Origin: Salinibacterium sp. UTAS2018
GTDB taxonomy: Bacteria > Actinomycetota > Actinomycetes > Actinomycetales > Microbacteriaceae
Direction: 5' to 3'
NCBI RefSeq assembly: GCF_004118935.1
Contig: NZ_CP035375.1
Span: 744,001-808,000, forward strand
Length of the DNA stretch: 64,000 bases
Shown: positions 1-64,000 of the stretch, one piece after another
Numbering within the stretch: the first letter of the stretch is position 1
Layout of the letters: every line of letters begins with the position of its first letter
Position numbers and translations under genes: made by a program
Notes under the pieces: model-generated
What the model was told of the DNA's origin: nothing
The model's input: only the letters and a program-made list of their open reading frames with translations
The model's database searches: none

Positions 1-1
1 A

Positions 2-1198
2 CAAGTCGACGCCGAATACCGCACTCTGGCCAGCCGAGAATTCCGCGGCCTTTCTGGCGTCTCGATGGGCGGCTTTGGTGCTTACTCCATCGGCCTCGCG
101 TACCCGGAGATGTTCTCTTCGCTCGCCTCACACATCGGAGCGATTGGGCTCTCCCCCAGTCAGGTCGGCGTCACTGCTCCCGGCGGACCCGATGCGCAAC
201 CCCGTTCACCGATCAATGACGTCAAGGCGATGTCGACCGAAGTTCTCTCCACCTACGACTTCTACTTTGACGTCTGCGAGTTCGACGACTACGGCTTCGC
301 TACTCCGGCACGAAGCATGGATGCCGCGCTGACAGAGAAGGGAATCGCTCACACGTGGGAGGTTTACCCCGAAGGTCGCCACAACGATGCCTGCTGGATG
401 CCACACATCGCGGACTCGTTCGGCATGCATTCCGATCACCAGCGTGCAGCCGGCCTTCAAGAAGACTGGGTAGCCCCGAAGTTGTCGGTCTCGACCGGAG
501 CAGTTGAACCGAACGCTGCCGGGTGGTTCACCGACGCGGTGACCGTCACGGCAGACGCCACCGACGCCGCCGACTCCACACCCATCGTCGAGTTCAGGCT
601 TGATGGTGCGGCCTGGAGCCGCTACGACGGCCCCATCGAGATTACGGGCGACGGGCGCCACCCACTCGAGATGCGGGCAACGGATGCCGCCGGCAATGTC
701 TCCGAGGTGGTGTCCCGCACGATCGCAATCGACGCCACCGCGCCAACCGCTACGGCGAAGTTTGATGCGGAATCCCGCACTCTGACGCTCGCTGGAACTG
801 ATGGTGGGGCAGGTATCGAACGGCTCGAGTTCGTGATGTCCGAGGCAAGCGCATCCGCCCGCGTTGCGTTCACGGAGTACGAGGGTCCGCTGACGGTCGG
901 GGCCGAGGCCGCCGTCGTCAGCTACCGCGCGATTGATGCGGCAGGCAACATTGGAGAGCTTGAACGAATCTCCATCGCTGCGGCATCCGAGGTCACGCAA
1001 CCCGGCAACGGAAGCGGAACCGGCACGACTGATGCCGAGGCCGCCGACGGAACCGACGCCGCTGCCTTGGCATTCACCGGGGCAAGCATCAGCGGCTACC
1101 TTACGCTGGCAGCGCTTCTCCTCACGCTGGGCGCAGCCTTCGTTCTGCGCCGGCGCCGAACACTCCCTGACGCGCCTCAGCGCGCCATCGAGAGCTAG
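2..1198 (+). CDS. Surface-anchored esterase-like protein, 5' end outside the window
   Basis: The frame is open to the left edge, so the N-terminus is missing; 398 codons are visible. The first residues contain the nucleophile elbow GVSMGGFG of an alpha/beta hydrolase (esterase D type), with the serine at 62-64. A later GRHNDACW segment may hold the catalytic histidine. After it come two Ig-like or OmpL47-type segments ending in DAAGNVSE and DAAGNIGE, a Gly/Thr/Ala-rich linker, the motif LAFTG, a hydrophobic helix and RRRR. That tail is the layout of a class E-type sortase substrate, so the protein is probably linked to the cell wall. The substrate is unknown. The hydrolase fold and the anchor are read directly; the beta domains are a weaker assignment. 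Confidence 0.8.
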   Translation, partial: QVDAEYRTLASREFRGLSGVSMGGFGAYSIGLAYPEMFSSLASHIGAIGLSPSQVGVTAPGGPDAQPRSPINDVKAMSTEVLSTYDFYFDVCEFDDYGFATPARSMDAALTEKGIAHTWEVYPEGRHNDACWMPHIADSFGMHSDHQRAAGLQEDWVAPKLSVSTGAVEPNAAGWFTDAVTVTADATDAADSTPIVEFRLDGAAWSRYDGPIEITGDGRHPLEMRATDAAGNVSEVVSRTIAIDATAPTATAKFDAESRTLTLAGTDGGAGIERLEFVMSEASASARVAFTEYEGPLTVGAEAAVVSYRAIDAAGNIGELERISIAAASEVTQPGNGSGTGTTDAEAADGTDAAALAFTGASISGYLTLAALLLTLGAAFVLRRRRTLPDAPQRAIES

Positions 1199-1276
1199 TC
1201 GCTCGCTTCGGGCGGGGCCTGTCGCGCAGTAATGAGCGGCAAGCCCGTCCATCGCCCGGGTGAGCGTCTATGCCCG

Positions 1277-1335
1277 CTGAGGCCCGACCTGTTGCACGCC
1301 GTCGCAGAATGACGGATGCCGCGGTCGGGCCTCAG
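1277..1335. terminator. Perfect 13-bp inverted repeat, possible terminator
   Basis: Arms CTGAGGCCCGACC (1277-1289) and its exact complement (1323-1335) enclose a 33-base loop. It lies between the esterase gene and the tRNA gene on the opposite strand and could end transcription from both sides. No T-run follows. Just after it, two 11-base words are each repeated once (TGGCGTTTCCT at 1336 and 1350; CCTCAGTGGCG at 1330 and 1372). Confidence 0.45.
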
Positions 1336-1412
1336 TGGCGTTTCCTGGCTGGCGTTTCCTCGGCGACATGTCCTCAGTGGCGCTCGACGAGGGCTACGGG
1401 AGATGAGAGATG

Positions 1413-1486
1413 TAGGGCGGATGGGACTTGAACCCATGACCGACGGATTATGAGTCCGCTGCTCTAACCAGCTGAGCTACCGCCCC
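1413..1486 (-). tRNA. tRNA with CAT anticodon, probably tRNA-Met (elongator)
   Basis: Read on the minus strand the 74 bases fold as a tRNA. The acceptor is GGGGCGG with CCGCCCT (one G-U pair), the D-loop is AGCTCAGCTGGTTAGAGC, the anticodon loop is CTCATAA and the T-loop is GTTCAAGTC. The discriminator is A and CCA is only partly encoded. CAT can be elongator Met or, after lysidine modification, Ile. The initiator mismatch at the acceptor end is absent. Met is the likelier reading but Ile2 is not excluded. Confidence 0.9.
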
Positions 1487-1604
1487 GTGCCCACACTGCT
1501 GCGGGCGCGTATCTACGTTACCGGCAAAACCGAGTGATCGGCGCTACGACCGCCCGTTCAGCTTTCTCCCAAGCAACGTTGAGCCAGCGTTAATGTTGCG
1601 CTTC

Positions 1605-1616
1605 TACGATGAAGTT
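1605..1616 (+). promoter_or_regulatory. Candidate leaderless -10 element of dps
   Basis: TACGAT (1605-1610) is followed by exactly six bases and then the ATG at 1617. Transcription would start at or next to the A of ATG. This supports 1617 as the start rather than the in-frame ATG at 1593. Confidence 0.5.
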
Positions 1617-2159
1617 ATGACTGATTCACAGAAAGCGCAGACCACAAGTCCGGCAAAGTCGGGGGCTCGCAAGACTCGACAGCAAAATGCTGAGTCGGGC
1701 TTCACCGCCTCGAAGGGGCTTGCCGACAAAATGCAACAGGTGTTAGTCGACCTGATCGAACTCTCACTTCAAGGCAAGCAAGCGCACTGGAACGTCGTCG
1801 GCAAGAACTTCCGCGATACGCACCTCGTGCTCGACGAGATCATTGATGCCACGCGCGGGTTCAGCGACACTATTGCCGAGCGGATGCGCGCGCTCCATGC
1901 CACACCGGACGGACGCAGCGACACGGTCGCCGAGACGACGACACTCCCCGCCTTCCCCGCCGGTGAGATCAGCACGACAGACACTATCGATCTGCTGACC
2001 GAACGGCTTGAGGGCACCATCGCCACTATCCGGGAACTGCACGACCCCATTGACGAAGAAGACCCGACGAGCGCCGATCTTCTTCACGGTGTGCTCGAAA
2101 CACTTGAACAATACGCCTGGATGGTGTCGGCCGAAAACCGCACCCCCGCAAAGAAGTAG
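1617..2159 (+). CDS. dps: Dps family ferritin-like DNA-binding protein
   Basis: A 180-residue mini-ferritin. It would store iron by oxidising Fe(II) with peroxide at subunit interfaces and protect DNA in stress. The inter-subunit ferroxidase ligands fit the Dps spacing: His57 (in AHWNV), His69, Asp84 and Glu88. A Lys/Arg/Ser-rich tail of about 25 residues precedes the helices; such tails bind DNA in some Dps proteins. The start at 1617 is preferred over 1593 because of the TACGAT-N6-ATG arrangement and because no ribosome site precedes 1593. The gene is monocistronic and ends at a strong terminator. Confidence 0.92.
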   Translation: MTDSQKAQTTSPAKSGARKTRQQNAESGFTASKGLADKMQQVLVDLIELSLQGKQAHWNVVGKNFRDTHLVLDEIIDATRGFSDTIAERMRALHATPDGRSDTVAETTTLPAFPAGEISTTDTIDLLTERLEGTIATIRELHDPIDEEDPTSADLLHGVLETLEQYAWMVSAENRTPAKK

Positions 2160-2200
2160 GCTCCACGCCTGCAGTTACGAGCCGATTGCTGTGGCTCCCG

Positions 2201-2240
2201 CGAGAGCGTCTCCTGTTAGGAGGCGCTCTCGTTCTTTTTG
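2201..2240 (+). terminator. Rho-independent terminator of dps
   Basis: CGAGAGCG (2201-2208) pairs with CGCTCTCG (2224-2231), with an inner TCCT/AGGA extension, and is followed by TTCTTTTTG. The stop codon of the converging glycosyltransferase gene lies inside the hairpin. Confidence 0.85.
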
Positions 2241-3460
2241 CCTAAAGCAACGGGATCCGTAACCATTTCGCCGCGATACATGCTCTCGAAGGTGTCAAGA
2301 GTGCGCTGGATATCGTGCGCAGCAACGATCTCTAAGCTCTCTTTCTTGAACTTGAGAACTTCATCCGGCGCCATCGTGAGCACTCGGGTGAGCTTCGCCG
2401 CTAAGTCTTCAACATTGCCCGGCTCGAAGAGGAACCCATTCTCGCCGTCATGCACAAGGTGCGGCAGCGCCATCGCATTAGCTGCGACCACGGGCAGCCC
2501 CGATGCCATCGCCTCCATCGTGGAGATACTCTGCAGCTCGGCAATCGACGGCATTGCAAAGACCGATCCGCGCTGAAGAGCGTCGCGGAGTTGATCCTGT
2601 TCGACGAAACCAGTGAGCGTGACCCGGTCCTGCAGACCCAGTGACTGAGCGAGAGCACGGAGTTTGCCCTCCAGCTCTCCCCCGCCAACGATCTCCAGTT
2701 TGGCGTTCAGCGCCGGGTCCATAATCGCGAGGGCGCGAATCAGCTTGTCGATCTGTTTCTCGTCAGAGAGCCTGCCCAAAAACACGATGAGGTTCTCGGG
2801 TTTGGGCTCAAGATTGCCGTTGTAGCCGTCGGCGTTGATGCCGCACGAAACCGCGACGACGTTTCGCACCTTCGTATTGCCCTCAAGGTACTCGGCAGCA
2901 CGGCGTGTGGGGGTCGTGACGCTTTCAGCCCGCGCGAATGACCGCCCAGCGGCCTCCCACCCCATACGGATCGCCTTGCGGCGCAGGAACTTGGGGATGA
3001 TGTAAGCGTGATCGAGAAGATTCTCGGGCATGAAATGGTTCGTGCCCACGAGACGGATCCCCCGCTTGCCACCTTCGATCGTCATGCCGCGGCCAATAAT
3101 GATGTGCGACTGAAAATGGATGACGTCGGGCTTCACCTGGTCGAGGATGCGGGCCGAGTTCTGTTTTACACGCCACGGCATCATGAAACGCAGCCAGGGG
3201 TGACCGAGCCAACGCCACGAATAGAGGCGGTGGAGCGTCATCGACTGACCTTCATGCTCCTCGATCATCGTGCCCAACTTCTTGTTGGAGTACGACGGCG
3301 CCACGATGTGCACGTCGTGACCTCGTTCAGAGAGGCCGGCAGCGAGTCGTGCGATGAAAGTGGCGGCACCATTGATTTGCGGCCAGAAGGTGTCTGCGCC
3401 AATGAGGATGCGAAGTCGCGGTTTGCCCTCGTGGGGCGAGCGTTTCACAGCGGAAGTCAC
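2216..3460 (-). CDS. GT4-family glycosyltransferase
   Basis: A 414-residue GT-B retaining glycosyltransferase. The N-terminal acceptor domain starts with ILIGADTFWPQINGAATF and contains PDVIHFQSH. The C-terminal donor domain has FLGRLSDEKQIDKLI, IVGGGELEGKL and the E-x7-E type signature near SISTMEAMASGLPVVAA. This resembles actinobacterial mannosyl- or glucosyltransferases that build phosphoinositol mannosides or glycolipids; the donor and acceptor cannot be read from the sequence. It probably acts at the inner face of the membrane. The GTG start at 3460 gives a complete N-terminal strand. It converges on dps. Confidence 0.85.
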   Translation of the reverse strand: MTSAVKRSPHEGKPRLRILIGADTFWPQINGAATFIARLAAGLSERGHDVHIVAPSYSNKKLGTMIEEHEGQSMTLHRLYSWRWLGHPWLRFMMPWRVKQNSARILDQVKPDVIHFQSHIIIGRGMTIEGGKRGIRLVGTNHFMPENLLDHAYIIPKFLRRKAIRMGWEAAGRSFARAESVTTPTRRAAEYLEGNTKVRNVVAVSCGINADGYNGNLEPKPENLIVFLGRLSDEKQIDKLIRALAIMDPALNAKLEIVGGGELEGKLRALAQSLGLQDRVTLTGFVEQDQLRDALQRGSVFAMPSIAELQSISTMEAMASGLPVVAANAMALPHLVHDGENGFLFEPGNVEDLAAKLTRVLTMAPDEVLKFKKESLEIVAAHDIQRTLDTFESMYRGEMVTDPVALGKKNESAS

Positions 3461-3589
3461 AGTCGAAGATTTCCTTAACAGTTATGCACGATGAGCCAGC
3501 CGTTTTCGACCCGGTCAGGTCATCGGCAACTAATAAGGTACCCCACGGCGCCTGTATCGACGGGGCGCTGAGCCGCAGACTGCGAAATG

Positions 3590-4531
3590 CTATGCCTTGA
3601 TCTGCGGATGATGCTTCGACAGCGAAAACACCCCAAAGATGGCGATGGCGCCAGTAATCACAAACGCGATGACCGCCCAGAGTGGCGCATCCGCCGCTTC
3701 GCCCAACACCAGGATGCCGACGGTCACGGCAACGAGAGGATCGACGACGGTGAGTCCGGCAACAACGAGATCGGGTGGGCCCGAGGCATATGCAGTCTGA
3801 ACAAAGTACGAGCCGAGCAACGAGGCGGCGATAAGCCCGACGATACAGAGGATCGTCAAGAAGTCAGTACTCTCGAAACCCGAACCGGAGATAACGATCG
3901 TCTTCACACGGTCGATCACGACCTTCGCCAGCGTAGCCACGAAACCGAACAGCATTCCGGCACCCAAAATGTAGAAAATGGGTGAGGCGTTCTTGCGGAA
4001 AACGAGAAACAGAACGATCCAGGCAGTTAATACGACAGCCAAAATGATGAGCACCAGCGAGAGCTCGCGCTGTGTCACCACCGTAGATTTCGCGAACATT
4101 GCTGCGATACCGACGAAAATGCCGACGCCGGCAACGCACATGACGATCGCGCGGATAGAGATCGCATCGAGCCGCACCTTGGCGATGCGCGAGTTCATGA
4201 TGGCCGTCATCACGAGGGCAACAGCGCCGAGCGGCTGCACCACCATGATGGGAGCGATAGCGAGGCTCGAGAGCTGAAACACGATCGCTAAGCCGAGAAA
4301 CGCTGTGCCGATTACCCACGAGGGGCGAGCGAGCAGCGCCTTGATTTGAGAGAAGTTAAGACCCGTGTTCGCGTCGCTGCCGTGCTTCTCTTCCATGCGA
4401 GCAACGCCGCGGTGCTGAAATTGTGCGCCGAGCGACAGCAGAATCGCCCCGATCAGAGCAAGAGGAATTCCAGCGACCTGAAGCGGGGTCAGACTGATCT
4501 GATCGGTGAGGTCAAGAATGTCTGGCGGCAC
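3590..4531 (-). CDS. DMT-superfamily (EamA/NIPA-like) membrane transporter
   Basis: 313 residues with about nine hydrophobic helices, such as GIPLALIGAILLSLGAQ near the N-terminus and PLWAVIAFVITGAIAIFGV near the C-terminus. The repeated AP(I)MVVQPLGAVAL / GLTVVDPLVAVTVGILVLGE halves show the internal duplication of the drug/metabolite transporter superfamily. The substrate is unknown; small amines, nucleobases or Mg2+ (NIPA relatives) are possible. The GTG start fits TACATT-N6-GTG. The gene is divergent from def with 40 bases between starts. Confidence 0.75.
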   Translation of the reverse strand: MPPDILDLTDQISLTPLQVAGIPLALIGAILLSLGAQFQHRGVARMEEKHGSDANTGLNFSQIKALLARPSWVIGTAFLGLAIVFQLSSLAIAPIMVVQPLGAVALVMTAIMNSRIAKVRLDAISIRAIVMCVAGVGIFVGIAAMFAKSTVVTQRELSLVLIILAVVLTAWIVLFLVFRKNASPIFYILGAGMLFGFVATLAKVVIDRVKTIVISGSGFESTDFLTILCIVGLIAASLLGSYFVQTAYASGPPDLVVAGLTVVDPLVAVTVGILVLGEAADAPLWAVIAFVITGAIAIFGVFSLSKHHPQIKA

Positions 4532-4571
4532 CCGTCAAATGTACTGCGTTAACTCGGGATATTCTGGGCAC
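4532..4571. promoter_or_regulatory. Divergent leaderless promoter region between the DMT gene and def
   Basis: On the minus strand TACATT (4538-4543) stands six bases before the GTG of the transporter. On the plus strand TATTCT (4560-4565) stands six bases before the ATG of def. Both would give transcripts starting at the start codon. -35 elements are not clear. Confidence 0.5.
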
Positions 4572-5135
4572 ATGGCCGTTCTTCCCATCATCATCACCGG
4601 CGAACCGGTGCTCCATTCTCCCGCGAATCCGGTAACGGCCTTCGACAGCGAACTCGCGACCCTGGTGGCCGACATGTTCGAGACCATGGAAGAGGCACCT
4701 GGCGTTGGGCTTGCGGCCCCTCAGGTAGGCGTAGGGCTGCGCGTCTTTGTCTACGACTGGGCCGACGAGAACGACACACTCTGGCGCGGCGTCGCCATCA
4801 ATCCTGAGTTGTGGCAAAGCCCTCTCCCCCTGCTCGACATCGATGAAGCGGATGAAGAGGGTTGCCTTTCCATCCCGGGCGAACGATTCCCGCTGATCCG
4901 TTCCGAACGCGTCATTCTGCGCGCCTTAGATCTCGACCAGAAGCCGTTTGAGATCGAGGCGTCTGGCTGGCTCGCCCGCATCTTCCAGCATGAATACGAC
5001 CACCTCGACGGCGTGCTCTACGCCGACCGCTTACAAGCCCCGGATGCCAAGGCCGCCGCGAAGGCGATCCGCAAGCAAGGGTGGGGCCAGCCCGGTCACT
5101 CGTGGTTGCCCACCGAGGAACAGCTCGACGCCTAG
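4572..5135 (+). CDS. def: Peptide deformylase
   Basis: 187 residues. It removes the formyl group from nascent N-terminal methionine at the ribosome. All three metal-site motifs are present: GVGLAAPQVGV (motif 1), EGCLSIPG with the cysteine ligand (motif 2) and QHEYDHLDG with the two histidine ligands and catalytic Glu (motif 3). The reading frame is open upstream to 4506, but ATG 4572 gives the usual N-terminus (AVLPIIITGEPVL) and sits six bases after TATTCT. The 3' end overlaps the end of the converging azlD by four bases. Confidence 0.95.
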   Translation: MAVLPIIITGEPVLHSPANPVTAFDSELATLVADMFETMEEAPGVGLAAPQVGVGLRVFVYDWADENDTLWRGVAINPELWQSPLPLLDIDEADEEGCLSIPGERFPLIRSERVILRALDLDQKPFEIEASGWLARIFQHEYDHLDGVLYADRLQAPDAKAAAKAIRKQGWGQPGHSWLPTEEQLDA

Positions 5136-5437
5136 ATTAGGGCGCGGATTCCAGCCGCCACCAGCGCGGCCGCGATGATCACGACGATGAACGGAACCCG
5201 CAGCGCGAAGAGCACGGCGGCAACCGCGACAGCAGGCAGCCGAGCATCCACGTCGAAACCACGAGCTGAACCGAACGACTGCACAACGATGAGCGCTGCC
5301 AGCAGCGAGACTGTGAGCAGGTTCGCAAGCCTCGCGACCGTGGGCTTCTCTGCCCACACCGCGGGAATAGTGAACCCCGCAAGTTTTAGCGCGAGGACCG
5401 CGATCGACGCGATCAGAATGATGTGCCAGACAGTCAT
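5132..5437 (-). CDS. azlD: AzlD-family branched-chain amino acid export subunit
   Basis: A 101-residue protein with three to four membrane helices, of AzlD length. AzlD partners AzlC in export of branched-chain amino acids and analogues. Its start overlaps the end of azlC by four bases, so the two are translationally coupled. It is the last gene of the kinase-regulator-azlC-azlD operon. Confidence 0.82.
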   Translation of the reverse strand: MTVWHIILIASIAVLALKLAGFTIPAVWAEKPTVARLANLLTVSLLAALIVVQSFGSARGFDVDARLPAVAVAAVLFALRVPFIVVIIAAALVAAGIRALI

Positions 5438-6195
5438 CGCTCCCCCATCGGATCGGGTTCAGCCTCGGCAAGGTCACTCTCGCGGGTTCCCAGCCAGTTC
5501 GTGAGGCCCACAGCCACGGCAACGAGCGTCGCCGCGAGCACGGGCAGCCCCGCCGGCAGAACAGGCATGAGCACAGCAGCAACGGCTGCTGCGCCGACCG
5601 CCACCACGATGGGTTGCAGCTGCTTGAGCCGCGGCCAGAGGAGGCCGAGGAACGCAGCGGCGGCTGCGGCGTCCAATCCGTACTGGCTCACATCCCCGAG
5701 CTGGTCTCCGATGAGCGCCCCGAGGAGTGTTGTCAGATTCCATCCGACGTAAATGATGGCGCCTGTCCACCAAAATCCGGCGCGCTGGCTCGCCAGAGTG
5801 GGTTGCGCCGTGGAGACGGCCGTGCTTTCATCGATGGTCCAGTGCCCTGCCAATAGTCGTTTGGCAACACCGGGGCCGATCATCGGAGCCACTCGCAGGG
5901 CGTATAACGAGTTGCGCGCCCCCAACAGCACCGCACTGGCGATAGCGGCACCGCCCGCCGCCGCGCCCCCCGTAGCGAGCACGCCGACGAGGGCAAATTG
6001 AGAACCGCCGGAGAACATCAGCAGGCTGAGCACGCACGCTTGCCAGACATCCAGACCCGCCGCTACCGCCAACGCGCCAAATGAGATCCCATACGCAGCG
6101 ACAGCGAGACCCACCGCAAAACTGGAACGAATAGCCGCGGATACTTCGGCAGAGCGAACCGGTCGGTCGGCGCGACGCAAAATGCTGCCCGTCAC
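5434..6195 (-). CDS. azlC: AzlC-family branched-chain amino acid exporter
   Basis: 253 residues and about seven helices. The N-terminal FAVGLAVAAYGISFGALA and the FSGGSQFALVGVL and GARNSLYALRVAP segments are the AzlC hallmarks. With AzlD it should form a proton-driven exporter of leucine, isoleucine, valine or related amino acids in the cytoplasmic membrane. It follows the response regulator with a four-base overlap. A C-terminal charged tail (about 25 residues) is extra to the helices. Confidence 0.85.
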   Translation of the reverse strand: MTGSILRRADRPVRSAEVSAAIRSSFAVGLAVAAYGISFGALAVAAGLDVWQACVLSLLMFSGGSQFALVGVLATGGAAAGGAAIASAVLLGARNSLYALRVAPMIGPGVAKRLLAGHWTIDESTAVSTAQPTLASQRAGFWWTGAIIYVGWNLTTLLGALIGDQLGDVSQYGLDAAAAAAFLGLLWPRLKQLQPIVVAVGAAAVAAVLMPVLPAGLPVLAATLVAVAVGLTNWLGTRESDLAEAEPDPMGER

Positions 6196-6857
6196 CCCGC
6201 TCGCCCCAGAGACACGAGCCCGGTCTCATAAGCGATCACCACGAGCTGCACGCGGTCTCGGGCGGCCAACTTCGACATGATGCGAGAGACGTGAGTCTTG
6301 GCCGTAAGAGGGCTTAAAAAGAGGGTGGTGCCGATCTCTGAATTGGTGAGACCCTGGCCAACGAGAGCCAAAACTTCACGTTCTCGATCAGTGATGGCCG
6401 AGAGGATGGAGTCGTCGACCGCAACGTGAGAGCCACGAGCAAAGCGTTCGAGCAGTCGTTTTGTGACGCCCGGGCTCAAGAGGGCATCGCCCGACGCGAC
6501 GATACGAACCGCCCGGATGAGTTCTACCGGCTCGGTATCTTTCACGAGAAAACCGCTGGCTCCGGCGCGGATTGCGCGGGCGACGTACTCGTCCACTTCA
6601 AAAGTGGTCACAATCACGATGCGCGTATCAGCAAGTTCAGGAAATGTTGCGATCTGTTCGGTCGCCCACAGTCCATCGCCCTCCGGCATCCGGATGTCCA
6701 TCAGCACAACGTCGGGACGCTCCCGATGCACCACTTCAATGACCTCGGTGCCGGTTGCCGCCTCGCCGACCACCTCGATGCCGTCTTCGGCGTTGAGAAG
6801 ACTGCTGAAGCCGGCACGAATCAGCTGTTGATCATCCGCAATTACGACGCGGATCAT
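6192..6857 (-). CDS. NarL/LuxR-family response regulator
   Basis: 221 residues. The receiver domain has the acidic pocket (Asp8, Asp9), phospho-acceptor Asp54 in VVLMDIRMP and Lys106 in FLVKD. The C-terminal LuxR helix-turn-helix reads TDREREVLALVGQGLTNSEI followed by SPLTAKTHVSRIM. It starts within the end of the kinase gene (four-base overlap), so it is the partner of that kinase. Because azlC and azlD follow in the same overlapped operon, autoregulation and control of export are likely, but this is inference. Confidence 0.93.
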   Translation of the reverse strand: MIRVVIADDQQLIRAGFSSLLNAEDGIEVVGEAATGTEVIEVVHRERPDVVLMDIRMPEGDGLWATEQIATFPELADTRIVIVTTFEVDEYVARAIRAGASGFLVKDTEPVELIRAVRIVASGDALLSPGVTKRLLERFARGSHVAVDDSILSAITDREREVLALVGQGLTNSEIGTTLFLSPLTAKTHVSRIMSKLAARDRVQLVVIAYETGLVSLGRAG

Positions 6858-8158
6858 ACGGATGCCGACCGGCGCGGGATTCGAGCCGTTACGACTGTGC
6901 CGCGCGGCGCGCTCTCGCGCACCGTTAACGTTCCACCAAGGAGTTCAGCTCGCTCCCGCATGCCCACCAGCCCTCGACCCTCCGTGTGACCGTCAGCGTC
7001 GATACCAACACCGTCATCGGCAATAGTAACGAGATAGTCATCGCCCTCGACGGCTAACGACACGACGGCAGTCGTCGCCGAGGCATGCCGCACGACGTTC
7101 GTGAGGGATTCCTGAACGATTCGATAGAGCGCCAATTGCACTGCCGCAGCGGTCTGCTCCGAGATTTCTGAACTGAAATGCACCGCGAGTCCTTGGGCCC
7201 GCACCGAATCGACGAGACTAACGAGGCGCGAAAGATCAGGTTCCGGAACAAGTGGAGCATCATCCGATCTCGCGTCGCCTAAATCGGTGCCGTCGTTACG
7301 CAACATCCCCAGCAGCGACCGCACTTCGTCAAGAGCCTCTTTGCTCGAGCGTTTGATGCTCGCGAGTGCTTCTTCGGCCTGCTCGGGCTGCTTGTGCATG
7401 AGGTGAAGGCCGACGCCGGCCTGCACGTTGATCTGGCTGAGCGAATGCGCCAACACGTCGTGCAATTCGCGGGCGATCCGGGTGCGCTCGGCCCGCAGTT
7501 CTTCTTCTCTGCGACTCTGGAAAGCAATGTGGAAATGCTCGAGTTGCTCGCGCCGCCGCCGGTTCACCTCGGCAAACGCCAGCACCAGCAGCAGGCCAAT
7601 GGTCGTCGCGACAACGCGATGAGAGTCGAGGTCGATGCCCACAACGAGCCCGGCCAAGAGCGTCGCCTCCCACACCACAATCATGGAGACCCACGTCCAA
7701 GTGCGGGCGCCGTGCGAGATTGCGATAACGATCGCGAAGGCGAGCGCCATGTAAGGCGCAGACAGCGCCGAGTAACCGATCAGAAAGTCTGCCGCCGCCA
7801 AAGCAGAAATGACCGCGATGAGCGGCCCGGGATACTGGCGGATCCACAGCAGCAACAGCGGCCCGATAACCGAGAGTGCTAGGGCAGCGATCGCGCCCGG
7901 GCCGATGCTGCTCAGCTCCAGAACAGTGCTGAACGGCAACACGGATGCCGCATCGCCGTACTCTGCGTAGGCGCCCGTCCAGATCACGCCCGCAATCGTG
8001 ATCGGCACTTGCACCAGCAGCGAGACAACTACGGGCATCCACCGTCGCAAGCGACGCGTCCGTGGAGACTGCGACGCCGTGACGCCCGCGCCGTTCAGAA
8101 GCCCGTCGAGCATCCGACTCGAAGCGCGCGGTGTCGAGCGACGGGATGACGAAGGCAT
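6854..8158 (-). CDS. Sensor histidine kinase (HisKA_3 type)
   Basis: 434 residues. About five hydrophobic segments (residues 40-200) form the membrane sensor without a large outside loop. HisKA_3 has the phosphorylated His233 in IARELHDVLAHSLSQ. The HATPase domain shows N-box NVVRHASA, G1 DDGVGID and G2 GRGLVGMRER. It phosphorylates the adjacent NarL-type regulator. The signal is unknown; linkage to azlCD points to amino acid or membrane stress. The ATG has TACCAT exactly six bases upstream. Confidence 0.93.
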   Translation of the reverse strand: MPSSSRRSTPRASSRMLDGLLNGAGVTASQSPRTRRLRRWMPVVVSLLVQVPITIAGVIWTGAYAEYGDAASVLPFSTVLELSSIGPGAIAALALSVIGPLLLLWIRQYPGPLIAVISALAAADFLIGYSALSAPYMALAFAIVIAISHGARTWTWVSMIVVWEATLLAGLVVGIDLDSHRVVATTIGLLLVLAFAEVNRRRREQLEHFHIAFQSRREEELRAERTRIARELHDVLAHSLSQINVQAGVGLHLMHKQPEQAEEALASIKRSSKEALDEVRSLLGMLRNDGTDLGDARSDDAPLVPEPDLSRLVSLVDSVRAQGLAVHFSSEISEQTAAAVQLALYRIVQESLTNVVRHASATTAVVSLAVEGDDYLVTIADDGVGIDADGHTEGRGLVGMRERAELLGGTLTVRESAPRGTVVTARIPRRSASV

Positions 8159-8170
8159 TCTCCGATGGTA
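8159..8170 (-). promoter_or_regulatory. Candidate leaderless -10 of the kinase-azlCD operon
   Basis: On the minus strand TACCAT (8165-8170) is followed by CGGAGA and the ATG at 8158, the same TANNNT-N6-start spacing seen at several other genes here. Confidence 0.5.
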
Positions 8171-8271
8171 GTTGGCGCACTGCGCGCCCGCGTCGGCTTT
8201 GAGGCGCAGTAGGCGCTACTCCCGGCGGAGTACGAGGCCAGCCGCCTACAAGGCCAGCAGACTGCGAGGTC

Positions 8272-8333
8272 GGGAAACGTCGCGAGGGAAACCTCGCCAG
8301 GGAAACGTCGCCAGGGAAACGTTGCTAGGGAAA
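8272..8333. repeat. 14-bp tandem repeat, about 4.4 copies
   Basis: Units GGGAAACGTCGCGA, GGGAAACCTCGCCA, GGGAAACGTCGCCA and GGGAAACGTTGCTA follow each other head to tail, then GGGAAA. The block lies between the histidine kinase start and the tRNA-Asn terminator and codes for nothing evident. Confidence 0.85.
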
Positions 8334-8366
8334 AGCAAAGTCCCGGCCACCTGAGTGACCGGGACT
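8328..8366 (-). terminator. Terminator of tRNA-Asn
   Basis: AGTCCCGG (8339-8346) pairs with CCGGGACT (8359-8366). On the minus strand the hairpin is followed by TTGCTTTTCCC, so it fits termination of the tRNA transcript. Confidence 0.75.
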
Positions 8367-8372
8367 GACTTG

Positions 8373-8445
8373 CTCCTCGACTTGGACTTGAACCAAGAAC
8401 CTACGCATTAACAGTGCGTTGCTCTGCCAATTGAGCTATCGAGGA
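8373..8445 (-). tRNA. tRNA-Asn (GTT)
   Basis: 73 bases on the minus strand. Acceptor TCCTCGA pairs fully with TCGAGGA, the D-loop is AGCTCAATTGGCAGAGC, the anticodon loop is CTGTTAA (GTT) and the T-loop GTTCAAGTC. The discriminator G is as expected for Asn. Confidence 0.95.
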
Positions 8446-8496
8446 TCGCTGTGCGACTCAATTACTTTAGCAAATGATTTCGCAGTTCAAAAACCA

Positions 8497-9519
8497 TCAG
8501 GCGATTCGCGCGAGGTATGTCGGCGACAGAACCCGCGTAGGGGCAGCAATTAACTGAGGAATTCCGTTGTCATCGATTCTGAAACTCGCGATTTCGTTCG
8601 AAAATTGATTGCACACATGCAGGATCCCATCGCTCAGAATGATGTGGCGAGGCCAATTTCCTTCGCACGAGATCGCTGTGAGCGGGGCGACGCTTCGCCC
8701 GTCGTCAGCGATCGCAAGAATCGCGATCACATTGCTGTGACGCACGCCGACGTAGGCATGGCGGCCGTCATCCGAAATTGCGATCGCGGACGCTTGGTCG
8801 CCTTCAACCGCACCGGGAAGCGCGATAGAGCACAGTTTGTGAAGCCGGCGGTCTCTCCACTCGAACACCATGAAGCCGCATCCGAGTTCCCCCAGCACGT
8901 AGAACAGGTTGTCGGGACGCGCGACAATATCGCGCGGGCCAAAGCCGGGAGGCATGACGACCTCATCAACCTGTTCGAGCACGAAGTCATTGAAGCTAAA
9001 GATACGGATGCGATCGGCGCCCAGATCGAGCGACAAGAGCGTGTTGTCATCCACAAACACGGAGGAGTGCGCGTGCGGGCCTTCCTGCTGCGGCCGCGGC
9101 CCCAAGCCGGCAGTTTCTAAGACCTGCCGGGTCTCGAGCGCTGCGGAACTGCCCCGGGCTTCCAAGACTCCCAGCGTGCCCGTGCCGTAATTGGCCGCTA
9201 TCACGGTGCTATCACTGACGGTGATGTGGCAGGGGTACTGCCCGCCGCTTGCAGCGATCGTGACGTTGCTGAGCGTTTCGCCGTCGCGGTCGAAAACCGC
9301 AACCTGCCCGGATCCCTCCAGAGTGGAGTAGACCTTGTCACCATCGACCACCAGAAAGGATGCTGAGGGCATGGCCGCCGCCAAGTGCGACATCTCAAGA
9401 GAGCCATCCGCCCGGCTGCGCATGACCGAGATACCTTCAGACTCGCAGTCCATGTCGGGGCCAAAGCCACCGACCAGCCACGTTGAAGAAGCGGTAACAG
9501 GTACGTCAGGTGTTGTCAC
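8497..9519 (-). CDS. Lactonase-family seven-bladed beta-propeller protein
   Basis: 340 residues in repeated blades (for example VVDGDKVYSTLEGSGQVAVF and ISDDGRHAYVGVRHSNVIAI). HITVSDSTVIAANYGTGTL and GPHAHSSVF match the lactonase/6-phosphogluconolactonase family (PF10282 type). Relatives hydrolyse sugar lactones in the cytosol, but many members are uncharacterised. No signal peptide is seen. The start overlaps the end of the third peptide-transporter ATPase by 14 bases, so it belongs to that operon; the reason for the link is unknown. Confidence 0.8.
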   Translation of the reverse strand: MTTPDVPVTASSTWLVGGFGPDMDCESEGISVMRSRADGSLEMSHLAAAMPSASFLVVDGDKVYSTLEGSGQVAVFDRDGETLSNVTIAASGGQYPCHITVSDSTVIAANYGTGTLGVLEARGSSAALETRQVLETAGLGPRPQQEGPHAHSSVFVDDNTLLSLDLGADRIRIFSFNDFVLEQVDEVVMPPGFGPRDIVARPDNLFYVLGELGCGFMVFEWRDRRLHKLCSIALPGAVEGDQASAIAISDDGRHAYVGVRHSNVIAILAIADDGRSVAPLTAISCEGNWPRHIILSDGILHVCNQFSNEIASFRIDDNGIPQLIAAPTRVLSPTYLARIA

Positions 9520-10327
9520 GGTGTAGCTCCAGAAGTGAGTCGGCGAGCCCCTTCACATAGGGGTGCCAGGGGTCGTCGAGAACAGCATCCAAATCTCCGA
9601 TGCCCACGAGGATGCCACGGTGCATGACCGCGACCTTGGTGGATACCCGGCGAACGGCGGCAAGGTCCGCAGTCACCAACATCGCGGAAAATGACCGTTG
9701 CGCTTGGAGGTCAACGATCAGATCGAGGATGGCGGCGCGCACGTTGACGTCGATGCCCGCCGTGGGGTCATCGGCGACGAGCAGCTGCGGCTCGAGGATC
9801 ATTGCACGTGCGATCGCTATTCGTTGACGCTGACCTTTACTGAGCTCGAACGGATACCGATTCATCACCGAGAGTGGGAGCCGAACAGTATCGATCAACG
9901 TCGCTACCGCCTCGGCGGCCTCACGCTGATTGAAGCGTCGATCACGAACGAAAATAGGTTCGGCGATGTTTTCACCGACCGTCAACCGACCATTGAGGCG
10001 ATTGCCCGCATCCTGCGGCAAATAACCAACCCGCAGGCTGAGACGGTCGCGCTTGCGGCGACTGACGTTGCGAAGCTCAGTACCCAACACCGTCAGCTCA
10101 CCGCCGCTGAACAGGGGCGAACCGTTCTCGCCGGTCTCAGCGTGTAGCGCAACTGCCTTGGCGAGAGTGCTCTTACCCGAGCCGCTCTCGCCAACTACAG
10201 TCAGCACTTCTCCCGCGCCGATCTCAAAACTGAGTCCATTCACAGCGACTGAGCGTGTTTCGGGGTTGCGAGACGGGTAGCGCAGCGAAAGATCGCGGGC
10301 GCTCACCGTGGGAGAAGTGGAAGTCAC
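9506..10327 (-). CDS. Third ABC ATPase of the peptide operon, altered active site
   Basis: 273 residues, Dpp/Opp-type nucleotide-binding domain. Walker A GESGSGKS (46-53) and the Q-loop (GYLPQD) are normal. The signature is LSKGQ instead of LSGGQ, Walker B ends VADDPT so the catalytic Glu is Asp187, and the switch position reads VTADL with Ala220 where His is expected. The DNA confirms both changes (GAC and GCG codons). It probably binds ATP but hydrolyses it poorly. It follows an intact double ATPase and may be a regulatory or diverging subunit; a role in transport is not proven. Confidence 0.85.
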   Translation of the reverse strand: MTSTSPTVSARDLSLRYPSRNPETRSVAVNGLSFEIGAGEVLTVVGESGSGKSTLAKAVALHAETGENGSPLFSGGELTVLGTELRNVSRRKRDRLSLRVGYLPQDAGNRLNGRLTVGENIAEPIFVRDRRFNQREAAEAVATLIDTVRLPLSVMNRYPFELSKGQRQRIAIARAMILEPQLLVADDPTAGIDVNVRAAILDLIVDLQAQRSFSAMLVTADLAAVRRVSTKVAVMHRGILVGIGDLDAVLDDPWHPYVKGLADSLLELHRDNT

Positions 10328-10331
10328 CTCA

Positions 10332-12008
10332 TCAATCTACGTCAGTCAGCGCCCGCAGCGCTTCCCTACGCTCCGTCTGCTCTCGCGGGTCGGGCACGGG
10401 CAGCGACGCCAACAAACGTTGGGTGTACGGATGCTGGGGGTTACCCAGCACCTCAGAACCCAGACCCTCTTCGACCAACTGCCCTTTGTAGAGCACCGCG
10501 ATGCGATCGGAGAGCATGTCGACGACGGCGAGATCGTGGCTGATGAAGAGAGCGGCAAAGCCCAAATCTCGCTGCAGTTCTGCGAACAGCTCAAGAACCT
10601 TCGCCTGCACCGACACGTCGAGCGCGCTGGTCGGCTCATCCGCAATCAACAGTCGTGGCCGCAACGCGAGGGAGCGAGCGAGACTGGCGCGTTGACGCTG
10701 CCCTCCGCTGAGTTCGTGCGGGTAACGATCCCCGAACGCGCGCGGCAATTGCACTGCCTCGAGAAGCTCGTTGACTCGCGCACGAGCGTCGTTCGCGTCC
10801 TCGGCCTTACCGTGCACAATCAGCGGCTCAGCCACACACTGTGCGATCGTGAGCAGCGGATTGAAGCTCGATGCTGGGTCTTGAAAAACAAAACCGATGT
10901 CGCTGCGCACCGGCCGGAACTTGCGCTCCTTGAAGCCCAACATTTCGTGACCAAGAACCGACAGCGAACCGCCGGTGATCTTGTTGAGGCCTCCGATGGC
11001 GCGACCGATCGTCGTCTTGCCCGATCCGCTCTCCCCCACCAGCCCGAGCACTTCGCCGGGCGAAATACTAAAGCTCACGCGGTCGACAGCGCGGAACGGA
11101 GCGCGCCCGAAACGCCCGGGGAACTCGATTTCGAGATTGTCAGCAATCACGACAGGCTCGGCATCTTTCTCTCCGCCCGAAGCCGCGCGGTCAGCAACCC
11201 GGGCAGCAGCCCGAGAAGCTCCCGAACCAATCCGCGGTACCGCGGCCAAAAGCTTCTGCGTGTACGGATGCTGGGCCGCGTCGAACAATTGCTGCGCTGG
11301 CGCTTCTTCGACCAATTTGCCCTGATACATGACAGCAACACGGTCGGAGAGATCGGCCACGATGCCCATGTTGTGGGTGATCAGGATGATGGCCGCGCCG
11401 AACTCATCACGGCACCTGCGCAGAAGATCAAGAATTTCAGCCTGCACCGTCACGTCGAGCGCGGTCGTGGGCTCATCGGCCACAATCAGCTCGGGTTCAA
11501 GCACCAGAGCCATGGCGATCACGACCCGCTGCTTCTGCCCGCCCGAGAACTGATGCGGATAATAATCCACGCGCGACTCAGGCTCGGGAATACCGACCTT
11601 GCGCAGAATCTCGATCGCTTTCTTGCGCGCTTCGCGCTTGCTCACATTGCCGTGAGCGCGAAGACCCTCGGCGATTTGCCAGCCCACGGTGAAAACCGGG
11701 TTGAGCGCGGTCGACGGCTCTTGGAACACCATCGCGACGTCAACGCCGCGGAGCTCGCGCAGTCGCTTGCCCGACATCCCAATAACCTCTTTGCCATTGA
11801 GCACGATTGCGCCCCGTGACACTGCCGTCTCGGGCAGAAGCCCAAGGACGGACTTGGCCGTAACGCTCTTGCCGCTGCCGCTCTCGCCAACAATCGCGAG
11901 GACCTCCCCCGGCGCCAGGCTCAGCGACACATCGTCGACGGCCTTGACGTCGCCGCCATCAGTCGCGAACGTGACCTCAAGATTTTTGATCTCAACAATA
12001 TTGCTCAT
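10332..12008 (-). CDS. Peptide ABC transporter, fused double ATPase (DppD-DppF type)
   Basis: 558 residues with two complete nucleotide-binding domains. The first (about 1-260) has GESGSGKS, FSGGQKQR, VADEPTTALD and LITHN. The second (about 285-545) has GESGSGKT, LSGGQRQR, IADEPTSALD and FISHD. All catalytic residues are intact in both. It powers uptake of peptides or similar substrates through the two permeases encoded just upstream. Its start overlaps the permease stop by four bases. Confidence 0.93.
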   Translation of the reverse strand: MSNIVEIKNLEVTFATDGGDVKAVDDVSLSLAPGEVLAIVGESGSGKSVTAKSVLGLLPETAVSRGAIVLNGKEVIGMSGKRLRELRGVDVAMVFQEPSTALNPVFTVGWQIAEGLRAHGNVSKREARKKAIEILRKVGIPEPESRVDYYPHQFSGGQKQRVVIAMALVLEPELIVADEPTTALDVTVQAEILDLLRRCRDEFGAAIILITHNMGIVADLSDRVAVMYQGKLVEEAPAQQLFDAAQHPYTQKLLAAVPRIGSGASRAAARVADRAASGGEKDAEPVVIADNLEIEFPGRFGRAPFRAVDRVSFSISPGEVLGLVGESGSGKTTIGRAIGGLNKITGGSLSVLGHEMLGFKERKFRPVRSDIGFVFQDPASSFNPLLTIAQCVAEPLIVHGKAEDANDARARVNELLEAVQLPRAFGDRYPHELSGGQRQRASLARSLALRPRLLIADEPTSALDVSVQAKVLELFAELQRDLGFAALFISHDLAVVDMLSDRIAVLYKGQLVEEGLGSEVLGNPQHPYTQRLLASLPVPDPREQTERREALRALTDVD

Positions 12009-13033
12009 GAGCGAGCCTCCAGCGGGTCGATCGGATTCGCATCATCGTCAAGGTCAACCGTTGAGAGAGCGGCGGTTTCAAGAACCGGCGCCGACTGGTC
12101 GGCTCTACGACGGGTGCGCAGTCGTGGATCAGCGAGGTCATTGAGCGACTCCCCCACCAGCGTGATTCCGAGCACGACCAGAACGATCGCAAGCCCCGGG
12201 AACAGCGACGTCCACCAGATGCCGCTCGTAACATCCGAAATCGACTTGTTGAGGTCGTAGCCCCATTCGGCCGCAGCGGATGGCTCGATACCGAACCCGA
12301 GGAAGCCCAAGCCCGCGAGCGTCAGAATCGCCTCGGAACTGTTGAGCGTGAAGATCAACGGCAGGGTACGCGTCGCATTGCGGAACACGTGACGGAACAT
12401 GATGCGCGGAGTGCTCGAGCCGATGACCTTCGCCGATTCGACGTACGCCTCCGACTTGATGCGCACTGTTTCGGCCCGGATGACACGGAAATACTGCGGG
12501 ATGTACACGACCGTAATCGACACTGCCGCTGCGAAGACGCCGCCCCAGAAACTCGACTGACCGCCGCTAATCGCGATGGCGGCCACGATAGCCAGCAAGA
12601 GCGTCGGAAACGCGTACACGGCGTCAGAGATGACCACGAGAACGCGGTCGATCCAGCTGCCGAGGTAGCCAGAGACGAGGCCAAGAAGCACGCCGGCAAA
12701 GATCGACAGTGCCACCGCAACGACGATCACAAGAACCGCTGTGCGCGATCCCCAGATCACTCGGGAGAGCACGTCGTAACCACCGACCGTGGTGCCTAGA
12801 ATGTGAGCGCCTCCCGGGGGAACCTGCGCACCGAAAGCACCATCGTCATCGCGCAATTGCGAGAACCCATAAGGCGCCAACAACGGAGCGAAGAGCGCCG
12901 TAAGAAGGAAAATGCCCGTCAGAATCAAACCAGCAACGAGCATGCCGCGCTGGAGCCCTACCGACTGACGAACCTGCCGAACAATCGGCAACTTGCGCCA
13001 CACAGCCACAAAACGTGAGGGTGTCGTAGTCAT
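12005..13033 (-). CDS. Peptide ABC transporter permease (DppC type)
   Basis: 342 residues: a cytoplasmic N-terminus, a first helix (MLVAGLILTGIFLLTALFAP), then the BPD_transp_1 domain of five helices with GGYDVLSRVIWGSRTA and the coupling loop around YVESAKVIGSSTPRIMFRHV. It forms the membrane channel with the next permease. A polar C-terminal tail of about 45 residues is longer than usual. Confidence 0.93.
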   Translation of the reverse strand: MTTTPSRFVAVWRKLPIVRQVRQSVGLQRGMLVAGLILTGIFLLTALFAPLLAPYGFSQLRDDDGAFGAQVPPGGAHILGTTVGGYDVLSRVIWGSRTAVLVIVVAVALSIFAGVLLGLVSGYLGSWIDRVLVVISDAVYAFPTLLLAIVAAIAISGGQSSFWGGVFAAAVSITVVYIPQYFRVIRAETVRIKSEAYVESAKVIGSSTPRIMFRHVFRNATRTLPLIFTLNSSEAILTLAGLGFLGFGIEPSAAAEWGYDLNKSISDVTSGIWWTSLFPGLAIVLVVLGITLVGESLNDLADPRLRTRRRADQSAPVLETAALSTVDLDDDANPIDPLEARS

Positions 13034-13035
13034 GA

Positions 13036-14130
13036 TTAGTACCTCACCCTCGGGTCGATGATCGCCGCAATGATGTCGACGATGAAGTTGGTGAGCGCCA
13101 CGATCACGGCGAGCAGGACCACGATGCCTTGCACCGCCACAAAGTCACGAGCACCCAGGTACTCAACGAGCTTGAAGCCCAGGCCCTTCCATTCGAAGGT
13201 GGTTTCTGTCAGCACTGCGCCGCCGAGCAAGAGCGCGATCTGAAGACCAATGACCGTGATGATCGGAATCAACGCGGGCTTGTAGGCGTGCTTGCGCACA
13301 AGGCGGTATTCGCTCACGCCACGTGAGCGAGCAGCATCCACATAGTCCATGGAGAGGCTGCCGATGACGTTCGTGCGCACGAGGCGCAGGAAGATACCCG
13401 CCGTCAGCAATCCCAACGCCAGGCCGGGAAGCACGGCGTGCGAAAGCACGTCGCCGATCGCTGCAGGACTACCCAAGCGGAAGGCGTCGATGAGATAAAT
13501 GCCCGACTTGTCGTCGAGAGTGCTCAACTGCAATTCCGTGCGAGTGGAGGCACGGCCGGCGACAGGAAGTACCTTCAGCCACACAGCGAACACGAGCTTG
13601 AGCAACAGCCCCGCAAAGAACACCGGGGTCGCGTACGCAAGAATCGCCGCGACGCGGAGCACCGCATCCGGCCATTTGTCACGGAAGTAGGCCGCGACCA
13701 TGCCGAGAGGGATACCGACCACTAGCGCGACGAGAACTGCGTAGAACGCAAGCTCAAGAGTGGCGCTGCCGTAGGTGACGAGCAACTCCGAAACCGGGCG
13801 GCCGTCAGTTATCGCTGTGCCGAAGTTGCCGGTGAAAATCTGCCCGAGGTACTCGAAATACTGCACCAGAATCGGACGATCGTAACCGGCGGCACTAATA
13901 CGCTCAGCGAGCTGAGCCGCCGTGAGACGGTCCCCCAGTGCCGCTGTAATGGGATCGCCGATCGAGCGCATCAAGAGGAACACCATCGTTACGAGGATGA
14001 ACACGGTCGGGAAGATCAGGAGGAAGCGAATGATAAGAAAACGAGCAAGGGGATTTGTGATCCCCCGAAAACGCCGGATGGGCGGTTCTGACGGTGCCGG
14101 ATTGATCACGGCGGAAGCGGACTGCGACAT
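13036..14130 (-). CDS. Peptide ABC transporter permease (DppB type)
   Basis: 364 residues, six helices; N-terminal FLIIRFLLIFPTVFILVTMV and the DppB-type extracellular loop with DRLTAAQLAERISAAGYDRP. The coupling segment is DYVDAARSRGVSEYRLVRKHA. A segment around residues 200-230 is longer than in many DppB proteins. It lies two bases before the second permease gene. Confidence 0.93.
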   Translation of the reverse strand: MSQSASAVINPAPSEPPIRRFRGITNPLARFLIIRFLLIFPTVFILVTMVFLLMRSIGDPITAALGDRLTAAQLAERISAAGYDRPILVQYFEYLGQIFTGNFGTAITDGRPVSELLVTYGSATLELAFYAVLVALVVGIPLGMVAAYFRDKWPDAVLRVAAILAYATPVFFAGLLLKLVFAVWLKVLPVAGRASTRTELQLSTLDDKSGIYLIDAFRLGSPAAIGDVLSHAVLPGLALGLLTAGIFLRLVRTNVIGSLSMDYVDAARSRGVSEYRLVRKHAYKPALIPIITVIGLQIALLLGGAVLTETTFEWKGLGFKLVEYLGARDFVAVQGIVVLLAVIVALTNFIVDIIAAIIDPRVRY

Positions 14131-14163
14131 ACCTACCTATCGTGCAGAGAACGAAGACGAGGA

Positions 14164-14190
14164 GGTGACCCACATTGTGTGTGGGCCACC
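14164..14190 (-). promoter_or_regulatory. Intercistronic hairpin after the binding-protein gene
   Basis: GGTGACCCACA (14164-14174) pairs with TGTGGGCCACC (14180-14190) with one mismatch. It lies between the binding protein and the permeases and has no T-run. Such hairpins often stabilise the upstream message or reduce read-through, giving more binding protein than permease. Confidence 0.55.
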
Positions 14191-14237
14191 CCCTGCGTCA
14201 GAACGCTAGGCCGAGGCCTAACTCGAGCGAATTGCTC

Positions 14238-15860
14238 TTATTTGACCAAGCTGCCGTAGCGGAACTTGAACGAACCGTCGAGCGTAGCTCCGGTGACGTC
14301 CTTGCCCGTGATAGCAATTTGCGCTCCCTGAAGGAACGGAACGGTCGACAGCTGCGCTGCGACCTTTGCCTGAATGTCCTCGATCATTCCCTCACGCGTG
14401 GCGGGGTCGAGTTCAGTTGCCTGAGCGACGATCAGATCGTTGACTTCAGCATCCGCGTAGTGGTTGGCAAGGAAGTTACCGTCACCGAAGAACGGGGTCA
14501 GGTAGTTATCGGCATCGGAATAGTCCGGGAACCAGCCGAGCTGGTAGGCCGGGTAGGCGTCAGCCGTGCGCTCGCTCGCGTAGGTAACCCACTCGGTCGA
14601 CTGCAGGTTGACTTCAAACACTCCGTCAGCCTCGAGCTGGCTCTTGACCAGCGCGTACTCGTCGCCCGATGACTCACCGTAGTGATCAGGGTTGTACTGA
14701 AGGTTGAGCTTCACCGGAGTCTCGACTCCCGCATCCGCCAGACGCTTCTGCGCTGCTTCAACGCTCGGCCCGCCTTCGCCGTCGCCGTAGAGGTCCTTGA
14801 GAACCTCAGTAGCACCGGTCAATCCATCGGGCACGAAGGAATACAGCGGCAAGTAGGTGCCCTTGTAGACCTGGTCAGAGATTTCCTGGCGATCGATCAA
14901 GTCAGCAACAGCGCCACGAACAGCGAGCGACTTGGCGTCATCCGCCTCAGGAGTCTTCGCACCGAACGGCTGAGTGTCGAAGTTGAAGACAATGTAGCGG
15001 ATCTCTCCACCGGGTCCCACGATCACGTTGACGTTGTCGTTGCCCTCAAGGTCAGCAACGTCGGTGGCAGACAAGCTGCGGTGCGCGACGTCAATGTTGC
15101 CCTCTTGAACATCGAGCTTCAGGTTCGACGCATCGGTGTAGTACTTCAGCGTGATGCTGTCCGTCGCCGCAGCGCCGAGAACGCCCTGGTAGTCAGGGTT
15201 GGCCTTGAACGACACAATGTTGTTGAAGTCGTAGCTGTCGATGACGTACTGGCCAGCAAATGCCATGCCGTCAACGATCTCGTCGTCGGGGGTGACCGCA
15301 TCAGCCGAGAAGACTTCTTCGTCGACGATCGGTGCGGCCGGGCTCGACAGAATCTGCGCGAACGTCTGGTCGTTACCGTTCTTCAAGTTGAAGACGATCG
15401 TGGTGTCATCGACAGCGTCGACGCTCTCAATGTTGCCGAGAAGAACCGAAGGGCCGTTCTCGTCGTTGATCGTGACCTGACGGTCGAAGCTGAACTTCAC
15501 GTCAGACGAGGTGAGGTCGTTGCCGTTGGCGAACTTAAGGCCCGCCTTGAGTACGACCGTGTATTCGTCTTCACTCGTGTACTCGGCGGACTCGGCGATG
15601 TCAGGTTCAACATCGGAGGTGCCGAGCGGCGAGTTGAGCAAGAACGGGTACACCTGGTTCATCAGTGCAAACGAACCGTTGTCGTACGAACCGGCCGGGT
15701 CGAGGAACGTGACTTTGTCAGTCGTGCCCACGATAAGCGACTCGGAACTGCCAGCGTCGGAGTCTCCCCCAGCTTGGCAACCAGTCAAAGCGAGCGCGAA
15801 CGCTGCTGAGCCGGCAACTACAGCAAGGACTCGCTTGCTGCTCTTGGATGCGGATGTCAT
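14238..15860 (-). CDS. Peptide ABC transporter substrate-binding lipoprotein (SBP_bac_5)
   Basis: 540 residues. A lipoprotein signal ends in LALTGC, so the mature protein is anchored on the outer face of the membrane by Cys. The rest has the family-5 layout: EYTVVLKAGLKFANG, DVKFSFDRQ, AVRGAVADLIDRQEI and LNLQYNPDH. It captures peptides, or other solutes such as nickel or sugars in some relatives, and delivers them to the DppBC-type permeases. Ribosome site AGGAAGAGG precedes the ATG. It is the first gene of the operon. Confidence 0.93.
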   Translation of the reverse strand: MTSASKSSKRVLAVVAGSAAFALALTGCQAGGDSDAGSSESLIVGTTDKVTFLDPAGSYDNGSFALMNQVYPFLLNSPLGTSDVEPDIAESAEYTSEDEYTVVLKAGLKFANGNDLTSSDVKFSFDRQVTINDENGPSVLLGNIESVDAVDDTTIVFNLKNGNDQTFAQILSSPAAPIVDEEVFSADAVTPDDEIVDGMAFAGQYVIDSYDFNNIVSFKANPDYQGVLGAAATDSITLKYYTDASNLKLDVQEGNIDVAHRSLSATDVADLEGNDNVNVIVGPGGEIRYIVFNFDTQPFGAKTPEADDAKSLAVRGAVADLIDRQEISDQVYKGTYLPLYSFVPDGLTGATEVLKDLYGDGEGGPSVEAAQKRLADAGVETPVKLNLQYNPDHYGESSGDEYALVKSQLEADGVFEVNLQSTEWVTYASERTADAYPAYQLGWFPDYSDADNYLTPFFGDGNFLANHYADAEVNDLIVAQATELDPATREGMIEDIQAKVAAQLSTVPFLQGAQIAITGKDVTGATLDGSFKFRYGSLVK

Positions 15861-15927
15861 ATCCGTCTACCTCTTCCTGTTGCGTGCAGAAAATGCGACG
15901 GCGCGTTTGTAGGCGCCGCGCATCGTA

Positions 15928-15954
15928 GTTCCTCAATAGTAACACACGAGGAAC
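15928..15954 (-). promoter_or_regulatory. Inverted repeat around a candidate -10 of the peptide operon
   Basis: GTTCCTC (15928-15934) and GAGGAAC (15948-15954) flank TACTAT (minus strand, 15936-15941), a good -10. A repressor bound here would block the promoter. A -35 is not obvious. Confidence 0.4.
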
Positions 15955-16020
15955 CTTCGAGACTAGATCGTTTACCCGCGAATGGGGGATATTTACACGA
16001 ACGCAACCAAAGAGCGGAGA

Positions 16021-17928
16021 CTAGCCTTCTTCGCGGAGCGCTCGACGCTCCGCTTCGATCCTCATGAGGTCTCGTTGGGTCTGCACATAGCGCTCCGGAT
16101 CACTCTCGCGATCCATACGCTGCAAAACTCCGAGAAGTTCGCGCTTTTGGCGCAGCAAGTCGCGCTCGATGAGATCGGTTGTCACTTGCACGCAGTACAC
16201 CGGGATGCGTTCTTCACGCTCCGGAATCGGCGCAACGCTCAGTTGCTTCACGAAGGTGGAGAACGATGACGGCACTTCGTCAGCGACGGCGGAGGCCCAG
16301 CCGGGTTCGAGCGCGCGATCCACGAGAGAGGCGATGGCATCGCGCACGACCGCGAGCGAAGGCTCAGCGATCGAAATCTGAGTGAGCTTGCCCATGAGCT
16401 CGGCACCCACGACATCCGGATGCTGCAACACCGCCATGAGGGTGTCTCGCTCAAGGCGCGTAATCGCATCGACTTTCAAGCTCATGATCGACGGGCCAGG
16501 CTGCGCTGGCGCCTCCCCGAAGCCCTCTGGCGGGCGCTGGGAGGATGACTCGGACTGCGACTGCTGCTGCGCCTTAGGCGGCCCCGACGGGGCTGCGGTG
16601 CGCTTCGCTGCGGTCACGGCGTTCTGCACCTCGGTCGGCTCCATACCGAGCCATCCCGCAACGCTGCGGACATAGCCAATACCCAGTGCCGAATCGCGGA
16701 TGCCCGCGACCACGGGGGCCGCAGCACGCAACGCCGCTACACGGCCTTCTACCGTTTCGAGGTCGTGCACGGCCAGTTCGCGGCGAATCTTGAACTCGAA
16801 CATGGGCTTGCGCGTGGTGACGAGGCGACGAACCGCACCGTCGCCCTTCTTCAGCCGCAGGTCACATGGGTCGAGGCCATCGGGCGCCACAGCAACGAAG
16901 GTTTGCGCGGCGAAGCGGTGCTCCTCGGCAAAGGCGCGGTTCGCGGCCTTCTGGCCCGCTTCATCCGGGTCGAAAGTAAAGATGACCTCGCCCGTGGCCG
17001 TCGTGTCTGCGTTGTCGTAATCGCCAATCATGCGGCGCACGATCTTGATGTGGTCCACGCCGAACGCCGTGCCACACGTGGCGACCGCGGTCGTGACGCC
17101 AGCAAGATGGCAGGCCATGACATCCGTGTAGCCCTCGACCACGACAATCTGCTTGCCGCGCGAAATGTCTTTCTTGGCAAGATCGAGCCCGTAGAGCACT
17201 TGGCTCTTGTGATAAACCGGCGTCTCGGGAGTGTTGAGGTATTTAGGGCCCTTGTCATCGTCGAGCAGACGCCGAGCGCCAAAGCCAAGAGTCTGGCCCG
17301 TGACATCGCGGATCGGCCACACCAGGCGGCCGCGGAAACGGTCGTAATAGTCGCCCCGCTCCCCCTTGCCGATGAGGCCGGCAACAACGAGTTCTTCCGA
17401 GGAATAGCCGAGCTTGTTGAGGTGCTTCATGAGCACGCCACCGCGAGGCGCGAAGCCAATGCCGAAACGCTCGGCAGCGGACTGGTCAAAACCACGCTCG
17501 CCCAAAAAGCTGCGCCCGGGGGCTGCCTCGGGGCTCGCTAGCTGGGCGACGAAAAATTCGGATGCCGCCTGATTGGCAGCCAAGATACGCGCGCGATTGC
17601 CGTGATCGGTCGCCGCGCCGCCATCCTCATAGTGAAGTTCGTAGCTAATACGGCCGGCAAGGCGCTCGACGGCCTCGGAGAACGAGACGTGGTCCATACG
17701 CTGCAGGAATGTGTAGACGTCGCCGCCTTCACCGCATCCGAAGCAGTGATAGAAGCCGACTTGAGGCCGAACGTGGAAGCTGGGGCTACGCTCCTCATGA
17801 AAGGGACAGAGGCCCTTCATGGAGCCGGAACCGGCGCTCTTGAGGGTGACGTAGTCGCCAACAATATCGGCGAGGTTGGTGCGCGAACGCACCTCGTCGA
17901 TATCGCTTCGTTTGATCAGGCCAGCCAC
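16021..17928 (-). CDS. dnaG: DNA primase
   Basis: 635 residues. It makes RNA primers at the replication fork. The CHC2 zinc ribbon has Cys41, His44, Cys62 and Cys65. The catalytic core includes ERFGIGFAPRGG and GFGARRL, then the TOPRIM site VVVEGYTDVMA and the metal-binding FTFDPDEAGQKAA. A Ser/Gln-rich linker (about residues 455-485) leads to the C-terminal helicase-binding region. A GTG start at 17928 lies seven bases after TAGAAT. The gene follows dgt by 32 bases. Confidence 0.96.
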   Translation of the reverse strand: MAGLIKRSDIDEVRSRTNLADIVGDYVTLKSAGSGSMKGLCPFHEERSPSFHVRPQVGFYHCFGCGEGGDVYTFLQRMDHVSFSEAVERLAGRISYELHYEDGGAATDHGNRARILAANQAASEFFVAQLASPEAAPGRSFLGERGFDQSAAERFGIGFAPRGGVLMKHLNKLGYSSEELVVAGLIGKGERGDYYDRFRGRLVWPIRDVTGQTLGFGARRLLDDDKGPKYLNTPETPVYHKSQVLYGLDLAKKDISRGKQIVVVEGYTDVMACHLAGVTTAVATCGTAFGVDHIKIVRRMIGDYDNADTTATGEVIFTFDPDEAGQKAANRAFAEEHRFAAQTFVAVAPDGLDPCDLRLKKGDGAVRRLVTTRKPMFEFKIRRELAVHDLETVEGRVAALRAAAPVVAGIRDSALGIGYVRSVAGWLGMEPTEVQNAVTAAKRTAAPSGPPKAQQQSQSESSSQRPPEGFGEAPAQPGPSIMSLKVDAITRLERDTLMAVLQHPDVVGAELMGKLTQISIAEPSLAVVRDAIASLVDRALEPGWASAVADEVPSSFSTFVKQLSVAPIPEREERIPVYCVQVTTDLIERDLLRQKRELLGVLQRMDRESDPERYVQTQRDLMRIEAERRALREEG

Positions 17929-17960
17929 AATCGCAATTCTAGGCCGACCGGCCGACGACT

Positions 17961-19205
17961 CTAGCCAACCAGTCGTGTGTGCCAGGCAATCGCGGACTGA
18001 TCCGTGAGGCTAGCCACCTGATCTACTACTGCCCGCTTGCGCTGGTGATCGTTCTCAGCGGAATTCCAATCCGCCGTGAAACCAGAATCGAGGTTCACGG
18101 GAGCCGTCCAGAGCAAGACATCGGCGAGCTCGGTGAGCACGTCGCGCTGCTGCTGATAGATCGGGCGACGCGCGTTCGTCGACATGACGAAGGCCGCGAC
18201 GATGCCCTTGAGCACCGCAATCTCCGCCTGAATCTCTTTCGGGATCACGAGACTGCCGCCGAAGCGAGCAAGCGCGTCCGTGGGATGCGCTTCGCGCGTG
18301 GCCTGCACTGCGGCGCCGGCAAAGCGGCCGATCAGCTGGCTCGTGAGGTTCTTGAGGCGACCGTGAGCGGCACGACTGCCGTCCCACTGATCAAGCCACG
18401 GGTCGAGGAGATCGAGACGGTCGAAGGCCGCGATAAGTTCGTCGTGCGTGAACTCGCCGCCGATCCACTCGAACATCGACTTCACGAGGTCATCGTGATT
18501 GACGCGGGCGCCGAGCGCTGTGACATCGATGAAGTCGCCGACGATGGCGTCTTCGAAGTCATGCACGGAGTAGGCGATGTCGTCGGAGAGGTCCATTACT
18601 TGCGCTTCGATGCAGCGCTGCCGATCGGGCGCGCCGGCCCGCAGCCACTCGAAGGCCGCCGTGTCGTCGTCGAAGAAACCGTACTTGCTACGACCGCTCG
18701 GGTCGGGGATACCCTGAGCGCTAGGCCAGGGGTACTTCGTGCTCGCGTCCAAGCTGGCCCGCGTGAGGTTGAGACCGTAACTCTTGCCGTCGGGCCCGAA
18801 CACCTTGGGCTCGATGCGTGTCAAGAGCCGCAGGGTCTGAGCGTTGCCCTCGAAACCACCGATGTCGGCCGCCCACTCGTTGAGTGCGCGCTCACCGTTG
18901 TGGCCGAAGGGCGGATGCCCGAGATCGTGAGAAAGGCAAGCGGTGTCGACGACATCCGGGTCGAGCCCCAGACTGTCGGCAAGCTCGCGGCCAACTTGAG
19001 CGACCTCGAGCGAATGAGTGAGACGGTTGCGGGCAAAGTCGGTGCCCATCGTGGGGCTGAGAACTTGAGTTTTGGCCGCAAGGCGACGCAGCGCGCTCGA
19101 GTGCAACACCCGTGCCCGGTCGCGCGCAAAATCACTGCGGCGACTCGAATGCTGCTCAGGAAACCAACGCTCGGCGTCTGCTTCCGTATAGCCCTTAACC
19201 GCCAC
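17961..19205 (-). CDS. dgt: Deoxyguanosinetriphosphate triphosphohydrolase
   Basis: 414 residues, HD-domain dNTPase that releases triphosphate from dGTP or other dNTPs. The metal ligands are in RLTHSLEVAQ and CLSHDLGHPPFGHNGE. The N-terminal RSDFARDRARVLHSSALRRL is typical of the bacterial family. The start overlaps the end of dus by 11 bases, and dnaG follows, a common actinobacterial order. Confidence 0.93.
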   Translation of the reverse strand: MAVKGYTEADAERWFPEQHSSRRSDFARDRARVLHSSALRRLAAKTQVLSPTMGTDFARNRLTHSLEVAQVGRELADSLGLDPDVVDTACLSHDLGHPPFGHNGERALNEWAADIGGFEGNAQTLRLLTRIEPKVFGPDGKSYGLNLTRASLDASTKYPWPSAQGIPDPSGRSKYGFFDDDTAAFEWLRAGAPDRQRCIEAQVMDLSDDIAYSVHDFEDAIVGDFIDVTALGARVNHDDLVKSMFEWIGGEFTHDELIAAFDRLDLLDPWLDQWDGSRAAHGRLKNLTSQLIGRFAGAAVQATREAHPTDALARFGGSLVIPKEIQAEIAVLKGIVAAFVMSTNARRPIYQQQRDVLTELADVLLWTAPVNLDSGFTADWNSAENDHQRKRAVVDQVASLTDQSAIAWHTRLVG

Positions 19206-20361
19206 TGGTACTCAATTCTGCTTGGTTCAGCTCGGAACGGTGCGACTCCTGCAGTTCGCGGCTGTCGAGCCACCCCTGCGGAAGCGTCGGCTTCTTCGGG
19301 CGACCCGCACGACCGCGCTGGCCCTCAGCATCGATGCCGGGGTACTCCTGCGACCAGTCGAGGTTACCGAGCAGTTCGTCCATGTGATCGAGCGATTGAA
19401 CTGCTGCCATGCCGGCCCGCAGCTCGCCACCGACCGAATACCCCTTGAAGTACCAGGCAACATGCTTGCGGATGTCGCGGCAGGCACGATCTTCCTCGCC
19501 AAAGAATTCGACCAAAAGTTCGGCATGACGCTTGAATGCAGCGGCTACTTGGCCGAGGGTGGGCTCCGCCTTGAGTGTCTCTCCGCGGAAGGCAGCAGCG
19601 AGATCGCCGAACAACCACGGACGGCCGAGGCAACCGCGACCGACAACGACCCCGTCGCATCCAGTCTCATCGACCATGCGGAGAGCATCGGCTGCGCTCC
19701 AGATGTCGCCGTTGCCGAGAATGGGCGTATCGGTGATCGTGTTCTTAAGCTTCTCGATCGCCGACCAGTCAGCGTGCCCCGAGTAGAAGTCGGCGGCCGT
19801 GCGAGCATGCAGTGCGATGCTCGCCACCCCGGCGCCGGCGCCCACGCGGGCAGCTTCGAGATACGTCAGGTGATCAGCGTCGATGCCCTTGCGCATCTTG
19901 ATCGTCAACGGAATATCGCCGGCAGCCTTCACAGCGCCCTCGACAATGTCGCGGAACAAATCGATCTTCCACGGCAGCGCCGCTCCCCCACCCTTGCGAG
20001 TGACCTTGGGAACCGGGCATCCGAAATTCAAGTCAATGTGGTCGGCACGATCTTCAGCGACCAACATCGTGACTGCTTCGCGAACCGTCTTCGGGTCAAC
20101 GCCATAGAGCTGGATGCTGCGAGTCGTCTCCGACTCGTGGTGCGTAATGAGCCGCATGCTCTCGGGCGTGCGCTCGACCAGCGCGCGGCTGGTGATCATT
20201 TCGCTGACGTACAGGCCAGCACCATACTCGCGGCACAGGCGGCGGAAAGCGGTGTTGGTGATGCCAGCCATGGGCGCCAAAACGACGGGAACATCGAGGT
20301 CGAGGTTCCCAATAGAGAGCTGTGGCGCGACACGCGGGTCGGCAGGGGCAAGAATAGTCAC
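19195..20361 (-). CDS. dusB: tRNA-dihydrouridine synthase
   Basis: 388 residues from GTG 20361. It reduces uridine in the tRNA D-loop using FMN and NADPH. The TIM barrel opens with VVLAPMAGITNTAFRRLCRE; the catalytic cysteine is in LNFGCPVPKVTRKGGGAAL; IPLTIKMRKGID, ALHARTA and NGDIWSA bind FMN. The frame is open up to 20400, but GTG 20361 gives a usual N-terminus and lies six bases after GACAAT. The paralogue assignment (DusB) is by actinobacterial habit. Confidence 0.9.
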   Translation of the reverse strand: MTILAPADPRVAPQLSIGNLDLDVPVVLAPMAGITNTAFRRLCREYGAGLYVSEMITSRALVERTPESMRLITHHESETTRSIQLYGVDPKTVREAVTMLVAEDRADHIDLNFGCPVPKVTRKGGGAALPWKIDLFRDIVEGAVKAAGDIPLTIKMRKGIDADHLTYLEAARVGAGAGVASIALHARTAADFYSGHADWSAIEKLKNTITDTPILGNGDIWSAADALRMVDETGCDGVVVGRGCLGRPWLFGDLAAAFRGETLKAEPTLGQVAAAFKRHAELLVEFFGEEDRACRDIRKHVAWYFKGYSVGGELRAGMAAVQSLDHMDELLGNLDWSQEYPGIDAEGQRGRAGRPKKPTLPQGWLDSRELQESHRSELNQAELSTSGG

Positions 20362-20417
20362 GTACCAATTGTCCCACGGCAAGCCTGAACCTTGCCGCAT
20401 CTACCGGGAGGCCCCGA

Positions 20418-20897
20418 ATGACGGCAGGAACTGACCGCGTTCGCGACGATGCCGAACGCCGCGGCATCCCCATCGAGATCGTCGAACGCGCGCCAGCGAC
20501 GTCGCTCGAACACGCCGCTGAGCTGTTGGGAATCACCCCCGCCGAGATCGTGAAGTCGCTCGTCGTCAAGCGCAGTGACGGCAGCTTTCTCTTCGCACTC
20601 GTGCCCGGCGATCGCCAGATATCGTGGCCGAAACTTCGAGCGCTCGTGGGCGTCAACAAACTCCGGATGCCCGACGCCGAGGTAGCCCTCGACGCCACTG
20701 GGTACGCCCGCGGCACCATCACTCCGCTCGGCAGCACCACCGTCTGGCCCGTCTACGCTGACGAACGTATGGTCGGAAAGCGCGTGTCCATGGGTGCCGG
20801 CGATCACGGGCACACCGCGTGGGTGCAGGCAGACAAGCTGATCAGCGGCCTCGACGCGATCGTTGCCGACATCACGACCGACGCAGGAAGCAACTAA
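20418..20897 (+). CDS. ybaK: YbaK/ProX-type aminoacyl-tRNA deacylase
   Basis: 159 residues. The family hydrolyses mischarged tRNAs such as Cys-tRNA(Pro). Family markers are EIVKSLVVKR with the conserved Lys, ALVPGDRQISWPKL and the GTITPLGS loop. A good ribosome site, GGGAGG, is eight bases before the ATG. It is divergent from dus, and its stop codon overlaps the ATG of the next gene. Confidence 0.9.
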   Translation: MTAGTDRVRDDAERRGIPIEIVERAPATSLEHAAELLGITPAEIVKSLVVKRSDGSFLFALVPGDRQISWPKLRALVGVNKLRMPDAEVALDATGYARGTITPLGSTTVWPVYADERMVGKRVSMGAGDHGHTAWVQADKLISGLDAIVADITTDAGSN

Positions 20898-21337
20898 TGG
20901 CCCTTGACGAGCATCCGAATGTCTTCCGGTTCGAAGCACGCTTGTGGGTCAGCCCCGCACCACGCGAAGAAGCGCTCGAGCAACTGCGAGCCCAACGGGC
21001 GTGGGACAAAGAGAATGCCCGGTTGCAACGGTGGTGGGTATCGCTCGCGATCGGAGCGGCGGTCGGCACTGCCGGAGTGCTCGCCGTCGGTTCGAGTGCG
21101 AACCTCGACCCCACGCTCTACCTGCTGCTATTGCCCGTCGGTTTCGGCGGCGGAGCCATCATCGGCGCGCTGATCAATAAACGCTTCAACGCACCGGATG
21201 CCCAGCATGCGTCCTTGCCCGCGCGCCCAACCACTGCGCCGCTCACGCTCATACCTTCGCGAGTCGCCAAAGCAGCGCCCGAACATGCGAGCGCTGCTGA
21301 ACTCATCGAATGGTCGAACCGCGGATTTGTGGGCTAG
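20897..21337 (+). CDS. Small membrane protein of unknown function
   Basis: 146 residues. The ATG shares a base with the stop of ybaK (TAATG), so translation is coupled. A cytoplasmic stretch rich in Glu/Arg (about 1-42) precedes two hydrophobic helices (WWVSLAIGAAVGTAGVLAV and LYLLLLPVGFGGGAIIGAL) and a polar tail. It is not recognised. The longer reading frame from 20819 is an artefact of overlap with ybaK. Confidence 0.75.
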   Translation: MALDEHPNVFRFEARLWVSPAPREEALEQLRAQRAWDKENARLQRWWVSLAIGAAVGTAGVLAVGSSANLDPTLYLLLLPVGFGGGAIIGALINKRFNAPDAQHASLPARPTTAPLTLIPSRVAKAAPEHASAAELIEWSNRGFVG

Positions 21338-21513
21338 ACGAGACCTTCGTCGATCTGACGGTTCACGAGAGCTTGCGAACGGTGATCATCCGCGACGATG
21401 CCACAGGCGTCGCCTTCGCACGCGATCGCGTTAGGGTCGCCGAGCTGTTGAAGGGCGAAGGTCGGAAGTGGCTTCGTTGCGGCATCCATTGCGTTACGCA
21501 TCTCTTTCGGTAA
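21310..21513 (+). CDS. Possible small ORF after the membrane protein gene
   Basis: 67 codons beginning inside the end of the previous gene. The middle part has a high-GC third position, which is mildly coding-like. No known domain is recognised with confidence, and no ribosome site is evident. It may simply be a spacer between convergent genes. Confidence 0.2.
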   Translation: MVEPRICGLDETFVDLTVHESLRTVIIRDDATGVAFARDRVRVAELLKGEGRKWLRCGIHCVTHLFR

Positions 21514-22159
21514 GTACTTGTGAGAGTACGTTAGCGAAGGTTTCACTTTCCTGCGCACCTGAAACCCCGTACTTGCCCTCGATAACGAAGAAAGGCACGC
21601 CTTGGATGCCATACTGCATCGCGGTTTCCATGTCGGCCTTCACCGCAGGAAGATACTCGTTCGACTCGAGAACGCGCACAACTTCGTCGCGATCGAAGCC
21701 GATGGAGGCCGCGATATCGGCTAGGTCGTCGACACGACCGACGTGCTCTGTCTTGACGAAGTACGCCTCAAGTAGGCGTTCCTTCATCTCAAGCTGACGG
21801 CCCTGAGCCTTCGCAAAGTGCAGAAGCTCGTGCGCCTTGATCGTGTTCGTCTGGTGAATGTGGTCGTAGTCGTAGTCGAGACCGAGGCTCGTGGCGATGT
21901 CAGTGACGCGCGTCAGCATCTCCTCGACCTGAGGCAGCGCCAAGCCCTTGCTCTCACTCAAAAACTGAGTGGGCGTGCCTTCGTACTCCACCGGGGTATC
22001 TGGCGCGAGTTCGAACGAGTGGTACTCGATGTCGACGGCGATGCCAGAGCTCTCCACAGCCGCTTCGAGCCTGCGCTTTCCGATGTAGCACCACGGGCAC
22101 TGAACATCAGACCAGATATCGATTTTGACAGGGGCAATCGGGTTTGCTGAATCATTCAC
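21494..22159 (-). CDS. DsbA-family (FrnE-like) thiol oxidoreductase
   Basis: 221 residues from GTG 22159. The thioredoxin-fold start VKIDIWSDVQCPWCYIGKRR carries the CPWC redox pair, and the C-terminal GVPFFVIEGKYGVSGAQ contains the cis-proline loop. The helical insert has AHELLHFAKAQG. There is no signal peptide, so it acts in the cytosol, as FrnE proteins do in oxidative stress. The reading frame extends to 22258, but that part lies over hairpin and repeat DNA and looks noncoding, so the inner GTG was chosen; the exact start is uncertain. Confidence 0.88.
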   Translation of the reverse strand: MNDSANPIAPVKIDIWSDVQCPWCYIGKRRLEAAVESSGIAVDIEYHSFELAPDTPVEYEGTPTQFLSESKGLALPQVEEMLTRVTDIATSLGLDYDYDHIHQTNTIKAHELLHFAKAQGRQLEMKERLLEAYFVKTEHVGRVDDLADIAASIGFDRDEVVRVLESNEYLPAVKADMETAMQYGIQGVPFFVIEGKYGVSGAQESETFANVLSQVLTERDA

Positions 22160-22220
22160 CTCAGCTTTAACGCCGGGGAGCGTGAAGTATTCCCTGGTCG
22201 CGTTCGTGAACGGCGCTGAC

Positions 22221-22250
22221 CGTCCCTGAGCGTCGCTGAGCGACGCTGAG
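22221..22250. repeat. Three 10-bp tandem repeats containing a 7-bp palindrome
   Basis: CGTCCCTGAG, CGTCGCTGAG and CGACGCTGAG follow each other. GCGTCGC-TGA-GCGACGC (22230-22246) is a perfect inverted repeat. It directly precedes copy A of the 90-bp inverted element. Confidence 0.8.
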
Positions 22251-22254
22251 CTTC

Positions 22255-22344
22255 GCAAACTCAGGAGATCTCCGATACTCAGCCCGAAGGCACCAGCATT
22301 CGCGGGCCCGATTTTCGCGGATGCACGGTATCTCCTGAGTATTC
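22255..22344. repeat. Inverted-repeat element, copy A (90 bp)
   Basis: The left end has AAACTCAGGAGAT (22257-22269) and the right end ATCTCCTGAGTATT (22330-22343). Both match the family consensus GGAAACTCAGGAGAT with changes only in the outer bases. An inner imperfect stem, GCATTCGCG with CGCGGATGC, is present. The last codons and stop of the AbiEi-like gene are inside this copy. Confidence 0.75.
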
Positions 22345-23208
22345 AAGGCTGGCAGACCTGGAGCGGCCGAGTGCACCCTCCAGAGCGCGCAGAAAAAGCT
22401 CCCATTGCCCGAAAACCATTGAGGCGCTCACACTCAGTGCGTGAAAGCCAGCGATCGTCATTTCGATCGCCTTCAGCCGGTCCTGCTCGAACGTGTGGGC
22501 ATGGAAACGTCGGCCGTCGACTTCGACTCCAATCACCCCATCCACCACCAAGTCGATCCTCTTGGCACCGACCGGAACCTGCAGCTCGACTCGATGCCCC
22601 CGCATGGTGAGCCGAGTGCGCGCAAGACTCTCGGGCAAACTCTCGCTTCGGGAATCCACCCAAGCGCGAATCGAACGTTTATGCCGAGGCAACGTGAGAA
22701 TTACCTGTTCAAAATCGAACTCGTCGATGCGCCCGGAGTGCAACGCCCAGTCAACAGCTGCAACGGCCGTCTCAAGACTCTCATCGACGATGACTCGTCT
22801 GAGTGCCTCAGCGACGCTCACATGCCACCGAGTTCCCCGATCACTGACTGCCGGTGAATCCCAGTGCAGCTTCACCCCGCGCGCTCCGCCCAACCGGCGC
22901 CGTCGGTTCCATGGGCTGCGCAATCGAGACGCGTTGCCGGGTACCGATACTTGGAGTGGATGCTCATCAAGAACCCAGCCACCCCAGTCGGCAATCGCCG
23001 AAATGCCGGTAAGGCGACCGCCGACTCGCACCGCTCTCACTCGCGGTTCCGACTCGTCCAAGGTGGTGTACCACCCCTGACGAGCCCGAAGAATCGTGCC
23101 CTGCCTGACTGCGCGAGTGAGATCGATATCTCGGACTCCTCGCGCAACCAGCTCGCGTTTCTGGGCAAGCCCACCAAGCTCATCTACCAATTCGCTGACA
23201 TCTACCAT
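22279..23208 (-). CDS. AbiEi-like antitoxin-domain protein with DUF559-like C-terminus
   Basis: 309 residues. The N-terminal 60 residues (LVDELGGLAQKRELVARG, then QGTILRARQGWYT) resemble the winged-helix domain of type IV antitoxin AbiEi. The C-terminal half holds RIDLVVDGVIGVEVDGRRFH, which resembles the DUF559/Vsr-like endonuclease fold (D..VE.DG.....). No AbiEii nucleotidyltransferase toxin lies beside it, so this is a solitary member; such proteins are common in Microbacteriaceae and their role is unknown. Inverted-repeat elements flank both sides, and the C-terminal approximately 21 residues are read from copy A. Confidence 0.75.
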   Translation of the reverse strand: MVDVSELVDELGGLAQKRELVARGVRDIDLTRAVRQGTILRARQGWYTTLDESEPRVRAVRVGGRLTGISAIADWGGWVLDEHPLQVSVPGNASRLRSPWNRRRRLGGARGVKLHWDSPAVSDRGTRWHVSVAEALRRVIVDESLETAVAAVDWALHSGRIDEFDFEQVILTLPRHKRSIRAWVDSRSESLPESLARTRLTMRGHRVELQVPVGAKRIDLVVDGVIGVEVDGRRFHAHTFEQDRLKAIEMTIAGFHALSVSASMVFGQWELFLRALEGALGRSRSASLEYSGDTVHPRKSGPRMLVPSG

Positions 23209-23305
23209 CAGAACAGCATCTTCGAGTGCGGGAGCTGAGCCCGCTGCTGCCCCACATCTGTTGACGAGTCGGCCGGACGGACGCTGTTGACGAGTTGTAA
23301 ACCTC

Positions 23306-23407
23306 GGAAATTCAGGAGATGCGTTCCGGCGAGTTCGTGGAAGGTCCGGAATCTCGTGGAGAGACTGCGAGGGTTACAACTCTCGAGCGCGGATCTCCTG
23401 AGTTTCC
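23306..23407. repeat. Inverted-repeat element, copy B (102 bp)
   Basis: Left end GGAAATTCAGGAGAT (23306-23320), right end ATCTCCTGAGTTTCC (23393-23407); 14 of 15 bases are complementary. It is 12 bases longer than copies A and C. An additional inverted pair, GTTGTAAACCTC outside and GAGGGTTACAAC inside, overlaps it. Confidence 0.8.
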
Positions 23408-23562
23408 GACGGTTGGCGCAGTTGGCGGCAGCCGAGAAAGAGCCTTGGCGGAAGAGAGCTGAGTTGCAGCGGAAGAGCGCTGAGTTGCAGCGGGAGAGAG
23501 ACCGTGATCGTGGCGAGCGCCGCGACAGGGAGGCAGGCACGTGGCAGCTGGCAGCTGCCCGC

Positions 23563-23676
23563 GGGCAGCGGGCAGCGGGCAGCGGGCAGCGGGCAGCAGG
23601 CAGCAGGCACGAGCACGGGCACGGGCACGGGCAGGGGCACGGGCACGGGCACGGGCACGGGCACGGGCACGGGCAC
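23563..23676. repeat. Short tandem repeats GCGGGCA and GGGCAC
   Basis: A heptamer GCGGGCA is repeated about five times, changes through GCAGGCA, and is followed by the hexamer GGGCAC repeated more than ten times with one interruption. It is noncoding and likely length-variable by replication slippage. Confidence 0.9.
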
Positions 23677-23680
23677 GAAA

Positions 23681-23712
23681 GAGCGGACCCGGAACGTGTT
23701 CCGGGTCCGCTC
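23681..23712 (-). terminator. Terminator of glyQS
   Basis: GAGCGGACCCGGAAC and its exact complement are separated by two bases (15-bp arms). On the minus strand, after the glyQS stop, it is followed by TTTCG. It is strong enough to stop transcription, though the T-run is short. Confidence 0.7.
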
Positions 23713-23769
23713 TACGCAGTACCCACTTTCAGCAAGCGACGTTGTCGGCCCTGCTGAAATTACAGCTCG

Positions 23770-25155
23770 CTAGCAGCCGATGAGCTCCTGCGCGAGGTAG
23801 CCACGCAGCTCTTCGATTGGCATGCGCTTCTGTTCCATCGTGTCGCGCTCACGGATCGTGACCGCGTTGTCGTCGAGCGAGTCGAAGTCGATCGTGACGC
23901 AGAACGGCGTGCCGATTTCGTCTTGACGACGGTAGCGACGACCGATAGCTCCGGCGTCGTCGAAGTCGACGTTCCAGTACTTGCGAAGATCAGCCGCAAC
24001 GCCCCGCGCCATCGGCGAGAGACGCTCGTTGCGCGACAGCGGCAAGACGGCAACCTTCACCGGCGAGAGACGACGGTCGAGGCGCAGAACGGTGCGCTTG
24101 TCGACGCCACCCTTCGCGTTGGGCGCTTCGTCTTCGGCGTAGGCGTCGATGAGGAACGCCATGAGCGCACGGGTGAGTCCGAACGCGGGTTCGATGACGA
24201 ACGGAGTCCAACGCTCGTCCTTGGCCTGATCGAAGTACGACAGGTCAGATCCGGATGCCTCGGAGTGCGTTCGTAGGTCGAAGTCGGTGCGGTTGGCGAT
24301 ACCCATGAGTTCGCCCCACTCGCTGCCGGCGAAGCGGAAACGGTACTCAACATCCACAGTGCGCTTGGAGTAGTGAGACAGCTTTTCTTGAGCGTGCTCG
24401 TAGAAGCGCAGGTTCTCTGGGTTGATGCCGAGGTCGGTGTACCACTTCATGGATTCGTCGATCCAGGTCTGGTGCCACTCTTCGTCGGTGCCGGGCTCGA
24501 CGAAGAATTCCATCTCCATCTGCTCGAATTCACGAGTACGGAAAATGAAGTTTCCGGGCGTGATCTCGTTACGGAACGACTTTCCGACCTGACCGATTCC
24601 GAAGGGCGGCTTCATGCGCGCCGCACCCATGACGTTGGCGAAGTTCGTGAAGATACCCTGAGCGGTTTCGGGGCGCAGGTAGTGCATGCCCTCTTCGTTG
24701 TCGACGGGGCCAAGGTAAGTCTTGAGCAAGCCGGAGAAGTTCTGCGGTTCGGTCCACGATCCGGGCTGACCGGTGTCAGGGTCGCGGATGTCGGCAAGCC
24801 CGTTCACGGGAGGGTGACCGTGCTTCTCTTCGTAGGCTTCGAGAAGGTGGTCGGCGCGGTAGCGCTTGTGGGTGTGCAGCGATTCCACGAGCGGGTCGGA
24901 GAAGACCTCGACGTGGCCAGATGCTTCCCACACCTTGCGAGGCAGGATGACGGCCGAGTCGAGCCCGACGACGTCTTCGCGACCTTGAACGAAGGTCTGC
25001 CACCACTGCTTTTTGATGTTCTCTTTGAGGGCGGTTCCCAGCGGGCCATAGTCCCAAGCTGAGCGTGAACCGCCGTAGATCTCTCCCGATTGGAAGACGA
25101 AACCTCGGCGCTTGGCGAGATTGATTACGGCGTCGAGGGGGTTAGGCGTAGCCAC
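23770..25155 (-). CDS. glyQS: Glycyl-tRNA synthetase, single-chain type
   Basis: 461 residues, the alpha2 class II enzyme used by Actinobacteria, not the alpha2beta2 form. Motif 1 region [18 protein letters not shown], motif 2 [19 protein letters not shown], motif 3 [10 protein letters not shown], and a C-terminal anticodon-binding domain ([12 protein letters not shown]...). It starts with GTG, seven bases after GGAG. It charges tRNA-Gly. Confidence 0.96.
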
Positions 25156-25211
25156 TTAAAACTCCAATAGTCAGCCGAGCTGGATGCACGGTCGGCGGAC
25201 GACCAGTTTAG

Positions 25212-26258
25212 CTAGCCGCGCAGCGCGGCGATAACCGCCGCGACGTCTTCTTCGGTATTCCAGAGGTGGAATGCGGCGCGAAGGCGACCGGCGCGACCGG
25301 AGGCCGTGATTCCTGCGGCCGCGAGCTTGGCAAGGTCGGCACCCGATTCATCCGGCCACGTGACGATGGCTTGATTCTGGCGCTCGATTCCGAGTTCATC
25401 GCAAAGCTGGTTGGCAAGCCCGGTGCAGTGCGCCCAGACTTCGGAAATGTCGAGGTCGGCGAACATGGCGATCGGATGCTCGGCTCCCACCCAGGCCTGC
25501 CAGGCGGGTGACACGTCGAACTGGCGAGCGTCTTTCGCGAGGTTCATCTCGGTGCCGTAGACGCTGCCCCAGACATCCTCTCCCGCATACCAGCCAGCTT
25601 GGACGGGCGTGATGTGCTCGGCGAAATCTTCGGAGATCGTGAGGAACGCGACGCCGCGCGGCGAGCACAGCCACTTGTAGGCGTGGCATACGGTCGCGTC
25701 GAATTGGCTGGCATCCACGGGGTGTACGCCCGCAGCTTGGGTCACGTCGCACAGCGTGCGAGTGCCATGAGTCGCGGCTGCCGCGAGAACAGCCGGGACA
25801 TCGGCGACCTTGCCGTTGCAGGATTGGATGAGCGAGAACGCGACGAGCGCAGTGCTGTCGGTAATGGCATCAGCGAGTTCGGCCAAGGGCACGGCGCGAA
25901 CGATGAGGTCGCGGTGTTGCAAGAACGGGAACACGATCGAGGTGAAGTCGGATTCGACGACGAGCACTTCGGAGCCGGCCGGCAGCGAGCAGGCGATGAG
26001 CGAGGCCATGACCGAGGTTTGCGATCCGATGGCGACGCGGCTGGCATCAACACCGACGAGACGGGCGTAGTGGCCGCGCGTGCGCTCGACGATGTCGCCG
26101 TAGTTCATGGGGTTGCACGTGGCAGTAGCCCACAGCTGGAGCTTCGTCGTCATCTCAGCGACTGCGGCGCAGGTCGGGAGCCCCATGGTGGCGGCAGAGA
26201 GGTAGCCGTGAGTGTTCGCAAAACTGTCGATTGCGTGTGCCAGCGCCGGGGAGGTCAT
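25212..26258 (-). CDS. Class V aminotransferase (kynureninase/selenocysteine lyase-like)
   Basis: 348 residues from ATG 26258. PLP enzyme of fold type I: the Schiff-base lysine is in VCHAYKWLCSPRGVAFL, and the aspartate that contacts the PLP ring is in TLCDVTQAAGVHPVD. The reaction is not known; PLP-dependent lyases and transaminases share this pattern. The frame extends to 26321 but ATG 26258 is preceded by GGGAG. It is divergent from a LysR regulator that probably controls it. Confidence 0.82.
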   Translation of the reverse strand: MTSPALAHAIDSFANTHGYLSAATMGLPTCAAVAEMTTKLQLWATATCNPMNYGDIVERTRGHYARLVGVDASRVAIGSQTSVMASLIACSLPAGSEVLVVESDFTSIVFPFLQHRDLIVRAVPLAELADAITDSTALVAFSLIQSCNGKVADVPAVLAAAATHGTRTLCDVTQAAGVHPVDASQFDATVCHAYKWLCSPRGVAFLTISEDFAEHITPVQAGWYAGEDVWGSVYGTEMNLAKDARQFDVSPAWQAWVGAEHPIAMFADLDISEVWAHCTGLANQLCDELGIERQNQAIVTWPDESGADLAKLAAAGITASGRAGRLRAAFHLWNTEEDVAAVIAALRG

Positions 26259-26302
26259 GTCTTCATACTCCCGCGCGCTCGATATATGCGACAAGGGCAT
26301 GA

Positions 26303-26340
26303 TTGAGATATAAACAATCACGTTTAGTTATACTCGCACG
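26303..26340. promoter_or_regulatory. LysR promoter and candidate LysR-type operator
   Basis: ATAAAC at 26310 and GTTTAGTTAT at 26322 form an imperfect inverted repeat of the T-N11-A kind, in an AT-rich patch unlike the surrounding DNA. TATACT (26329-26334) stands six bases before the LysR ATG, so the regulator could repress its own leaderless promoter and control the aminotransferase. Confidence 0.5.
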
Positions 26341-27291
26341 ATGGACACCACTCCAGACCTTCTCTCGCTGCGCATCGTCCGCGCGATATCCGAGCACGGC
26401 ACCATCAGCGAAGCCGCCCGCGTGCTCGGCTACAGCCAACCCGCCCTCAGCCAACACCTCACTCGCGCTCAGTCACGGCTGGGGCTCGCGCTCGTCGTGC
26501 GCTCGGGCCGCGGAGTGCGCCTGACCGAAGCGGGTCGTGCCCTTGCCAGTCATGCCGTCACGGTGCTCAATGCGGTGGATGCGGCGAGCGCCGAACTCGC
26601 AGAGCTAGCCGGCCTCTCGAGCGGCACGGTGCGCATCGCGGCTTTCCCGACGGCGTCGTCGACGCTCGTACCGCGGTTGATTCGTCAGTTGCGGCAGCAG
26701 CATCCGAATTTGACGGTGAACTATGTGGAGGCTGAGCCGCCTCAGGCGCTGCAGCTGCTGAGAGATGGCGCAGCGGATCTGGCAATTACGTTTTCGTACC
26801 CGGAGGACCGCGCCGACCCGCATTTGTCGCGCGATGGCGGCCACACCACCGTTCCCCTGTTTACCGAGCCTGTGGTGCTGGTGCTGCCCGACGCTCACCC
26901 CCTAGCCAAGGCGGACAGCGTGAGCCTGGCCGACCTTGCCAACGACGCGTGGATTGCGGGCTGCGCCCTCTGTCGCGGGCACTTACTCGCCCTGTGCAAT
27001 ATCGAGGGTTTTGCGCCCGAGATCGGGTTGGAGACGGATAATGCTCTCGCCGTACTGAGCTTTGTCTCCCGCGGACTGGGCGTTGCGCTCCTCCCCCAGT
27101 TGGCGTTGACCTCGCTGACGCTGCCGGAGGGTGTGAGCATCCATGCCCCGCAGCCGTCGAGTGAGCGCACGATTCAGTATGTGATTCAACCGGGGGCGAC
27201 GCGCATTCCTAGCGTGGCGACGACCATTGCGACGCTGACGGCGCTGGGTGGGGCCGCCTGGGGTCTGAAGGACTACCCCGCTCGGAGCTAG
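26341..27291 (+). CDS. LysR-family transcription regulator
   Basis: 316 residues. The N-terminal winged helix reads LRIVRAISEHGTISEAARVL followed by YSQPALSQHLTRAQSRLG; the effector domain starts near VRIAAFPTASSTLVP. It is usually a tetramer whose effector is a metabolite of the controlled pathway. It is divergent from the aminotransferase by 82 bases, which is the classic LysR arrangement. Confidence 0.92.
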   Translation: MDTTPDLLSLRIVRAISEHGTISEAARVLGYSQPALSQHLTRAQSRLGLALVVRSGRGVRLTEAGRALASHAVTVLNAVDAASAELAELAGLSSGTVRIAAFPTASSTLVPRLIRQLRQQHPNLTVNYVEAEPPQALQLLRDGAADLAITFSYPEDRADPHLSRDGGHTTVPLFTEPVVLVLPDAHPLAKADSVSLADLANDAWIAGCALCRGHLLALCNIEGFAPEIGLETDNALAVLSFVSRGLGVALLPQLALTSLTLPEGVSIHAPQPSSERTIQYVIQPGATRIPSVATTIATLTALGGAAWGLKDYPARS

Positions 27292-27322
27292 CAGCGGCTG
27301 GACCACGGATGCGCGGCGGGAG

Positions 27323-27352
27323 CGGGCAGCGGGTGCCCGGCCGGGCTGCCCG
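27323..27352. terminator. Hairpin between lysR and the cysteine desulfurase gene
   Basis: CGGGCAGC (27323-27330) pairs with GCTGCCCG (27345-27352). It lies between convergent genes and may end both transcripts; no T-run is present. Confidence 0.45.
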
Positions 27353-27377
27353 CGGCGGACTGCGGCGCGAGGCCGCG

Positions 27378-28616
27378 TTACTGCGAGAGTGAGCGCACCG
27401 CGCGGTAGGCGGTCTCGATCTCGGCAGCCACAGTGGCGAGCTGTTCGGCAGTCGTGTCACCGCTGAGGCTGAAGCGCACGGCGGTTTGAGCGATCGCTTC
27501 GTCGATCCCGAGCGCTGTGAGCACATGGGATACGTCGTCGCTGCCCACGGCACAGGCAGACCCTGCTGAGCAGATGATGCCGGCGCGGCCGAGTTCGAGC
27601 AGGAGCGATTCTCCACTCGTGCCGGGGAAGCAGAACGAGGCGTTGTTGGGGAGGCGGGTGGGTGCGGGGATCAGCGTGGGGGTTGCAGCATCGCCGTCGG
27701 TGGCAGCCTGCGCATCAGTCTGGGCGCCCGCGTGATCGTGATCGTGAGCGCCAGCCACGGCAGGCCCCGTAAAGATCGCGGCGGGAACACGCGCGAGCAC
27801 GTCGGCAACGAAGTCGTCGCGTAACTCGGCAACCGCGAGCGCCCGTGCGGCCCGATCGGTCTCGGCGAGCGCGAGAGCATGGGCGAATCCGACAGCGCCG
27901 GCAACGTTCTCCGTACCGGAGCGTTTTCCGCGCTCTTGGCCTCCGCCGTGCAACACGGGCTCGAGGCTGCGTCGCCCCTTGACCATCAGCACGCCAATAC
28001 CTTTGGGCGCGCCGAGCTTGTGTCCCGACAGGCTCAGGGCATCGACGCCCAGCCCGGCAACGTCGAGAGCCAGCCAGCCGGCAGCTTGAACGGCATCCGT
28101 GTGCAGCGGCACCCCCACGGCGCGGCACAGTTCGGCGAGCGCCGCGATCGGCTGCACCGCACCGATCTCGTTATTGGCGTACATGACGGTGCAGAGCGTG
28201 GTGTCGGGGCGCAGGGCCTCCCGCGCGTCATCGAGCGAGATCAGTCCCTCGGCGTTCACCGGCAACACGGTGATTTCGAAACCATGAATACGCGCGAGAT
28301 AGTCAACGGATTCCAGCACCGCCTCGTGCTCGATCGCACTCGTGACGATGTGGCGCCCTCGCGGTTCGGCGAGCGCGAGGCCCTTGATGGCGAGGTTGTC
28401 TGACTCCGTGCCACCCGACGTGAATACGACATCGGATGCCCGGCACCCCAGCGACGCGGCGACACTCTTGCGGGCGGCATCCAGGGCACGCTTCGCGGAC
28501 TCCCCCAACTCATGGTGGCTGGACGGGTTACCGAAGTCTCCCGTGAGCAGCGGCCACATCGCTTCGAGCACCTCACGGCGCACGGGTGTCGTGGCGGCGG
28601 AGTCGAGAAAGATCAT
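27378..28616 (-). CDS. Cysteine desulfurase (NifS/IscS-like)
   Basis: 412 residues, PLP enzyme that moves sulfur from cysteine to a persulfide. PLP lysine Lys200 is in LSGHKLGAPKG and the active cysteine Cys355 in CSAGSACAVG. A 30-residue insert at about 288-320, rich in His, Asp, Ala and Gln (AHDHDHAGAQT...), is absent from most homologues and looks low-complexity. It is last in the nrtR-nadA-nadB-nadC operon (four-base overlap with nadC) and very likely supplies sulfur for the 4Fe-4S cluster of NadA. Confidence 0.92.
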   Translation of the reverse strand: MIFLDSAATTPVRREVLEAMWPLLTGDFGNPSSHHELGESAKRALDAARKSVAASLGCRASDVVFTSGGTESDNLAIKGLALAEPRGRHIVTSAIEHEAVLESVDYLARIHGFEITVLPVNAEGLISLDDAREALRPDTTLCTVMYANNEIGAVQPIAALAELCRAVGVPLHTDAVQAAGWLALDVAGLGVDALSLSGHKLGAPKGIGVLMVKGRRSLEPVLHGGGQERGKRSGTENVAGAVGFAHALALAETDRAARALAVAELRDDFVADVLARVPAAIFTGPAVAGAHDHDHAGAQTDAQAATDGDAATPTLIPAPTRLPNNASFCFPGTSGESLLLELGRAGIICSAGSACAVGSDDVSHVLTALGIDEAIAQTAVRFSLSGDTTAEQLATVAAEIETAYRAVRSLSQ

Positions 28617-29473
28617 GAGCTGACGGCACTCACCGCAATGTCGAGACCGAGGTCGAGCGAGCGGACACTGTGCGTGAGGGCACCTACCGAGATGACATCG
28701 ACACCGGTGGCAGCAATCGCCGCAATGGTGTCGAGGTTCACGCCTCCGCTGGCCTCGACGATCGCGCGGCCGGCCACGAGCTCGACGCCGGCCCGCAGAT
28801 CATCGAGCGAGAAGTTGTCGAGCATGATCGTGTCGACCCCCGCCGCGACAACAGTCTCAACCTGGTCGAGACGGTCGACTTCGACCTCGAGGTGCGTGGT
28901 GTGACCGATACGGGCACGAGCGAGACGAATGGCTTCTCCCAGATCGATACCGGCGGCTGCGAGCACCGCGAGGTGATTGTCTTTAGCCATTACGGCATCC
29001 GAGAGACTGAAGCGGTGGTTGTGGCCCCCGCCCGAGCGCACAGCGTGACGTTCGAGAGCCCGGAGCCCGGGCGTTGTCTTACGGGTATCGACTACCCGCG
29101 CGTGCGTGCCGGCCACTTGCGCGACGTAGGCCGCAGTCTGCGTGGCGATGCCCGACATCCGCTGGCTGAGGTTGAGTGCGATGCGCTCCGCCCGCAGAAC
29201 GGCACGCGCGTTACCGGAGACCGAAGCGAGTTGCTGGCCGGCGGCGAACGAGTCACCATCACTGGCCTGCAGCGTGACCTCGGCCTGGGCATCCACCAGC
29301 TGGAAGGTGCGAGCGAAGACGTCGAGGCCACTAGCGACCCCGGCTTCACGGGCATTGAGCACAGCGGTGGCGGTGGCGTCTTCCGGCACAAAGGCATCGC
29401 TCGTTACGTCACCCCAGGGCGCATCTTCGGCGAGGGCCATCAGGATGACATTGTCGACGAGCTGCTGATTCAT
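28613..29473 (-). CDS. nadC: Quinolinate phosphoribosyltransferase
   Basis: 286 residues. It makes nicotinate mononucleotide from quinolinate and PRPP. Conserved positions include RIALNLSQRMSGIATQT, VVDTRKTTPGLRALER, SGGGHNHRFSLSDAVMAKDNH and the C-terminal EASGGVNLDTI. It overlaps nadB by four bases and the desulfurase by four bases. Confidence 0.96.
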   Translation of the reverse strand: MNQQLVDNVILMALAEDAPWGDVTSDAFVPEDATATAVLNAREAGVASGLDVFARTFQLVDAQAEVTLQASDGDSFAAGQQLASVSGNARAVLRAERIALNLSQRMSGIATQTAAYVAQVAGTHARVVDTRKTTPGLRALERHAVRSGGGHNHRFSLSDAVMAKDNHLAVLAAAGIDLGEAIRLARARIGHTTHLEVEVDRLDQVETVVAAGVDTIMLDNFSLDDLRAGVELVAGRAIVEASGGVNLDTIAAIAATGVDVISVGALTHSVRSLDLGLDIAVSAVSS

Positions 29474-31053
29474 CGGGTTGCCGTTTCTGCTCGATCGTGT
29501 GAGGTCATACCATCTTCTGCGGGGATGAAGTCGCCCGCAACGTTGACTGCCGCCCAGCGCGTGGAAAACGCGAGCTCTTCGCGGGTCTCCGGGTAGTCAG
29601 TGCGCTCGTGGGCTCCGCGAGATTCCTGACGGCGGAGCGCTGCGACAACCACGAGGCGAGCAAGGTCGAGCAGGTTCGCGTTTTCCGCGCCCTCGACGGT
29701 GTTCGACTCAGAGTGCCAACTGGCGAGGATCGCAGATGCTTCTTCCAGACGCGTCGCATCACGCTCAAGTCCGACGTGGCTCCACATGAGTTCGCGCAGC
29801 TGATCGCGAGTGAATGCTTCTTTGCCGGTGATCTCGAACTGCGGCTCGAGCGCGTCAACCTCGATGGCTCGCTGGGGTTCGTTGAGAGCATCCGCAGCAC
29901 GCCAGGCGAAGACGAGCGATTCGAGCAATGAGTTGGAGGCCAAGCGGTTAGCGCCATGCACACCGGTGCAGGATGCTTCCCCAACGGCATAGAGACCACG
30001 CACGCTTGTGCGGCCATCAATGTCGGTGCGGATGCCGCCCATCCAATAGTGCGCTGCCGGCGTCACCGGAATAGGTTCAGTGCCCCAGTCGAAGCCGTGC
30101 TCTTCGCAGACCTCGGTGATGCCGGGGAAACGCTTCGCGAGAAACTCGGCACCGAGGCCCGTGGCATCGAGCATGATGGGCCGGCCACCCTGCTTTTCCA
30201 TGGCGCGAGCAATACCGCGGGCGACGACATCGCGCGGGGCGAGTTCGCCATCGGGGTGCACGTCGAACATGAAGCGCTTACCGTGCTCATCGAGCAGTGT
30301 TGCGCCCTCGCCGCGAACCGCTTCCGAGACGAGAGGGTTGCCGGGCACCGCAAGCGACGTCGGGTGAAACTGGAAGAATTCGACATCGGCCAGAGCGGCA
30401 CCGGCGCGGTAGGCAGCGGCCACCCCGTCGCCCGTCGTGACAAACGGGTTCGTCGTGTGCTTGTAGAGCTGGCCGGCTCCGCCACTGGCTAGAACGACGA
30501 TGTCGCCGTCGATCACGCGCGAGTTGCCGTCAGGAGCAATGACGTCGATGCCGGTGACGCGCGGCGTGCCGTCGGCATCCGTCTCGGTCACCAGATCGCG
30601 CATGAAGGTGTAGGCGTAGGTCTCTACCGCTAGAGCCTTGACCGCGCGCAAGAGTGCAACCTCGATCGCAAGCCCCGTGGCATCTCCGCCGGCGTGGATG
30701 ACGCGCCGCGACGAGTGCGCCGCTTCGTGTCCCCGAGCAAGCTCACCGTTGGCGATGCGGTCGAATTCCACCCCGAGTGAGATGAGTTCTTGCACACGCA
30801 GCGGGCCTTCGCTGCACAACACTTCAACGGCATCCCGCTCGCACAGTCCCGCGCCCGCGATCATCGTGTCGGAGACGTGACTGGCGACGGTGTCATCAGG
30901 GAAGAGCACCGCGGCGATGCCGCCCTGGGCGTACTTGGTGTTGCTCTCAGCAAGCTCCGACTTGGTCACGAGAACCACTTCGTGGTGAGCACTGGCGCGG
31001 TAGGCGGTAATGAGCCCAGCGATACCGGTACCAACAACAATGACCCGTGCCAT
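29470..31053 (-). CDS. nadB: L-aspartate oxidase
   Basis: 527 residues. Flavoenzyme that turns aspartate into iminoaspartate for NadA. N-terminal FAD motif VVGTGIAGLITAYRA, then ESNTKYAQGGIAAV, HSSRRVIHAGGDATG, and the active region PVTPAAHYWMGGIRTDIDGRTS. A C-terminal helical domain follows. It starts two bases after the nadA stop. Confidence 0.96.
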   Translation of the reverse strand: MARVIVVGTGIAGLITAYRASAHHEVVLVTKSELAESNTKYAQGGIAAVLFPDDTVASHVSDTMIAGAGLCERDAVEVLCSEGPLRVQELISLGVEFDRIANGELARGHEAAHSSRRVIHAGGDATGLAIEVALLRAVKALAVETYAYTFMRDLVTETDADGTPRVTGIDVIAPDGNSRVIDGDIVVLASGGAGQLYKHTTNPFVTTGDGVAAAYRAGAALADVEFFQFHPTSLAVPGNPLVSEAVRGEGATLLDEHGKRFMFDVHPDGELAPRDVVARGIARAMEKQGGRPIMLDATGLGAEFLAKRFPGITEVCEEHGFDWGTEPIPVTPAAHYWMGGIRTDIDGRTSVRGLYAVGEASCTGVHGANRLASNSLLESLVFAWRAADALNEPQRAIEVDALEPQFEITGKEAFTRDQLRELMWSHVGLERDATRLEEASAILASWHSESNTVEGAENANLLDLARLVVVAALRRQESRGAHERTDYPETREELAFSTRWAAVNVAGDFIPAEDGMTSHDRAETATR

Positions 31054-31055
31054 AC

Positions 31056-32345
31056 TTACGCCTCTTTCGTCGTTACCGGTGGCTTCGCGGCGAGCATCCG
31101 CTCCAAGGCCACGCGTGCCGGTGCTGCCACATCATCGGCGACAGTGATTTGGTTGAGAACTTCGCCGCGCACAAGGCCCTCAAGAACCCACGCGAGATAG
31201 CCAGGGTGAATGCGGTACATCGTCGAGCAGGGGCACACCACAGGGTCGAGGCAGAAGATGGTGTGCTGCGGATACTCGGCCGCGAGACGGTTGACCATGT
31301 TGATCTCGGTGCCGATCGCGAACGTTGTCGGTTCGGTTGCCGCCGCTACAGCCTTCTGGATGTAGTCGGTCGACCCTGCCTCGTCAGCGGCATCCACGAC
31401 GGGCATCGGGCACTCGGGGTGCACGATTACGCGAACACCGGGGTGCTCGGCGCGGGCCTGCTCGATCTGGCCAACATTGAAGCGCTTGTGAACGCTGCAG
31501 AAGCCGTGCCAGAGCACAACCTTTGCCTCGTTGAGCGTCTCGGCGTCATTGCCGCCGAGAGGCTTGTTGGGATTCCACATCGGCATGAGATCGGTGGAGA
31601 TCCCCATCTTCTTTGCTGTGTTGCGCCCGAGGTGCTGGTCGGGGAAGAACAGCACGCGCTGACCGCGCTCGTACGCCCACTCGAGAACAGTCGTTGCGTT
31701 CGAGCTCGTGCAGACGATGCCGCCGTTACGACCGCAGAAGCCCTTGAGCGCTGCCGAAGAGTTCATGTAGGTCACGGGGATGATCGGCACGCGGCCATCA
31801 GCATCCGGTTCGGTTCCGTAGATCTCGGTGAGCTGTTCCCAGCACTCTTCTACCGAGTCGATGTCGGCCATGTCGGCCATCGAACAACCGGCGGCGAGGT
31901 TCGGCAGGATCACAGCTTGGTCCTCGCGAGCCAGGATGTCAGCCGTCTCAGCCATAAAGTGAACGCCACAGAACACGATCGCTTCGGCGTTCGGCACGGT
32001 CTGCGCCGCGTTGGCGAGCTGGAAGGAATCGCCGAGGAAATCAGCGTGCTGCACAACCTCATCCCGCTGGTAGAAGTGCCCAAGCACAACCGCGCGGTCA
32101 CCTAACGTGGCCTTGGCCGCGACGATACGAGCGTGCAGATCTTCGTTCGAGGCCTTCTGGTATTCCAGTGGCAACTGTCCCTGGCGGGGTGCGCCCGTGG
32201 GAATCACATCGCCCATGGATGCTCCGGGGCCGTAGCTCGGAACCCCCAGGTCGAACGTCCAGGGCCCGTCGGCCAGCTCAGGCGCACAGGTTTCCCCGTC
32301 GCCCGTCGCAGTGATGCGCTGAATGGTCGAATCAATGGATGACAC
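31056..32345 (-). CDS. nadA: Quinolinate synthase
   Basis: 429 residues, the larger actinobacterial type. It condenses iminoaspartate with dihydroxyacetone phosphate using a 4Fe-4S cluster. Cluster cysteines and active-site parts are in NSSAALKGFCGRNGGIVCTS and LDPVVCPCSTMYRI, with VFCGVHFMAETADIL and VHPECPMPVV. It overlaps the regulator nrtR by 14 bases and is co-transcribed. Confidence 0.96.
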   Translation of the reverse strand: MSSIDSTIQRITATGDGETCAPELADGPWTFDLGVPSYGPGASMGDVIPTGAPRQGQLPLEYQKASNEDLHARIVAAKATLGDRAVVLGHFYQRDEVVQHADFLGDSFQLANAAQTVPNAEAIVFCGVHFMAETADILAREDQAVILPNLAAGCSMADMADIDSVEECWEQLTEIYGTEPDADGRVPIIPVTYMNSSAALKGFCGRNGGIVCTSSNATTVLEWAYERGQRVLFFPDQHLGRNTAKKMGISTDLMPMWNPNKPLGGNDAETLNEAKVVLWHGFCSVHKRFNVGQIEQARAEHPGVRVIVHPECPMPVVDAADEAGSTDYIQKAVAAATEPTTFAIGTEINMVNRLAAEYPQHTIFCLDPVVCPCSTMYRIHPGYLAWVLEGLVRGEVLNQITVADDVAAPARVALERMLAAKPPVTTKEA

Positions 32346-33048
32346 GAGTGCTCCCTGTCTTGAGGTGGCCGAGAGGGCCGTTGTCGACGAGCTCTACGCC
32401 CTCGTCATAGCGGTACAGCCTCGGAGGCCGGTGGCGCCCTCCCGAGACAACGTGGTCAGTGGGAACCAGTGAACCTGAATTCTCGATCTGACGACGGAAG
32501 TTGGCGGGGTCGAGTTGCTTCTGCAACACAGCCTCGTGCACGATGCGCAGTTCACTGAGGGTAAAAGTCTCGCCCAGGAATGCCCGAGCGATGCGCGAGT
32601 ACTCCATCTTGGTGCGCAGACGCCAGAGCGCATAGTCGACAATCACGTTGTGGTCGAAGGCCAGTTCAGGAAGGTTATCCGCGGGGAACCAGCGCACGTT
32701 CTCTCCCTCAGTGGCACGATCAGCCTCTTCTTGACGCACGAGTGCCCAATAGACGACCGATACTGCGCGGCCACCGATGGAACGCTCCACATCGCCGAAC
32801 GCGTAGAGCTGTTCGAGGTACGCGGGCTCAAGCGCCGTGGTCTCCAGCAGATTGCGGGCCGCGGCATCCGCGAGACTTTCGTCGTTGCCGACCCAGCCTC
32901 CGGGCAACGCCCACTGGCTGGCATACGGCTCGCGGGTGCGGCGCACGAGCGGGATCCACAGGGCACTCTCACCCGATTCGGGAATGGGACGCAGCGCGAA
33001 AATCACGGTTGATACCGCGAGCGAGATTGTTTGTTCGCTCTGCTCCAT
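32332..33048 (-). CDS. nrtR: NrtR-type Nudix transcription regulator of NAD synthesis
   Basis: 238 residues. The N-terminal Nudix fold contains WALPGGWVGNDESLADAAAR, but the REUxEE core is degenerate (RNLLET), so it should bind ADP-ribose without cleaving it. The C-terminal winged helix (TLSELRIVHEAVLQKQLDPANFRRQI) is that of NrtR repressors. It heads nadA-nadB-nadC. The ATG 33048 has GGGAG seven bases upstream; the TTG at 33063 is not used. Two GTCA-N3-TGAC palindromes lie in the promoter. Confidence 0.93.
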   Translation of the reverse strand: MEQSEQTISLAVSTVIFALRPIPESGESALWIPLVRRTREPYASQWALPGGWVGNDESLADAAARNLLETTALEPAYLEQLYAFGDVERSIGGRAVSVVYWALVRQEEADRATEGENVRWFPADNLPELAFDHNVIVDYALWRLRTKMEYSRIARAFLGETFTLSELRIVHEAVLQKQLDPANFRRQIENSGSLVPTDHVVSGGRHRPPRLYRYDEGVELVDNGPLGHLKTGSTRVIH

Positions 33049-33076
33049 CGCCACTCCCTTCAACTATTCAGTAAGA

Positions 33077-33124
33077 GTCATGCTGACCTGAACACAGAAT
33101 ACACCTTAAAGTCAGGCTGACCAA
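33077..33124 (-). promoter_or_regulatory. Promoter and two candidate NrtR operators of the nad operon
   Basis: On the minus strand TTGGTC (33119-33124) and TATTCT (33096-33101) are separated by 17 bases, a good sigma-70 type promoter. Palindromes GTCAGGCTGAC (33111-33121) and GTCATGCTGAC (33077-33087) differ at one base, share flanking bases and have centres 34 bp apart. One covers the -35/spacer, the other lies just beyond the -10. This is a repressor layout. Confidence 0.7.
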
Positions 33125-33172
33125 AAGGACGCCGACGACATGATGCGGGCGGGGCAAACCCGCAAGAATGAG

Positions 33173-33985
33173 CTACTCAGCTGTAGCCGTTGGCGCGTCT
33201 ACGGCGCCTCCGAACCGACGTGACCGACTCGCGTAAATGCGAATCGCTTGCCACAGGTCTTCACGCGTGAAATCAGGCCAGAGCGTGTCGAGGAAAACCA
33301 TCTCGGCATACGCGCTCTGCCAGGGCATGAAGTTGCTCATCCGCTGCTCCCCCGACGACCGCACAAACAGGTCAACATCGGGCAGCTGCGGTTGATACAG
33401 GCGCTTCTGGATGAGCTTCTCTGAGACCGCAGACGGCTTCAGCTTGCCTGCCGCAACTTCATCGGCAATCGAGCGCACGGCATCCGCAATTTCAGTGCGG
33501 CCACCGTAATTCACGCACATAGTGAGAGTAATGGTGCTGTTGTTCTCAGTCAGCTTCTCGGCGAATTGCAGCTCTTTGATCACCGAGGTCCACAAGCGCG
33601 GGCGTCGCCCCGCCCAGCGCACACGCACTCCCCACTCGTTGAGCTGATCACGCCGACGGTGCAGTACGTCGCGGTTGAAGCCCATGAGAAAGCGAACCTC
33701 CTCGGGCGATCGACTCCAATTTTCGGTTGAAAACGCATAAACACTGATGTGTTTGACACCGATTTGGATAGCACCGGCCACGACATCGAGCAGGCTCGCC
33801 TCGCCTGCCTTGTGACCCTCCACGCGCGTCAGGCCGCGCGCGTTGGCCCAGCGTCCATTGCCGTCCATGACGAGAGCAATGTGTTCGGGAACAGACCCCT
33901 TAGGCATCGCTGGCGGGTGGATGCCTGTCCAATCAAGAGGACGAAATTCCACAGCATCTTTGTGAGTTTTCCCTACGCGGCTCAT
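33173..33985 (-). CDS. uppS: Isoprenyl (undecaprenyl) diphosphate synthase
   Basis: 270 residues, cis-prenyltransferase. It makes the C50/C55 lipid carrier for cell wall synthesis. The metal-binding [19 protein letters not shown] and [17 protein letters not shown] are diagnostic, as are VRFMGF-like and [20 protein letters not shown]. It starts inside the end of recO (four-base overlap), a conserved actinobacterial pair. Confidence 0.95.
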
Positions 33986-34710
33986 GCGCTCCGATCCACA
34001 TGCTGAATGGAGCGAAGACTGCGCTCCAAATGAAACTGGGTGTACGCGGCAACAACACCGCTAGCTTGGGAGCGTGATCGCTCATCAGATGCCTCAGCGA
34101 CATCCCACTGACCGGCAAGTAACGCGCCGAGCAGTTCGAGGGTCGCCGGACTCAGTCGCGGTGAACCGGGCGGGGCAACCTCATCGGCGACCACGCCACC
34201 CATCTGCGCGACGAAGACGGAATGCGGCCCCGGAGCACCGGTCACCGCACAATCAACAAAGCTCGGGGCCCAACCGGCGATCGAGAGGCTCCGCAAGAGG
34301 TAGGAGTCGAGCGTCAGGCTCGGATTGTGCTCGCGCCGCGAAAGAGAACGCAATGCACCCACCAGCAAGAGATATTGCTGAAGCGAGCCGTCGTCATCCG
34401 TAACTTTGTCCGCCGTTTCGACCATCACACTTGCGGCGGTGTAGCTCGCGTAATCGGCCGTGATGTCCGAGCCATAGGAACCAAGGGACTCCGCCTGCTG
34501 GATGATATCGAGGCTGCGACCGATATAGCACTGGATGTCGGCGACCATGAAGGGTTCCAACCGTGACCCAAACTTCGAGGCTGTGCGACGCACGCCCTTA
34601 GCCACCGCCCGGATTTTTCCGTGCTCACGCGAGAGCATCGTCACGATGCGGTCAGCTTCACCCAACTTGTGGGTGCGCAGCACGACAGCTTCATCACGAT
34701 AGGTAGGCAC
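33982..34710 (-). CDS. recO: DNA repair protein RecO
   Basis: 242 residues from GTG 34710, the usual length. The OB-fold N-terminus reads [20 protein letters not shown]. RecO loads RecA with RecF/RecR and anneals single strands. The frame is open to 34890, but the extra 60 residues fall on repeat DNA (including inverted element C) and are rejected. GATACT stands six bases before the GTG. Confidence 0.93.
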
Positions 34711-34772
34711 CTCCCAAGTATCCTCCGGTTGTCGCGAGTTTGCTGTGCGACGGCCCGCGCCAACTCCGTTTC

Positions 34773-34832
34773 GCTGAGCGCCCTGCCCGCCGGCTGAGCA
34801 CCCTGCCCGCGCGCTGAGCAGCTCGCACGCCC
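34773..34832. repeat. 20-bp tandem repeat, three copies
   Basis: Units GCTGAGCGCCCTGCCCGCCG, GCTGAGCACCCTGCCCGCGC and GCTGAGCAGCTCGCACGCCC are consecutive; the third is diverged. They lie between recO and inverted element C. Confidence 0.8.
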
Positions 34833-34846
34833 GTTTGCTCCCCTTC

Positions 34847-34936
34847 GGAAACTCAGGAGAATCGCGTGCGTCGAAGGAAAGATGACCCATTCACCCGCCC
34901 CGGCGGCGGCTGCAGGTCTGTTTCTCCTGAGTTTCC
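34847..34936. repeat. Inverted-repeat element, copy C (90 bp)
   Basis: Left end GGAAACTCAGGAGAA (34847-34861) and right end TTCTCCTGAGTTTCC (34922-34936) are perfect complements. The match goes on outward (CCCTTC and GAAGGG, with one extra base). Confidence 0.85.
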
Positions 34937-35093
34937 AGAAGGGAGCACGGGCGCTCTCCCTGCGGAACCCCACTCAGCGCACGATGACGCCGAGCACGTC
35001 GCCGCACAACATGTCCCACAGTGCGTGCGCAGCGCGCATCGCCCCTCGACCTGCCCTGCAGGGCGCGCGCACCGCACCGGACCGGAGCCTCAC

Positions 35094-35184
35094 GGAAATT
35101 CAGGAAATCGCCGCGCTGCGCACAACGCCGAGGCCGGATCCGGTGCACCCCAGACATCCGCTGCCCCCGATCTCCTGAGTTTTC
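35094..35184. repeat. Inverted-repeat element, copy D (91 bp)
   Basis: Left end GGAAATTCAGGAAAT (35094-35108), right end ATCTCCTGAGTTTTC (35170-35184); 12 of 15 bases are complementary. The interior does not resemble the other copies. Confidence 0.75.
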
Positions 35185-35390
35185 GACGTCTGCCTCGACG
35201 ACGACGCCGGCACGTTCACGTTCACGTTCAGAACGTCAGGAACAGCGGCAGGGCAAGCAACTGATCTAGGGACAGGAACAGGGCTAGGGGCAGGGCGCGG
35301 ACGCGGAGCAAACGCGCGAGTTGCTCGGAGATCGCAGGCTTGCCCGGAGCGCAACTGCGCTGCGCGCATCACGCGTGGTACGAATGGTTC

Positions 35391-36047
35391 GTGAACGAGA
35401 CTTTCGAGATTCCGCTCTGGGCGGGGCTGCTAGCGGTCGGCGTCGGCGCCATGCAGGGTGCGATGTTCGCGGCCCAGTTTCGGGACCGCCGCCTTGACCT
35501 TCTCGGCGTCGCGATCATCGGACTAGCGTCAGGGTTCGGCGGCGGCATCGTGCGCGACGTCGTGCTCTCTGAAGTCCCCGCAGTGCTCACCACCAACTGG
35601 TATCTCATCGTCGCCACCGGGGCCGCACTGTTCGGGATGCTGCTCGAGCGACTGATCGCACGGATGGGTCCGGTCATCACGGTTCTTGACGCTCTCACCA
35701 TTGGGCTCTTCGGCGCGATCGGTACGACGAAGGCACTTGCCATGGGACTCCCCGAGGTGCCGGCCATTTTCGTCGGCGCTATCTCGGGCGTCGGCGGTTC
35801 GATCCTGCGGGACATGCTTCTTTCAATGCCCATCGCCCTCATGCACGTGGGGTCGCTGTATGCGGTGGCGGCGGTATCGGGCGCGACGAGTCTCGTCATC
35901 ATGCGCAACTTCGACGTTCCGGTATTCGTGGCGGCCTCAATCTGTGTGGGCATCACCGTCGGCGTTCGGGTTCTTTCGGTGCTCTTCAACTGGACTCTGC
36001 CGGAGCAACGCACGATCAATCGTCTGCCCAGGTTCCGCCGCCCCTAG
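35391..36047 (+). CDS. TRIC/UPF0126-family membrane protein
   Basis: 218 residues from GTG 35391. Seven helices in two homologous halves, each with the glycine-rich motif: GFGGGIVRDVVL in the first and GVGGSILRDMLL in the second. This is the trimeric intracellular cation channel family; bacterial members conduct K+ or other small ions, though the physiological role is uncertain. The frame goes back to 35340, but the extra residues show no conserved pattern. Confidence 0.85.
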   Translation: MNETFEIPLWAGLLAVGVGAMQGAMFAAQFRDRRLDLLGVAIIGLASGFGGGIVRDVVLSEVPAVLTTNWYLIVATGAALFGMLLERLIARMGPVITVLDALTIGLFGAIGTTKALAMGLPEVPAIFVGAISGVGGSILRDMLLSMPIALMHVGSLYAVAAVSGATSLVIMRNFDVPVFVAASICVGITVGVRVLSVLFNWTLPEQRTINRLPRFRRP

Positions 36048-36106
36048 CTCGCCGCTGGGCCCTCGCCGCTGAGTCTTCTCCCCTACGTCCTCGCCGCTCA
36101 CTCCTC
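36048..36106. repeat. CCTCGCCGCT direct repeats
   Basis: The word CTCGCCGCT or CCTCGCCGCT occurs at 36048, 36061 and 36089, and as CCTCGCCGC at 36103, just after the TRIC-like gene. No function is evident. Confidence 0.7.
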
Positions 36107-36132
36107 GCCGCAGCTGCCGTTAACGAACAAAC

Positions 36133-36159
36133 GCCCCACAGCTCAGCGAGCTGCAGGGC
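36133..36159 (-). terminator. Terminator of leuA
   Basis: GCCCCACAGCTC (36133-36144) pairs with GAGCTGCAGGGC (36148-36159) with one or two mismatches. On the minus strand GTTTGTTCG follows. Confidence 0.65.
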
Positions 36160-36176
36160 ATTTGCGAAAGCTGAAA

Positions 36177-37973
<1,797 letters not shown>

Positions 37974-38024
37974 TCAAGGCCTTCTGGGCCACTCGCAACG
38001 AATCTGGTCAGCCAATGACAAACC

Positions 38025-38061
38025 CCGCGACGAGTGAGGCCTGGATTAGGACTCGTCGCGG
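38025..38061 (-). promoter_or_regulatory. Attenuator-type hairpin of leuA
   Basis: CCGCGACGAGT (38025-38035) pairs perfectly with ACTCGTCGCGG (38051-38061). On the minus strand the 5' arm overlaps the last codons of the leader peptide and the 3' arm is followed by GGTTTGTC. A ribosome stalled at the Leu codons would change folding here. Confidence 0.7.
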
Positions 38062-38090
38062 CAGCTAAGGAGGAGCAGACCGAAGAACAT
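38046..38090 (-). CDS. leuL: leuA leader peptide (14 residues, four Leu)
   Basis: ATG at 38090 opens MFFGLLLLSCRDES, with codons CTG CTC CTC CTT, and ends at TAA (38046-38048). Four tandem Leu codons 135 bases before leuA indicate leucine-dependent attenuation, as described for actinobacterial leuA. The ATG stands six bases after TAGGGT, so the leader appears to be leaderless itself. Confidence 0.85.
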   Translation of the reverse strand: MFFGLLLLSCRDES

Positions 38091-38102
38091 AATTTCACCC
38101 TA
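38091..38102 (-). promoter_or_regulatory. Candidate leaderless -10 of leuL-leuA
   Basis: TAGGGT (38097-38102, minus strand) is followed by GAAATT and the ATG of the leader peptide. Confidence 0.55.
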
Positions 38103-38174
38103 GCACTGCGAGAGCGGCACCGCAGGACTGGTTCTTCGACTGTTACCGCGCTGCCGCGATGCTGTGGCGATGCC

Positions 38175-39074
38175 CTAGAAGCCCAGGCGTCCGAGCTGCT
38201 TAGAGTCGCGCTGCCACTCTTTGGCAACTTTCACACGAAGCGAGAGGAAGATCTGCTTGCCGACGAGCTTCTCGATCTCGGCGCGAGCACGGGCGCCCAC
38301 ATCTTGCAGTCGCTCACCGCCCTTACCAATGATGATGCCCTTTTGGCTGTCGCGCTCGACAAAGATGTTCGCAAATACCTCAAGAAGGTTCTTGTCGTCA
38401 CGCTCGATCATGTCGTCGATCGTGACGGCGATGGAGTGCGGCAGTTCGTCCATGACGCCCTCAAGCGCGGCCTCACGAATCAGCTCCGCAACGCGCGACT
38501 CAGTTGACTCGTCGGTGACAGCGTCATTCGGGTACAGCGCAGCCGACACCGGCATGAGCTTCACGAGCTCGGTCGCAAGAATATCGAGCTGGATGTCGTC
38601 GAACGACGAAATCGGAATGATCTCATCCCAGTCGCGCAGTTCTGCCACGGCTTTGAGCTGCTCCGCTACGCCGGGGCGCGAGGAGGCATCGATCTTCGTG
38701 ACGATGGCGACCTTCTTAGCGCGCGGGAAAGAGTCCAGCTGCTCGTTGATATACCGGTCACCGGGACCGATTTTCTCGTTCGCAGGAATGCAGAGGCCGA
38801 TAACGTCGACTTCGCCGAGGGTATCTTTCACGATGGAGTTGAGGCGCTCGCCCAACAGGGTACGCGGGCGGTGCATACCGGGGGTGTCCACGATGATGAG
38901 TTGACCATCTTCGCGGTGCACGAGGCCCCGGATGGCGCGGCGCGTGGTCTGCGGCTTCGACGAGGTGATCGCGACCTTCTCGCCCACGAGCGCGTTAGTC
39001 AGCGTGGACTTACCCACGTTAGGTCGACCCACAAAGGTCACGAATCCTGCTCTGAATTCACTGGTGTCGGTCAC
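38175..39074 (-). CDS. era: GTPase Era
   Basis: 299 residues. It binds 16S rRNA and helps 30S assembly. G1 GRPNVGKST, G2 and G3 regions with VDTPGMHRP, G4 TKID, and the C-terminal KH domain (IIIGKGGERLQDVGARARAE). It begins inside the end of the corC-like gene (four-base overlap) and is the last gene of the hrcA operon. Confidence 0.96.
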   Translation of the reverse strand: MTDTSEFRAGFVTFVGRPNVGKSTLTNALVGEKVAITSSKPQTTRRAIRGLVHREDGQLIIVDTPGMHRPRTLLGERLNSIVKDTLGEVDVIGLCIPANEKIGPGDRYINEQLDSFPRAKKVAIVTKIDASSRPGVAEQLKAVAELRDWDEIIPISSFDDIQLDILATELVKLMPVSAALYPNDAVTDESTESRVAELIREAALEGVMDELPHSIAVTIDDMIERDDKNLLEVFANIFVERDSQKGIIIGKGGERLQDVGARARAEIEKLVGKQIFLSLRVKVAKEWQRDSKQLGRLGF

Positions 39075-40381
39075 TGTGATTCACCGTTCTCTCGTTCATT
39101 CGAGCCTGAGTCATTCTGGTCATTGAGCCATGGATCGCGCGACACCAGCACGGTGCTGATGCGTTTGCGACGGCCTTCGGTACGTTCTGCCGTCAGAACG
39201 AGTCCTGAATAGTGTGCCACTGCTCCGCTCTCGGGGAGTCGTCCAAGAGTTTTCATGATGAGCCCGCCGACGGAGTCGACTTCGTCATCATCCAGCTCGA
39301 GTCCGAAAAGATCGCCCAGTTCATCAATTGGCAGGCGAGCGCTGACACGGTATGAGCCGTCTTTCAGCTCTTCAAACTCGGCGACTTCGCGGTCGTACTC
39401 GTCAGAGATATCTCCGACGAGTTCTTCGATGAGGTCTTCTAGCGAGACTAGCCCTGCGATACCGCCGTACTCATCGACGACCATGGCGAGGTGATTCGAT
39501 TCGAGCTGCATTTGGCGCAACAGGCTATCGGCACGCTGCGATTCCGGCACGAAAAGCGCGGGGCGAGCCAGCGCCTGAGTCGTGAGCTTGTCGGCTTCGG
39601 CCGGCTGTTCATACACCACGCGCGCGATGTCGCGCAGGTACAGCACCCCCATCACCTGATCGATGTCGTCACCGATCACCGGTACTCGCGACACTCCGCG
39701 GCTCAGGAAGAGGCCCATAGCGGCACTGGCCGTGACATCCGCTTCAACCGTCACCATGTCAGTGCGCGGGATCATGACCTCACGGATCACCGTGCTGTTG
39801 AAATCGAAGATGGAGTGGATGAGGTCGCGGTCATCTTGGTCAAGAACTTCGTGCTCGGTGGCTTCATCCACCATGCTCAGCAGTTGCTCTTCACTAGAGA
39901 ACGTCGCCGTTCGGGGTCGACCCGGAGTCACTCGGTTGCCGATCGCGACAAGAGCGTCAGCGATCGGGCCCAGAATCACGCGGATGCCGCGAATAAACCG
40001 TGCCGAGAGTTGCAACACCTTGCGAGAGTGAGCACGCCCGACGCTGCGGGGGCTGGAGCCCACCAGCACGAACGATGCTCCGGTCATGATGAGCGCGCTG
40101 AACAACAGCACGAGCCACCACTGCTCGAAGGCCGAGGCAAACACGAGCGTGACGAGCACTGCCGCAGTGGTCTCCACGACGATTCGCATGAAGTTGAGCG
40201 CATTAATGTGCGCGCCCGTGTCTTTCGAGATTGCGAGAATCGACTTCTGCGCACGGCTGCGTCCGGCCAGCTCGACGAGGTCGCTACGGCTCAGTACCGT
40301 GAGCGCCGAGTCGGCAGCGGCAAGCAAACCACCGAGCGACACTAAAAGAATAGCGACGGTGATGAAAATTCCGATCAGCAC
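39071..40381 (-). CDS. CNNM/CorC-type transporter with CBS domains
   Basis: 436 residues. DUF21/CNNM membrane domain (three to four helices; LVELAGRSRAQKSILAI), two CBS domains (MIPRTDMVTVEADVTASAAM and LALFVPESQRADSLLRQM) and a C-terminal CorC_HlyC domain. The family is linked to Mg2+ or other divalent cation efflux. It lies between ybeY and era, as in most actinobacteria. Confidence 0.9.
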   Translation of the reverse strand: MLIGIFITVAILLVSLGGLLAAADSALTVLSRSDLVELAGRSRAQKSILAISKDTGAHINALNFMRIVVETTAAVLVTLVFASAFEQWWLVLLFSALIMTGASFVLVGSSPRSVGRAHSRKVLQLSARFIRGIRVILGPIADALVAIGNRVTPGRPRTATFSSEEQLLSMVDEATEHEVLDQDDRDLIHSIFDFNSTVIREVMIPRTDMVTVEADVTASAAMGLFLSRGVSRVPVIGDDIDQVMGVLYLRDIARVVYEQPAEADKLTTQALARPALFVPESQRADSLLRQMQLESNHLAMVVDEYGGIAGLVSLEDLIEELVGDISDEYDREVAEFEELKDGSYRVSARLPIDELGDLFGLELDDDEVDSVGGLIMKTLGRLPESGAVAHYSGLVLTAERTEGRRKRISTVLVSRDPWLNDQNDSGSNERENGESQ

Positions 40382-40390
40382 AACCGGCTA

Positions 40391-40849
40391 CTAACTTCGT
40401 TCTGCCAGGGCGAACCCCAACAGAATTTCGCGCTGAAGGCCAAACATTTCTTTTTCTTCTTCTGGCTCAGCGTGATCGAAACCAAGCAGGTGCAGCAGTC
40501 CGTGAGTGGTCAGCAACAGCATCTCTTCGAGAGGGCTGTGACCCGCGGCCTCGGCTTGCACGATCGCCACTTGGGGGCATACGACGATGTCGCCGAGCAA
40601 GCCGGCGGGCGTCTGGCGGTCTTCGGTCCCGGGGCGCAGCTCGTCCATGGGAAAGCTCAAGACGTCGGTGGGACCGGGCTCGTCCATCCACTGCACGTGA
40701 AGCTGTTCCATGGCGGCCTCGTCGACAAAGACAATGCCGAGTTCCGCATCCGGATGCACGTGAAGCTGGTCGAGGGCGAAGGTGCAGAGTCGCTGAAAAG
40801 CGTGCTCGTCTACCTCGATGGCCGATTCGTTGTTGATCTCAATCGACAC
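40391..40849 (-). CDS. ybeY: Endoribonuclease YbeY
   Basis: 152 residues from GTG 40849. The zinc site H-x3-H-x5-H reads HGLLHLLGFDH. It takes part in 16S rRNA 3' maturation and ribosome quality control. The frame extends upstream into phoH, so the GTG next to the phoH stop is the start. Confidence 0.94.
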   Translation of the reverse strand: MSIEINNESAIEVDEHAFQRLCTFALDQLHVHPDAELGIVFVDEAAMEQLHVQWMDEPGPTDVLSFPMDELRPGTEDRQTPAGLLGDIVVCPQVAIVQAEAAGHSPLEEMLLLTTHGLLHLLGFDHAEPEEEKEMFGLQREILLGFALAERS

Positions 40850-40850
40850 G

Positions 40851-41900
40851 TTAGGGCCTCTCGTGATTGCGGCTGCGCTTGGACGGCCGGTTTTTGCGGT
40901 TGTATTCGTCGCGCTGCTTTTCGGCATCGTAGGTGGTGTAAGCATCCACGATTTGTCCCACCAGGCTGTGACGAACGACATCTGCACTCGATAGTTCGGC
41001 GAAGTGGATGTCGTCGATGTCTCGCAGCACGTTCGAGACAAGTTTGAGGCCACTCGCCCCTTCGGGCAGGTCGACCTGGGTGATATCACCGGTGATGACC
41101 ATCTGAGAATCAAAGCCAAGACGCGTCAGAAACATCTTCATTTGCTCAGGCGTGGTGTTCTGGGCTTCGTCAAGAACGACGAACGAGTTGTTGAGTGTAC
41201 GACCGCGCATGTAGGCGAGCGGTGCGACCTCCACCGTGCCGGCAGCGAGCAGCTTGGGCACGAGTTCGGGGTCCATCATGTCGTTCAACGCGTCGTAGAG
41301 AGGTCGCAGATATGGGTCGATTTTGTCGGTGAGGGAACCGGGCAAGAACCCAAGCCGCTCCCCCGCTTCGATTGCCGGACGGCTCAGGATGATGCGGTCT
41401 ACTTCTTTGCGTTGCAGGGCCTGCACAGCCTTCGCCATCGCTAAGTAGGTCTTTCCCGTTCCCGCGGGACCGATGCCAAACACAATGGTGTTGTTATCCA
41501 TGGCATCGACGTATTGAGCTTGTCCAAGCGTCTTCGGACGGATCGCTTTGCCGCGCGTCGTCAGAATGGTTTGACCGAGCAACTGCTGTGGACTGCCTTG
41601 GTTACCACGCAAAATTTTCGCCGAAGCATCGACCTCGATCTCGCCGAGATCATGTCCGCCACGCACCATCGTGACCAGTTCGTCGACGAGCTCTTTCGCG
41701 GATTCGACTGAAGCCGAGTCGCCACTCAGAGTAATTTCGTTACCCCGAACGTGCATTTCGACGCTCGGAAATTTGCTTTCTACGACTTTGAGCAGTCGAT
41801 CCTGCGGGCCGAGTAGACGCACCATGGCGACGCCGTCTACTTCAATTGAAACGCTCTCGCGCTCTGTCGAACCTGCGGACTCGGAGTCACTAGTGACCAA
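40851..41900 (-). CDS. phoH: PhoH-family ATPase
   Basis: 349 residues from TTG 41900. Walker A is GPAGTGKT and Walker B VVLDEAQN, with RIILSRPAIEAGERLGFLPG between. The TTG has GAGGAAGG five bases upstream, better than any nearby start, and gives the usual N-terminal strand. The start overlaps the end of the HIT gene by 11 bases. The cellular role of PhoH is unclear (phosphate starvation, RNA). Confidence 0.92.
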   Translation of the reverse strand: MVTSDSESAGSTERESVSIEVDGVAMVRLLGPQDRLLKVVESKFPSVEMHVRGNEITLSGDSASVESAKELVDELVTMVRGGHDLGEIEVDASAKILRGNQGSPQQLLGQTILTTRGKAIRPKTLGQAQYVDAMDNNTIVFGIGPAGTGKTYLAMAKAVQALQRKEVDRIILSRPAIEAGERLGFLPGSLTDKIDPYLRPLYDALNDMMDPELVPKLLAAGTVEVAPLAYMRGRTLNNSFVVLDEAQNTTPEQMKMFLTRLGFDSQMVITGDITQVDLPEGASGLKLVSNVLRDIDDIHFAELSSADVVRHSLVGQIVDAYTTYDAEKQRDEYNRKNRPSKRSRNHERP

Positions 41901-42240
41901 GGGTGCCTTCCTCGAGGTTTCCACCGAGCACATGAGCGTGCACGTGGAATACGGTTTGACCGGCGTTTTCACCGGTGTTAAAAATCAGTCTGTACTGTCC
42001 GCCTGCGTGTTCGTCGGCAAGCTTCTGGGCGACCGACACGAGTTCAGCCAGCAGTGCGGGATTTCCGGCGGCAAGCTCGGTGACGTTGGCGAACTCCTCC
42101 GTTTTAGGCACAACCAGCAGGTGCACGGGGGCTTGCGGCGCGATATCGCGAAACGCAATGACCGCGTCTGACTCGAAAACGATATCCGCGGGAATCTCGC
42201 GGGCGATGATCTTCGTGAAGATCGAAGGGGAATCGGACAT
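41890..42240 (-). CDS. HIT-family nucleotide hydrolase
   Basis: 116 residues. The histidine triad is HVHAHVLGG, with HLLVVPKTEEF upstream. Hint-type enzymes hydrolyse adenosine phosphoramidates. The neighbour rsmE ends 17 bases upstream. Confidence 0.92.
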   Translation of the reverse strand: MSDSPSIFTKIIAREIPADIVFESDAVIAFRDIAPQAPVHLLVVPKTEEFANVTELAAGNPALLAELVSVAQKLADEHAGGQYRLIFNTGENAGQTVFHVHAHVLGGNLEEGTLGH

Positions 42241-42257
42241 AGCTCTAGCCTAAACCT

Positions 42258-42989
42258 CTAGCTCCAGCGGCCAAGCTTGACGTTCAATGCCGCTATAGCT
42301 GCGGGCCCCGCTGTCGACGTGCGCAACACTTCACTGCCCAATCGAATTGTGGATGCTCCGGCCGCTGTCAATAGTTCGAGCTCGTGATCTGCGACACCGC
42401 CTTCCGGCCCCACGACGAGCACGATGTCACGATCGTCTACTTCAAGTTCAGCGAGAGTTTGCGTCGCCGTGGGCTCCAGCACCAGCATCCGCGTCGTGGA
42501 GGCAAACGCCGCCAACTGTTTCGTCGTCACGAGGTCGAGAACATCAGGGATCCAGCTTCGTAGCGATTGCTTGCTCGCTTCGCGAACGATGGCCGCCCAG
42601 CGATCGCGGCCCTTAGTGACCTTCGAGCCTTGCCAGCGAGAGATGCTGCGCGCCGCCGACCACGGGATGACGCCGTCAACGCCTAGTTCGGTGGCAACTT
42701 GAACCGCGAGTTCGTCACGATCGGCCTTGGCAAGGGCCTGGGCCAGGAACACCGCGGGGGTTCGCCGCAGCGATTGCTGCACATCGACGACCTGAATGGT
42801 GAGCTCAGTGTGCTCGGCCGTAGTGATGGGGCCCGAAACGATCAGCCCCGCGCCGTTGCCGATCGCAATTGTTTCGCCGACTTTGAGGCGCGACACCGTG
42901 ACCGCATGCCGCGCTTCGGCATTGCCCAGCGAAACGGAAGCGCCAACCGCCACGTCGTCAAGCTCCTCGTCGATATACAGATGTGCCAT
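42258..42989 (-). CDS. rsmE: 16S rRNA m3U1498 methyltransferase
   Basis: 243 residues, SPOUT fold. It methylates N3 of U1498 of 16S rRNA. The C-terminal knot has IVLVVGPEGGVADHELELL and RLGSEVLRTSTAGPAAIAAL. It follows dnaJ by six bases. Confidence 0.94.
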   Translation of the reverse strand: MAHLYIDEELDDVAVGASVSLGNAEARHAVTVSRLKVGETIAIGNGAGLIVSGPITTAEHTELTIQVVDVQQSLRRTPAVFLAQALAKADRDELAVQVATELGVDGVIPWSAARSISRWQGSKVTKGRDRWAAIVREASKQSLRSWIPDVLDLVTTKQLAAFASTTRMLVLEPTATQTLAELEVDDRDIVLVVGPEGGVADHELELLTAAGASTIRLGSEVLRTSTAGPAAIAALNVKLGRWS

Positions 42990-42995
42990 AGCGAG

Positions 42996-44096
42996 CTACA
43001 GGAACCGATCCCGAAGTTTGGAGAACAAGCCCTGTTGAAATTCTGCGAAGTGGGGCTTCTTGCTCTTGCGCACGGCGGCGAGTTGCTTGATCAGAGTCTG
43101 TTCGGCACCGCTGAGCTTCGTCGGCGTGACAACTTGGATGCCGAGCCGCAGGTCGCCGCGATTAGTGCCGCGCAAACTGGTGATTCCACGATCACGAACC
43201 GTGAGCACTTCGCCGCTCTGTGTGCCCGGCTTGATGTTCACTTCGACATCACCATCGAGACCATCGAGTTTCACGGTAGTACCGAGAATCGCGTCAATCA
43301 TTTCGACCTCGACCGTGGCAAGCAGGTCGTCGTCGGCCCGGCTGAAGACATCATGGTGCCGCACCTTGATCTCGAGGAACAGGTCACCGTTGGGGCCGCC
43401 AGCAGGACCCACTTCGCCCTGGCCGGGCATCTGCAAACGCAGTCCCGTCTCAACGCCGGCGGGGATGTCAACGGACAGAGTGCGCTGGGCCCGCACCCGA
43501 CCCTGGCCAGCACACGTGGCGCAGGGGTTGACAATGATGGTTCCGTAACCACGGCAGGTACCGCACGGGCTCGACGTCATTACGTTGCCGAGAAGGCTTC
43601 GAACTTGACGTTGAATCTGACCACTGCCCTGACAAATGTCGCAACGAACCGGTGAGCTGCCGGGAGCAGAGCAGCTGCCCTCACACGTCTCACACAGCTC
43701 GGCGGTGTTGACCTCGAGATCGCGGGTCACACCGAACATCGTGTCTTTCAGGCTGACCTCGATACGCAGCAGCGCATCTTGACCGCGCTCGCGACGTGAA
43801 CGCGGGCCGGCAGTCTGGCTTGACCCGCCGAAGAAAGTCTCGAAGATGTCGCCGAAACCGCCGAATCCTCCTCCGCCGCCGCCGAAACCGCCGTTGCCGC
43901 CCATATCGTATTGCTGACGCTGTTGCGGATCGCTCAGTACGTCATACGCGTGAGTCACCGACTTGAAACGCTCCGATGCATCCGCACTGGGGTTGACGTC
44001 GGGGTGCAACTCGCGAGCGAGCTTGCGGTACGCCTTCTTGATTTCCTCCGGGGTCGCTTCGCGGGCAACGCCGAGGGCTTCATAGTGATCTGCCAA
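42996..44096 (-). CDS. dnaJ: Chaperone DnaJ
   Basis: 366 residues. J domain with [15 protein letters not shown], a glycine-rich linker ([15 protein letters not shown]), four CxxCxGxG zinc repeats ([24 protein letters not shown], and a looser first CETCEGSC) and C-terminal substrate domains. The first repeat lacks the standard final glycine. It follows hrcA by 23 bases, so it shares the CIRCE-controlled promoter. Confidence 0.95.
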
Positions 44097-44119
44097 AGTT
44101 CCGATTGCTCCTTACGAGC

Positions 44120-45142
44120 TCAGTTGTCTTCTAAAAGTCGAGACAGGTACCGCGCTACCGCACGGACCGCCGCCATATTGTTTGAGTAATCCATTCGCGT
44201 CGGGCCAAGCACGCCCACGCGGGAGACCCCGCCGCCCGAGGAGGAATATCCTCCGGTGACAACGGATGTCTCTTCTAGTCCAAATTCTGCGTTCTCGCGC
44301 CCAATGCGAGTGGATACCGATCCATTTGCTACTTCCATCTCCCCAAAGAGGCGCAACAACGTTACTTGCTCTTCTATTGCCTCGAGCACAGGAAAAATGC
44401 TGCCGGTGAAGTCTTGTTCGGTTCGCGCCAGATTTGCGGTACCCGCGAGTACGAGCTTGTCGGCACGGTTCGCCAACACTTGCTCGACCAAGCTCGAGGC
44501 AATCTTGCCCACAAAAGCTTGACGTTCCACGGGAAAAATCTGAGCGAAGCTGGCTAGTCGATCCGCGGCCTCCGGGAGCGATTGCCCCGTCAGCGCCGAA
44601 TTCAGCTTGGCGCGAACTTCGCCCAAGAAGACTTCGTCAAGCGGCTCAACGACATCGATCAGACGCTGCTCTACCCGGCCGGAGTCGGTGATGAACACCG
44701 TCATGATGCGGGTCGCGTAAAGCGGAACCAGTTCCACGTGCCGCACGCGGGCCGTAGCCAGCGAAGGATATTGAACCAGGGCCACACTGTTGGTCAGCTG
44801 AGACAGCAGGCGCACTGAACGCGCAAGTACGTCATCCAAGTCGTCGGCCTGACCCAGAAAAGACTCAATCGCTTGGCGCTGTGCGCTCGTGAGGGGGCGC
44901 AAGTCAGCCAACTGGTCTACAAACATGCGGTAGCCCTTATCGGTCGGGACGCGACCGGATGAGGTGTGGGGCGCCGTGATGAGCTCTTCGTCTTCGAGTA
45001 AGACCATGTCGTTGCGAATCGTTGCAGCGGATACTCCGAAGGAATGTCGCTCAACGATTGACTTGGATCCGACAGGCTCGCGCGTAGCAACGTAGTCCTG
45101 CACGATGACACGAAGCACGTCAAGACCGCGGGCGGAAACCAT
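44120..45142 (-). CDS. hrcA: Heat-inducible repressor HrcA
   Basis: 340 residues from ATG 45142. The N-terminal winged helix is RGLDVLRVIVQDYVATREPV and SFGVSAATIRNDMVLLEDEE; the C-terminal GAF-like domain includes SVLGPTRMDY-like VGVLGPTRMDYSNNMAAV. It binds CIRCE, which lies about 20 bases upstream, and thereby represses its own operon. The frame extends to 45208 across CIRCE, so ATG 45142 is preferred. Confidence 0.95.
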   Translation of the reverse strand: MVSARGLDVLRVIVQDYVATREPVGSKSIVERHSFGVSAATIRNDMVLLEDEELITAPHTSSGRVPTDKGYRMFVDQLADLRPLTSAQRQAIESFLGQADDLDDVLARSVRLLSQLTNSVALVQYPSLATARVRHVELVPLYATRIMTVFITDSGRVEQRLIDVVEPLDEVFLGEVRAKLNSALTGQSLPEAADRLASFAQIFPVERQAFVGKIASSLVEQVLANRADKLVLAGTANLARTEQDFTGSIFPVLEAIEEQVTLLRLFGEMEVANGSVSTRIGRENAEFGLEETSVVTGGYSSSGGGVSRVGVLGPTRMDYSNNMAAVRAVARYLSRLLEDN

Positions 45143-45161
45143 TCCACCACCCACCTCTCTT

Positions 45162-45192
45162 GATTGGCACTCAATCCGTTCGACTGCCAATC
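45162..45192 (-). promoter_or_regulatory. CIRCE operator of the hrcA-dnaJ operon
   Basis: TTGGCACTC (45164-45172), nine bases, GACTGCCAA (45182-45190), with two further complementary bases on each side. This is a variant of TTAGCACTC-N9-GAGTGCTAA. It stands about 20 bases before hrcA. Confidence 0.9.
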
Positions 45193-45353
45193 TTACTCGA
45201 CACACCACGACACAGCCGTTGCACCGCGCGAGTCATACCAGTAGCGTGTCTTTGTACTTGAGCGCTACCCTTTTGAGGAAATGCTCAGGTGTGACACCGA
45301 GCACTTTGATGAAACCCGGGAACTTCCCTCGTTCACCTGAAAGGCACGAACAC

Positions 45354-45722
45354 ATGACTGACGCAAATCCGCAGCCCGCAGCCCCCCAGCCGGCAGCTCA
45401 ACTGACCACGGCTGAGGACAACCAGTGGGCGTCATTCGCTCATCTGGGTGGAATCTTGGGATTCCTTCCCGCGCTGATTATCTGGTTGGTCTTCAAAGAC
45501 CGCGGCGCATTCACCAACACCGAAGCAAAAGAAGCACTGAACTTCCAGATCACCGTTGCCATCGCCTACGTGATCTCGAACATTCTGATTGCCGTCGTCA
45601 TCGGCGGAATCTTGCTTCCGATCGTCTTCATTGTGTCGGTGATTTTCTCGATCATCGGCTTCACCAAGGCTAAGGACGGCACGAACTACCGCTACCCCTT
45701 CGCACTGCGCCTCATCAAGTAA
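45354..45722 (+). CDS. DUF4870 membrane protein, first copy
   Basis: 122 residues. After a Pro/Ala-rich start, the DUF4870 core follows: WASFAHLGGILGFLPALIIWLVFKDRG, ALNFQITVAIAYVIS and YPFALRLIK. Three membrane helices; function unknown. ATG 45354 has GAAAGG upstream. It is followed by a strong terminator and a paralogue. Confidence 0.88.
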   Translation: MTDANPQPAAPQPAAQLTTAEDNQWASFAHLGGILGFLPALIIWLVFKDRGAFTNTEAKEALNFQITVAIAYVISNILIAVVIGGILLPIVFIVSVIFSIIGFTKAKDGTNYRYPFALRLIK

Positions 45723-45753
45723 TTCTGCTTATCGGCAAAGTCGATAGCGAGTG

Positions 45754-45789
45754 AGCCCCGGGAGCTTCTGCTCTCGGGGCTACTTTTTT
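45754..45789 (+). terminator. Rho-independent terminator after the first DUF4870 gene
   Basis: AGCCCCGGGAGC (45754-45765) pairs with GCTCTCGGGGCT (45770-45781) and is followed by ACTTTTTTG. Confidence 0.9.
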
Positions 45790-45802
45790 GTCCAAGTAAG
45801 GC

Positions 45803-45814
45803 TTTAATAGAGCC
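45803..45814 (+). promoter_or_regulatory. Candidate leaderless -10 of the second DUF4870 gene
   Basis: TTTAAT (45803-45808) stands six bases before ATG 45815, just after the terminator of the first copy. Confidence 0.4.
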
Positions 45815-46189
45815 ATGTCAGATTCCACACCGCCCCCCGCCTCGCCGTACGCACCGATCCAACCGATGAGTCCGAGCGACGAAAAGCTCTGGGCGACACT
45901 CATTCACGTCGGGGGAATCTTCTTTTCCTTCGTTCCCGCACTAGTGGGTTACCTCGTCTTCAAAGACCGCGGGCCGTTCATCAACGCCCACGCACGAACC
46001 GCACTCAACTTTCAAATAACCATGGCGATCGCCTACGCAGTTTCGGTGGTCCTGATGCTTGTAGTCATCGGCTACCTGACCATGTTTGCCGTGGCGATCA
46101 TCATCCTGATCTTCAGCATCATTGCAGCGGTTGCTGCCAACAATGGACAGGCGTACAAGTACCCGCTGACCATCGAGTTCATCAAGTAA
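45815..46189 (+). CDS. DUF4870 membrane protein, second copy
   Basis: 124 residues, with the same plan as the first copy: KLWATLIHVGGIFFSFVPAL, LVFKDRGPFINAHARTALNF and a C-terminal YPLTIEFIK. It is the product of an old tandem duplication but has its own promoter. It converges on hemW. Confidence 0.87.
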   Translation: MSDSTPPPASPYAPIQPMSPSDEKLWATLIHVGGIFFSFVPALVGYLVFKDRGPFINAHARTALNFQITMAIAYAVSVVLMLVVIGYLTMFAVAIIILIFSIIAAVAANNGQAYKYPLTIEFIK

Positions 46190-46203
46190 CTCGAACTTTC
46201 GCT

Positions 46204-47454
46204 CTAAATGGGGGCGTCTGCTAGCAATCGCCGCACTACGGCATCCGCGAGCAGGCGCCCTTTGAGCGTGAGGTTTATCGTGCCTCTGAAAGCGGCCGGA
46301 GCTTCTACCAGCTCATCGGCGATCAGCCCTGCTACGGCGGTGCGACCCTCAGCATCGAGCGTCGCTGTCTTTAGGCCATCGCGAACTCGCGCGCGAAGGA
46401 GAACATGCTCGAGATATTTGCTGGAATCAGCAAGCGTCTCGCGCCCGGCTCCCGGTGAGTGCCCGGCAGCAATCCGGTCGGCATACGCCGCCGGGTGCTT
46501 GACGTTCCACCAGCGAACGCCACCGACGTGACTGTGAGCCCCCGGGCCAACACCCCACCAGTCATTACCTAGCCAGTAGCCAAGATTATGACGGCTCGCG
46601 TGGCTAACAGCGGGATTGTCATCACGTTTGGCCCAGTTGCTGACCTCGTACCAGTCGTAGCCTGCGGCGGCCAGCTTCTTATCGGCCAACTCATACATGT
46701 CGGCCTGCAGGTCGTCGTCGACCGGAGCAACGTCGCCACGTTTGATCTGCGCCGCCAGCTTGGTGCCGGTCTCGATAATGAGCGCGTAGGCCGAAATATG
46801 GTCTGGATTTTGCGCGATGGCGTGATCGAGCGAGCGCTCCCAATCGGCCAACGACTCGCCCGGAGTTCCATAAATGAGGTCGACGCTCACGTCGAGCTCA
46901 ACTTCACGAGCCCATTTCACGACGTGAGGAACCTTCTCGGGGTCGTGAGTACGTTCCAGCGTGGCGAGCACGTGCGGCACCGCGGACTGCATCCCGAAAG
47001 ACACTCGAGTGAAGCCAGCCTCTTTGAGCGCGAGAAGGTATTCCCTGTCGACAGAGTCGGGGTTGGCTTCGGTGGTGACTTCGACGTCATCCGCAAAACC
47101 CCACGTATCGCGCGCCGCGGCAAGCATTCGAGTGAGGTCGGTTACCGGCAACAGAGTGGGGGTGCCGCCGCCAAAAAAGACCGTTGAGGCTTTGCGCGGC
47201 GCTACGCCCGCATTCTCCAGCACGGTGGCTGCTTGCCTGATTTCAGCTATTGCTTCGTCGGCGTAGTCCGCCCGCTTAGCTCCGCGCAGTTCTTCACCCG
47301 TGTAGGTATTGAAGTCGCAGTAGCCGCAGCGCACCCGACAGAATGGAACGTGGATGTACACACTCCAGTCACGGTCGCCAGAACCGGCAGCAACGCTGGC
47401 CGGCAAGGCTCCATCGAGAGGGGCAGGATCAGCTATCGGCAACGCACCTGGCAC
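46204..47454 (-). CDS. hemW: Radical SAM heme chaperone HemW
   Basis: 416 residues. The 4Fe-4S cysteines are in PFCRVRCGYCDFNTYTG, the coproporphyrinogen-oxidase-like form that lacks oxidase activity and acts as heme chaperone. SAM and core regions include VFFGGGTPTLLP and VEVTTEANPDSV. The GTG start has AGGGGA seven bases upstream. Here it is separated from hrcA by the DUF4870 genes. Confidence 0.93.
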   Translation of the reverse strand: MPGALPIADPAPLDGALPASVAAGSGDRDWSVYIHVPFCRVRCGYCDFNTYTGEELRGAKRADYADEAIAEIRQAATVLENAGVAPRKASTVFFGGGTPTLLPVTDLTRMLAAARDTWGFADDVEVTTEANPDSVDREYLLALKEAGFTRVSFGMQSAVPHVLATLERTHDPEKVPHVVKWAREVELDVSVDLIYGTPGESLADWERSLDHAIAQNPDHISAYALIIETGTKLAAQIKRGDVAPVDDDLQADMYELADKKLAAAGYDWYEVSNWAKRDDNPAVSHASRHNLGYWLGNDWWGVGPGAHSHVGGVRWWNVKHPAAYADRIAAGHSPGAGRETLADSSKYLEHVLLRARVRDGLKTATLDAEGRTAVAGLIADELVEAPAAFRGTINLTLKGRLLADAVVRRLLADAPI

Positions 47455-47551
47455 GAACTAATCCCCTAACAACTGATGAAGAAAGTGCGCCGCTCATGAC
47501 AGCGAGCAGCACCCGTCAATTGTCGCACCTCTCGCGTGGGAGCATGGATGG

Positions 47552-48229
47552 GTGACTATGCACATTCTCTGGGACATCGACGGAACGCTCATCCACAACT
47601 CCACGGACGGTGCCACCGTCTACCTCGAGGCGTTCACCCACGTCACGGGTGAAGCTCCCCGCCAGTTCATCACGAACCCGCACGGGCAGACCGAAGGCCA
47701 GATTCTCGCTGCGCTTCTCGAGATCAACGGGCACCCCGCCGCCATGCTCGACGATGTGCTCACCGAGCTAGACGTGCGCACCGCCAAGCTGCTCGAGACT
47801 GGCTATGTGCGAACGGCAGTACCCGGCGGCCCGGCAGCGCTCCTCCACGCGGCCGGTCACGGATGGACCAATGCGCTGCTCACGGGCAACGGCCCGCAGC
47901 ACTCGCGCGTGAAACTCACCGCCGCCGGCTATTCAGAAGAAGACTTCGACTGGACTCACTCGTTTTTCGGCGACCGTTCGCCTGACCGCCACCACCTCAC
48001 ATCGCTCGTCGCCACCATGCTCGGTGACCGCCCCAGCGTCATCATTGGCGACACCCCGAACGACGGAATAGCTGCCGATTCAGCTCAAATTCCGTTCATC
48101 GCCGTTGCAACCGGGGCTTACAGCGTGGCCGATCTCCGCGACACCAGTGCCCTCGTCGTCGTCGACGATCTGGTCGGTGGTCTCGAGGATGTATTGGGCA
48201 CTATCGACGAACTCGCACGCCGAGGCTGA
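47552..48229 (+). CDS. HAD-superfamily hydrolase
   Basis: 225 residues from GTG 47552 (ATG two codons later is also possible). Motif I is WDIDGTLIHN, motif II TGNGP and motif IV IIGDTPNDG, as in phosphoglycolate-phosphatase-like HAD proteins with a helical cap. The substrate is not known. Confidence 0.88.
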   Translation: MTMHILWDIDGTLIHNSTDGATVYLEAFTHVTGEAPRQFITNPHGQTEGQILAALLEINGHPAAMLDDVLTELDVRTAKLLETGYVRTAVPGGPAALLHAAGHGWTNALLTGNGPQHSRVKLTAAGYSEEDFDWTHSFFGDRSPDRHHLTSLVATMLGDRPSVIIGDTPNDGIAADSAQIPFIAVATGAYSVADLRDTSALVVVDDLVGGLEDVLGTIDELARRG

Positions 48230-48328
48230 TCGCAACGCCGCGCAGGATGCAGCAGTGAAGTTCGGCAGGACTAACGTCGAGTAGCTAGGTGCACGCTCGG
48301 CTCCGCTTGAGCCACGGTCTCCGGGTCG

Positions 48329-48925
48329 TTATTTCGACGAACGAATTGCTCCGGAAAGAGCACGCAGGTAGCGGGTCACGACGATGTATTGGAAGATTCG
48401 AAGAGCCGGAGCCACCAACATCCATTTGAAGGATGCCGGTCGAGAAAATGATCGCACCGTCATCCACACTGAGTTGTCGTCGCGCAGCTCTACCATGAAT
48501 GACTCTTCGCCCCGCAGCGGATGCCCTTCGAGCGTTCCGTAAGCAAAGCCGGCAACTTTCGGGTCGTCGACCACGTAGACCACCCGCACAGGCTCATGGG
48601 CCGTAAACCGACCGCTGCCTATCGAGAGCACGATGGTGTCTCCGGCTCGCACATGCGGGTGCTCGCTGTTATCGACCGACAGATCCCGGTTCTCACCGTG
48701 CGGGTCGCGAGGCAGAAGCGTCACGCCAAAACCGCTGCGACGTTTCACACCCCAGGTCAACACTTGTTCGCGTGCGAACGCCCAGCGATCTTCTCCATGC
48801 CCGATTCGAGCGCTGCGTTGAACCCGGCGGAATCCGGCGGGGGGAAGCACCGTAAAGGTCTGGCCACGCGTGGCACCGACCGCCCCATACGTAACAGGGG
48901 CATTGGGGTAGGTGCGCGCATCCAT
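48329..48925 (-). CDS. DUF1990-family protein
   Basis: 198 residues from ATG 48925, four bases after the lepA stop, so it is co-transcribed with lepA. The pattern ARTYPNAPVTYGAVGATRG near the start, WGVKRRSGFGV, and YGTLEGHPLRGEESFMVEL is that of DUF1990. Its function is unknown. Confidence 0.85.
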   Translation of the reverse strand: MDARTYPNAPVTYGAVGATRGQTFTVLPPAGFRRVQRSARIGHGEDRWAFAREQVLTWGVKRRSGFGVTLLPRDPHGENRDLSVDNSEHPHVRAGDTIVLSIGSGRFTAHEPVRVVYVVDDPKVAGFAYGTLEGHPLRGEESFMVELRDDNSVWMTVRSFSRPASFKWMLVAPALRIFQYIVVTRYLRALSGAIRSSK

Positions 48926-48929
48926 CGGT

Positions 48930-50798
48930 TTACTTCTTGTCTTTTCCGGCTTCGACTTCGCCCGAAAGCGCAGCGATGAAGGCAGACTGCGGAACCTCGA
49001 CGCGACCAACCATCTTCATGCGCTTTTTGCCCTCCTTCTGCTTCTCGAGGAGTTTGCGCTTGCGGCTGATGTCACCGCCGTAGCACTTAGCGAGAACGTC
49101 TTTACGCATCGCACGGATCGACTCCCGCGCAATGATGCGAGCGCCGATGGCGGCCTGAATCGGCACCTCGAACTGCTGGCGTGGGATGAGGTTCTTCAAA
49201 CGCTCTGTCATGAGAACGCCATAGGCATAAGCCTTATCGCGGTGCACGATGGCGCTGAACGCGTCGACGGCCTCGCCCTGCAGCAGGATGTCAACCTTCA
49301 CGAGGTCAGCCTCTTGGTCGCCACTGGGTTCGTAGTCGAGGCTCGCATAGCCCTGGGTGCGGCTCTTGAGGTGGTCGAAGAAGTCGAACACGATCTCACC
49401 GAGGGGCATCGTGTAATGAAGCTCTACGCGGTCGGTACCGACGTATTCCATGCCCTGCATGGTGCCGCGGCGCGACTGGCACAGCTCCATGACCGTACCC
49501 ACGAAGTCTTTGGGGGTCAGGATGGAAGCCTTCACCATCGGCTCAGAAACGCTCGCGATCTTTCCGCCAGGGAATTCGCTCGGGTTCGTCACAGTCGTGA
49601 ATTTCTTGTCGTCGCCCATCACTTCGTAAATAACCGAAGGAGCCGTAGCGATCATGTCGAGGTTGAACTCGCGTTCGAGACGCTCGCGCACAATCTCCAA
49701 GTGCAGGAGGCCCAAGAAACCACAGCGGAAACCGAAGCCGAGAGCTACGGATGTTTCGGGCTCATAAACCAGGGCGGCATCCGACAGCTTCAACTTGTCG
49801 AGAGCTTCGCGCAGTACCGGGTAGTCGGAACCATCGATCGGGTACAGCCCCGAGAACACCATGGGCTTCGGCTCTGAGTAGCCCTTGAGCGCGACCTCGG
49901 CCGGCTTGGCATGGTTCGTGACGGTGTCGCCAACCTTGCTCAGGCGCACATCTTTCACACCGGTGATGAGGTAACCCACTTCACCAACGCCTAGGCCCTT
50001 CGTGGGAGTCGGCTCGGGAGAGCTCACACCGATCTCAAGCAGTTCGTGTGCCGACTTAGTCGACATCATCATGACCTTCTCGCGCGGCGAGAGCTGGCCA
50101 TCGACCATACGTACGTAGGTAATAACGCCACGGTAGGCGTCGTACACCGAGTCAAAAATCATGGCGCGAGCCGGAGCATCCGGGTTACCGACCGGAGCCG
50201 GGATGAGTCGCGTAGCCTCGTCGAGAAGCTCAGAAACACCCACTCCGGTCTTGCCCGAGACGCGCAGCACCGTCGACGGGTCGCAACCGATGAGACCAGC
50301 GATTTCTTCGGCGTACTTGTCGGGATCTGCTGCCGGCAGGTCGATCTTGTTCAGCACCGGAATGATCGTGAGGTCGTTCTCCATCGCCAAATAGAGATTG
50401 GCGAGAGTCTGAGCCTCGATACCCTGAGCGGCATCAACGAGAAGAATGGCTCCTTCGCAGGCGGCCAGCGAGCGGGACACCTCGTAGGTGAAGTCCACGT
50501 GACCAGGAGTGTCAATCATGTTCAGCGCGTAGGACTGTTCCTTACCGTTTTCGTCGGTAAGCGCCCACGGCATTCGAACGGCTTGGCTCTTGATCGTGAT
50601 GCCGCGCTCACGCTCGATATCCATACGGTCGAGGTACTGCGCCCGCATATCGCGGTCGCTAACAACCCCAGTGACCGACAGCATGCGGTCAGCGAGGGTG
50701 GACTTGCCATGATCGATATGCGCAATGATGCAAAAGTTGCGGATAAACGCAGGATCGGTCGAAGCAGGCTCAAGTGTGTAAGAGGCGCGAGGAGACAT
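48930..50798 (-). CDS. lepA: Elongation factor 4
   Basis: 622 residues from ATG 50798. Ribosomal GTPase that back-translocates tRNA. G1 [10 protein letters not shown]3 DTPGHVDF, G4 NKIDLPAAD; the C-terminal LepA domain ends near [20 protein letters not shown]. The frame reaches 50846 but the extra residues are not conserved. Confidence 0.96.
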
Positions 50799-50909
50799 CC
50801 GCCCAATTCTCCCATGAAGCGGACGTTCCTGCGCGCACCCGCCCAATACGACAGGCCGGAGCCATTACGGGGGCGGATGCTCGGGCTGTCACTGCGCCAG
50901 AAAGTGCCG

Positions 50910-51284
50910 CTAGAACGCTGCTGCCAGCAAGAGGAATGGCAGAGTCGCCAGTGCCCCAGCGATAACGACCAACACCCAGCCGAAGGTGGCAACGCAGGCG
51001 AGGACGATCCCCCAAATAGAGAAACCCCGTCCCGTTGGTTCATCGCGCAAGCCGAACACACCCAAGATCACCGCAGCCAGCGGCACGACAACGCTCTGCG
51101 CAAAGAAGAGCGAAGCGATACCTAAGCTGAGCGCGAGCACGCTCATTGTGCGGGAGGCTGCGGCGCGAGGGGCAGACGCGGTGGTGTACTCGTTAGTAGC
51201 GGTGGGCACGTCAGTAGAGGTGGGCACGTCAGTAGCGGTGCGCTCGTCAGTTGCGGATGAAACTGAAAGGGTTGAAGAGGTCAT
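50910..51284 (-). CDS. DUF4190-like small membrane protein
   Basis: 124 residues. A Thr/Ser/Val-rich, cytoplasmic or disordered N-terminus (about 45 residues) contains repeated TDVP(T/A)(S/T) units, followed by two helices (MSVLALSLGIASLFFAQSVVV and GIVLACVATFGWVLVVIAG) typical of DUF4190. The repeats come from an imperfect 18-bp tandem repeat in the DNA. TACCTT stands six bases before the ATG. Confidence 0.75.
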   Translation of the reverse strand: MTSSTLSVSSATDERTATDVPTSTDVPTATNEYTTASAPRAAASRTMSVLALSLGIASLFFAQSVVVPLAAVILGVFGLRDEPTGRGFSIWGIVLACVATFGWVLVVIAGALATLPFLLLAAAF

Positions 51285-51296
51285 GTATCTAAGGTA
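51285..51296 (-). promoter_or_regulatory. Candidate leaderless -10 of the DUF4190-like gene
   Basis: TACCTT (51291-51296, minus strand) is followed by AGATAC and the ATG at 51284. Confidence 0.5.
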
Positions 51297-51487
51297 AAAA
51301 AGCCGACGACCGTCGGGTATCGGGGTAACCCCCGAAAGTGCAGGGGGACGGCCCGCCTGCCGACGTGCCGGCGAACTCTGATGGGGACTTTAACCCGAGA
51401 GCCAGGCGTGGCAACAACGGCACACAGACACGTTCACTATTCTGGAGATTGCTTACAGGACAAGTCAGCGGCGCTGAAGGCTTAGTA

Positions 51488-51624
51488 AACCGCGCAAACA
51501 AGTTTGCACGGCGCTGGGGTCGCGCAATTGCTCCGCAATTGCCATAGCTCCACCGGAACCGCGCAAACAAGTTTGCACGGCGCTGGGGTCGCGCAATTGC
51601 TCCGCAATTGCCATAGCTCCACCG
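51488..51624. repeat. 69-bp tandem duplication with palindromes
   Basis: Positions 51488-51556 recur exactly at 51557-51624 (68 of 69 bases). Each copy has GCAAAC-AA-GTTTGC and two GCAATTGC palindromes three bases apart. It lies 140 bases before rpsT and could fold into tandem hairpins in RNA or DNA. Confidence 0.95.
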
Positions 51625-51762
51625 CGCTGGTAACGTTGCCTGTTGGCTTATGCATACGGTTCTTCGTCGAACGGTATGCGCATCGCGGCCGGGAATCAGA
51701 ACACCGATTCTCTTCCACGGCCGCCCACCATCTCTGATCCACAAACAAGAAAGCACATAAAC

Positions 51763-52023
51763 GTGGCAAATATTAAGTCGCAGATCAAGCGCATTGGTAC
51801 CAACAAGAAGGCACAAGACCGCAACCGCCAGGTCAAGAGCCAGGTCAAGACGGCTATCCGCGCCACGCGCGCAGCGATCAAGGCTGGCGACAAAGACGCC
51901 GCCCTCGCAAGCTTGAAGCTCGCATCCAAGTCGCTCGACAAGGCTGCTGGCAAGGGCGTTCTGCACAAGAACCAGGCAGCGAACCGCAAGTCGGCCATCG
52001 CCAAGCAGGTTGCATCTCTCTAA
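51763..52023 (+). CDS. rpsT: Ribosomal protein S20
   Basis: 86 residues from GTG 51763, highly basic. [20 protein letters not shown] and [12 protein letters not shown] are S20 markers. It binds 16S rRNA early in assembly. The ribosome site AAGAAAG precedes the GTG; the in-frame extension upstream is noncoding. Confidence 0.95.
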
Positions 52024-52052
52024 AGCTCTCTGATCGGCATTACGCCGAACAC

Positions 52053-52089
52053 ACAAAAGCCCCTGCCGCTCGCGGTCAGGGGCTTTTGT
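52053..52089. terminator. Bidirectional terminator between rpsT and holA
   Basis: ACAAAAGCCCCTG (52053-52065) pairs with CAGGGGCTTTTGT (52077-52089). Runs of A and T on both sides make it work on either strand. Confidence 0.9.
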
Positions 52090-52109
52090 CGTTAAGCGGT
52101 GCTTTCGAG

Positions 52110-53138
52110 CTAGCGGATGCCGCGGGCGGCGACCACAGAAATCATGCGCTCCAGCGCGAACACAGGGTCGCGCCCCAACCCTTTCACCTGAGCATCTGTA
52201 TCGGCGATGGCCTCAATGGCGGAGCCAAGCCCCGCGTCGCTCCAGCCGCGCAAATCTTTCATCGCCCGATCAGCCTGCCACGGCGCCATCCCAAAGGTCT
52301 TTGCGGCTTGCCCCGACGACATTGACCCGCCCGAGAGTTTCGCCATCGTGCGCAACTTCGACGCAAATGCAGCAACGATCGGCACCGGGTCGGCGCCCGA
52401 AGCAAGAGCGTGACGCAAAAGCACAAGAGCTTCACCGGAACGCCCGGCAATCGCGGAATCTGCGACTTTGAAGGCGCTGGTTTCGACGCGGCCCGAGTAA
52501 TAGCGGGCAACAGTGGCTTCGTTGATTTCGTCGGCATCGTCGGCGAGAAGCTGCTGGCAGGCTGCGGCGAGTTCTGCAAGATCTGCAGAGAACGCTGAAA
52601 CGAGGGTGCGTAAGGCGCCTGGGGTAACGCGGCGGCGCTTGGCGGCGAACTCGGCGGAGGCGAAATCGTATTTCTCGGCGTCTTTCTTGAGTTCGAGGCA
52701 CGCGATTTCTATCCCGCCGCCCTTGCCCGCACGAATGGCGTCGAGGAGTTTCTTACCGCGCACTCCCCCAGCATGACGAAGTACGAGATACGTGTCCTCG
52801 GCCGGAGCTTCGAGGTATGACAGCGTTTCGGTGATGAAAGCGTCAGTACACTTCTCTACGTTTGTGACTCGAATCAGCCGGGGTTCACTGAAAAGCGAGG
52901 GGCTGGCGAGGCTAATGAGCTCGCCCGGGCCGTAGTGATCGGCTTCGAGGTCGTTGACCTCGAGACTGGGGTCTTCAACTTTGAGGGTGTCGCGCAGCAT
53001 ACGGATGGCTCGATCGGCGAGGAAACCTTCCGTGCCGCTGACAAGAATGATCGGTGCGGGGCGCACCTTGTTCCATGCCAACTGCGGAATAGCGACTTTG
53101 GACTTCGCCGGCGGTCGGGCGGGGGTTCTGGCGGCCAC
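52110..53138 (-). CDS. holA: DNA polymerase III delta subunit
   Basis: 342 residues from GTG 53138, with GAGGAG just upstream. It is the clamp-loader subunit that opens the beta clamp. The N-terminal ILVSGTEGFLADRAIRMLRD and the FGMAPWQADRA region are family markers. The frame continues to 53216 without conservation. It follows comEC. Confidence 0.92.
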   Translation of the reverse strand: MAARTPARPPAKSKVAIPQLAWNKVRPAPIILVSGTEGFLADRAIRMLRDTLKVEDPSLEVNDLEADHYGPGELISLASPSLFSEPRLIRVTNVEKCTDAFITETLSYLEAPAEDTYLVLRHAGGVRGKKLLDAIRAGKGGGIEIACLELKKDAEKYDFASAEFAAKRRRVTPGALRTLVSAFSADLAELAAACQQLLADDADEINEATVARYYSGRVETSAFKVADSAIAGRSGEALVLLRHALASGADPVPIVAAFASKLRTMAKLSGGSMSSGQAAKTFGMAPWQADRAMKDLRGWSDAGLGSAIEAIADTDAQVKGLGRDPVFALERMISVVAARGIR

Positions 53139-53169
53139 AAGTCTCCTCAATTTGAACTGCGAACCCAGC

Positions 53170-55545
53170 CTAATGCCGGGCGCCCACATCCTTCTCCGAC
53201 CACACTGAGACGGCACCGGACCTGCTCGCGGGCGACACCAGCACGAGTCCGTTCAGATCGCTTCGAGCTACCGCGGTGCCTGCGTCTTCGAGCATGGCAA
53301 GAGCGGAATCGGTCGGATGCCCGTACCCGTTGTCCGCGCCGACGCCGATGAGTCCGAGAGTGGCTCTCAGCGCGGAATAGAGGGCCGGATACTGGTCACC
53401 AGAACCGTGATGGCTGACTTTGACGACATCCACTTGCCGGAACGTATGGCCTGCCACGAGGCGCGACTGAGCACTCTCGCCGAGGTCCCCCAAGAAAACC
53501 GAGCTGAGGCAATGTCTCAGGCAATCGGAGCGCGGCTGGAACTCGATAACAACGCTCGCATCGTTTCCTGGATCGATGCCGGCAACCTGAGCAGGTGGCC
53601 AGAGCACGCGCCACTGGAGTTCGCCGAGTTGCCCGCGATTTCCCGCGTTCACCGCGACGACCTGTGCGCCACCGGCCGCGAGGTTGTCGAGCAGTGCTTC
53701 GTCGGTGGGCGAGCCGGTGGGCCCGACAAGTACAACGTCTGCTCGGCCGACGACAGCCTCCGTTCCTCCCACATGGTCGTGGTCAAAATGTGTCAACACG
53801 AGCAGATCTATGCGGTCAATTGCGAGACGATCAAGGCAGGCTTCGAGTAAATCCGGTTCTGCGCCGGTATCGATCAGAGTAACTTCTTCGCCACTGCGCA
53901 TGACCACCGCATCGCCCTGGCCCACATCACATTGCGCGAACTGCCACTCCTTCGGCCACGTCATCGCCGCACTCACCGCCGATCCCACCACAACAGCAAG
54001 GGCGAGCGTCGACGCGATCGCGAGCGAGGTGAGGGCGTGGGTCTGCCAGATCCCCTTGGTCACCAGAGCAGCGAGGAGAAGAATCGTGAGCACGCTGAGC
54101 GTCAGCACTCCCACCCAGCCCTCCCACCACGGGATGCGTGCCCACGGAGCGTCGGCAAAGAAGTCCGCCACCGCGGCGACCCACGCAGCGGGCAGCCAGG
54201 CGATCCACATCAGCCCCAACCCGAGGACCGGGAGCACAGAGAGCGCCACGCAAGCCGCGAGACCGACGACGGTCGCAATGGGTGCCGCTGGAGCGGCCAG
54301 GACGTTCGCGAGCACCCCGTAGGTCGGCAGTGAGGGCTGCAGCAGTAGCAGCACGGGCTGGCAGGCCAGCTGAGCGGCTAACGGCACAGCAATCACCAGT
54401 GACAGCCATCGCGGTATCCAGCGCCCCAGAAGCTGCGCGAGCGGCTCGGCAAAGAGAAGCAGACCTGCCGTGGCGAACACCGAAAGCACAAACGCGAAGT
54501 TGCGCGATAACCAGGGGTCGAAGGCGAGGAGCGCGATCGTCGCGAGTGAGAGCACCGCCATACCTCGGATAGGCCTGCCGCTGCCCAGCGCGATCAACAC
54601 GAACGTCGCCATGAGTGCTGCCCGAAGCACGCTGGGGTCGGGCGTGACAACGACGACGAACGCGATCAACACGAGGATCGAGAGGCCGATCCGTAAAGCC
54701 CTAGTAGCACCGACCCGGCCACCGAGAGCCATGATGAGGCCGACGACGATCGCGCAGTTGGCGCCCGAAACTGCGGTGAGGTGACTCAGCGAGCTGGTCT
54801 TCATCGCGTCATCCAAGTCGTCACTAACCGCGCTCGTATCGCCGATGGCAAGCCCGCCTAGGAGCTCGCCGCCACCACCAGGCAACTGCGATGTTGCTGC
54901 CGAGAATGTGCGTCTCAGCTCATTCGCCCAGTCGAATTGCCAGCCAGGATCGGCCTGCCACTCTGGTTCGTCGGTAGCGAAGAGCAACACCGCCCGCCCA
55001 TCTCCCGGGGCGGTGCTCGCCAAGGTGCCCGTGACCGCAAACGTGACGCCGATCCCCCACGGCTCGTCTTCACCGCCTGCTGCGAGGTCACTGTCCTGTT
55101 CTTCAGTAGGGTCAGCCGCGACCGCGCCAAATCCGCCCCGTTCTGTGAAGATCAGAGCGGGCGATTCGAGCTCGAACGTTTCGCCGTCGACCTTGAGCAG
55201 GGTGATGGTCGCCTGAAAAAAGTCGGCGTCGCGTTGGAGGGCGGAGGTGGTTGTAGCCGTAGCGGTGACCGTCGTGTGTTTCGCCGCCAGCGTCGCCAGT
55301 GCCGCGGGCTGACGGCTTTCAGCGTGGACGGTGACCGATGTCGAGCAGAGGGCGGCGAGAACGCACCCCAGGGCGAGGCTCGCGAGCAGGCGCCGCTGAC
55401 TCATCAGTGCGCCCGCGATGAGCAGCGCGGAAGCAAGCCACAAAGCGATAGCCACGGTAAGGGCCCACGCCGGCACTCCGATTACCAACACGGTGACGAG
55501 CCACGCACCCGCTACGGGCAGACTCAGCCGCAGGTCGAGGCTCAT
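53170..55545 (-). CDS. comEC: ComEC/Rec2 competence channel
   Basis: 791 residues. An N-terminal membrane part and OB-like domain, the Competence domain with about ten helices (HLTAVSGANCAIVVGLI), and a C-terminal metallo-beta-lactamase domain with LTHFDHDHVGG. It takes single-stranded DNA across the membrane. It overlaps comEA by four bases. Other competence genes are not in the window. Confidence 0.94.
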   Translation of the reverse strand: MSLDLRLSLPVAGAWLVTVLVIGVPAWALTVAIALWLASALLIAGALMSQRRLLASLALGCVLAALCSTSVTVHAESRQPAALATLAAKHTTVTATATTTSALQRDADFFQATITLLKVDGETFELESPALIFTERGGFGAVAADPTEEQDSDLAAGGEDEPWGIGVTFAVTGTLASTAPGDGRAVLLFATDEPEWQADPGWQFDWANELRRTFSAATSQLPGGGGELLGGLAIGDTSAVSDDLDDAMKTSSLSHLTAVSGANCAIVVGLIMALGGRVGATRALRIGLSILVLIAFVVVVTPDPSVLRAALMATFVLIALGSGRPIRGMAVLSLATIALLAFDPWLSRNFAFVLSVFATAGLLLFAEPLAQLLGRWIPRWLSLVIAVPLAAQLACQPVLLLLQPSLPTYGVLANVLAAPAAPIATVVGLAACVALSVLPVLGLGLMWIAWLPAAWVAAVADFFADAPWARIPWWEGWVGVLTLSVLTILLLAALVTKGIWQTHALTSLAIASTLALAVVVGSAVSAAMTWPKEWQFAQCDVGQGDAVVMRSGEEVTLIDTGAEPDLLEACLDRLAIDRIDLLVLTHFDHDHVGGTEAVVGRADVVLVGPTGSPTDEALLDNLAAGGAQVVAVNAGNRGQLGELQWRVLWPPAQVAGIDPGNDASVVIEFQPRSDCLRHCLSSVFLGDLGESAQSRLVAGHTFRQVDVVKVSHHGSGDQYPALYSALRATLGLIGVGADNGYGHPTDSALAMLEDAGTAVARSDLNGLVLVSPASRSGAVSVWSEKDVGARH

Positions 55546-56132
55546 ACCGTGACCAATTCGCGAAGTCCGTCAAACGTAGCGTCGCCGATTCCAGCGACAT
55601 TGCGCAGATCATCGATGCTCGTAAAACGTCCATTCGCTTCGCGCCACGCGAGGATGCGAGCGGCCATCGCTGGCCCGATACGAGGCAACGTATCGAGAGC
55701 CGCGGCATCCGCAGTATTCAGATTGACTCGACCATCGGATGCCGTAGCCGCGTCAGCCTCGTCGCCCGCAGCGGGCACTGCGAACTGCTCTCCATCGGTC
55801 AGCACGCGCGCGAGGTTGAGTTGATCACGGTTAGCCTCCTCGGTGAAACCCCCGGCGGCAGCGATCGCGTCAATGACGCGTGATCCTTCGGCCAGCTCGA
55901 AGAGCCCCGGGCGTACCACCGCCCCCGTAACGTGCACGAACAGAGCGGGCGATTCCACCACGAACGCGTCGTCGTCTGAGCCCACTTCGCCGCGCGCAAT
56001 CTCTACAGCAGTAGGGCTGCCGGTGAGAGCGGTCGCGAGGATGGCACAGCCGAGCGCGACAAGCACCACCACGATGACGGCGCCAACACGCACCCGCAGC
56101 CGTGTCTTACGGGCCTGCTCGAACTCTTCCAC
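55542..56132 (-). CDS. comEA: ComEA-type DNA-binding protein
   Basis: About 196 residues. One N-terminal membrane helix (VGAVIVVVLVALGCAILATAL), an SLBB-like domain (FVHVTGAVVRPGLFEL) and a C-terminal helix-hairpin-helix pair (VNLNTADAAALDTLPRIGPA). It binds incoming DNA on the outside and passes it to ComEC. GTG 56132 has TAGTTT six bases upstream; GTG 56138, two codons earlier, is directly at the leuS hairpin and is less likely. Confidence 0.9.
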   Translation of the reverse strand: MEEFEQARKTRLRVRVGAVIVVVLVALGCAILATALTGSPTAVEIARGEVGSDDDAFVVESPALFVHVTGAVVRPGLFELAEGSRVIDAIAAAGGFTEEANRDQLNLARVLTDGEQFAVPAAGDEADAATASDGRVNLNTADAAALDTLPRIGPAMAARILAWREANGRFTSIDDLRNVAGIGDATFDGLRELVTV

Positions 56133-56138
56133 CTGCAC

Positions 56139-56177
56139 AAACTAAGCGCGCCCCGATTGCTCGGAGCGCGCTTAGTT
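56139..56177 (-). terminator. leuS terminator, its distal arm holding a comEA -10
   Basis: AACTAAGCGCG (56140-56150) pairs with CGCGCTTAGTT (56167-56177), with an inner GC stem. The minus-strand distal arm ends in TAGTTT (56139-56144), exactly six bases before the comEA GTG at 56132, so the same bases may serve as a promoter. Confidence 0.7.
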
Positions 56178-56194
56178 ACAAGGTGTGAAGTGTT

Positions 56195-58801
56195 TTAGCC
56201 TTCGGTGAGCTGTGGACGAGTCGCGATGCTCACAATCTTGGGTGCGCGCACGATTACTTTGACAATCTCGCGGTCACCAACGGTGCGCTTGATCGCTTCT
56301 GATGCCATGGCCAGAGCTTCGAGGTCCGCGCTGTCGATCTTGGGCGAGACTTCGAGGCGGTCACGAACCTTGCCATCCACCTGAACGACAGCCGTCACCG
56401 ACTCTTCAACGAGGAGCGCCGGGTCGGCCTTGCGCCAGCCAGCAAGAGCGACCGTGGGCTCGTAACCGAGCTTCTCCCACATCTCCTCGGCCGTGTGCGG
56501 AGCGAACAGGCTCAGGGCGATTGTGATGACTTCAGCTGCTTCGCGAACAGCAGCATCGCCGCCGCCAGCACCGGTGTCGATGGCCTTACGGGTCACGTTC
56601 ACGAGATCCATGATGCGAGCAACGAGCACGTTGAACTTCAACGACTCGGCAAGGCCAGGGCCATCAGCGAGGAAACGGTGGGTGGCGCGGCGCAGCGTGG
56701 TGTCGCCCGTCTTCCACTCGATCTCGGGAGCACTCGTGACATCCCGCACGACACGGAAGGCGCGAGCCAGGAACTTGTGTGACGCCGCAGGCGACACGTC
56801 TTCCCAGTTGATGTTCTCCTCAGGCGGGCCAGCGAAGGCCAGCGTCAGACGCAGAGCGTCGGCACCGTGCTCGGCAATTTCGCCCGAGAAGGTCACGGCC
56901 TTGCGGCTGCGCTTCGACATCTTCTTGCCCTCAGAGAGAACCATGCCCTGGTTGAGCAGCGCACTGAAGGGCTCCGTGAAGCTCACGTAGCCGAGGTCGA
57001 AGAGCACCTTGGTGATGAAGCGCGAGTACAGCAAGTGCAGAATCGCGTGCTCGACGCCACCAACGTACTGGTCGACGGGAGCCCACTTCTCGGCCTCCGC
57101 CGGGTCGAAGGCCTGGTCGGGATCGTTCGGTGACAGGAAGCGCAAGAAGTACCAGGAGCTGTCAACGAAGGTGTCCATCGTGTCGGCATCGCGCAGGGCA
57201 GGGCTGCCGTCGCGCGGGTCTTCGACGTTGATCCAGTCTTCGGCGGCCGCGAGCGGCGACTTGCCCTTGGGCTTGAGGTCGAGCCCCTCAGTCGACGGCA
57301 ACTCAACGGGCAGCTGCTCGAAGGGAACCGGGATGAGTTCGCCATCCGAACCGTGAATGATCGGGATGGGGGTTCCCCAGAAGCGCTGACGGCTGATCAG
57401 CCAGTCGCGCAGACGATACGTCTTCGCGGCGCGGCCGGTGCCAGCTGCTTCGAGCTGTTCCACGATCTTTTTGATCGCGTTGGACTTGCTGAGTCCATCG
57501 AGCGGACCCGAGTTGATCATGCGGCCATCGCCCTGCAACGACTGACCGGTGTCGCGGGGATTCAGCGGCGGCAGGTCATCCGGCAGAATCGCCATGCCAT
57601 TTTCGTCGAGCTCAAGAATAGGAATCGCGCCGGTAATGGCGGCGTTCGTGTCGAGCACGACGCGCACGGGCAGGTTGAACTTGATCGCAAATTCGAGGTC
57701 GCGCTGGTCGTGCGCGGGCACAGCCATCACGGCACCGTGGCCGTAGTCAGCCAGCACGTAGTCGGCCGTCCAGATCGGGATGCGCTCCCCGGTGACCGGG
57801 TTGATCGCAAAACGGTTCAGCGGGATGCCGGTCTTGGTACGCGTGGCATCCTTGCGCTCGATTTCGGTCTGCTTCTGCGTCGCTTCGAGGTAGCTCGCAA
57901 ACGAGGCCTTGGTCTCGTCGTCGGTGCCCTCCACCAGCTCGGCGGCAAGGTCACCATCCGGGGCAACGACCATAAAGGTCACGCCGTAGAGAGTGTCGGG
58001 GCGCGTCGTGAAGACCGTGACCTTCTCGTCACGACCTTCGATCTCGAAGTCGACATCCGCACCGACCGACCGGCCGATCCAGTTGCGCTGCATCGTGAGA
58101 ACCTTCGACGGCCAGGCGCCCTCAAGCTGGTTCAAGTCATCGAGCAGGCGGTCGGCGTAGTCGGTGATCTTCAAGTACCACTGCGTGAGCTTCTTCTTGA
58201 CGACGATGGCGCCCGAACGCTCGGACGTGCCATCGGCCAGAACTTGCTCGTTCGCGAGAACGGTCTGATCTACCGGGTCCCAGTTAACCCAGGAGTCCTT
58301 GCGGTACGCGAGGCCCTTTTCGTACATCTTGAGGAACAACCACTGATTCCACTTGTAGTACTCGGGGTCGCTCGTGTGCAGAACGCGGTCCCAGTCAAAG
58401 GAGACACCGTAGAGCTTCATGCTCTTCTTCTGCTGGTCGATGTTGTCGTACGTCCAGCCGCGAGGGTCAATACCGCGCTCAATAGCGGCGTTCTCGGCGG
58501 GCAGGCCGAAGGAGTCCCATCCGATGGGGTGAAGAACGTTGAAGCCACGCTGACGCCAGTACCGCGCCGCGATGTCACCGAAGGCATAGGCCTCGGCATG
58601 CCCCATGTGCAGGTCGCCAGAGGGGTACGGGAACATATCGAGAATGTACTTGCGCGGGCGCTTGTCTTCGGGGTCGCTCGTCGCGAACGGCTTGAGCTCT
58701 TCCCACTTGGCTTGCCACTTAGCGTGAATGGCGGCTACATCGTAGTCCGAGCCACTCTCGCGGTCGTCGTGTGCACCAGCAAAGTTGGGCTGCTCAGTCA
58801 C
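56195..58801 (-). CDS. leuS: Leucyl-tRNA synthetase
   Basis: 868 residues. Class I. The HIGH-type motif is [11 protein letters not shown], and the KMSKS-type motif is KKMSKRS, with Arg in place of the final Ser. The editing domain (CP1) includes [19 protein letters not shown] and [10 protein letters not shown]. It charges tRNA-Leu. The GTG start has GAGAGT six bases upstream. Confidence 0.95.
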
Positions 58802-58977
58802 GTAAACACTCTCAATTCGTTACAGGGAAGATCTAAGATTACCCAACTCACGGCCGCGCTCGAGGGGGCCAAAAAAGTGTCGGATTATTCCATTGTCTAT
58901 GAGTTGACGTCTCTCACAGTACACAGCCCCACAGTAGACCGAACGTTCACTACGCGTGCGGGCGGATGCGCGGCCAC

Positions 58978-60366
58978 TTAGTCGGCGGAAGCACCGAGCA
59001 CTCGCAACAGCGCCGCCGCCTTCAACTTAACCTCGGCCAGCTCCTCTTCGGGCACCGAGAGGGCCGTAATACCTCCGCCGGCTCCGATGGTTGAGCCTCG
59101 ACCATCCATGACGATCGATCGGATGACCATCGCGAGGTCTACAGCACCGTCGACTCCGAGGTAGCCGAAGACGCCGGAGTAGATGCCGCGCGGGGCACGT
59201 TCCAGCGAATCGAGGATGAGCGTCGCCGAGTGTTTGGGTGCCCCTGTCATGGAACCCGCGGGGAACGACGCTTTGATGGCATCCACGGCAGTGACCTCGC
59301 CGCGCAATTGACCCCGGATGGTGCTGACCAGTTGGTACACGGTGGCGTAGCTTTCCACCGCAAATAGGTTCGGCACCGTGACGGAGCCGACCTCGCACAC
59401 CCGCCCGAGGTCGTTGCGCATGAGATCGACAATCATGAGGTTTTCAGCGCGCTCTTTGTCGCTCGCGAGAAGTTCAGCCGCCAATGCTCGATCTTCGGTG
59501 ACGTCGGCGCTGCGGCCTCTTGTGCCCTTGATCGGCTTCGTCTCGACCAACCCCGCTGGGTCGATCTCCAAAAACTGCTCCGGAGTTGAACTGAGAAGCG
59601 AGATCTCACCAACCTGCACGAAGCCGCCGTGATGGCTGGGGTTTGCCTGCCGCAGAGCGAGATACGTAGCGACTGGATCGGCTGGCCGCTCACTATGGTC
59701 GACGTGCACGCTCGTCGTGAGGCACAACTGGTAGGCATCGCCCTCAACGATCGCGCGTTGGCAGGCGGCGATCATCTCGAGATAGTCAGAATCGGAGTCC
59801 CGCCAGACGGCTGTAGAGGCGCGGGGCCTGGGCGGCACGGAGTGTGCGGGCTGCGAGGGAACAACGGCGGCCGTGGCCGCAGCTTCGACGAGCGCCGCGA
59901 TGCGGTCGCGCCACTGCGCGAGCTCGCCCGTCCAGCTCTCACCGAGCGCGAGCACGCTGAGCGAGCGAGACCCGTGATCAAAGACAATCATTCGATCTAC
60001 CCACAGCCACGCGGCATCCGGAGTCGCCGCCGGGGTGGTCACGGCGACGCCGAGAGACTCAGCACGCAGTTCGTACCCGAGCCAGCCGACCCAGCCGAGT
60101 CGAAATCCGGGAGGTGCCGCCGAGTGGTCACCATCAATCGGCGCGCACTCTCGATGCATCCAGTCGAACACCGGTTCGTTGAGCTCGGTACTCAACACGG
60201 CCTTCGCTGAGATAGCCAGATAACTGCGCCCTGAATCAGCGGCGACACCACTGTCGAGCCACACGGCACCCGCGGCATCTGAGGCGTACTGCGCCATGAG
60301 TTCGCTGAACACGGCCGCGGGGTCGACCCAGCGCGGCAGGTCAGAAGTCAAGACGCGAGAGCGCAT
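58978..60366 (-). CDS. pabB: Aminodeoxychorismate synthase component I
   Basis: 462 residues. Chorismate-binding enzyme with PIKGTRGR (the Lys form of PabB, not the Ala form of TrpE) and FPAGSMTGAPK, plus IRSIVMDG. With a PabA glutaminase it makes 4-amino-4-deoxychorismate for folate. The start is 11 bases from the divergent pabC. Confidence 0.93.
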   Translation of the reverse strand: MRSRVLTSDLPRWVDPAAVFSELMAQYASDAAGAVWLDSGVAADSGRSYLAISAKAVLSTELNEPVFDWMHRECAPIDGDHSAAPPGFRLGWVGWLGYELRAESLGVAVTTPAATPDAAWLWVDRMIVFDHGSRSLSVLALGESWTGELAQWRDRIAALVEAAATAAVVPSQPAHSVPPRPRASTAVWRDSDSDYLEMIAACQRAIVEGDAYQLCLTTSVHVDHSERPADPVATYLALRQANPSHHGGFVQVGEISLLSSTPEQFLEIDPAGLVETKPIKGTRGRSADVTEDRALAAELLASDKERAENLMIVDLMRNDLGRVCEVGSVTVPNLFAVESYATVYQLVSTIRGQLRGEVTAVDAIKASFPAGSMTGAPKHSATLILDSLERAPRGIYSGVFGYLGVDGAVDLAMVIRSIVMDGRGSTIGAGGGITALSVPEEELAEVKLKAAALLRVLGASAD

Positions 60367-60378
60367 ACCCTAAGCCTA
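60366..60378. promoter_or_regulatory. Overlapping divergent leaderless promoters of pabB and pabC
   Basis: The 11 bases between the two start codons read as the spacer of both. The plus strand has TACCCT (60366-60371) six bases before ATG 60378; the minus strand has TAGGCT (60373-60378) six bases before ATG at 60366. Each -10 includes the first or last base of the other start codon. Confidence 0.55.
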
Positions 60379-61142
60379 TGAGTGCGGACGCAATTTACCG
60401 GTGGCAGAACGACAAACTCCTCGAGATCTCCCCCGACGAGGTGCCGACCATACCCATGACCGTCGCCGATTCGTGGCTTGTGAACTCGGGCTCAGTGCTC
60501 GCGCTCAATCTGCACCGCCAGCGGTTTCTGGATGCCGTTCCCGCCGACCAGCAAGAAACCGCCGACCAGTTCTTTACAGCTGCAATCGCGGCTCTCCCCC
60601 GCGCCGGCTCTTGGTTTCCGCGCGTCGAGCTTCGCGGAGCCGAGTTTTTTCTGCGCTTGCGTGCGAACCCCGAATTGAAGCGCTCCGCTACTGCGGTGAG
60701 CTTTCACGGCGACGACCCGCGCACCGTTCCCACGGTGAAAGGCCCCGATATCGACGCGATGAGCGCGCTGCAGGCGGGAGCGCGAGCTCACGGCGCCGAC
60801 GAGGCGATCCTGCTCACCGATGAGGGCTTCGTCATCGAGGGTGCATATAGCGCTGTGCTGTGGTGGCGCGGCGAGATTCTCTGCGGTCCGCCGGCCGAGC
60901 TCGAACGAGTGGATAGCGTTACCGCCCGCAGCGTGCTGACATTAGCCCGCGCGCTTGGGCTCGATACGCATGAAGAAGCGGTCACCCCGGCGGAGCTCGC
61001 GGGCACCGAAGTGTGGGTCGTGAATGCGCTGCACGGCATCCGTATTGTCTCGAAGTGGGTTGAGGGCCCCGACCTTGCCGAGAAGCCCGGGCGCCTCGAA
61101 CAATGGCGCACCCGACTCGGCGCTTTAGCTCGCCCGCTTTAG
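60378..61142 (+). CDS. pabC: 4-amino-4-deoxychorismate lyase-type aminotransferase
   Basis: 254 residues, class IV PLP enzyme. The Schiff-base lysine is in VPTVKGPDI, and the PLP-phosphate region is ILLTDEGFVIEGAYSAVLWW. Next to pabB, so it most likely removes pyruvate to give p-aminobenzoate. The residues are weaker than in Escherichia coli PabC, and a D-amino acid or branched-chain transaminase role is not excluded. Confidence 0.82.
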   Translation: MSADAIYRWQNDKLLEISPDEVPTIPMTVADSWLVNSGSVLALNLHRQRFLDAVPADQQETADQFFTAAIAALPRAGSWFPRVELRGAEFFLRLRANPELKRSATAVSFHGDDPRTVPTVKGPDIDAMSALQAGARAHGADEAILLTDEGFVIEGAYSAVLWWRGEILCGPPAELERVDSVTARSVLTLARALGLDTHEEAVTPAELAGTEVWVVNALHGIRIVSKWVEGPDLAEKPGRLEQWRTRLGALARPL

Positions 61143-61167
61143 CCAGTTTCTTTTCGGCTTCACTCGC

Positions 61168-61179
61168 TAGGCTCGTGGC
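61168..61179 (+). promoter_or_regulatory. Candidate leaderless -10 of the DedA gene
   Basis: TAGGCT (61168-61173) stands six bases before GTG 61180. Confidence 0.5.
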
Positions 61180-61896
61180 GTGGATCTTGTTGACCTCGCT
61201 CTCAGCTCGGAGCCGATCGCTGCCGGAGGCGGCCTTAGTCAGTGGGTCACCGATGCATTGAGCTACATTCTCGACACTGTTCAGTCCGTCGACCCCGTTC
61301 TGCGTACCGTTCTAGCTGGCGTCGTTATCATGCTGGAAACCTCCATTTTGGTGGGGCTTCTCGTACCGGGTGACACGGTCGTCTTGGTCGCCAGCAGCGC
61401 TGTGGGGAGCGTCTTCGAGGCCAGCATCCTCGTCGCCGCCGTCATCGTTGGAGCCCTCATTGGCGAAAGTGTCGGTTTCGCTCTCGGTCGATTCTTCGGC
61501 CCCAAAATTCGGCATTCCCGGCTGGGTAAACGTATCGGTGAACGGCACTGGGTACAGGCCGAGCGCTATTTGGGCCGCCGCGGAGGCATCGCGGTCTTCA
61601 TCTCTCGCTTCTTGCCCATTTTGCACTCCCTCATCCCCGTCACCGTGGGCATGAGCACCATGCGTTATCGCACCTTTATGGCCTGGACCGTTCCTGCCAC
61701 GAGCATTTGGTCGATTGCCTACGTTTCTGTCGGAGCGCTCACGGCTGGAAGCTTCCGGGAGCTGCTCGACCAGCTTCACTACGCGGGCTACATCTTTGTG
61801 GGGCTTGTCGCGGTGATCGCAGTCATCACGCTGATCGCCAAGAAGCTACTGCAGCGTTCGCAACAGCGTCACATGGAACACCACGACAGCGAATAG
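61180..61896 (+). CDS. DedA/VTT-family membrane protein
   Basis: 238 residues. The VTT domain includes GLLVPGDTVVLVASSAVG, GESVGFALGRFFGPKIRH and FISRFLPILHSLIPVTVGMS, then two more helices. The family is thought to flip or move phospholipids or the undecaprenyl carrier. It starts with GTG and ends near a perfect hairpin. Confidence 0.9.
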   Translation: MDLVDLALSSEPIAAGGGLSQWVTDALSYILDTVQSVDPVLRTVLAGVVIMLETSILVGLLVPGDTVVLVASSAVGSVFEASILVAAVIVGALIGESVGFALGRFFGPKIRHSRLGKRIGERHWVQAERYLGRRGGIAVFISRFLPILHSLIPVTVGMSTMRYRTFMAWTVPATSIWSIAYVSVGALTAGSFRELLDQLHYAGYIFVGLVAVIAVITLIAKKLLQRSQQRHMEHHDSE

Positions 61897-61906
61897 CCCT
61901 TAACGA

Positions 61907-61940
61907 CCGAGGGGCGGATGCGTGCGCATCCGCCCCTCGG
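61907..61940. terminator. Perfect 16-bp hairpin between convergent genes
   Basis: CCGAGGGGCGGATGCG (61907-61922) and its exact complement (61925-61940) are separated by two bases. It lies between the DedA gene and the betaine-binding protein and may terminate both. It lacks a T-run. Confidence 0.7.
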
Positions 61941-61979
61941 CGCTGGCCTAGCCAGCAGTGTGTTGTGTGTCAGCCAGCG

Positions 61980-62891
61980 TTAGCTGAGGCCGTTGTCGCT
62001 CAACCATGCGGTGGCGATGTCGTCAGAGGACATCTTGTCAACGGTGCTTTCCACGTTGAGAGCAACAAGGCCCTCCGGGGTGAGCTTGGCGCTGACCGCG
62101 TTGATAACGTCGGCGATCGAGTCAGCAATATCGGCGTTTACCAGCGGAACGACGTTCGACGCCAAGAACAGGCCTTCGGGGTCGGTCAACGACACGAGGT
62201 TCTCGGTCTGGATGCGCGGGTCAGCGCTGTACACGTTGGCGATGTTGATGGTGCCAGCGACGAGAGCGTCAACGGTGGTGTCACCCGTGGCGGTGAAGCC
62301 AACGGTCGCGCCGTAGACGTCCTCGAGCCCTGCGGGACCGTAGGGGCGTTCTTCGAGCTCTGCGTTTCCGCCGAGCTGAAGGTCAGCAACGCCGGCGAGG
62401 TCGGCGAGGCTCGTCAACGAGTTGGCTGCAGCGAAGTCAGCAGTCACGTTGTAGGAGTCTTGGTCGGTAGCCGTTGCCTGGTCGAGAACGGTGAGGCCCT
62501 CGGGCAGTGCTCCAGCAAGCTCAGCGTAGACATCCTCGGATGCCGTCGCGGTTGTGTCTTCGCTGTAGAACTGGAGAAGGTTTCCCGTGTATTCGGGAAT
62601 GATGTCTACTTCGCCGCTTTCGAGGGCTGGGAGGTAGGCGTCGCGCTGGCCGATCTGGAACTGACGCTCAACGTCGAAGCCTGCGTTTTCCAATGCCTGC
62701 GAGTAGATCTCGGCAATGATTTCGTTCGAGTAGTAAGCCTGCGAGCCGACAACGATGGTCTCGCTATTGGCGTTCTCGTCACTCGATCCGGAGTCCAAAG
62801 GATCACCAGTTGCACACCCTGACAGGGCAATTGCAACCCCGACCGCGGCGGCGCCAAGCGCGAGCCGGCCTTTGTTCTTAGCTGTGAACAT
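61980..62891 (-). CDS. Glycine betaine/choline-type ABC substrate-binding lipoprotein
   Basis: 303 residues. Lipoprotein signal ends in IALSGC. The mature domain has VGSQAYYSNEIIAEIYSQAL, GEVDIIPEYTGNL and a second lobe with NVYSADPRI, as in OpuC/OsmF proteins. It binds osmoprotectants such as glycine betaine outside the cell. The ATG follows the permease stop. Confidence 0.88.
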   Translation of the reverse strand: MFTAKNKGRLALGAAAVGVAIALSGCATGDPLDSGSSDENANSETIVVGSQAYYSNEIIAEIYSQALENAGFDVERQFQIGQRDAYLPALESGEVDIIPEYTGNLLQFYSEDTTATASEDVYAELAGALPEGLTVLDQATATDQDSYNVTADFAAANSLTSLADLAGVADLQLGGNAELEERPYGPAGLEDVYGATVGFTATGDTTVDALVAGTINIANVYSADPRIQTENLVSLTDPEGLFLASNVVPLVNADIADSIADVINAVSAKLTPEGLVALNVESTVDKMSSDDIATAWLSDNGLS

Positions 62892-62893
62892 TT

Positions 62894-63646
62894 CTATCCT
62901 CTTCTTTCTTGGGCAGGTTTTACTGCCACCGCGCGTCGTCGAGTTGACGACGTGCGGACATCTTTAGCACGCCCAGCCGAAACTCCGCGGGGAACCGCGA
63001 ATTGTTGAATGAGCGCAAATATTCCATCGAGAAGCAAGGCGAGCGCAGCGATAAGAAGCGCACTACCCAGCATCTCGTCGTAGCGCTGCAACGGCAGCCC
63101 CCGGAAAATATAGATTCCGAGGCCGCCGAGACCGACATAGGCCGCCAGCGTTGCGGTGGCAACAACCTGCAGTGTCGCAGCGCGCAGGCCTCCAATCAGT
63201 AACGGGAGGCCCAGCGGAACTTCGACTTTCCACAGGATTTGCCACTCCGTCATGCCGACGGCGCGTGCGGAATCTATAACCCGACGGTCTACTGCCTCTA
63301 TTCCCGCATACGCGCCCGCCAGAATCGACGGGATGGCAAGCAAGACAAACGCGGTGATAGCTGCCAGCTGCAGCTGTACCTGGGTCACGCCGATCAACAG
63401 CACGAGGAGCAGGATCAAACCGAACGACGGCAGAGCCCGGGCAGCGCCGGACAGCCCCACCGCAAAATCGCGTCCTTTGCCGGTGTGCCCAATGTAGAAC
63501 CCCAGCGGCACAGCGATGAGCGCTGCGACTATCACCGACAAAAACGTGTAAAAAAGGTGCTCTTCTAGACGCAACGCAATCGGGTTGCTGCCCACGAGGC
63601 GATCGGCGGAGAAGAGCCACTGCACCGCTTCGGCGAGGAGATTCAT
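62894..63646 (-). CDS. Osmoprotectant ABC permease (OpuCB/OpuCD type)
   Basis: 250 residues, six helices. The BPD_transp_1 core contains IDSARAVGMTEWQILWKVEVPL, the coupling loop. It is one of two permeases and overlaps the other by four bases. Confidence 0.9.
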   Translation of the reverse strand: MNLLAEAVQWLFSADRLVGSNPIALRLEEHLFYTFLSVIVAALIAVPLGFYIGHTGKGRDFAVGLSGAARALPSFGLILLLVLLIGVTQVQLQLAAITAFVLLAIPSILAGAYAGIEAVDRRVIDSARAVGMTEWQILWKVEVPLGLPLLIGGLRAATLQVVATATLAAYVGLGGLGIYIFRGLPLQRYDEMLGSALLIAALALLLDGIFALIQQFAVPRGVSAGRAKDVRTSSTRRRAVAVKPAQERRG

Positions 63647-64000
63647 GCGGTCGCTCCTTCCAACGCGGGAGCCGGAGTCTTTTTCTTAGCGACGGTCGCC
63701 CACGGCATCAACATACGGCCGAGGAGGACGAGCGCACGGTCGATCAGGAGCGCCACGATGACAGTCATGACGACGCCCGCAAAGATCTCTTCCAAAATGC
63801 GACGCTGAAATCCGTTGGTGAACAGGTAGCCGAGGCTTTCCACGCCGATAAGAATTCCGACGGTCACAAGACTCACCGTCGATACGGCGGCGACGCGGAG
63901 ACCCGCGAGCACTACCGGGCCGGCAAGCGGAAAGTCGACGGTCCAGAAACGGCGCCAACCGCCGAATCCCACCGCGGTAGCCGATTGACGGATAGCGGGA
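63643..64000 (-). CDS. Osmoprotectant ABC permease, 5' end outside the window
   Basis: The frame is open to the right edge; the GTG at 63972 is internal. Visible residues (FWTVDFPLAGPVVLAGLRVA, then SLVTVGILIG) form the C-terminal helices of a second permease. An ATPase gene is expected farther upstream but is not seen. Confidence 0.85.
   Translation of the reverse strand, partial: PAIRQSATAVGFGGWRRFWTVDFPLAGPVVLAGLRVAAVSTVSLVTVGILIGVESLGYLFTNGFQRRILEEIFAGVVMTVIVALLIDRALVLLGRMLMPWATVAKKKTPAPALEGATA

Follow-up and report, generated by a model that had tools for sequence, protein, structure and literature searches.

The window analysed here, a stretch of 64,000 nucleotides from Salinibacterium sp. 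UTAS2018, contains four inverted-repeat elements that were confirmed to be real, and these probably serve as bipartite sites for a DNA-binding nuclease whose gene sits between the first and the second, in a single-gene cassette of homing or insertion-sequence-like type. More than 100 related bacterial genes carry a site pair of their own, often differently spelled, for which no earlier description was found. The features concerned are the following:

21494..22150, minus strand: DsbA-like gene, downstream neighbour (Pfam assignment made on the longer ORF 21494-22258)
22255..22344, no strand: 90-bp flanking site on the downstream side, sharing 66 bp with the end of the cognate gene
22279..23208, minus strand: cognate gene, 309 aa, bracketed by the upstream and downstream sites
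23306..23407, no strand: 102-bp flanking site on the upstream side, separated by 97 bp from the start codon of the cognate gene
23770..25155, minus strand: upstream neighbour with Pfam class II tRNA synthetase domains, named glyS by eye
33982..34890, minus strand: recO (Pfam RecO_N, RecO_C), neighbour of the satellite pair
34847..34936, no strand: satellite site 1, 90 bp, between recO and the TRIC-type gene
35094..35184, no strand: satellite site 2, 91 bp, 157 bp from satellite site 1
35340..36047, plus strand: glycine-transporter-like gene (Pfam Gly_transporter PF03458), presumably TRIC, neighbour of the satellite pair

The coordinates and lengths (90, 102, 90, and 91 bp) given in the initial annotation are correct, and the divergence of the half-sites from GGAAACTCAGGAGAT is even smaller than it had claimed, with a range of 0–2 bases (1, 2, 1, 0, 1, 1, 2, and 1 mismatches across the eight) instead of zero to about three; both half-sites of satellite site 1 have the same variant, GGAAACTCAGGAGAA. 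When up to 3 mismatches were allowed, exactly these 8 half-sites were found in the window vs. 1.2 expected, and none of 100 shuffles reached 8. A search of the complete genome (2,995,446 bp) with the paired pattern TCAGGARA-N55-85-TYTCCTGA gave 6 occurrences (control 0), namely the four window elements and two others at 1546609-1546707 and 1546835-1546934. The half-sites are thus well above chance frequency and, in a larger element set, a preferred spacing was found that is sharper than the annotation could tell, so both of the outcomes it had named as speaking against its reading failed to appear.

This larger set was obtained by scanning species genomes for exact 12-bp ends and includes at least 152 distinct elements among the matches listed. 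Lengths fall into discrete classes of about 80, 91, and 102 bp (66 elements of 79–81 bp, 71 of 89–93 bp, 14 of 100–103 bp, and a single one of 83 bp). Symmetric pairing past position 22 was close to the null (0.333 vs. 0.310, 0.341 vs. 0.310, and 0.242 vs. 0.296), and interior folding in the larger set (z = -0.04) gave no hairpin signal beyond the half-sites; the folding z-scores of the four window elements therefore reflect the half-site arms. Consistent covariation within elements at positions 13–24 was not found in the two genomes analysed, with positions 19–20 in Galbitalea exceeding the covariation null (0.55/0.37 and 0.59/0.39). When turnover of interiors by replacement was tested between sister species, the interior was seen to drift at the rate of the neighbouring flanks in the one pair that was close enough (L055/L056). 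The satellites of Galbitalea and of L. changchengi have unrelated interiors save for one tandem duplication, which spans the flanks too, and recurrent copying of whole elements was accordingly rejected for these two genomes. An RNA or terminator function was also discarded, given the unstructured interiors and the lack of any Rfam match within 20000-37000, as was a promoter or terminator placement, the gene context of the elements being mixed according to crude ORF calls (of the at least 152 elements, 59 lie between ORFs running the same way, 29 between convergent and 18 between divergent ORFs, 35 lie within called ORFs, and 11 are undetermined).

Residues 1–185 of the protein encoded by the cognate gene form an AbiEi-antitoxin-like winged-helix module, as in DNA-binding proteins of the AbiEi type, followed at about 186–291 by a nuclease of the Vsr/EDxHD type. 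The Vsr-like fold retains its E, D, H, and D residues, which we take to be those of the EDxHD motif of homing endonucleases. Among the four proteins scanned, PADLOC gave weak AbiEi matches only and NCBIfam no match; the window protein had no match in the plasmid and phage collections, and none of the Foldseek and VIA-align matches listed spans both modules, which does not in itself point to a new fold. Homologs of this protein type (MTES_1575/DUF559 with AbiEi) are present in 105/150 genomes of the family and 186/246 of the class. The glyS-side and DsbA-like neighbours of the cassette are kept in many genera, and in this conserved context no AbiEii/DUF1814 toxin gene adjoins the window gene. 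A protein-bound or protein-cut site, as originally proposed, is well supported at the sequence level by the conserved half-sites, the free interior, the helical spacing, and the bracketed HTH-nuclease gene. The partner enzyme expected in the initial annotation would be this Vsr-like nuclease and not a RAYT, since Y1_Tnp (PF01797) was absent from 12/12 genomes, with positive controls (5/14).

All 14 genus orthologs with at least 60% identity are bracketed by both an upstream and a downstream site, while more distant relatives have differently spelled palindromes in which the left matches the right. Two-sided flanking was detected at 85/117 family loci and 33/69 class-scan loci, and at none of the far-flank controls (0/117 and 0/69, respectively); these 118 flanked loci represent 117 genes, one gene of G078 being counted as both L399 and L193. 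Loci were picked from the top of homology lists and not at random, and the flank search (12-mers, at most 2 mismatches per palindrome, length 58–125) misses longer or weaker sites. Likewise, the strict-pattern count of 20/199 is a lower bound, because the pattern misses many spellings. Half-site spelling follows the AbiEi-like module more closely than the nuclease, although the value of 0.00 for the nuclease among diverged pairs is a soft result, the restriction narrowing the range of nuclease identities. The five most alike left-right site pairs are in direct orientation.

At one locus, an allele without the whole 1.1-kb site-gene-site unit exists: a 1096-bp segment in G416 (L426:1342-2437) corresponds to 7 bp in G502, which has no cognate site at this closely examined locus. 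The unit in G416 extends 36 and 17 bp past its two sites, and the flanks have diverged (about 81–83% identity), so that its borders, where any target duplication would lie, are approximate. The gene and its two sites thus form one discrete unit, which a genome may have or lack in its entirety.

The satellites themselves depend on a resident cassette. Homologs of the TRIC-type gene were found in 26/27 genus genomes, and sites at this locus in 12/14 genomes with a flanked cognate gene vs. 0/12 others, of which 10 have no ortholog and 2 an unflanked one. Eleven of these 12 genomes have the sites on the recO side and one (G221) downstream of TRIC; G082 (L118) has a pair comparable to that of the window. 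The second window pair is thus best read as satellites, found only alongside a flanked cognate gene. Satellite site 1 would lie upstream of recO if the true start of this gene is near 34710, which is probably the case. Another satellite sits inside a TlyA-like gene, where its interior is native coding sequence without indels relative to 25/27 homologs, the remaining 2/27 being shorter by 1 or 2 codons; given this origin without insertion, the flank-like evolution of interiors (one pair), and the absent hairpin signal, the proposed fast-decaying MITE- or REP-like nature is not supported for the satellites.

In the mechanism that we propose, each of two protomers would use its AbiEi-like module to bind one of the outer inverted half-sites (about 12–22 bp each). 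Both half-sites would have to face the same side of the duplex, so that permitted lengths would differ by roughly one turn of the helix and the interior sequence would be free. The Vsr/EDxHD nuclease domains could then act on the DNA in between. The site-gene-site arrangement would be a self-contained cassette of roughly 1.1 kb, frequent in the bacterial class to which the window's host belongs, with a spelling particular to each protein lineage, gained and lost as a unit; the glyS-dsbA cassettes would by now be long-term residents, and the second window pair additional binding sites of such a resident. What the sequences show is the cognate flanking on both sides, a spelling that co-varies with the AbiEi-like module, the stepped spacing, the free interiors, the dependence of the satellites, and the allele that lacks the unit; binding, dimerisation, cutting, and a break-repair-driven movement of homing or IS type are what we infer from these patterns. 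It is quite possible, though we would not assume it, that the cassettes represent a large, undescribed group of actinobacterial mobile elements with a single gene each. In this view, a reader derived from AbiEi and joined to a Vsr/EDxHD nuclease would travel with two bipartite helix-phased sites of its own, reader and spelling would co-diversify into dozens of specificities, the nuclease would cut inside the sites, and repair templated by a sister site would copy interiors in one orientation or the other, propagating the cassette and local satellites.

An explanation that we consider unlikely is that the sites are autoregulatory operators with a small regulon, the AbiEi-like module looping the flanking sites and repressing its own gene, the satellites regulating neighbours, for instance recO or TRIC, and the nuclease being secondary. 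According to PMC7319586, the promoters of AbiEi and Rv2827c contain pairs of 23-bp inverted repeats, spaced 3 or 13 bp apart, to which the two proteins bind. Looping typically shows helical phasing, 111/118 flanked loci have their upstream site 58–180 bp (median 108) before the homologous segment, and satellites persist at a conserved place; however, simple autoregulation would not call for another full site at the gene's 3' end, the at least 152 elements took no constant position relative to promoters (crude ORF calls), the active-site residues of the nuclease are conserved, and the cassette is present or absent as a whole.

It is improbable that the sites serve self/non-self recognition or addiction, either titrating or restraining the nuclease or marking resident DNA, such that their loss or that of the cassette exposes the cell and clusters protect the segment. 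AbiEi belongs to toxin-antitoxin systems and the cassette persists long at one locus. In the survey of site placement (15 genomes, with places listed for part of them), sites were strongly clustered around the gene in G224 (13/14 strict sites in a stretch of about 43 kb, out of 3.4 Mb) and G222 (22/23 on one 308-kb contig), but satellites were dispersed in G223, only two flanking sites were found in the 20 kb around the gene at 7/10 other loci, and PADLOC matches to AbiEi were weak. A hairpin copied and moved by a tyrosine transposase, as in REPIN/RAYT systems, is very improbable and largely refuted, for although two conserved inverted ends, a length-constrained spacer, and a partner gene near the copies are also the outline of REPINs (PMC3116915), it conflicts with the missing Y1_Tnp, the near-null pairing and folding, the inconsistent covariation, the unrelated satellite interiors, and the TlyA-like-gene satellite.

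The preferred reading, a nuclease with its own bipartite sites, would assign a DNA target and a geometry, along with a mechanism open to testing, to a very widespread protein type of unknown function. In the literature searched, outside of which lay most subscription papers and preprints, nothing joined DUF559 or AbiEi nucleases with flanking palindromes. As each flanked gene has its target beside it, reader specificities could be read from genomes in bulk, amounting to a natural collection of nucleases whose half-sites are paired and whose spacers are free, a geometry comparable to that of engineered dimeric nucleases. That sites cluster around the gene in some genomes may be relevant to the way in which chromosome segments are shaped by selfish or protective elements.

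Single-gene insertion sequences carry one gene between two recognition ends, and the cassettes share this layout and an allele lacking the unit; in contrast, each end here is a full bipartite palindrome, the five most alike pairs being in direct orientation, and a known transposase domain is absent. The homing endonuclease I-Bth0305I is reportedly encoded within a phage intron and cleaves the allele that lacks this intron. Compared with this EDxHD enzyme (PMC3943268; PDB 3r3p), the gene studied here is chromosomal and stand-alone, with two complete sites alongside and an AbiEi-like module attached. The type IV toxin-antitoxin system AbiE (AbiEi/Rv2827c, PDB 6y8q) has the N-terminal 185 residues in common, and the pair spacings of its two proteins lie 10 bp apart, resembling the sites here; it differs in that the module is here fused to a nuclease, with glyS and dsbA and not a DUF1814 toxin as neighbours, and in that the sites are two-sided and longer-spaced. 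REPIN-RAYT systems of Pseudomonas and others share a gene with cognate inverted pairs, further pairs in the genome, partner-specific groups, and a spacer held in length but not in sequence between two inverted ends, whereas the system described here combines a Vsr-like nuclease with helical spacing and few satellites, one of which arose in place, and its site spelling diversifies with the DNA-binding module.

The four inverted-repeat elements described in the initial annotation were all found at their places in the window, and they lie at two loci, at one of which they bracket a gene:

22214-22256: tandem repeat, CGCTGAGCGT x4.3
22255-22344: first site, at the glyS-dsbA locus
22279-23208, minus strand: cognate gene, encoding an AbiEi-antitoxin-like winged-helix module and a Vsr/EDxHD-type nuclease
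23306-23407: second site, at the glyS-dsbA locus
23543-23677: tandem repeat, GGCAGC-type x20
34772-34820: tandem repeat, 20-mer CGCTGAGCACCCTGCCCGCC x2.5
34847-34936 and 35094-35184: second site pair, adjoining recO and TRIC

At both loci the tandem repeats adjoin a site or are close to one, and GCTGAGC is repeated beside both the 22255 and the 34847 sites. The eight half-sites differ from the consensus GGAAACTCAGGAGAT by 0-2 mismatches, so the low divergence stood while the proposed range of zero to about three was too wide. Their excess over chance was confirmed, with eight matches to GGAAACTCAGGAGAT in the window vs. 1.2 expected (0/100 shuffles attained eight), and a pattern search of the whole genome (2,995,446 bp, of which the window is C1:744001-808000) recovered six paired sites (control 0). 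These are the four of the window and a tandem pair of 111 and 112 bp (L014; G000:C1:1546603-1546940, ~1,546.6-1,546.9 kb) that separates a DEAD-box helicase gene from a DUF4916 gene and is kept in genome G197 (699338-699756) with like interiors. Scanning species genomes gave at least 120 stretches with sites, and the record names among those listed were Salinibacterium, Glaciihabitans, Lacisediminihabitans, Galbitalea, and Rhodoglobus. The matches in G068 (11 in this genome alone), G132, G134, and G187 (loci L045-L048; 87-101 bp as measured by pattern) have additional TCAGGA and GGCGTGTC motifs inside, which keep a regular register and suggest a putative site type of greater complexity.

The preferred spacing expected of the half-site pairs was borne out: among the 152 distinct exact-end sites listed, 66 measure 79-81 bp, 71 measure 89-93 bp, 14 measure 100-103 bp, and one 83 bp. 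The lengths fit a period of ~11 bp best, with R 0.895 (0.876 at 10.5 bp) vs. a null maximum of 0.353. The left and right sites of one gene are equally long in 72/118 cases and 1-2 bp apart in 22/118, while the remaining 24/118 differ by at least 10 bp, mostly near multiples of 10.5-11 (exceptions 13 and 15); differences of 3-9 bp were absent among the 118, and 0/20,000 random sets matched the observed fit. We take these steps as the mark of duplex DNA on which both half-sites of a site would be obliged to face the same way. No hairpin was detected in the site interiors (symmetric pairing past position 22 near the null, folding z -0.04); pairing at positions 13-21 exceeds the between-genome null because the spelling of the half-sites is lineage-specific. 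No consistent left/right covariation within sites was found in two site-rich genomes, with Galbitalea positions 19-20 somewhat above the null. The 91-92-bp class has a weak symmetry at its centre (CCCG-N6-CGGG). Between the two closest species, identity is 95% and 91% in the site interiors vs. 90% and 95% in the flanks, thus in that one species pair the interiors drift like their surroundings.

Within the 27 genus genomes, GGAAAYTCAGGA palindromes lie on both sides of the gene in 14/14 orthologs of at least 60% identity, and the more distant L068 and L069 (57% and 56%) are without such bracketing. A de novo flank search, blind to GGAAAYTCAGGA and seeking a palindrome on each side with half-sites in common, was positive at 26/29 genus loci, where paralogs differ in spelling (e.g., GTCCAATTCGAC, CGCAACTCATGG, CCCGTTTCTCAG, CGAAATGCAGGA). 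In a larger same-family set that includes the genus loci (at most 4 mismatches in 48), 85/117 loci were flanked vs. 0/117 at their far flanks; mixed-locus controls, among which many loci have a spelling in common, gave 42/250. The class-level search yielded 33/69 flanked loci (far 0/69, mixed 0/200), and 26/60 outside the family. The same kind of test found no paired palindromes flanking tlyA (0/25) or TRIC (0/25). Ten genes with nine other spellings were examined in 20-kb regions; cognate sites were located at the gene in 10/10, seven regions holding just these two; L366 and L367, which have one spelling in common, each contain one additional cognate site ~7 kb off, and the L362 region has additional right half-sites. 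Shuffled half-sites gave no match in these regions. The half-sites of one locus matched in the region of another only where L366 and L367 were compared and in two cases of close spelling (L369's half-sites in L363 and L368's in L369, two places each).

Across 72 loci, half-site similarity followed winged-helix identity (Spearman 0.47, permutation maximum 0.18) and that of the remaining AbiEi-like module (0.41, maximum 0.16); with nuclease-domain identity the correlation was weak (0.19, a value also reached by the highest of 300 permutations). For the 2042 pairs with nuclease identity < 0.45, a cut that narrows the nuclease range, the values were 0.32, 0.26, and 0.00, respectively. This pattern points to the AbiEi-like module as the probable reader of the site. 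AbiEi and Rv2827c bind paired 23-bp inverted repeats spaced by 3 or 13 bp (PMC7319586); we infer that the cassette sites prolong this spacing ladder.

The glyS-dsbA cassette is old, since glyS and/or dsbA are cassette neighbours in many genera; this place holds a cassette of other spelling in G199 and G213, and in G216 and G214 it is just 103 and 80 bp long, respectively. In a younger case, G416, a single position distinguishes the left from the right site (60 bp each), and a 1096-bp segment with both sites and the gene, ending 36 and 17 bp beyond the sites, is absent from G502, whose flanking genes are 7 bp apart. The interval is likewise short in further genomes of that genus (e.g., G575, G593, G539), several more have other sequence (0.6-3 kb) in its place, and G516 has a partial match to the cassette gene itself, so that the difference can be read as gain or loss alike. 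The median left-right interior identity is 64%; some pairs share direct (L449, L073, L426, L458, L182; 96-100% identical) or inverted interiors (L220, L423, L415; 81-86%), with similarity ending a few to ~15 bp from the palindrome. Copying between a gene's two sites, e.g., during repair of an interior cut, would account for both kinds; duplication at insertion would leave the inverted ones unexplained.

Further sites (satellites) occur away from the gene. The TRIC locus carries a cognate site in 12/14 genus genomes with a flanked cognate gene and in 0/12 others (10 without ortholog, two with an unflanked one), counts that are not independent events because the groups are partly clades; 11 lie on the recO side of TRIC and one (G221) downstream, and 20 scrambled half-sites gave no matches at 27 TRIC loci. 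Another palindrome beside TRIC (L136, 2524-2612), in G213, which is without the GGAAAYTCAGGA gene, is spelled CGAAATGCAGGA, like the sites of the paralog L082 in the same genome, and is a satellite of other specificity. Cognate sites are clustered about the nuclease gene in L. changchengi (G224; 13/14 strict sites within 43 kb, C1:631953-675153) and Galbitalea (G222; 22/23 on one contig, C12:134050-263293); in S. sedimenticola (G223) the eight strict sites, including two at the gene, are dispersed across the genome. A TlyA-like gene (S4 and FtsJ domains) of Glaciihabitans relatives contains one satellite. Against 27 site-free genus homologs its protein shows no indel in 25; one lacks one codon and the most similar (L397, 73%) two, at the right half-site. 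The satellite's interior is native coding sequence. This site thus formed largely in place rather than through insertion of a 102-bp element. Exact-end sites were also observed inside very long ORFs, namely in SMC genes at L247 and L290 and, at L334, in a DUF3418/helicase gene, therefore in-gene sites are not confined to tlyA.

In the best-supported reading, the unit is a probable single-gene cassette that combines a reader-nuclease with its bipartite site in two copies. It would act like a homing or IS-type element that can settle permanently, afterwards retaining satellites. The main rival reads the protein as a regulator and the sites as its operators, with looping in addition.

Among known systems, an AbiE operon was rejected: in the window no toxin gene adjoins the cognate gene, which has dsbA and glyS as neighbours. 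REPIN-RAYT systems rely on a Y1 transposase; the RAYT-like partner initially envisaged was found in 0/12 genomes searched (controls positive). The window protein had no match in plasmid and phage collections. We know of no described system with all these parts together, nor was one found in the literature searched; the combination could also be classified as a variant among selfish nuclease elements.
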